A DNA stretch of 20,002 nucleotides from contig JAJZRK010000032.1 in the NCBI GenBank assembly GCA_021802745.1, forward strand, positions 1 to 20,002, written 5' to 3'. Origin of the DNA: a bacterium. GTDB taxonomy: Bacteria; Gemmatimonadota; Gemmatimonadetes; Gemmatimonadales; Gemmatimonadaceae. Below are positions 1 to 20,002 of this stretch, piece by piece. The position numbers were made by a program, and so were the translations under genes. Every line of letters begins with the position of its first letter. Positions within the stretch are counted from its first letter, which is position 1. The notes under the pieces were generated by a model, which worked only from the letters and a program-made list of their open reading frames with translations, had not been told where the DNA came from and did not search any database.

Positions 1-11
1 CGGAGCAGGCA

Positions 12-109
12 AATGACTGCGTGGCTGGCTGTAGTCTCGGAAAGATGTTTCCGTGGTAGCCGTCTCCGTGCTCCTCCGTGCTCTCCGTGTCTCCGTGATG
101 AAGAAGTTC
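12..109. repeat. CTCCGTG-rich direct repeat, copy 1
   Basis: Positions 12-109 recur at 206-303, offset by 194 bp. The last 68 bp (42-109 against 236-303) are identical, and by hand count 6 mismatches fall within 26-41. The core from about 62 to 98 is built of four CTCCGTG units with 2-4 base spacers. It lies in non-coding sequence beyond the 3' end of the first propeller gene. It looks like a dispersed intergenic repeat; its function is unknown. Confidence 0.9.
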
Positions 110-126
110 AGCGTTCCACTGCGGCC

Positions 127-174
127 TTCTTCAGCACGGAGCCACCGAGGACACGGAGCGGCACGGAGACTACC
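127..174. repeat. Inverted, diverged copy of the CTCCGTG repeat
   Basis: This stretch begins TTCTTC and carries several CACGGAG units. It matches the reverse complement of the tail of the flanking direct copies, with a few substitutions and small indels. Copies 1 and 2 therefore flank an opposite-orientation copy, so RNA or single-stranded DNA across 60-300 could fold into long alternative hairpins. Confidence 0.8.
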
Positions 175-205
175 ACCACTGGGGGTACAGATCGCGCGCC
201 ACGCG

Positions 206-303
206 AATGACTGCGTGGCGCGCGGTAGTCACGCCAAGATGTTTCCGTGGTAGCCGTCTCCGTGCTCCTCCGTGCTCTCCGTGTCTCCGTGATGAAGAAG
301 TTC
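206..303. repeat. CTCCGTG-rich direct repeat, copy 2
   Basis: This is the second copy of the 98-bp repeat. It ends 35 bp before the stop codon of the convergently placed propeller gene (339-341). Positions 1-338 contain no convincing gene: short open frames through them are made of repeat sequence and have no ribosome-binding site. Confidence 0.9.
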
Positions 304-338
304 CGCGTGGTGTCCAAGGCTGTGCCGGCGCGATGTGC

Positions 339-3300
339 CTACCGATCCGGCACCGGAATGCGTCCCGGCGTGTATGGCGCGCCGGCTTTCTCCAGGGCTG
401 CCTCGATCCTCGGAATGGTCTCCTGCACGAGCGTGCGCAGCGCCGCCAGCCGCGGCGGGAGCTGCTCGGCCACGACGGAGAGGTCGCGCTCCATGGTGCT
501 GGTCGGCCGGCCGAGCCAGCGTCCCATGTCTACCCCGACGCGCTCGCTGATGGACGGCGGCGTGCCTTCGTAGCGGGCGGCGAGAATGTCGTCGCCGCGC
601 AGCGCCTCAAGGATGCCGCGCAGTGACCTGATGGCGGCGCGCACATCGCCCTGCACCGCGGCCGGGACGGCGGGCGCCTGATCGGCGGCGCGGCGCATCG
701 CGTCGAGCCGGGTCTGCGTGGCGTTCGCCAACTCGACCGCGCCGCTCACCTGGCGCTGGAGTTCGCGCTGACGCGTCATGAACTGCGACCGGGCGGCGTG
801 ATCGGCCATCGTGACCGTGCCAGCCGGATCATTGACCACCTCGATGGTCTGCCGCGCGCCGATCGGCGTCACGACGCCGTTCACCCGCTGCGCAACCGTC
901 ACCGCGTACGTCCCCGGCACGACGTACGGCCCGGTCGGTCCGAAGCCGCCGCCCTCGCCTTCACCTTCGCCGCCCGCCGGCCGCGGCCGGGCGAGTGCGC
1001 CGGCCGCGGCCCGCAGGTCCCACGCGACGCGCTGGAAGCCCTTGCCGACCGGCCCATCGAACGTGCGGATCGCGGCACCCGTGGAATCGTAGATGGTGAC
1101 GATCACCGTCGGCGCCTCTTCCAGCGCCTCCGCCTTGAGGGCGTCGTTCGACGGATAGCTGATCGGCTTGCCGGCCTTCTCGGCGGCCTTCTCCGCTTCC
1201 ACGCGCTTCGCCTGCTTCGTCTTGAGCGCCTCGGGGAGGAAATAGGTGACCACCGCGCCGTAGGGCGGGTTGTCGGCCGTGTAGAAATTCTCCCCCTGGA
1301 ACGACTTGCCGCGGCCGCCGTAGTTCTGCGTTGTCATGTACAGCCACGTGCGGCGCACCGGCTCGAGGCCGGCGACCTTGAGCGACGTGGCCGTCGCGCG
1401 GCGCAGCGGCGTGTAATCGTCCAGCACATAGAAGCCGCGGCCAAACGTCGCGATCACGAGGTCGTTCTCGCGTTTCTGTATGACGAGGTCGCGGACCGCG
1501 ATCGTCGGGAGCCCCGGCAGCTTGAACCAGTGCTTGCCGCCGTCCTTGCTCGCCCATCCGGCGAACTCGGTGCCGGCGAAGAGCAGGTTGGGATCCACGG
1601 GGTCTTCGGCAAACGCGTATGTCGAGCCGCGCGCCGGCAGGTCGCCGGTGATCGAGCTCCACGTGCGCCCCGCGTCGGTGCTCTTGAGCAGGTAGGGCTT
1701 GAAGTCGCCATTCTGGTGGTTCTCCACCGCCACGTACACGGTGCGTGCGTCATGCTGCGATGCCCTGATGCGGGCGATGTAGGCATCCTTCGGCACGCCC
1801 GGGAGCGAGTCCACGCGGCGCCAGTTCTTGCCGCCGTCCTCGCTCACCTGCACGAGGCCGTCATCGGTGCCTACGTACAGCAGCCCCTCGGCCTTCGGCG
1901 ACTCGGCAATGGCGCTGATGTTGCCGTAAAGCGCGGTGGACTGGTTCTTCGCCACCGCGTCCGGGCCCCAGATCTTTCCCATCACGAGCTGCGCGTTGCG
2001 GTCTACCTGGCGCGAAAGATCGCCGGAGATCGCCGTCCACGTGTTGCCGCGGTCCTCGCTGCGGTAGAGCCGCTGCGACGCCGTGTAGAGCCGCGTGTGG
2101 AGATGCGGCGAGATGAGGATGGGCGTGTCCCAGTTCCAGCGGGCGGGCGCCTCGCCCGGCTCGGTGCTCGGCTGGATGCCGACGCGCTGCCCCGTGCGGC
2201 GGTCCACGCGCACCATCGAGCCGTGCTGTGCCTCGGCGTAGATGGTGTTCGGGTCCTCGGGATCAATGCGCGAGACGAAGCCGTCGCCGCCTTGCGTGAC
2301 CACCCAGTCCTGGTTGAGGATGCCGTGGTCGGAGCGCGTGCGCGACGGGCCGTGCAGCGAGTAGTTGTCCTGCGTGCCGCCGGCGATGTGGTAGAACGGC
2401 AGGTCGTAATCCACGTCCACGTCGTAGAACTGCGTGACCGGAAGGTTCTCGAAGAACGCCCACGTGCTGCCGCGATCCCAGCTGCGATAGAGACCGCCGT
2501 CGTTGCCGACGAGCAGGTGGTCGGTGTTCCGGGGGTCCACCCAGATGACGTGATTGTCCACGTGCATGCTGCGCTGGCCGAGTGCGCGCAGCGTGCGGCC
2601 GCCGTCGTCCGAGACCTGGAAGATCACGTCCGGGATGTAGATGCGATTGACGTCCACCGGATCGGTCCAGACGAGGCCATAATACATCGAGCCCTGGTTG
2701 TAGTCGGCGCGCTTCTCCCACGTCACGCCATTGTCGCCCGAGCGATAGATGCCGCCCTTGCGATTGGCCGCCTCGACGTTGGCGTAGACGATGTCGGGGT
2801 TGACCGGTGAGATGGCGAGCCCGATGCGGCCGAGTTCCTCGCCCGGCAGGCCGGTGGTGACCTTTGTCCACGTCTTGCCGCCGTCGGTGCTGCGGTGGAT
2901 GGCGCTTTCCGGGCCGCCGTCAATGAGTGTGAAGAAGTGCCGCCTCCGCTGGTACGTCGAGGCAATGACCACCTTCGAGTTGCGCGGGTCCACGACGACG
3001 TCGGTGACGCCGGTGTTGTCGCTGATCTTCAGCACCCGCTCCCACGTCTTGCCGCCGTCGGTGGTCTTGTACAGGCCGCGGTCGCCGCCGGCGCTCCACA
3101 GCGGGCCCTGCGCGGCGACATAGACAACGTCGCTGTTGGTCGGGTCCACGACGATCTTGCCAATGTGCTCGCTCTGCTTGAGCCCCACGTTCTTCCAGGT
3201 GCGGCCGTTGTCCTCGGACTTGTAAACGCCGTCGCCGTACGCCACCGAGCGCTGGGAGTTGTTCTCACCGGTGCCGACCCAGACGATGTTCGGGTTGCGC

Positions 3301-3737
3301 GGGTCAATGGTGATGTACGCGATGGAGAAGGCGCCCTCGCGGTCCATGATCGGCTGCCAGGTGGCGCCGCCATTCATGGACTTCCACAGGTTGCCGGACG
3401 AGGCGCCCACGTAGATGATCGCCGGATTGTTCGGGTGCACGGCGAGCGCGCCAATCCGTCCCGACGTCATGGCGGGCCCGATGCTGCGGGCGCGCAGGCC
3501 GCCGAACGCCTCGGTGGTGAAGGGCGACTTGGGCGTCGTGTCGGCCGGCGCCGCCTTGGCTGTGGGCTTTGCGGGGCTCACTGCGGGCTTGCCGGCGGTC
3601 GCCGCGGGCTTGGCGGCGGCGGTCGCGGGCTTGGCGGCCGTGGCCGCGGGCTTGGCCGGCGCCGCGCCCTGTCCGAGCAGGCTAAACGGTGCGGCGAGAA
3701 TGAGCGTGCGAAGGGAAGCAATCAGTTGGCGCGTCAT
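339..3737 (-). CDS. Secreted Asp-box (BNR/sortilin-Vps10-like) propeller protein 1
   Basis: 1132 residues from the ATG at 3737. The frame extends 38 codons further upstream, but this start places a hydrophobic signal peptide (about residues 1-23) first. An Ala/Lys/Pro-rich linker follows (about 24-70), then a long beta-propeller region (about 80-810) with many Asp-box motifs such as STDGGKTW, SEDNGRTW and SEDRGNTW. A beta-sandwich-like segment with a Gly/Glu-rich loop and a helical C-terminal tail follow. Asp-box propellers of this size are commonly annotated as glycosyl hydrolase or Vps10-domain proteins, but no sialidase active-site set is evident, so a catalytic role is unsupported. A periplasmic or extracellular location is inferred. 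It lies downstream of a paralogue on the same strand, separated by a hairpin, so it is probably transcribed separately or only partly with it. No good Shine-Dalgarno sequence precedes the start. Confidence 0.9.
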   Translation of the reverse strand: MTRQLIASLRTLILAAPFSLLGQGAAPAKPAATAAKPATAAAKPAATAGKPAVSPAKPTAKAAPADTTPKSPFTTEAFGGLRARSIGPAMTSGRIGALAVHPNNPAIIYVGASSGNLWKSMNGGATWQPIMDREGAFSIAYITIDPRNPNIVWVGTGENNSQRSVAYGDGVYKSEDNGRTWKNVGLKQSEHIGKIVVDPTNSDVVYVAAQGPLWSAGGDRGLYKTTDGGKTWERVLKISDNTGVTDVVVDPRNSKVVIASTYQRRRHFFTLIDGGPESAIHRSTDGGKTWTKVTTGLPGEELGRIGLAISPVNPDIVYANVEAANRKGGIYRSGDNGVTWEKRADYNQGSMYYGLVWTDPVDVNRIYIPDVIFQVSDDGGRTLRALGQRSMHVDNHVIWVDPRNTDHLLVGNDGGLYRSWDRGSTWAFFENLPVTQFYDVDVDYDLPFYHIAGGTQDNYSLHGPSRTRSDHGILNQDWVVTQGGDGFVSRIDPEDPNTIYAEAQHGSMVRVDRRTGQRVGIQPSTEPGEAPARWNWDTPILISPHLHTRLYTASQRLYRSEDRGNTWTAISGDLSRQVDRNAQLVMGKIWGPDAVAKNQSTALYGNISAIAESPKAEGLLYVGTDDGLVQVSEDGGKNWRRVDSLPGVPKDAYIARIRASQHDARTVYVAVENHQNGDFKPYLLKSTDAGRTWSSITGDLPARGSTYAFAEDPVDPNLLFAGTEFAGWASKDGGKHWFKLPGLPTIAVRDLVIQKRENDLVIATFGRGFYVLDDYTPLRRATATSLKVAGLEPVRRTWLYMTTQNYGGRGKSFQGENFYTADNPPYGAVVTYFLPEALKTKQAKRVEAEKAAEKAGKPISYPSNDALKAEALEEAPTVIVTIYDSTGAAIRTFDGPVGKGFQRVAWDLRAAAGALARPRPAGGEGEGEGGGFGPTGPYVVPGTYAVTVAQRVNGVVTPIGARQTIEVVNDPAGTVTMADHAARSQFMTRQRELQRQVSGAVELANATQTRLDAMRRAADQAPAVPAAVQGDVRAAIRSLRGILEALRGDDILAARYEGTPPSISERVGVDMGRWLGRPTSTMERDLSVVAEQLPPRLAALRTLVQETIPRIEAALEKAGAPYTPGRIPVPDR
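3554..3665 (-). repeat. Degenerate tandem repeat encoding the Ala/Lys/Pro linker of propeller protein 1
   Basis: The element GCGGGCTTGGC and close variants recur several times on the plus strand. On the minus strand they encode an AKPAAT-like repeat between the signal peptide and the first propeller blade. Such linkers are low-complexity spacers, and copy number could vary by slippage. Confidence 0.7.
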
Positions 3738-3830
3738 GGGAAGGCCTGAGTGGGAATCCGATGCGAGGTGCTGTCGAGACGGGAATGAAGGTCGCGTATT
3801 CGTGGCGCGTGTGCCAGCGACGGACCGCCA

Positions 3831-3869
3831 CGCACGACGGGGGATGGCCACGACGCCATCCCCCGTGCG
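3831..3869 (-). terminator. Strong hairpin between the two minus-strand propeller genes
   Basis: A perfect 10-bp stem (3839-3848 with 3855-3864, GGGGGATGGC) encloses a 6-base loop. After a 3-base bulge it continues into a further 5-bp stem (3831-3835 with 3865-3869). It starts about 20 bases past the stop codon of the upstream gene. No T-run follows on the minus strand, so it may be a non-canonical terminator, an mRNA 3'-end stabiliser or an attenuator rather than a classical intrinsic terminator. Confidence 0.5.
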
Positions 3870-3890
3870 CGGCGAAACAGAACCGTCACC

Positions 3891-6800
3891 TTACCGGTCG
3901 TCGTCCTCGCCGAACGGGGAGAAGCCGCCGCCGCCGCTCGCCCCTTCGACGCGCAACGTCTGCTTGTACGTCTTGTCGCCGACTTTCAGGGTGACAAGGT
4001 ACGTGCCGGTGCTGGCCTCGCCGCCACCCGCACCGAAGCCGCCGAAGCCGCCGCGACCCGCCGGGGCGGGCACCTTGAGACCGATCAGCGCAAAGACCTT
4101 CTTCACCGCGTCGGTCTCGGTGCCGCCGCGCTGCACGCCGCCGCCCTCGGCCGCGGCATCCGCGGCCCCCGGACGAGGCGCCTGGCCTTCCGCCGGCCGA
4201 GCGCAGAACGTGTCCCACTGCGTCAACGGACGCTCGCAGCCCACGCCGCCGCGGCCGCCGGCACCGCCGCCGGCGAAGCGGCCGCCAAATCCGCCACCCG
4301 CCGGCGGGTTCAGGAGCTGCCGGACGCGAACGAGCGCGGCACTGTCGTACTTGGCCTTCGTGAGTGAGTCCAGCACCACGGGGGCGCGGGTCGCCTTGAT
4401 GATCGAGTCCCGCTTTTCCGACGGCGAGAGCGCCGCGGGAGCCGCTGCCGGTCGCGCCGTGCTGCGGTAGTTCCACGACACCGAACGGAGCCCGGCGCCG
4501 CCGGGGCCGTTCAGCGTCGCCAGTTCCTCACCGGCGGCGTTCGAGATCGTCACCTTCACCGCCGACGGCGCGTTGGCGCCCAGCCGATAGAAGATCTCGG
4601 CGCCGTACGCGGGGCTCGGCGTCGCGAAGAACGCCTGCGCATTGCCGTTGCCGCTCGCCATCCGCGTCGGCTCCTCTCCCCACTCGTACGCCGTGCGCGG
4701 CACGAACAGGTGCGCGTCGGCGGCCAGCACCGTCGTGTTCATCTGCTGCAGCGGCGTGATGTCGGCAATCCAGATGCCGCGCCCGTGCGTCGCCGCGATC
4801 AGCTCGTGGTCGCGCGGGTGGATCTTGAGGTCGTACACCGGCACCGTCGGCATCCCGCTCATGAACCGTGTCCACGTCGCCCCCTTGTCAATCGAGGCGT
4901 ACACCGCCACCGACGACCCCACGAACAGAAGGTTGGCATTGGTGGGATCCTCGCGCACGACATGCAGGTAGTCGCCCGGCATGTCCTTGGGGAGGTTGTT
5001 CACGATCGAGCGGAACGTCTTGCCGCCGTCGTTGGTTACGTACAGGTACGGCGTGAAGTCGTTGTTGCGATGGTTGTCGAACGCCACGTAGAACGTGAGC
5101 GAGTCGAAATGCGATGGCTCGATGCGCGTGACGTAGATCTCGGTATGCGGCAGGCCGGGGAAGCGGCTCGCCGGCGCCGCGCCCTTGGCCCCCTTCCTGG
5201 CCACCACGGGCATCGTCGTGAGGTCGTCCCAGGTGGCGCCGTCGTTCACCGACGTCCAGACGTTGCCGTCGTCCGTGCCGGCGAAGAGCAGCCCCGGCCT
5301 GACGTACGACTCGGCGAGCGCGACGACCGTGCCGTACGTCTCGGCGCCCGTGGCATCGAGCGTGATGCCGCCGGTGAGGTTCATCGAGGTGTCATTCTTC
5401 GCCGTGAGCTTCTTGGAGAGGTCGGGCGAGATGAGGAAGAGGTCGTCGCCCTGCCTGGTGCTCTTGAGCACGCGATTGCCCGCGAAGTAGAACGTCTGCG
5501 GGTTGTGCGGTGACAGGAAGAACGGCGAGTTCCAATTGAAGCGGAGCGCCAGGTCCGTCGAATCCTGCTTCTGCCTGGCCTTCAGCGCGTTGACCGCCGC
5601 GGTGACTTCCTTGGAGGCCGGCTTGGTGATGTCGCCGCGCACCATGGCGATAGAGTCCTCCCACCGCTTGTACTGCTCCTGCCACGTCGGCTTGCGGAGC
5701 GCGGCGCGCTCCCCCGTGCGAACATTCACGCGTGACACGTTGCCGCCCTGCGACTCGCCGAAGGCGATGTCGGAGTTCGTCGGATCCTGCGCCGTGTAGA
5801 AGCCGTCGCCGCCCGCGATCGTGAACCAGTAGGCGAGGTTCACCGACCCGGTCTTGCTGCGGCTCGGTCCGCACCATGTGCCGTTGTCCTGGGCGCCGGC
5901 GCAGACGCTGTACGGCACTTTCATGTCGTAGCTCACTTCATAGAACTGCGCGAGCGGCAGGTTCATCGGCTGGATGAAGTTGCCGCCCCGGTCGAACGAG
6001 AGGGCGATGCCGCCGTCATTGGCGATGACCAGGCGCTCGGGATCGCTGGGGTCAATCCACATGCCGTGGTCGTCCACGTGCACCGCCTGCGCCGCCGGTC
6101 GCGACGTCTTGCCGCCGTCATCCGACACCTGCATCTGCGTGGACGAGAAGTACACGCGGTCGGGATTCTTCGGGTCCACCCGCACCTGCGAGTAGTAGAA
6201 CGGTCGCACATTGGCGTTGTTCGTCTTCACCCACGTCTTGCCGGCGTCCGCGGAACGGTAGAGGCCGTTGTCGGGCGGCACGCGTTCGGAGGTGAACTTG
6301 CCATCCTTGGATGGTCGCGCCGCCTCGACCATCGCGTAGATCACGTCGGGATTGCTCAGCGAGACCGACAACCCGATGCGCCCCTTGGGGCCGGTCGGGA
6401 ATCCGCTCCCCGTGATCTCCGTCCATGTCTTGCCGCCGTCGGTGCTCTTCCACAGGGCCGAACCGGGGCCGCCGCTCCTCAATGAATACGGGGTGCGGAG
6501 GCGTTCGTACGACGCGGCGTACACCACGTCGGGGTTGCGGGGGTCGAGCGCCACGTCAACGAATCCCGCCTTGTCGCTGATGAACTTCACCAGCTGCCAG
6601 GTGGCGCCGCCGTCCGTCGTCTTGTAGAGCCCGCGCTCGGGGTTGCTGCTCCACGCCGCGCCCAGCGCGGCCACCCAGACGACGTTCGGGTTGCGCGGGT
6701 CCACCGCGATGCGGCCGATGTGCTGGGTCTTCTCCAACCCCATGAACTTCCACGTCAGGCCGCCATCCATTGACTTGTAGATACCGGCGCCCGGTTCGAT

Positions 6801-7136
6801 GCTGTTGCGGGAGTGAGGCTCGCCCGTGCCGAGCCAGACTTGCTGGGTGTCGGACGGGGCGATGGCCAGCACCCCCATGGATGCCACGCGCTTGTCGTCG
6901 AAGACGGGGCGCCACGTCTGCCCATTGTTGGTGGTTTTCCAGACGCCGCCTGCAGCCGCGGCGACGAACAGCGTCTTGCTTGGGCCGGGAATGCCGGCGA
7001 CGTCGGAGAGGCGGCCCATGAAGTTGGCCGGACCGACATTGCGCCACTTCATGGCGGCCGTGGCGGCCGAGTCGAGCGCCTGCGCGTGCAGCGAGGTCGC
7101 GGCGCCGCAGAGGAGGAGAGCCAGACGGAAACGCAT
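3891..7136 (-). CDS. Secreted Asp-box (BNR/sortilin-Vps10-like) propeller protein 2
   Basis: 1081 residues from the ATG at 7136, preceded on the minus strand by a GAGGA ribosome-binding site about 6 bases upstream. The signal peptide covers about residues 1-19 and ends HAQ-A. The propeller region (about 30-770) contains repeated Asp-boxes including TTNNGQTW, SMDGGLTW, STDGGKTW and SADAGKTW. The C-terminal part differs from its two paralogues. A beta-sandwich-like segment is interrupted by a long Gly/Ala-rich insertion holding a Cys pair (CERPLTQWDTFC) that could form a disulfide, and it then resumes with GTYLVTLKV. The protein ends in an acidic tail and lacks the helical tail of the other two. 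It is probably exported and acts in binding or protein-protein contact; its enzymatic activity is unknown. It is divergent from propeller gene 3. Confidence 0.92.
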   Translation of the reverse strand: MRFRLALLLCGAATSLHAQALDSAATAAMKWRNVGPANFMGRLSDVAGIPGPSKTLFVAAAAGGVWKTTNNGQTWRPVFDDKRVASMGVLAIAPSDTQQVWLGTGEPHSRNSIEPGAGIYKSMDGGLTWKFMGLEKTQHIGRIAVDPRNPNVVWVAALGAAWSSNPERGLYKTTDGGATWQLVKFISDKAGFVDVALDPRNPDVVYAASYERLRTPYSLRSGGPGSALWKSTDGGKTWTEITGSGFPTGPKGRIGLSVSLSNPDVIYAMVEAARPSKDGKFTSERVPPDNGLYRSADAGKTWVKTNNANVRPFYYSQVRVDPKNPDRVYFSSTQMQVSDDGGKTSRPAAQAVHVDDHGMWIDPSDPERLVIANDGGIALSFDRGGNFIQPMNLPLAQFYEVSYDMKVPYSVCAGAQDNGTWCGPSRSKTGSVNLAYWFTIAGGDGFYTAQDPTNSDIAFGESQGGNVSRVNVRTGERAALRKPTWQEQYKRWEDSIAMVRGDITKPASKEVTAAVNALKARQKQDSTDLALRFNWNSPFFLSPHNPQTFYFAGNRVLKSTRQGDDLFLISPDLSKKLTAKNDTSMNLTGGITLDATGAETYGTVVALAESYVRPGLLFAGTDDGNVWTSVNDGATWDDLTTMPVVARKGAKGAAPASRFPGLPHTEIYVTRIEPSHFDSLTFYVAFDNHRNNDFTPYLYVTNDGGKTFRSIVNNLPKDMPGDYLHVVREDPTNANLLFVGSSVAVYASIDKGATWTRFMSGMPTVPVYDLKIHPRDHELIAATHGRGIWIADITPLQQMNTTVLAADAHLFVPRTAYEWGEEPTRMASGNGNAQAFFATPSPAYGAEIFYRLGANAPSAVKVTISNAAGEELATLNGPGGAGLRSVSWNYRSTARPAAAPAALSPSEKRDSIIKATRAPVVLDSLTKAKYDSAALVRVRQLLNPPAGGGFGGRFAGGGAGGRGGVGCERPLTQWDTFCARPAEGQAPRPGAADAAAEGGGVQRGGTETDAVKKVFALIGLKVPAPAGRGGFGGFGAGGGEASTGTYLVTLKVGDKTYKQTLRVEGASGGGGFSPFGEDDDR

Positions 7137-7274
7137 AGTGATCCTCGGGCGAGATGGGGCGGAGATGACGTAGAGGTACGCCGCACGCCCCGCATCCGTT
7201 GGCGCCGGGCACCCCGCTAGCCGAGCGCGGGTCCGATGGCGAATTTCTGACGAGCCCTCCTACCCGACCACCAC
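7137..7274. promoter_or_regulatory. Divergent intergenic region between propeller genes 2 and 3
   Basis: These 138 bp separate two genes that read away from each other, so promoters for both must lie here or within the flanking coding ends. Only the GAGGA ribosome-binding site of the minus-strand gene is recognisable. I could not identify convincing -35/-10 boxes or an operator palindrome. Confidence 0.5.
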
Positions 7275-10200
7275 ATGCGCACCTCCCTCTCGCTCGCCCT
7301 CCTCCTCGCGCTGCCGCTCGGCGCCCAGCGCCCCAAGCCCGCCGCCGCGACGCCGGCTGCGCCAGCCGCGTACGACTCCGCCGCCCTTCGCGCCCTGCAG
7401 TGGCGCAACATCGGGCCGTTCCGCGGCGGCCGCGCGGTCGCCATCACCGGCGTCACCTCGCAGCCCCTCACGTATTACGCCGGGTACACCGGCGGGGGCG
7501 TCTGGAAGACCGAGGACGCCGGCATCAGCTGGCGCAACATCTCGGACGGGTTCTTCCGGACCAGTTCGATTGGCGCCATCACCGTGGCGGAATCGGATCC
7601 CAACGTCATTTACGTCGGCACGGGCGAGCATGCGGTGCGCGGCCAGTCGTCGTCGTTCGGCGACGGCGTGTACAAGTCCACGGACGCGGGCAAGACCTGG
7701 ACGAAGATCGGCCTCGAGAAGACGAAGCAGATCTCGAACATTCGCGTGCATCCCAGGAATGCAGACCTCGTCTACGTTGCCGCGCAGGGTGATCGCTGGA
7801 CCGGCACTCCCGACCGCGGCATCTACAAGTCGGCCGACGGCGGCAAGAACTGGACGCTCGTCCTCAAGGGCGAAAATGCGACCAGCGGCGCCAGCGCCCT
7901 CTCGATGGACCCGACGAATCCGCGCATCCTGTACGCGGCGTTCTGGGACCATCAGCGACAGCCGTGGATGGTGCGCTCGGGCGGCCCCGGGAGCGGCATC
8001 TGGAAGAGCACCGACGGCGGCGAAAGCTGGACGCGCCTCACGCAGGGGCTGCCCAAGCTGATGGGGAAGATCGGCGTGGACGTGTCGCCTGCGAAGCCGG
8101 ATCGCGTCTTCGCCATCGTCGAAGCGGAGAAGGGCGGGCTGTACCGCTCTGACGACGCCGGCAAGACGTGGCGGCTGATGAGCGAAGACCGCCTCATCCA
8201 GACGCGCTCGTGGTACTACATGAACATCACGGCCGACCCGAAGAATGCGGACGTCGTGTGGGTCATGAACGCGCCGATCATGCGGTCCATAGACGGCGGC
8301 GCGACCTTCGCGACCGTCCCCGCCAAGCACGGCGACAATCACCAGCTGTGGATCAACCCGTCGGATGCGCACTACGTGGCCAACGCCAACGACGGCGGCG
8401 CGACGATTTCACTCGACGGCGGCAAGAGCTGGGGCACGCAGGACAACCAGCCGACGGCGCAGTTCTACCACATCGCCGTGGACGACGTCTATCCGTTCCG
8501 GCTGTATGCCGGCCAGCAAGACAACACGTCGGTCGTCATCAAGAGCCGCACCGACGGCGCGTCCATTGGCGACGACGACTGGTATTCCGGCCCGGGGTGC
8601 GAGAGCGCCAACGTGGGCGTGGACCGCGCGAACCCGCGCTTCGCCTACGGCGGCTGCTACCAGGGGATCATCGAGGAACTCGACACCCAAAGTGGCCTGA
8701 CGCGGCAGGTCATGCCGTATCCCGCCCTCAACCTCACGGAGCCGTCGGACCAGACGAAGTACCGCTACAACTGGACGGCGCCCATCGTGGTGTCGCAGCA
8801 CGACGGCCGCGTGGTCTACCACGGCGGCAACGTGCTGTTCAAGACGAGTGACCGCGGCCGTCACTGGACGCCCATCTCGCCCGACCTGACCCGCAACGAC
8901 AAGGCGACTCAGGGATTCGGCGGCGGCCCCATCACCAACGAAGGGGCGGGCGGCGAGATCTACAACACGATCGTCACCATCAGCGAATCGCCGAAGGACG
9001 CCAACGTCCTCTGGGTCGGCACCGACGACGGGCTGGTGCAGGTGACGCGCGACGGCGGCACGTCCTGGACGAATGTCACCCCGGCCGGCGTCGGCGAGGG
9101 GCTCTCCAATCACATTGACGCCTCGCCGCACGACGCCGGGACGGCGTACCTCGCCTTCCGCCGCGACCGCCGCGGCGAGTACACGCCGTACCTTTTCAAG
9201 ACGACCGACTTCGGAAAGGCCTGGACGAAGATCACGACCGGCCTGCGCGACGGCGAGCCGGTGCGGAGCGTGCGCGCCGACCCGGCGCGCGCCGGGCTGC
9301 TCTATGCCGCCACCGAGACGGGGGTGTACGTCTCGCTCGACGACGGTGCCTTCTGGCAGCCGTTCTCGCAGAATCTCCCGGTCACGCCGGTCACCGACCT
9401 GGCGGTGCGGCACGACAACCTCTACGCGAGCACCGAGGGGCGTGCCTTCTGGATCCTCGACGACCTTTCTGCGGTGCGGCAGATGGCCGACAGCGTGGTG
9501 AAGCAGCCCGTGCACCTGTTTGCGCCGCGGCCGGCGCTGCAGGTGCCGGGAGGGAACCCGCCGGTACGTGATGCCGGACGCAACGCCCCGGCGGGGGCGA
9601 ACATCTACTACCACCTCGCGGCCGCACCCGACACGGCGACGGCGTTGACGATCGAATTCCTCGACGCGCGCGGCACTGTGGTGCGGACGTACTCCTCAAA
9701 GGCGGCGCCGGGCGCGACCGCACCGGCCGGCGGACGCCGCGGCGGCGGCGCGGTGTCCAATCGCCTAATGCCCAAGGCCGGGCTCAACGCCATGCAGTGG
9801 GACCTGCGCGGCGAGGCGCCCACCCAGCTCGAGGGCATTTCGACGTTCGGCGGCCCCTCCGGCGGTGCGCTCGTGACCCCCGGGCGCTACGCGGTGCGCC
9901 TGCGCTACGGCAGCGTGACGCAGACGCAGCCGCTCGACGTGAAGCCCGATCCGCGCGTCACCACGGACGCCGCCGAGGTCGCCGCGCGCGATTCGCTGTC
10001 GCGCGCCATCGTGGCGCGCGTGAAGGAAATTCACGAGTCGGTGCTGCGCCTGCGCGACGTGAAGGAGCAGGTGCAGAAGATCGTCGAGCGCACCAAGGAC
10101 GCCGAGCAGGCGCAGGCCATCGCCGACAAGGGGAAGGCGATCGCCGGCAAGGTGGATGTGGTGGATCCCAAGCTCACTACCAAGTCGCGCAACGGGCAGG

Positions 10201-10448
10201 ACATCATCAACTACCGCAACGGCATCAACGCGCAGTATCTGTTCCTCCTCGGCAACCTCGAGGGGAACGACGTCGTGACGCAGCCGATGCGCGACCGGTT
10301 TGCCGACCTCGAGAAGATGTGGGGGGCGTTGAAGGCCGACATTGACGTCATTGAGTTGCAGGACGTGCCGGCGTTCAACAAGCTGCTGCAAGACGCGAAG
10401 ATTCCGGGGGTGATTATTCCGGCATCGAAGCCGAAGGTGGCCATGTGA
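7275..10448 (+). CDS. Secreted Asp-box (BNR/sortilin-Vps10-like) propeller protein 3
   Basis: 1057 residues. It starts with a short signal peptide (about residues 1-18, ending GAQ) and a Pro/Ala-rich spacer. The mature part opens ALQWRNIGPFRGGR, closely paralleling propeller protein 2 (MKWRNVGPANFMGR), so the genes are paralogues. Asp-boxes run through about residues 45-740, for example TEDAGISW, STDAGKTW, SADGGKNW and SDDAGKTW. A beta-sandwich-like segment follows (about 770-890), then a long alpha-helical tail (about 900-1040) with many charged residues. That tail resembles the helical tail of protein 1 but not protein 2. No strong Shine-Dalgarno sequence is seen before the ATG at 7275. It is probably a periplasmic or surface protein, substrate unknown. 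Confidence 0.92.
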   Translation: MRTSLSLALLLALPLGAQRPKPAAATPAAPAAYDSAALRALQWRNIGPFRGGRAVAITGVTSQPLTYYAGYTGGGVWKTEDAGISWRNISDGFFRTSSIGAITVAESDPNVIYVGTGEHAVRGQSSSFGDGVYKSTDAGKTWTKIGLEKTKQISNIRVHPRNADLVYVAAQGDRWTGTPDRGIYKSADGGKNWTLVLKGENATSGASALSMDPTNPRILYAAFWDHQRQPWMVRSGGPGSGIWKSTDGGESWTRLTQGLPKLMGKIGVDVSPAKPDRVFAIVEAEKGGLYRSDDAGKTWRLMSEDRLIQTRSWYYMNITADPKNADVVWVMNAPIMRSIDGGATFATVPAKHGDNHQLWINPSDAHYVANANDGGATISLDGGKSWGTQDNQPTAQFYHIAVDDVYPFRLYAGQQDNTSVVIKSRTDGASIGDDDWYSGPGCESANVGVDRANPRFAYGGCYQGIIEELDTQSGLTRQVMPYPALNLTEPSDQTKYRYNWTAPIVVSQHDGRVVYHGGNVLFKTSDRGRHWTPISPDLTRNDKATQGFGGGPITNEGAGGEIYNTIVTISESPKDANVLWVGTDDGLVQVTRDGGTSWTNVTPAGVGEGLSNHIDASPHDAGTAYLAFRRDRRGEYTPYLFKTTDFGKAWTKITTGLRDGEPVRSVRADPARAGLLYAATETGVYVSLDDGAFWQPFSQNLPVTPVTDLAVRHDNLYASTEGRAFWILDDLSAVRQMADSVVKQPVHLFAPRPALQVPGGNPPVRDAGRNAPAGANIYYHLAAAPDTATALTIEFLDARGTVVRTYSSKAAPGATAPAGGRRGGGAVSNRLMPKAGLNAMQWDLRGEAPTQLEGISTFGGPSGGALVTPGRYAVRLRYGSVTQTQPLDVKPDPRVTTDAAEVAARDSLSRAIVARVKEIHESVLRLRDVKEQVQKIVERTKDAEQAQAIADKGKAIAGKVDVVDPKLTTKSRNGQDIINYRNGINAQYLFLLGNLEGNDVVTQPMRDRFADLEKMWGALKADIDVIELQDVPAFNKLLQDAKIPGVIIPASKPKVAM

Positions 10449-10585
10449 GGCGGATGCGGGAAGTGCGGGGTGCAGGGGGCGCGGTGTGGTGCGGGGTGCA
10501 GGGTAAGGTGCGGGGGTAGGCGGGGCGCCGGGCGGAATTGCCGCGCGGTGCTCGCTCCCGAGTTGAGTGCATGATCGGAGGAACG
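10449..10585. repeat. G-rich spacer with 14-bp direct repeat and G-quadruplex potential
   Basis: The spacer between propeller gene 3 and the GH97 gene has G-runs of 3-5 on the plus strand at 10467-10470, 10475-10479, 10493-10496, 10501-10503, 10512-10516 and 10522-10525. The 14-mer at 10465-10478 recurs at 10490-10503. No gene lies here. The run may fold as a G-quadruplex in the coding strand and in any leader RNA of the GH97 gene. Confidence 0.65.
10577..10582 (+). promoter_or_regulatory. Ribosome-binding site deciding the GH97 start
   Basis: GGAGGA lies 3 bases upstream of the ATG at 10586. The alternative in-frame ATG at 10571 and the upstream start at 10538 have no comparable site. Only the 10586 start puts the signal peptide at the N-terminus. 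Confidence 0.75.
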
Positions 10586-12595
10586 ATGACGCCTGCGCGG
10601 CGGGTCGTGCTCGCGGGGATCGTTGGTTCGCTGCTGCTCGCCCCACAGGTGGTGGCGGCGCAATCGCGCGGGCCGTCGTCGCCTGGCCGGCGCGCGTCCG
10701 GCGCCGCGCCGCTCACCGTCAGCTCGCCCAATGGCGCACTGACGGTGACGATCGGGCTCGGGGATCAGCTGACGTGGGCGGTGACGCTGCGCGACAAGCC
10801 AATCCTGAATCCCTCGCGGATCGGCCTCTTGCTCGCGGGCGGACAAATGCTCGGCGCGAGGCCGGTCGTGAAGAAGACGGTGACGCGCAGCGTGGACCAG
10901 ATCCTGCGCCCTGTGGTGCGCGTGAAACGGGCCGAGGTGCGCGATCATTGCAACGAGCGGCGCATGGACTTCGCCGGCGGGTACGCACTGATCGTGCGCG
11001 CGTACGACGACGGCGTGGCCTACCGCTTTGCCACGGCGCTGCCGGGCGAGATCACCGTGCTGAGCGAGGACGCGACGTTCGCGTGGGCGGGCGACCACGA
11101 GATCTACTTCCCCGAGGAGACGAGCTTCCAGTCGCACCAGGAACGCCAGTACAAGCAGGTCAAGATCAGCGAAATCGGGAAACGCTTCTCGTCGCTCCCG
11201 GCGATGGTTGTGCTCGCCGATGGGGTGAAGGCGGTCCTCACCGAGGCCGACCTGTTCGACTACCCGGGCATGGACCTCACAGGCGACAGCGCGGCGCTGA
11301 CGCTGCGCGGGCTGTTCCCCGCCTATCCGAAGCGTGTCGAACTCCGCCGCGACCGCGACGAAGTGGTGATCGAGCGCGAGGACTACATCGCGAAGACGAA
11401 GGGAACACGAGCGTTCCCTTGGCGCGCGCTCGTCGTCGCCGAGCGTGACGAGACGCTGCTCGACACCGACCTGGTCTACCGCCTCGCGTCGGAGACGACG
11501 ATGACCAACACCGGCTGGATCTGGCCGGGGATCGTGTCGTGGGACTGGTGGCACGCCAACAACATTTACGGCGTGCCGTTCCGCGCCGGCGTGAACACGG
11601 AGACGTACGAGTATTACATCGATTTTGCCGCCGAGCAGAAGATCCCGTACGTCATTCTCGACGAAGGGTGGTATCCGCTGGGCAACCTGCTCGCCACCGT
11701 GCCGGCCATCAACATGGACACGCTCGCCGCGTACGCCCGGGCGAAGCACATCGGCCTCGTGATGTGGGTCGTCTGGAAGACCCTCGACCTGCAGATGCAG
11801 CCGGCGCTCGACCAGTTCGCGCGGTGGGGCGTGAAGGGGATCAAGGTGGACTTCATGCAGCGCGAAGACCAGTGGATGGTCAACTTCTACGAGCGCGTCG
11901 CGCAGGAGGCGGCCAGGCGGCATCTCGTCGTGGATTTCCACGGCGCGTACAAGCCGACGGGGCTGTATCGCACCTATCCGAACGTGGTGACGAGCGAGGG
12001 CGTGCTCGGGCTCGAGCAGAGCAAGTGGAGCGACCTTGCCTCGCCCGACAACGCGGTGACGTTCCCGTTCATGCGCATGCTCGCCGGGCCGGTGGACTAC
12101 ACGCCGGGGGCGATGCAGAATGCGACGAAGTTCGACTTCAAGCCGGTCTGGGGCCGCCCGATGAGCCAGGGGACGCGCTGCCAGCAGCTGGCGATGTACG
12201 TCGTCTTCGAAAGTCCGCTCCAGATGCTGGCCGATTCGCCCTCGAACTACCGGAAGGAGCGGGAGAGCCTCGCCTTCCTCGCGGCGATGCCGACGGTGTG
12301 GGACGAAACGCGCGTGCTCGCCGCCAAGGTGGGCGAATACATCGTCGTCACCCGGCGGTCGGGGCGCGACTGGTATCTCGGGGCGCTCACCAACTGGACG
12401 GCGCGCCAACTCGAGGTGGACCTGTCATGGCTCGGCGCCGGCGCATTCAACGCGGACATCTTCCGCGACGGCCCCAACGCCGATCGGGTGGCCGTAGACT
12501 TTGCGCGCGAACAACGCCCAGTGACGGCCGGCGATCGGCTCACGCTGCGCCTCGCGCCGGGCGGGGGCTTCGCGGCGCGCATCGTGCCGCGCTAG
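10586..12595 (+). CDS. Exported glycoside hydrolase family 97 (probably retaining, alpha-galactosidase-like)
   Basis: 669 residues with a signal peptide (about 1-26, ending VVAAQ). The N-terminal beta-sandwich (about 30-290) begins LTVSSPNGALTVTI, the usual opening of GH97 proteins. A TIM barrel (about 300-580) follows, with WDWWHANNIYG, ILDEGWYP and IKVDFMQRED, and then a C-terminal beta-domain. GH97 contains inverting alpha-glucosidases (SusB type) and retaining alpha-galactosidases. The retaining type uses an Asp nucleophile in a KVDF context and a Glu acid/base; Asp422 (KVDF) and Glu471 (TSEGVLG) fit those places. A retaining enzyme cleaving alpha-galactosides is therefore the best inference; exact substrate is uncertain. 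No SusC/SusD transport genes are in the window. Confidence 0.9.
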   Translation: MTPARRVVLAGIVGSLLLAPQVVAAQSRGPSSPGRRASGAAPLTVSSPNGALTVTIGLGDQLTWAVTLRDKPILNPSRIGLLLAGGQMLGARPVVKKTVTRSVDQILRPVVRVKRAEVRDHCNERRMDFAGGYALIVRAYDDGVAYRFATALPGEITVLSEDATFAWAGDHEIYFPEETSFQSHQERQYKQVKISEIGKRFSSLPAMVVLADGVKAVLTEADLFDYPGMDLTGDSAALTLRGLFPAYPKRVELRRDRDEVVIEREDYIAKTKGTRAFPWRALVVAERDETLLDTDLVYRLASETTMTNTGWIWPGIVSWDWWHANNIYGVPFRAGVNTETYEYYIDFAAEQKIPYVILDEGWYPLGNLLATVPAINMDTLAAYARAKHIGLVMWVVWKTLDLQMQPALDQFARWGVKGIKVDFMQREDQWMVNFYERVAQEAARRHLVVDFHGAYKPTGLYRTYPNVVTSEGVLGLEQSKWSDLASPDNAVTFPFMRMLAGPVDYTPGAMQNATKFDFKPVWGRPMSQGTRCQQLAMYVVFESPLQMLADSPSNYRKERESLAFLAAMPTVWDETRVLAAKVGEYIVVTRRSGRDWYLGALTNWTARQLEVDLSWLGAGAFNADIFRDGPNADRVAVDFAREQRPVTAGDRLTLRLAPGGGFAARIVPR

Positions 12596-12621
12596 CCGCC
12601 GCGCCGCTCGCGCAACCCGCG

Positions 12622-13488
12622 CTACTCGCGCGACTCGCCGCCGTACGCCGGGTCACCCTCGGGCGGCCCGAGATGACGCAACGGGGCCTCGAGGATGTCG
12701 CGCACGAGGCCCAGGGACCGCGCGCTGTAGAACGCGGCGTGGATGCGCTCGTCAAAGCTCCAGCGCACCCGCAGCCCCGGCCGCACCACCAGCGACTCAC
12801 CCTCGATGAACGGCATGTACGCGGGGGCCGACACCGCCCCGAAGATGGACACCGTGCCGTACTCGTACAGATGATGGTACGCGTCGCTGGTCCCCGCCGA
12901 GCCGAGGTTCGCGAGGAAGATGCTGGCGAACATCGGGTCGGGCGCCGTCATGAACTGCGGGAAGAGGTTCCAGCGGTCGAGCAGCTTGGCGCCGGCAACG
13001 ACCAGGCGCACGAGCGGTCCCGGCAGGCGCATGATCAGCGCTGTCTCGCGGTCCACCGCGCGCTCCGTCTGCTGCGCCTCGCGGATCGTCGCGGCGAGGC
13101 GTTCGGCGAACAGGCAGAAGCGTTCGCCCCGCGCGACCTCGAGCTTGACTGTCGTCGAGTGGCCGTCGTCGCGCAGTTCCCTCTTCACGACGAATGAGAG
13201 CTGCACCCCGCGGCGCTGGTAGAGCCGGCCGCCCGAGACGAAGCGGTTGAGTTCCGGACGCGCGTGCAGCGCCTGCGCCACCGCATAGGCCAGCACATGA
13301 AACAGCGTGGCGTGCTGCGGGTGCGTCCGGTTGTAGGCCTTGGGCCAGGCGCGAGCCTCCTGGATCCGGAACGTCGAGTCATTCAGGACGATGCTCTCGT
13401 TTCGCCCCGGCATCAGGTACGGCATGATGCGCCGCATCGGCTGCTCGCCGCGGATCAGGTCGCCGTCGTGTCTACGAAAGAACGGCAC
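12622..13488 (-). CDS. Stand-alone E2-like acyltransferase-fold protein (2-oxo acid dehydrogenase E2 catalytic-domain family)
   Basis: 288 residues from a GTG start at 13488. The next in-frame ATG (13437) would remove the HDGDLIRG...MRRIMPYLM segment, which I recall as conserved in this family. There is no lipoyl domain and no subunit-binding domain, only the chloramphenicol-acetyltransferase-like catalytic fold. NRFVSGGRLYQRRGVQLSF (about 81-99) and the C-terminal VRWSFDERIHAAFYSARSL (242-259) are family landmarks. The classical E2 motif DHRxxDG is here DERIHAA: the catalytic His position is Glu247 and the DG pair is AA. Normal acyl transfer chemistry is thus doubtful. It lies 54 bp after the PLP-enzyme gene, so it may be the last gene of that operon. 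The leader is C-rich with no Shine-Dalgarno sequence, and the true start is uncertain. It converges on the GH97 gene across 26 bp. Confidence 0.8.
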   Translation of the reverse strand: MPFFRRHDGDLIRGEQPMRRIMPYLMPGRNESIVLNDSTFRIQEARAWPKAYNRTHPQHATLFHVLAYAVAQALHARPELNRFVSGGRLYQRRGVQLSFVVKRELRDDGHSTTVKLEVARGERFCLFAERLAATIREAQQTERAVDRETALIMRLPGPLVRLVVAGAKLLDRWNLFPQFMTAPDPMFASIFLANLGSAGTSDAYHHLYEYGTVSIFGAVSAPAYMPFIEGESLVVRPGLRVRWSFDERIHAAFYSARSLGLVRDILEAPLRHLGPPEGDPAYGGESRE

Positions 13489-13513
13489 GGGGAAGGGGGC
13501 GGGGTGCGGGGGG
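13489..13513 (+). other. G-quadruplex-type motif abutting the E2-like gene start
   Basis: Four G-runs of 4, 5, 4 and 6 occur at 13489-13492, 13495-13499, 13501-13504 and 13508-13513, separated by loops of 2, 1 and 3 bases. The motif is on the plus strand, which is the template for the minus-strand gene, and touches its GTG codon. The corresponding mRNA leader is C-rich, leaving no room for a purine-rich ribosome-binding site. Confidence 0.6.
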
Positions 13514-13542
13514 ACAGCTGGCGCGGGGAAACCGGACGTGAC

Positions 13543-14661
13543 TCAACGGATCGCACCGCGCGCGCTCACCGGCCAGAGTGTCTCGACCACGCCATCGCGC
13601 ACGCCGACGATCCAGTCGTACAAGTTGACGGTAGGATCGCAATGGCCGGGCACCAGCAGCAGCTTGTCGCCGAGCGCGGGGCCGTGCGCCTCGGGCGCCA
13701 CGGCGAGCACGCCGTGCTCGTCCGATTCGTTCACGTACTCGACGCCCGGCATCTGCCACACCCCGGGCATCCCTGAATCGAAGGCCAACGACTTGATCCC
13801 GGCGTCCACCACGGCGCGGGGCGCCGCGGAACGGCTCATGACCGTCGTCCAGACAAAGAGGCTCTGCTCAAAGGCGGGCCAGTTCGCGTCGAACTCGTTG
13901 CGATTGTAGTCGGCGTCCATGAAGATGTACGAGCCGGGCTGCACTTCGTCCCACGCGCCGCTCGCGGCCTCCAGCGGGAAGCTTCCCGTCCCGGCGCCGG
14001 TGACCGTGTCGCACGGAATGCCGTCGGCGACGATCAGGGCGCGCGTCGAGCGGATCATCGCGACGGAACGGCCAATTGCCTCGCGGCGCGCCGCCACCGT
14101 GCGCACGTGCTGGGCGCTGCCGTGGTAGGCCTGCAGTCCGGCGAAACGGAGATGCGCGCTGTCCGCCACCTGACGCGCGAGCGCCAGCGTCGGGGCATCG
14201 GGCTCGGCGCCGCACCGGTTGCCGCCGACATTCACCTCCACCAGCGTGTCGAGCCGCACGCCGGCGCGCGCCGCGGCGGCATTGAGGTCGGCCACGTTCT
14301 GCGCCGCGTCAACGCAGACGGCGATCTTCGCCTGGTGGGCGAGTCGCGCCAGGCGCTGGAGCTTCTGCTCCCCGACGATTTCATTCGACACGAGCACGTC
14401 GGGAACGCCGCCGGCCACCAGCGCCTCGGCCTCGCTCACTTTCTGGCAGCAGACGCCCACGGCGCCTGCCGCCATCTGCCGCCGCGCAATCTCGGCGCAC
14501 TTGTGGCTCTTGGCGTGCGGGCGCAGCCGCACGCCGGTGCCGCGCAGGAGGTCCGCGGCGCGCGCCACGTTGCGCTCGAAGGCGTCGAGATCCAGGATCA
14601 GCGCGGGCGTGTCAACGGCCGCCAGCGGCATGCCGATGGCGGCCGGGAGCGTGGTCGTCAT
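13543..14661 (-). CDS. PLP-dependent D-threonine aldolase/D-serine dehydratase-like (DSD1) family enzyme
   Basis: 372 residues from the ATG at 14661. This start overlaps the upstream stop as ATGA; the longer frame to 14718 would run far into the dipeptidase gene. The N-terminal alanine-racemase-like barrel carries RPHAKSHK, in which Lys51 is the expected PLP Schiff-base lysine. VEVNVGGNRCG and the GAGTGSF phosphate-binding loop follow, then the C-terminal beta-domain with PGHCDPTVNLYD. The His340-x-Cys342 pair fits the divalent-metal site of the family. Characterised D-threonine aldolases are reported with His-x-Asp and D-serine dehydratases with His-x-Cys, so a Zn-type D-serine dehydratase-like activity is the closer match. 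There is no signal peptide, so it is cytoplasmic. Coupling to a dipeptidase suggests use of D-amino acids released from peptides. Confidence 0.88.
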   Translation of the reverse strand: MTTTLPAAIGMPLAAVDTPALILDLDAFERNVARAADLLRGTGVRLRPHAKSHKCAEIARRQMAAGAVGVCCQKVSEAEALVAGGVPDVLVSNEIVGEQKLQRLARLAHQAKIAVCVDAAQNVADLNAAAARAGVRLDTLVEVNVGGNRCGAEPDAPTLALARQVADSAHLRFAGLQAYHGSAQHVRTVAARREAIGRSVAMIRSTRALIVADGIPCDTVTGAGTGSFPLEAASGAWDEVQPGSYIFMDADYNRNEFDANWPAFEQSLFVWTTVMSRSAAPRAVVDAGIKSLAFDSGMPGVWQMPGVEYVNESDEHGVLAVAPEAHGPALGDKLLLVPGHCDPTVNLYDWIVGVRDGVVETLWPVSARGAIR

Positions 14662-15914
14662 GGCCGGGCGGCCGCCTTCTCCACCTGCTCCATGACGCGC
14701 AGTAGGTTGCCGCCCCACAGCGCGATGATGTCCTTCTCGCTGTAGCCGCGGCGCACCAGTTCGACGGTCACGTTGATGGACTCGCTGGCATTGTCATAGC
14801 CGTTCACGCCGCCGCCGCCGTCGAAGTCGGACGAGATCCCCACGTGGTCAATACCGATGAGCTTCACGGCGTAGTCAATATGATTGACGAAATCGGCCAC
14901 CGTGGCGCGCGGCGACGGCGGGAACTTGGCGTCAATCTCGGCTAGGCTCTTGCGATAGCGCGTCATCAGCGAGTCGTTGGGTGCGCCGCCGGGACGGCGG
15001 GCGCCGAATCCCAGCGACTGCCGCAGGTCGGCAATCGCCTGGGCGCGCGCCGGCGAGTCGGGCGTCGGGACCTTCACGAAACTCGACAGCGCCACCAGCT
15101 GCGCCACGCCGCCGTTCTTCTTGAGGGCGAGCAGCAGTTCGTCGTCGAGATTGCGGCGCACGTCGGCCAGCGCGCGCACGCCCGAGTGACTGGCGATCAC
15201 CGGCGCCTTCGAGAGCGCCATCACCTGCAGATTGGACTGCTTCGACGGGTGGGAGATGTCCAGCATGATGCCGAGCCGGTTGGCCTCGGCCACCACCTGC
15301 CGGCCCAGCGGGCTGAGGCCGTTCCAGCGCCAGACGCCGTCATTCTCGCCCGTCCCCGAGTCGGTGAGTTGATTGTGCCCGTCGTGCGCGAGCGACAAGT
15401 AGCGCGCGCCGCGGTCGTAGAACAGCTTCACATTGGTGATGTCGGTGCCGATGCCCCAGCCGTTCTCCATGCCCATCAGCGCCACCTTCTTGCCGGCCGC
15501 GTGGATGCGCCGCACGTCGGCCGCGGTATAGGCGATCGCGATGCGCTCGGGCGCCATCTGCTCGGCGAGTGTGTGCACGGCGTCGAACTTCTCGAGGTCG
15601 GCGGCCTTCGCGGCGGCGTAGCCCGAGTCGCTGAAGTCCTGCCGCTGCCCGACGTAGATGCTGAAGAAGATCGCGTCGAGTCCGTCCTGCTCCATCTTCG
15701 GGAGGTCCACCTTGTTGCGCTCGATGCCCGTGACGTAGTTGGGCGGCGGGCCGATCATCTGCGCCGGATTGAAGTCCACGTGCGTGTCAATCTTGATCGC
15801 CTTCGCGTGAATGGCACGGGCCGTGGCCATGAGGGCGGCATCATCCTGCGCCTCAGCGACGGCGGCAACGGTCAGGCACAGTGCGAGCGCGCGAAACAGG
15901 CGCGAAATCGGCAT
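14658..15914 (-). CDS. Exported M19 (membrane/renal dipeptidase family) dipeptidase
   Basis: 418 residues from the ATG at 15914, preceded by GGGAG about 7 bases upstream on the minus strand. The longer frame to 15974 would bury the signal peptide. The signal peptide is about residues 1-22 (ending AEAQ). The binuclear zinc set of family M19 is complete: His45 and Asp47 (DTHVDF), Glu150 (GMENG), His222 (DISHPS), His243 (ASHSG) and Asp363 (SSDFDG). Family members hydrolyse dipeptides and often accept a D-residue at the C-terminal position. The enzyme should act in the periplasm. Its stop codon overlaps the start of the PLP-enzyme gene by 4 bases (ATGA), pointing to translational coupling and a shared D-amino-acid or peptide-salvage role. 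Confidence 0.93.
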   Translation of the reverse strand: MPISRLFRALALCLTVAAVAEAQDDAALMATARAIHAKAIKIDTHVDFNPAQMIGPPPNYVTGIERNKVDLPKMEQDGLDAIFFSIYVGQRQDFSDSGYAAAKAADLEKFDAVHTLAEQMAPERIAIAYTAADVRRIHAAGKKVALMGMENGWGIGTDITNVKLFYDRGARYLSLAHDGHNQLTDSGTGENDGVWRWNGLSPLGRQVVAEANRLGIMLDISHPSKQSNLQVMALSKAPVIASHSGVRALADVRRNLDDELLLALKKNGGVAQLVALSSFVKVPTPDSPARAQAIADLRQSLGFGARRPGGAPNDSLMTRYRKSLAEIDAKFPPSPRATVADFVNHIDYAVKLIGIDHVGISSDFDGGGGVNGYDNASESINVTVELVRRGYSEKDIIALWGGNLLRVMEQVEKAAARP

Positions 15915-16169
15915 ATCCGAACTCCCGTAAAGGTGGCAGACGCCGCGGACTGTCGGCGCCCGAATCTGCGTCATCGGCGGGGACGTCGCACCTGTTGCTA
16001 CGCATCACCCTACTGTAGCGATGGAGGGTCGCCGTCCGGCTCGCCGTGCAGGGAGATCTTGTGTGGCGTCGGGGCAGGGGCGGCCGGTGCACGGCAACGG
16101 CAGGCCTCCGCGCGCCGCCGTAGGCGAGACCGGGTCGTACAGATCGAGAGCGACGTTCCCGTTGGGCGT
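15915..16169. other. Intergenic region upstream of the dipeptidase operon
   Basis: These 255 bp must contain the dipeptidase promoter and the 3' end of the redox-module transcript. Apart from the GGGAG ribosome-binding site near 15922-15926 I see no convincing gene, hairpin terminator or clear promoter boxes. G+C is high here (about 72% in 16021-16080 by hand count), in contrast to the redox block on its right. I looked for the missing N-terminal half of a receiver domain here and found none. Confidence 0.5.
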
Positions 16170-16310
16170 CTACGGCCGGCGTTCCCGCTTCCCGGAATCC
16201 GGAGACTCGAAATACCGAAACAGCAGAATCAGCAGCACGAGAAACGCCATCAACAGCAGGTATTCCAGTCCCTTTGTTTCGAAGATATTGACGTAGTAGT
16301 AGCTCTCCAT
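16170..16310 (-). CDS. 46-residue single-pass membrane micro-protein of the HybA/HybB module
   Basis: This short gene is easily missed. The ATG at 16310 is preceded by a strong AGGAGAGG ribosome-binding site (16317-16324) with 6-base spacing, and the frame ends in TAG at 16170-16172. The product opens MESYYYVNIFETKG, has one hydrophobic helix (about residues 16-31) rich in Leu, and ends with a charged tail (SGKRERRP). From memory, similar NIFETKG-type membrane segments occur beside, or as the N-terminal anchor of, GcvH-like proteins in redox gene clusters. It could therefore be a complete accessory subunit or the surviving N-terminus of a longer anchored protein. The ribosome-binding site overlaps the stop codon of the preceding reading frame, consistent with an operon. 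Confidence 0.78.
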   Translation of the reverse strand: MESYYYVNIFETKGLEYLLLMAFLVLLILLFRYFESPDSGKRERRP

Positions 16311-16316
16311 GTCCGG

Positions 16317-16324
16317 CCTCTCCT
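16317..16324 (-). promoter_or_regulatory. Ribosome-binding site of the 46-residue micro-protein
   Basis: On the minus strand this reads AGGAGAGG, six bases before the ATG at 16310. It is one of the strongest Shine-Dalgarno sequences in the window and supports translation of the short gene. It overlaps the TAG at 16323-16325 that closes the upstream HybB-tail frame. Confidence 0.75.
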
Positions 16325-16447
16325 ATTGGAACCTGCTGCGTCGCATGACCGGCATCCGGGACACCACCCACCGGAAGACCCATATTTCCACCGAGATGAC
16401 CATCAGCGGATCTCCTGCCACGACGGGAAATAGTGCACCGGCACGTC
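16323..16447 (-). pseudogene. Detached C-terminal tail of the HybB/NrfD subunit (stop plus frameshift)
   Basis: Directly after the TGA that ends the HybB-like frame (16448-16450), the same frame continues with DVPVHYFPSWQEIR and then meets a second TGA. In the next frame an ATG at 16403, overlapping that stop as TGATG, opens MVISVEIWVFRWVVSRMPVM and ends at 16323. Family members, as I recall them, end with a segment of the type YFPSW, a last membrane helix, then FRW and RMPV. The two pieces together therefore look like the missing tail. An AGGAG lies at 16412-16416, so the last 26 codons could still be translated separately. Loss of the last helix by mutation, or two sequencing errors, would both explain this. 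Confidence 0.7.
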
Positions 16448-17563
16448 TCACTTGAAGGCGATCACGGACAGGTTGAGCCGGTTGAGAATGACGCCGAGGA
16501 TCGCGAGCGCCGCCCCCGTCCGGATGATGTTGACATTCCGGTGCTTGACACCGAAGGCGAGCATGGATCCGGGAATCAGTACGAGACTCATCTCGAGGGC
16601 GTACCAGAACCCCCAGAAGTCGTGGAGGAGGGTCCATTGCTTGCCATGCAGGAACGTCAGCAGCTTGAAAAAGTAGTAGACGAACACTCCCACGGCGGCG
16701 AACTTCGCGAGTCCAATGATGATCTCGTCGTGCGACGCATGGTGCTTCGGATCGATGTGGTCCTTGAGCACGCGGTGGGTGATGCTCCCCTCCACGATGA
16801 CCATGCTGAGGCCGGCGAACATGCTGGACGTGAAGAACAGGATGGGGACGAACTCGGAGTACCAGAGGGGGTGGATCTTCGGCTTCGCCATCAGGAACAA
16901 CGCGCCGAGCCCGGATTGGTGCAGCGTCGAGAGCGTAATGCCGAAGATGACGGCCCCGAGCGTGACTGCTGCGAGCCACTTCTTGACACGCTGCCATCCC
17001 AGCCAATCGGCGACGACCGGTGAGAACTCCAGGAACTCCGCCGCCATGTAAAGCATGAAATGCCACGCCACCAGGAAGAGCACAGAGTTGAATCCGAAGG
17101 AGTTCCCGATGATCGGGTTGATGATGTTCCAGGGGCGGCCGAGGTCCAGCGTCAGCGCCCCGGCGTAGAAGACGTACGCGAGAAAGCCGTTCAGGACGGT
17201 CACGTTGACGATCGGATGGTACTTCTCGACGCGCATCACAGAGACGATGAACGTGATGCAATACGCGCCGCCGGCCAGGGCAACCCCAGTGATCACGTCG
17301 AAGCCGATCCAGAAGCCCCAGGGGAAGTCCTGGTTCAGATTGGGGACGGACCCCAGCCCCTTGGCGAAGCGGACGACGAGAATCGCCAGGCCGAGGAGCA
17401 CGATGGGAACGGTGATCAGGTTGAAGGCCGTGAAGTACGGAGGTCTGGGCTTGATCTCCGCAATCATGAACCTCACGAACCGAACGGCCTCCCTCGACAA
17501 CTGGGGTCGTTCCTGCGTGGCCCTCGATTCCGCTTGGGAAGAGACTGCGCGTGAGTCGGTCAT
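16448..17563 (-). CDS. hybB: NrfD/HybB-type integral membrane quinone-interacting subunit, C-terminally shortened
   Basis: 371 residues with about nine hydrophobic segments (roughly 46-68, 85-110, 122-142, 158-180, 197-225, 237-262, 283-305, 318-338 and 346-368). PWGFWIGFDVITGVALAGGAY and DLGRPW are landmarks of the HybB branch of the NrfD family. These subunits anchor a ferredoxin partner and exchange electrons with menaquinone. The start overlaps the HybA-like stop as ATGA, so the two are coupled; GAGGA sits about 12 bases upstream of the start. The protein ends at NRLNLSVIAFK by a TGA, after which family-like sequence continues, so the last membrane helix is missing. No cytochrome c or catalytic subunit is present in the window. 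Confidence 0.85.
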   Translation of the reverse strand: MTDSRAVSSQAESRATQERPQLSREAVRFVRFMIAEIKPRPPYFTAFNLITVPIVLLGLAILVVRFAKGLGSVPNLNQDFPWGFWIGFDVITGVALAGGAYCITFIVSVMRVEKYHPIVNVTVLNGFLAYVFYAGALTLDLGRPWNIINPIIGNSFGFNSVLFLVAWHFMLYMAAEFLEFSPVVADWLGWQRVKKWLAAVTLGAVIFGITLSTLHQSGLGALFLMAKPKIHPLWYSEFVPILFFTSSMFAGLSMVIVEGSITHRVLKDHIDPKHHASHDEIIIGLAKFAAVGVFVYYFFKLLTFLHGKQWTLLHDFWGFWYALEMSLVLIPGSMLAFGVKHRNVNIIRTGAALAILGVILNRLNLSVIAFK

Positions 17564-18426
17564 AGGTCCGGTGTGTCCTCGGCTGCCGCGTCGTCATCGG
17601 TTCTCGCCAGCAGGTTCAATCCCATCAGGAAGGCCGGGAGCCCGAAGAGCACGACGGGCACGGCGTAGAGGAAGCCCGTCGTCATCTCCGGATATGGGGT
17701 CGTCCCCAGGTCTGTGCGGAACCCGATTTGCTCGAATGGTACGGCGGAGAGATACAGCCAGCCCGTACCGCCGACCTCGTGCTCGCCGTAGATCTTGTGC
17801 ACGTAGCGCTCGGGGTGCCGGTAGATGCGCACCCGCACGATCTCCATCAGGTCCCGCTTGCGGCCGAACATCAGGGCGTCATTCGGGCAGGATTCCACGC
17901 AGGCGGGTTTCTGCCCCTGTTGCAGGCGCTCCCAACAGAGGTCGCACTTCTGGATCTTCGGATTGGCGGAGTGGTATTCGAACTTCGGGATGTCGAACGG
18001 GCAGGAGACCATGCAGAACCTGCACCCCATGCATTTCGACGAACGCCAGATCACCGGCCCGACGTCGGTCTTGTACATGGCATTCGTCAGGCAGGCGGCG
18101 GTGCACGCCGGCTGCCAGCAGTGCATGCACTGCTTCTTGACAAAGACCTCGCCCTTGTCCGTCTCATACCGGTTGACCACCGTATACTGTGTCTCGCTCG
18201 TCGTGCGCAGCTTTGCCAGCGCCCCGTCATTCTCGACATCGGGCACGGGCAGGTCGTGCACCGAAGCGCAGGCGACCTCGCACGAGCGGCAACCGATGCA
18301 ACGTGTGGTGTCGACGAGGACCCCCACAAACTCCTTGTCCGGCTTGACTGGTTCGGCGAGGACCGGCTTGGCGGCAACGGTGAGACCCGCCGCACCAGCC
18401 AGCCCGAGGAAATTCCTTCGTTCCAT
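17560..18426 (-). CDS. hybA: Tat-exported HybA/HmcB-type four-cluster ferredoxin subunit
   Basis: 288 residues. It opens MERRNFLGLAGAAGL, a twin-arginine signal. Four cysteine groups suit four [4Fe-4S] clusters: Cys43/46/49/53, Cys100/103/108/112, Cys132/135/138/142 and Cys161/164/176/180. A C-terminal hydrophobic helix (about 252-275) anchors it in the membrane, as in HybA and HmcB. It would relay electrons between a periplasmic partner and the NrfD/HybB-type subunit encoded next, with which it overlaps by ATGA. The region before its ATG has no Shine-Dalgarno sequence and no room for a promoter outside a neighbouring gene remnant: it runs at once into the truncated receiver/GcvH gene on the other strand. 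Expression from this position is therefore doubtful. Confidence 0.92.
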   Translation of the reverse strand: MERRNFLGLAGAAGLTVAAKPVLAEPVKPDKEFVGVLVDTTRCIGCRSCEVACASVHDLPVPDVENDGALAKLRTTSETQYTVVNRYETDKGEVFVKKQCMHCWQPACTAACLTNAMYKTDVGPVIWRSSKCMGCRFCMVSCPFDIPKFEYHSANPKIQKCDLCWERLQQGQKPACVESCPNDALMFGRKRDLMEIVRVRIYRHPERYVHKIYGEHEVGGTGWLYLSAVPFEQIGFRTDLGTTPYPEMTTGFLYAVPVVLFGLPAFLMGLNLLARTDDDAAAEDTPDL

Positions 18427-19143
18427 GAGCGTCGGAAGCGGCGCATCGCTACGCCGGTGATCCTGACGACGGGCATGAGCACCATGCAGAATGCGGTGCG
18501 CGCGCTCGGCGCGGGCGCGATCGACTTCATCCCCAAGCCGTTCACCTCCGACGAACTGCTCGCGTCGGTGCGGCGCGGCCTGGTGTACGCGCGTCTGCAG
18601 GAGGAAGCCGAGGCGACAGCGCGCGATGCCCGGCCCGACACGATCGCCTGGGTGCCGCCGCCGCCCTCTTACTACCGCCTCGGCTACGCCTCATGGCTGA
18701 GCGCGGAGCGCGACGGCACGGTGAAGGTGGGCGTGACGGACCTGTTCGTGCGCACGGTGGACGTCATTCAGTCCGTGGTCTTGGCGGCGGCAGGCGACGA
18801 ACTGGTGCAGGGCAGCAGTTGTGCGACGATCGCTGCCGCCGACGGGCTGGAGCACGGGGTGCTCTGTCCGGTCAGCGGCCGGGTGGTCGAGGTGAACGCG
18901 GCGATGGCGGAGGTTCCTGCCGGACTGGAGCGCGACCCGTATTTTGAAGGGTGGCTGTACCGGGTACTCCCCTCCGAGTTGCAGTACGACCTGCATCATC
19001 TGACCGCGTGCAGTTCAGACCGGATCCAATGGCAACGTCAACTCTGTAGAGGATTCACCGTATGGTACTCCTACTCTTGCTCCTTTCTGTCGTGCTGTTC
19101 GTGCTCGCTGACCTTGGCGTGCGCGAAGTCACGAAGTCCCTGA
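18427..19143 (+). pseudogene. 5'-truncated response-regulator/GcvH-like fusion
   Basis: The frame enters abruptly in the second half of a receiver domain: ATPVILTTGMSTMQNAV, then GAIDFIPKPF with the conserved Thr and Lys. The acidic pocket and phosphoacceptor Asp are absent because the upstream DNA is the HybA-like gene on the other strand. A Pro-rich link (VPPPPSYY) leads to a GcvH-like domain (about 18709-19000) ending VLCPVSGRVVEVN...DPYFEGWLYRV. At the place of the lipoyl-lysine, eight residues before the PVSG proline, there is Gly. The GcvH part ends near 19000-19010. The remaining codons to the stop at 19143 overlap the next gene by 82 bp and look like read-through, so the natural stop may also be lost. 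It is a gene remnant, or half a gene at an assembly join. Confidence 0.75.
19048..19053 (+). promoter_or_regulatory. Ribosome-binding site of the anchored receiver/GcvH gene
   Basis: AGAGGA lies 8 bases before the ATG at 19062. It fixes the start that gives an N-terminal membrane anchor. Confidence 0.7.
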
Positions 19144-20002
19144 GCGAGAACGCCAAGCAGCGGGAGCGCGAGGAGGCGCTGGCGGTGAGCCTCAAGCTCG
19201 ACGTCTCGCGCGAGGCCAAGTCGCTCAAGCGCGCCGAGGTCAGGGACCCCGTGGCGCGCATCCTGTGCGTGGACGACGAGGACGTCATTCTCGACTCGTT
19301 CCGCAAGATCCTCGTCCTCGACGGCTACGCCGTGGACACGGTGCAGACCGGGCAGGAGGCGCTCGGCCTCGTGCAGTCGCACCACTACGACGTCGTCTTC
19401 ACCGACCTCAAGATGCCGGCGATGGACGGCGTGGACGTCGTGAAGGCGGTCAAGCACATGCGCCCCGATATTGACGTGATCGTCATCACCGGCTTCGCGA
19501 CGGTCGAGACGGCGGTGGAATGCATGAAGTTCGGCGCCACCGACTACGTGCAGAAGCCGTTCACCGAGGACGAACTGCTGGCCTTCGTGAAGAAGACGCT
19601 CATCCGCCGGCAGGACCGCATCGCGAAGCTGCTCAAGCCGTCGGTGCACGTGTCGCACCTGCCCGAGGTGGACCGCGTGCGGCGCAGCGAGTTCTCCATC
19701 CCGGGCGGCGCGTTCATCTCGGCCGGCCACACCTGGGCGACGATGGCGCCGGACGGGTCGGTGAAGGTTGGCATGGACGACTTCGCCAAGAAGCTGCTCG
19801 GGCCCGTGGACTCGATCGAGTTCCCGCCCATCGGGATGACGGTGAAGGTTGGCCAGCCGCTGTTCGTGGTGCGCCAGAAGAAGCGCCGCGTGCAGTTCAC
19901 CACGCCCATCAGCGGCCGCGTGACCAAGACCAACACCATGCTCGCCGAGGACACCGAGGCGCTCGAGCTGTCGCCCTACGCCAAGAACTGGGTGTGCGTA
20001 GA
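19062..20002 (+). CDS. Membrane-anchored response-regulator/GcvH-like fusion (3' end beyond the window)
   Basis: At least 313 residues, running off the window without a stop. Residues 2-18 are a hydrophobic anchor, followed by a charged, probably helical linker (about 20-62). A complete receiver domain follows (about 66-180): acidic pair Asp71/Asp72, phosphoacceptor Asp115 in FTDLKMPAMDG, Thr143 and Lys165 in QKPF. Next is a GcvH-like domain (about 220-313): HTWATMAPDGSVKVGMDDFA, then FVVRQKKRRVQFTTPISG. Lys274 stands eight residues before the PISG proline, the lipoyl-lysine position of GcvH, so lipoylation is plausible. There is no DNA-binding domain before the window end. This is not the glycine-cleavage H protein; no gcvT or gcvP is near. 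The location beside HybA/HybB genes suggests a redox or signalling role of a lipoyl-like carrier, which is inference. Confidence 0.88.
   Translation, partial: MVLLLLLLSVVLFVLADLGVREVTKSLSENAKQREREEALAVSLKLDVSREAKSLKRAEVRDPVARILCVDDEDVILDSFRKILVLDGYAVDTVQTGQEALGLVQSHHYDVVFTDLKMPAMDGVDVVKAVKHMRPDIDVIVITGFATVETAVECMKFGATDYVQKPFTEDELLAFVKKTLIRRQDRIAKLLKPSVHVSHLPEVDRVRRSEFSIPGGAFISAGHTWATMAPDGSVKVGMDDFAKKLLGPVDSIEFPPIGMTVKVGQPLFVVRQKKRRVQFTTPISGRVTKTNTMLAEDTEALELSPYAKNWVCV

Follow-up and report, generated by a model that had tools for sequence, protein, structure and literature searches.

A putative remnant of a conserved operon linking an Hmc-like redox module to a c-heme kinase and receiver-GcvH proteins in Gemmatimonadaceae

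The window analyzed here, a 20,002-nucleotide stretch from a Gemmatimonadaceae bacterium, can be read with moderate confidence as carrying a rearranged remnant of a six-gene operon that would couple an Hmc-like quinone/cytochrome-c module to a two-component system of its own, GcvH-like gating included. In relatives, this operon encodes an HmcB-like ferredoxin, an HmcC/NrfD-like subunit, a 13-heme cytochrome c, a diheme-c sensor kinase, and two proteins, F1 and F2, in which a response regulator receiver is fused to a GcvH-like domain. The gene set of an Hmc-like complex, a heme kinase and a receiver-GcvH pair is conserved and apparently undescribed; the open-licence literature searched yielded no description of receiver-GcvH proteins with this operon.

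Conservation was assessed in the best 80 of 193 loci by F2 similarity, a choice that inflates operon conservation and is partly corrected by a sample of the class. In 25 of the 80 loci the sequence upstream of F2 is shorter than 6.3 kb, and these were excluded. All six genes are found on one strand in 53 of the remaining 55 loci, 49 of them with the order HmcB-HmcC-cytochrome-kinase-F1-F2; for the three B-type loci, a small cytochrome preceding HmcB was counted. L008 gave no F1 match, and L012 has a different gene order. Wherever at least 2.9 kb precede F2 (64 loci), the kinase lies upstream on the same strand. The class sample consisted of 245 evenly drawn class-mates of L022, typed by 56 HmcB matches (all at E ≤ 1e-120 plus two B-type matches in F2-bearing genomes, weaker ones being omitted). 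F2 is present in 32 of these genomes; in 30 of them HmcB lies 4.9-6.5 kb from it on the same contig, and in two HmcB is on another contig. A hypergeometric value for this co-occurrence was disregarded, since the genomes are related and matches were omitted. The association of receiver-GcvH fusions with HmcB/HmcC genes, described as HybA/HybB in the sequence-only reading, is borne out by these counts. Because it recurs in relatives, the F2-HmcB association goes beyond chance, and it is independent of the arrangement in the window itself.

The intact redox core consists, as judged from sequence, of a Tat-type ferredoxin (HmcB), an NrfD-type HmcC and a multiheme cytochrome. A-type HmcB has 16-17 cysteines and a Tat RR motif in 53/53 proteins (53 of 56 A-type proteins counted, three B-type HmcB excluded), and the A-type cytochrome has 13 CxxCH motifs in 51/51 (51 of 59 counted). 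The signaling part comprises a membrane histidine kinase, a soluble F1 and a membrane-anchored F2. In all 65 full-length kinases (of 76), CxxCH and Cx4CH motifs sit in the N-terminal part and an H-box is present. This composition invites comparison with the Hmc transmembrane complex of sulfate reducers, which in Desulfovibrio vulgaris comprises HmcA-F, with the regulators Rrf1 and Rrf2 encoded alongside (excerpts of PMC10924467). Shared with it, as far as those excerpts go, are the tail-anchored Fe-S protein (the anchor of HmcB being read from the sequence by eye), the NrfD-type subunit, a multiheme cytochrome c in relatives, regulators encoded nearby and, in the B subtype, a small hydrophobic peptide after HmcC, a likeness of placement rather than of comparison with D. 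vulgaris HmcD. HmcB and HmcC are also the best NCBIfam matches of the window pair. That the operon simply is the known Hmc complex with its Rrf regulators is nevertheless improbable: both scores fall under the equivalog cut-offs, the A-type cytochrome carries 13 rather than the 16 heme motifs of HmcA, and the gene orders and ORF lists of eight loci offer no gene for HmcE (NarI-like) or HmcF (GlpC-like). Hmc as described in the excerpts of PMC10924467 likewise has neither a heme-c kinase of its own nor receiver-GcvH-like proteins such as F1 and F2. The same core logic is found in three-gene modules of a tail-anchored ferredoxin, a HybB-like quinol oxidase and a cytochrome c (PMC10924467), and in the Fe-S/NrfD pair NrfCD of Melioribacter roseus (Mros1571-1572), for which a role as quinol:acceptor reductase supplying multihaem cytochromes of the periplasm has been proposed (PMC3534657); both are described, in the portions of these sources consulted, without a kinase or receiver-GcvH proteins. 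The counterpart here of the three-gene modules is a standalone HmcB-HmcC-cytochrome core, found without kinase, F1 or F2 beside it in all eight loci fetched from 24 such genomes, indicating that the core stands on its own and that the signaling triplet is an addition to it.

In the window itself, an ORF check found the three minus-strand frames where the sequence-only reading had placed them (Table 1), and no RNA element reached the Rfam gathering threshold. The M19 dipeptidase gene, which is the left neighbor of the operon in L001, L003 and L004, serves as a synteny marker and lies outside the system.

Table 1. Features of the window, with positions counted from its first nucleotide
Feature	Position	Strand	Basis
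M19 dipeptidase	14658..15974	-	PF01244, 297.5 bits; tblastn 72-76%
HmcD-like 46-aa single-span membrane protein, NIFETKG motif	16170..16310	-	ORF and homology
HmcC-like/NrfD-type quinone-interacting membrane subunit, B subtype, broken C-terminus	16448..17563	-	PF03916, NCBIfam HmcC, identity
HmcB-like Tat-exported, tail-anchored 4Fe-4S protein, B subtype	17560..18426	-	PF13247, NCBIfam HmcB, identity
Replaced segment, inverted HmcD-HmcC-HmcB block	15993..18432	.	blastn collinearity with L001 on both flanks
F1 remnant, receiver stub and GcvH-like domain	18475..19143	+	PF01597; PF00072 partial; homology to F1 relatives
F2, N-terminal membrane anchor, complete receiver and GcvH-like domain	19062..20000	+	Pfam; open at window end

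The Fe-S and NrfD-type proteins match Pfam PF13247 (75.7 bits) and PF03916 (53.2 bits), respectively. They had been taken for a HybA/HybB pair, an identification that gives way to HmcB and HmcC as the closest named families: the NCBIfam scores are 342.8 (HmcB, cut-off 420) and 335.6 bits (HmcC, cut-off 550) versus 215.8 (HybA, cut-off 263) and 220.7 bits (HybB-type, cut-off 450). All four are below their curated cut-offs, and a hydrogenase-type (hydrogenase-2) HybA/HybB identity was rejected on these scores. The subtypes A and B are distinguished by sequence identity rather than by a tree. Window HmcB is 66-72% identical to G010-G012 and 46-51% to the A-type, and its best database cluster among the matches listed stands at 90%; window HmcC is 64-68% identical to L051, L052 and L040 versus about 30-36% to A-type operons. 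Its frame spans 371 residues, with 397-406 in relatives, and compared with these three B-type relatives it ends prematurely at a stop at 16448, followed by a frame shift near 16409, so that the last ~30 residues are out of frame. The 46-residue membrane protein was confirmed as an ORF with relatives in B-type operons. In L051, a 45-aa protein encoded between the HmcC and kinase genes is 58% identical to it over 43 residues. Its identity to the N-terminal parts of HmcD::GcvH-like fusions is 37-46%, with E-values of 2.5e-10 to 2.5e-6 from a BLASTP search against only 12 sequences with composition correction off. Such NIFETKG-type micro-proteins, whose co-occurrence with the fusions had been predicted, were found in the three B-type operons among the 80 loci, and the same search gave no match in the others.

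Both F1 and F2 of the window contain Pfam GCV_H (PF01597; 58.9 and 56.8 bits versus a cut-off of 22.2). F2, whose orthologs are mostly about 387 residues long, resembles P0002 (98%) and P0003 (92%) among the matches listed. It has a hydrophobic N-terminus read as a membrane anchor, a complete receiver (PF00072, 107.8 bits) with the acidic pair, phospho-Asp and Lys, and a lysine at the lipoyl position (Lys274), all as the sequence-only reading had described. The other fusion of that reading holds up less well, as F1 keeps its GcvH-like domain and lacks more than half of the receiver. The match to full-length F1 begins around residue 67-72, corresponding to window 18421-18436 depending on the comparison, at the HmcB start codon, so that residue 55, the phosphorylation site in relatives, is missing. 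The frame has its first ATG at 18475, and the piece from 18478 matches receiver profile positions 81-110 of 111 at 19.2 bits, below the PF00072 cut-off. Loss of the native F1 stop extends the frame to 19143. The truncation is seen against L001 and L004/L015; window F1 corresponds to its own database entry (P0312, 222 aa) and is 90% identical over 69% of L001 F1.

On both sides of the replaced segment the window is collinear with the close relative L001 (blastn), and the inverted block occupies the place of L001 3610-9325, which contains HmcB-A, HmcC-A, the 13-heme cytochrome, the kinase and the 5' part of F1. The HmcBCD genes are of another subtype and on the strand opposite to F1/F2. Neither a kinase nor a cytochrome was matched in the window at E ≤ 1e-3, with queries from these operons rather than HmcA. 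Either real decay or a chimeric assembly may account for this arrangement. Joining of a foreign HmcBCD contig into a Gemmatimonadaceae operon during metagenome assembly is a substantial, if minority, possibility. The replaced segment has a GC content of about 0.61 versus 0.65-0.71 elsewhere and is a tetranucleotide outlier, the composition of 15751-18000 being unlike the rest. At the junction there is no promoter room and no evident ribosome site before HmcB. Five Gemmatimonadota-like relatives (G001-G004, G007) have A-type HmcB only (E ≤ 1e-30), and no other truncated F1 is evident among the 120 F1 relatives listed. The lower identity of the best listed cluster for HmcB (90%) than for F2 (98%) is a weak argument, as this database, clustered at 90%, displays a single member and only the longest contig. 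Against a chimera, the same locus resumes on both sides, M19 on the left and F1/F2 on the right, so that two joins would have to meet by chance or scaffolding; there is no N in the window; and the breaks on both sides of the right junction, namely the lost F1 stop and the HmcC stop and frame shift, fit real decay, although assembly errors could mimic them. The F2 relative P0024 and the HmcB relative P0123 share a contig size of 5386. This coincidence was rejected as proof of an independent window-like assembly, since in our judgment it could arise by chance between two lists of 120; no contig of this size is among the listed F1 relatives. Judged by these sequence comparisons, the window probably carries a rearranged and decayed remnant of the operon that is likely non-functional, and its arrangement should not be taken for the native system.

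The sequence-only reading had further suggested a lipoyl-like carrier used with quinone-linked electron transfer, under phosphorylation control or docked at the membrane; in this scheme F1 and F2 would be lipoylated carriers controlled by phosphorylation. The homology to GcvH, the glycine cleavage H protein, is clear from the GCV_H domain and from a PDB match to 3a7a (5.1e-14), the E. coli protein, and lysine is present at the lipoyl position in window F2 and in 23/120 listed F2 relatives. The other 97 lack it, His (40/120) and Asn (34/120) being commoner, and lysine is found in only 2/120 listed F1 relatives and in none of 12 receiver-less (type C) GcvH-like proteins beside HmcBC in Gemmatimonadota. 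F1 scores 48.8 bits against NCBIfam gcvH, far under the equivalog cut-off of 115.85, and the gcvH profile is absent from the best 25 NCBIfam matches for F2. Unlike in GcvH, the domain is fused to a receiver, and no glycine-cleavage partners are seen in the operon; the Pfam scan of nine window proteins likewise found no GcvP, GcvT or LpdA. Lipoyl carriage was set aside on account of the unconserved lysine: such a function appears unlikely for these proteins, and the full scheme of phosphorylation-controlled lipoylated carriers very remote. Its other element, phosphorylation control, gains support from the receiver Asp, Thr and Lys, which vary little or not at all among the 120 F2 and 120 F1 relatives listed, and from the linked sensor kinase in relatives, which was invisible to that reading because it is missing from the window.

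As in NtrC/FixJ-type response regulators, the receiver of F2 and intact F1 is complete (acidic pair, phospho-Asp, Thr, Lys). Most response regulators act through a DNA-binding or enzymatic output, whereas here the output is GcvH-like and one of the pair is membrane anchored. In the favored coupling, the kinase would sense through its c-hemes how reduced the periplasmic cytochrome chain is, and would phosphorylate F1 and F2. Their GcvH-like domains, most without the lipoyl lysine, would act as docking or gating modules rather than carriers, and docking on the HmcC(-HmcD) complex from the cytoplasmic side would tune electron flow between quinone and cytochromes. The gating step is proposed from gene fusion and neighborhood, and the GcvH-like module could bind other targets. 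Gemmatimonadota loci bear on this question, as receiver-less, membrane-anchored GcvH-like proteins adjoin HmcB/HmcC in 5/6 fetched loci and HmcD is fused to a GcvH-like domain in 6/6, which suggests that GcvH-like modules dock on the membrane complex. A less probable alternative is classical two-component regulation, in which the heme-c kinase senses redox state or an electron acceptor and F1/F2 relay by protein contacts elsewhere, their GcvH-like adaptor never touching HmcBC. The constant kinase linkage described above speaks for it. Ordinary transcriptional output is seen in type C operons, where the partner of a kinase with a single CxxCH is an NtrC-type regulator; this was read from the sequences of L113, L114 and L116, and the sigma-54 domain was scanned in the last but one of these, L114. 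Moreover, two Opitutaceae genomes with kinase-F1-F2 (L075, L065; MAGs of unknown completeness) gave no HmcB-A match at E ≤ 1e-60, and in L075 HmcBC is absent from the 7 kb before the kinase, indicating that the triplet may work without the complex. Set against this are the apparent membrane anchor of F2, the lack of a DNA-binding domain in F1/F2 by Pfam, and the receiver-less domains beside HmcBC and fused to HmcD, which point to the complex. A bolder form of the favored coupling, which we consider doubtful, is that the GcvH-type domain, mostly without the lipoyl lysine, has become a subunit module devoted to quinone complexes of the NrfD/HmcC type; phosphorylation by a redox-sensing c-heme kinase would gate electron flow at the membrane, the output being a respiratory complex and not a promoter. 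Receiver-less operons have three copies of the domain, one of them fused to the HmcD anchor.

Some proteins annotated as "glycine cleavage system protein H" are probably no lipoyl carriers. The recurrence of a GcvH-like output with a quinone/cytochrome-c module and a c-heme kinase makes this operon a testable candidate for direct phosphorylation control of a respiratory complex. A record with the title Stygiobacter electus strain 09-Me (L041), a cultured strain, also carries the operon, so that experiments in a living host may be feasible.

The operon behind the finding is real and widespread, and it apparently has no earlier description. Its genes encode HmcB (a Tat-type 4Fe-4S protein), HmcC (an NrfD-type membrane subunit), a multiheme cytochrome, a diheme-c sensor histidine kinase (HK), a soluble receiver-GcvH fusion (F1) and a membrane-anchored one (F2). 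With F2 as query, 4098 protein matches were obtained at E ≤ 0.001, and a receiver and a GcvH-like domain are both present in the 120 F2 matches listed. A scan of genome contigs yielded 193 relatives of F2; the best 80 of these were taken as loci, whose record titles name Gemmatimonadetes, Elusimicrobia, Bacteroidetes, Ignavibacteria, Kiritimatiellaeota, Opitutaceae, Calditrichaceae, Xanthomonadales, Stygiobacter electus and others. The six genes recur in these 80 loci, with median sizes of 268 aa for F1 and 384 aa for F2. Gene order was counted in the 55 loci with at least 6.3 kb before F2: all six genes lie on one strand in 53, in the order HmcB-HmcC-cytochrome-HK-F1-F2 in 49. The exceptions are L008, without an F1 match, L075, with HK-F1-F2 only, L012, in which the six genes (3887-10939) are reordered so that HK-F1 precedes HmcB-HmcC-cytochrome-F2, and L040, L051 and L052, loci of the B subtype of HmcB-HmcC that have a small cytochrome upstream of HmcB.

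Since the 80 loci had been chosen by F2 similarity, a sample of 245 genomes, spread evenly over the class of locus L022 (titled Bacterium BMS3Abin03), was also searched; since it includes L057, titled Ignavibacteria, this class is presumably Ignavibacteria. F2 was found in 32 of the 245 genomes (E ≤ 1e-80), with HmcB 4.9-6.5 kb away on the same contig in 30 and on a different contig in two. F2 is rare in Gemmatimonadota, a phylum name deduced from the titles of L002-L006, being found in 8/395 genomes (E ≤ 1e-70). A strong HmcB match (E ≤ 1e-120) occurs in 54 members of the class sample, 24 of them without F2 at E ≤ 1e-80. Eight of these 24, mostly with longer contigs, were fetched (L120-L127), and all eight contain HmcB-HmcC-cytochrome, the cytochrome having 13 CxxCH motifs in six and 12 in two; the HmcB of L125 is absent among the called frames and known from the search match. 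In none of the eight do a kinase, F1 or F2 adjoin these genes, so that signalling appears to be a layer of control that the core can do without. In L124, at a distance of about 5.5 kb, there is one weak receiver-like match to F2 (57 bits), which was taken for an ordinary PAS/receiver protein.

The window is a damaged or chimeric copy of this operon. Its HmcB and HmcC score best against the NCBIfam families of those names (Table), and hydrogenase-2 families score lower (220.7 bits for the NrfD-type protein, 215.8 for the 4Fe-4S protein), every one of these scores being under the curated cut-off. On the plus strand, F1 has a GcvH-like domain (58.9 bits) and, in the piece scanned from 18478, positions 81-110 of 111 of the receiver only, below the cut-off; its database entry is P0312, of 222 aa, on a 29,075-base contig. 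F2, open at the window end, has an N-terminus that reads as hydrophobic; its receiver is complete (107.8 bits), and its GcvH-like domain scores 56.8 bits. The window is collinear with the close relative L001 at 12452-15992, over three genes ending with the M19 peptidase, and again at 18433-19999, over the remaining F1 and F2. Between these parts L001 has 5.7 kb, comprising A-type HmcB and HmcC, the cytochrome, the kinase and the start of F1, whereas the window has 2.4 kb, an inverted HmcD-HmcC-HmcB block, HmcD being the 46-aa membrane protein. Neither the kinase nor the cytochrome has a match in the window. The window HmcB is of the B type, with 66-72% identity to B-type loci versus 46-51% to A-type. 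F1 homology starts a few bases from the HmcB start codon, leaving no room there for a promoter of either gene's own.

This arrangement has two candidate origins. A real replacement followed by decay is supported by collinearity with L001 on both flanks and by the breaks on either side of the junction: the F1 stop codon is lost, and HmcC, compared with three relatives, is interrupted close to its C-terminus by a premature stop and a frame shift. A chimeric assembly is supported by the deviating composition of the block (GC about 0.61 versus 0.65-0.71 in the other segments), the absence of a leader and the fact that no second case is known. The closest listed database cluster is at 90% for the window HmcB, as against a relative at 98% for F2; closer HmcB copies may be hidden because the clusters were made at 90%.

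Elsewhere in the window, positions 72-304 resemble, with matches on both strands, the sequence directly 3' of F2 in L001 and L004, and are probably a dispersed repeat. Three long adjacent genes at 339-10448 resemble one repeat-rich family, putatively sortilin/VPS10-type beta-propellers, and a GH97 glycosidase comes next (10538-12595). The protein at 12622-13488 (-) weakly matches a 2-oxoacid dehydrogenase acyltransferase domain (28.5 bits), and relatives of it are found in this neighbourhood in both L001 and L004.

Coordinates of the redox genes in the window and of the anchor fusions in relative loci (NCBIfam scores under the curated cut-off)
Feature	Locus	Position	Strand	Best NCBIfam family
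46-aa membrane protein	Window	16170-16310	-	
NrfD-type protein	Window	16448-17563	-	HmcC, 335.6 bits
Tat-type 4Fe-4S protein	Window	17560-18426	-	HmcB, 342.8 bits
HmcD-type anchor::GcvH-like fusion adjoining HmcB/HmcC	L114	6870-7559	-	
HmcD-type anchor::GcvH-like fusion adjoining HmcB/HmcC	L115	6745-7440	-	
HmcD-type anchor::GcvH-like fusion adjoining HmcB/HmcC	L116	10406-11104	+	
HmcD-type anchor::GcvH-like fusion adjoining HmcB/HmcC	L117	10931-11686	+	
HmcD-type anchor::GcvH-like fusion (domain doubled) adjoining HmcB/HmcC	L118	5495-6751	-	

A B-like HmcB was found in 12/395 Gemmatimonadota genomes (E ≤ 1e-95), and enlarged regions were fetched around six (L113-L118). These operons, termed type C, have GcvH-like proteins that lack a receiver. 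An anchored GcvH-like protein lies upstream of HmcB in five of the six (L113-L117), and downstream of HmcC all six have a fusion protein whose N-terminus is like the 46-aa window protein and whose remainder is GcvH-like; that of L113 is known by tblastn alone. Five of these N-termini match the window micro-protein at 37-46% (E 2.5e-10 to 2.5e-6, in a database of 12 sequences only). A third GcvH-like protein is present in L113 to L117. In L113, L114 and L116 there follow a kinase containing a single CxxCH and a regulator whose N-terminus is of the NtrC type, the sigma-54 domain of the L114 regulator being confirmed by Pfam. One anchored L114 protein has no Pfam GCV_H match, yet is alignable to F2. 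These loci link GcvH-like modules to the membrane complex even where no receiver is involved. Beyond the kinase and regulator genes, L114 encodes an M54-type metallopeptidase (2419-2970, -; Pfam), and L116 15453-16052 and L117 15695-16246 resemble it at the same operon position.

Cofactor and kinase motifs were counted in full-length proteins of the relative loci. All 65 kinases have one CxxCH and a Cx4CH in the N-terminal part, as well as an H-box; HAMP, HisKA and HATPase_c domains were confirmed in two. A cysteine-rich, zinc-ribbon-like insertion precedes the C-terminal ATPase match in the kinase at L004 7245-9119 and in the other kinases, with two C[PT]xC motifs in 61/65. All 51 A-type cytochromes contain 13 CxxCH, and each of the 53 HmcB proteins of A type combines 16-17 cysteines with a twin-arginine motif.

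The sequence-only reading had proposed a lipoyl-carrier role for the fusions, and the residue at the lipoyl position, set by alignment to H proteins of solved structure, speaks against it. The window F2 itself carries Lys there. Among 120 F2 relatives the residue is His in 40, Asn in 34, Lys in 23, Arg in 9, Gly in 6, Gln in 4 and each of four others once; the 120 F1 relatives have Asp there in 101 cases and Lys in 2, and Lys occurs in none of 12 receiver-less GcvH-like proteins from type C loci. In the F2 receiver, Asp72, Asp115, Thr143 and Lys165 are present in 120/120 and Asp71 in 119/120, and the F1 receiver residues are almost invariant in 120 relatives, gaps and one Glu at Asp11 being the exceptions. 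The capacity for phosphorylation has therefore apparently been kept, and that for lipoylation has not.

Fe-S/NrfD pairs without a molybdopterin subunit have been proposed as quinol:acceptor reductases supplying periplasmic cytochromes (PMC3534657, PMC9386147), and tail-anchored ferredoxin/HybB modules and Hmc have been described (PMC10924467); excerpts of these three accounts of such modules make no mention of receiver-GcvH proteins. The main rival to a local role is that F1 and F2 signal to targets elsewhere. Gene content and order, the conserved motifs, the loss of the lipoyl lysine and the domain fusions can be read directly from the sequences. In the mechanism that we propose, the c-hemes of the kinase would sense redox conditions in the periplasm, both F1 and F2 would become phosphorylated, and their GcvH-like domains may attach to HmcC/HmcD, adjusting electron flow.
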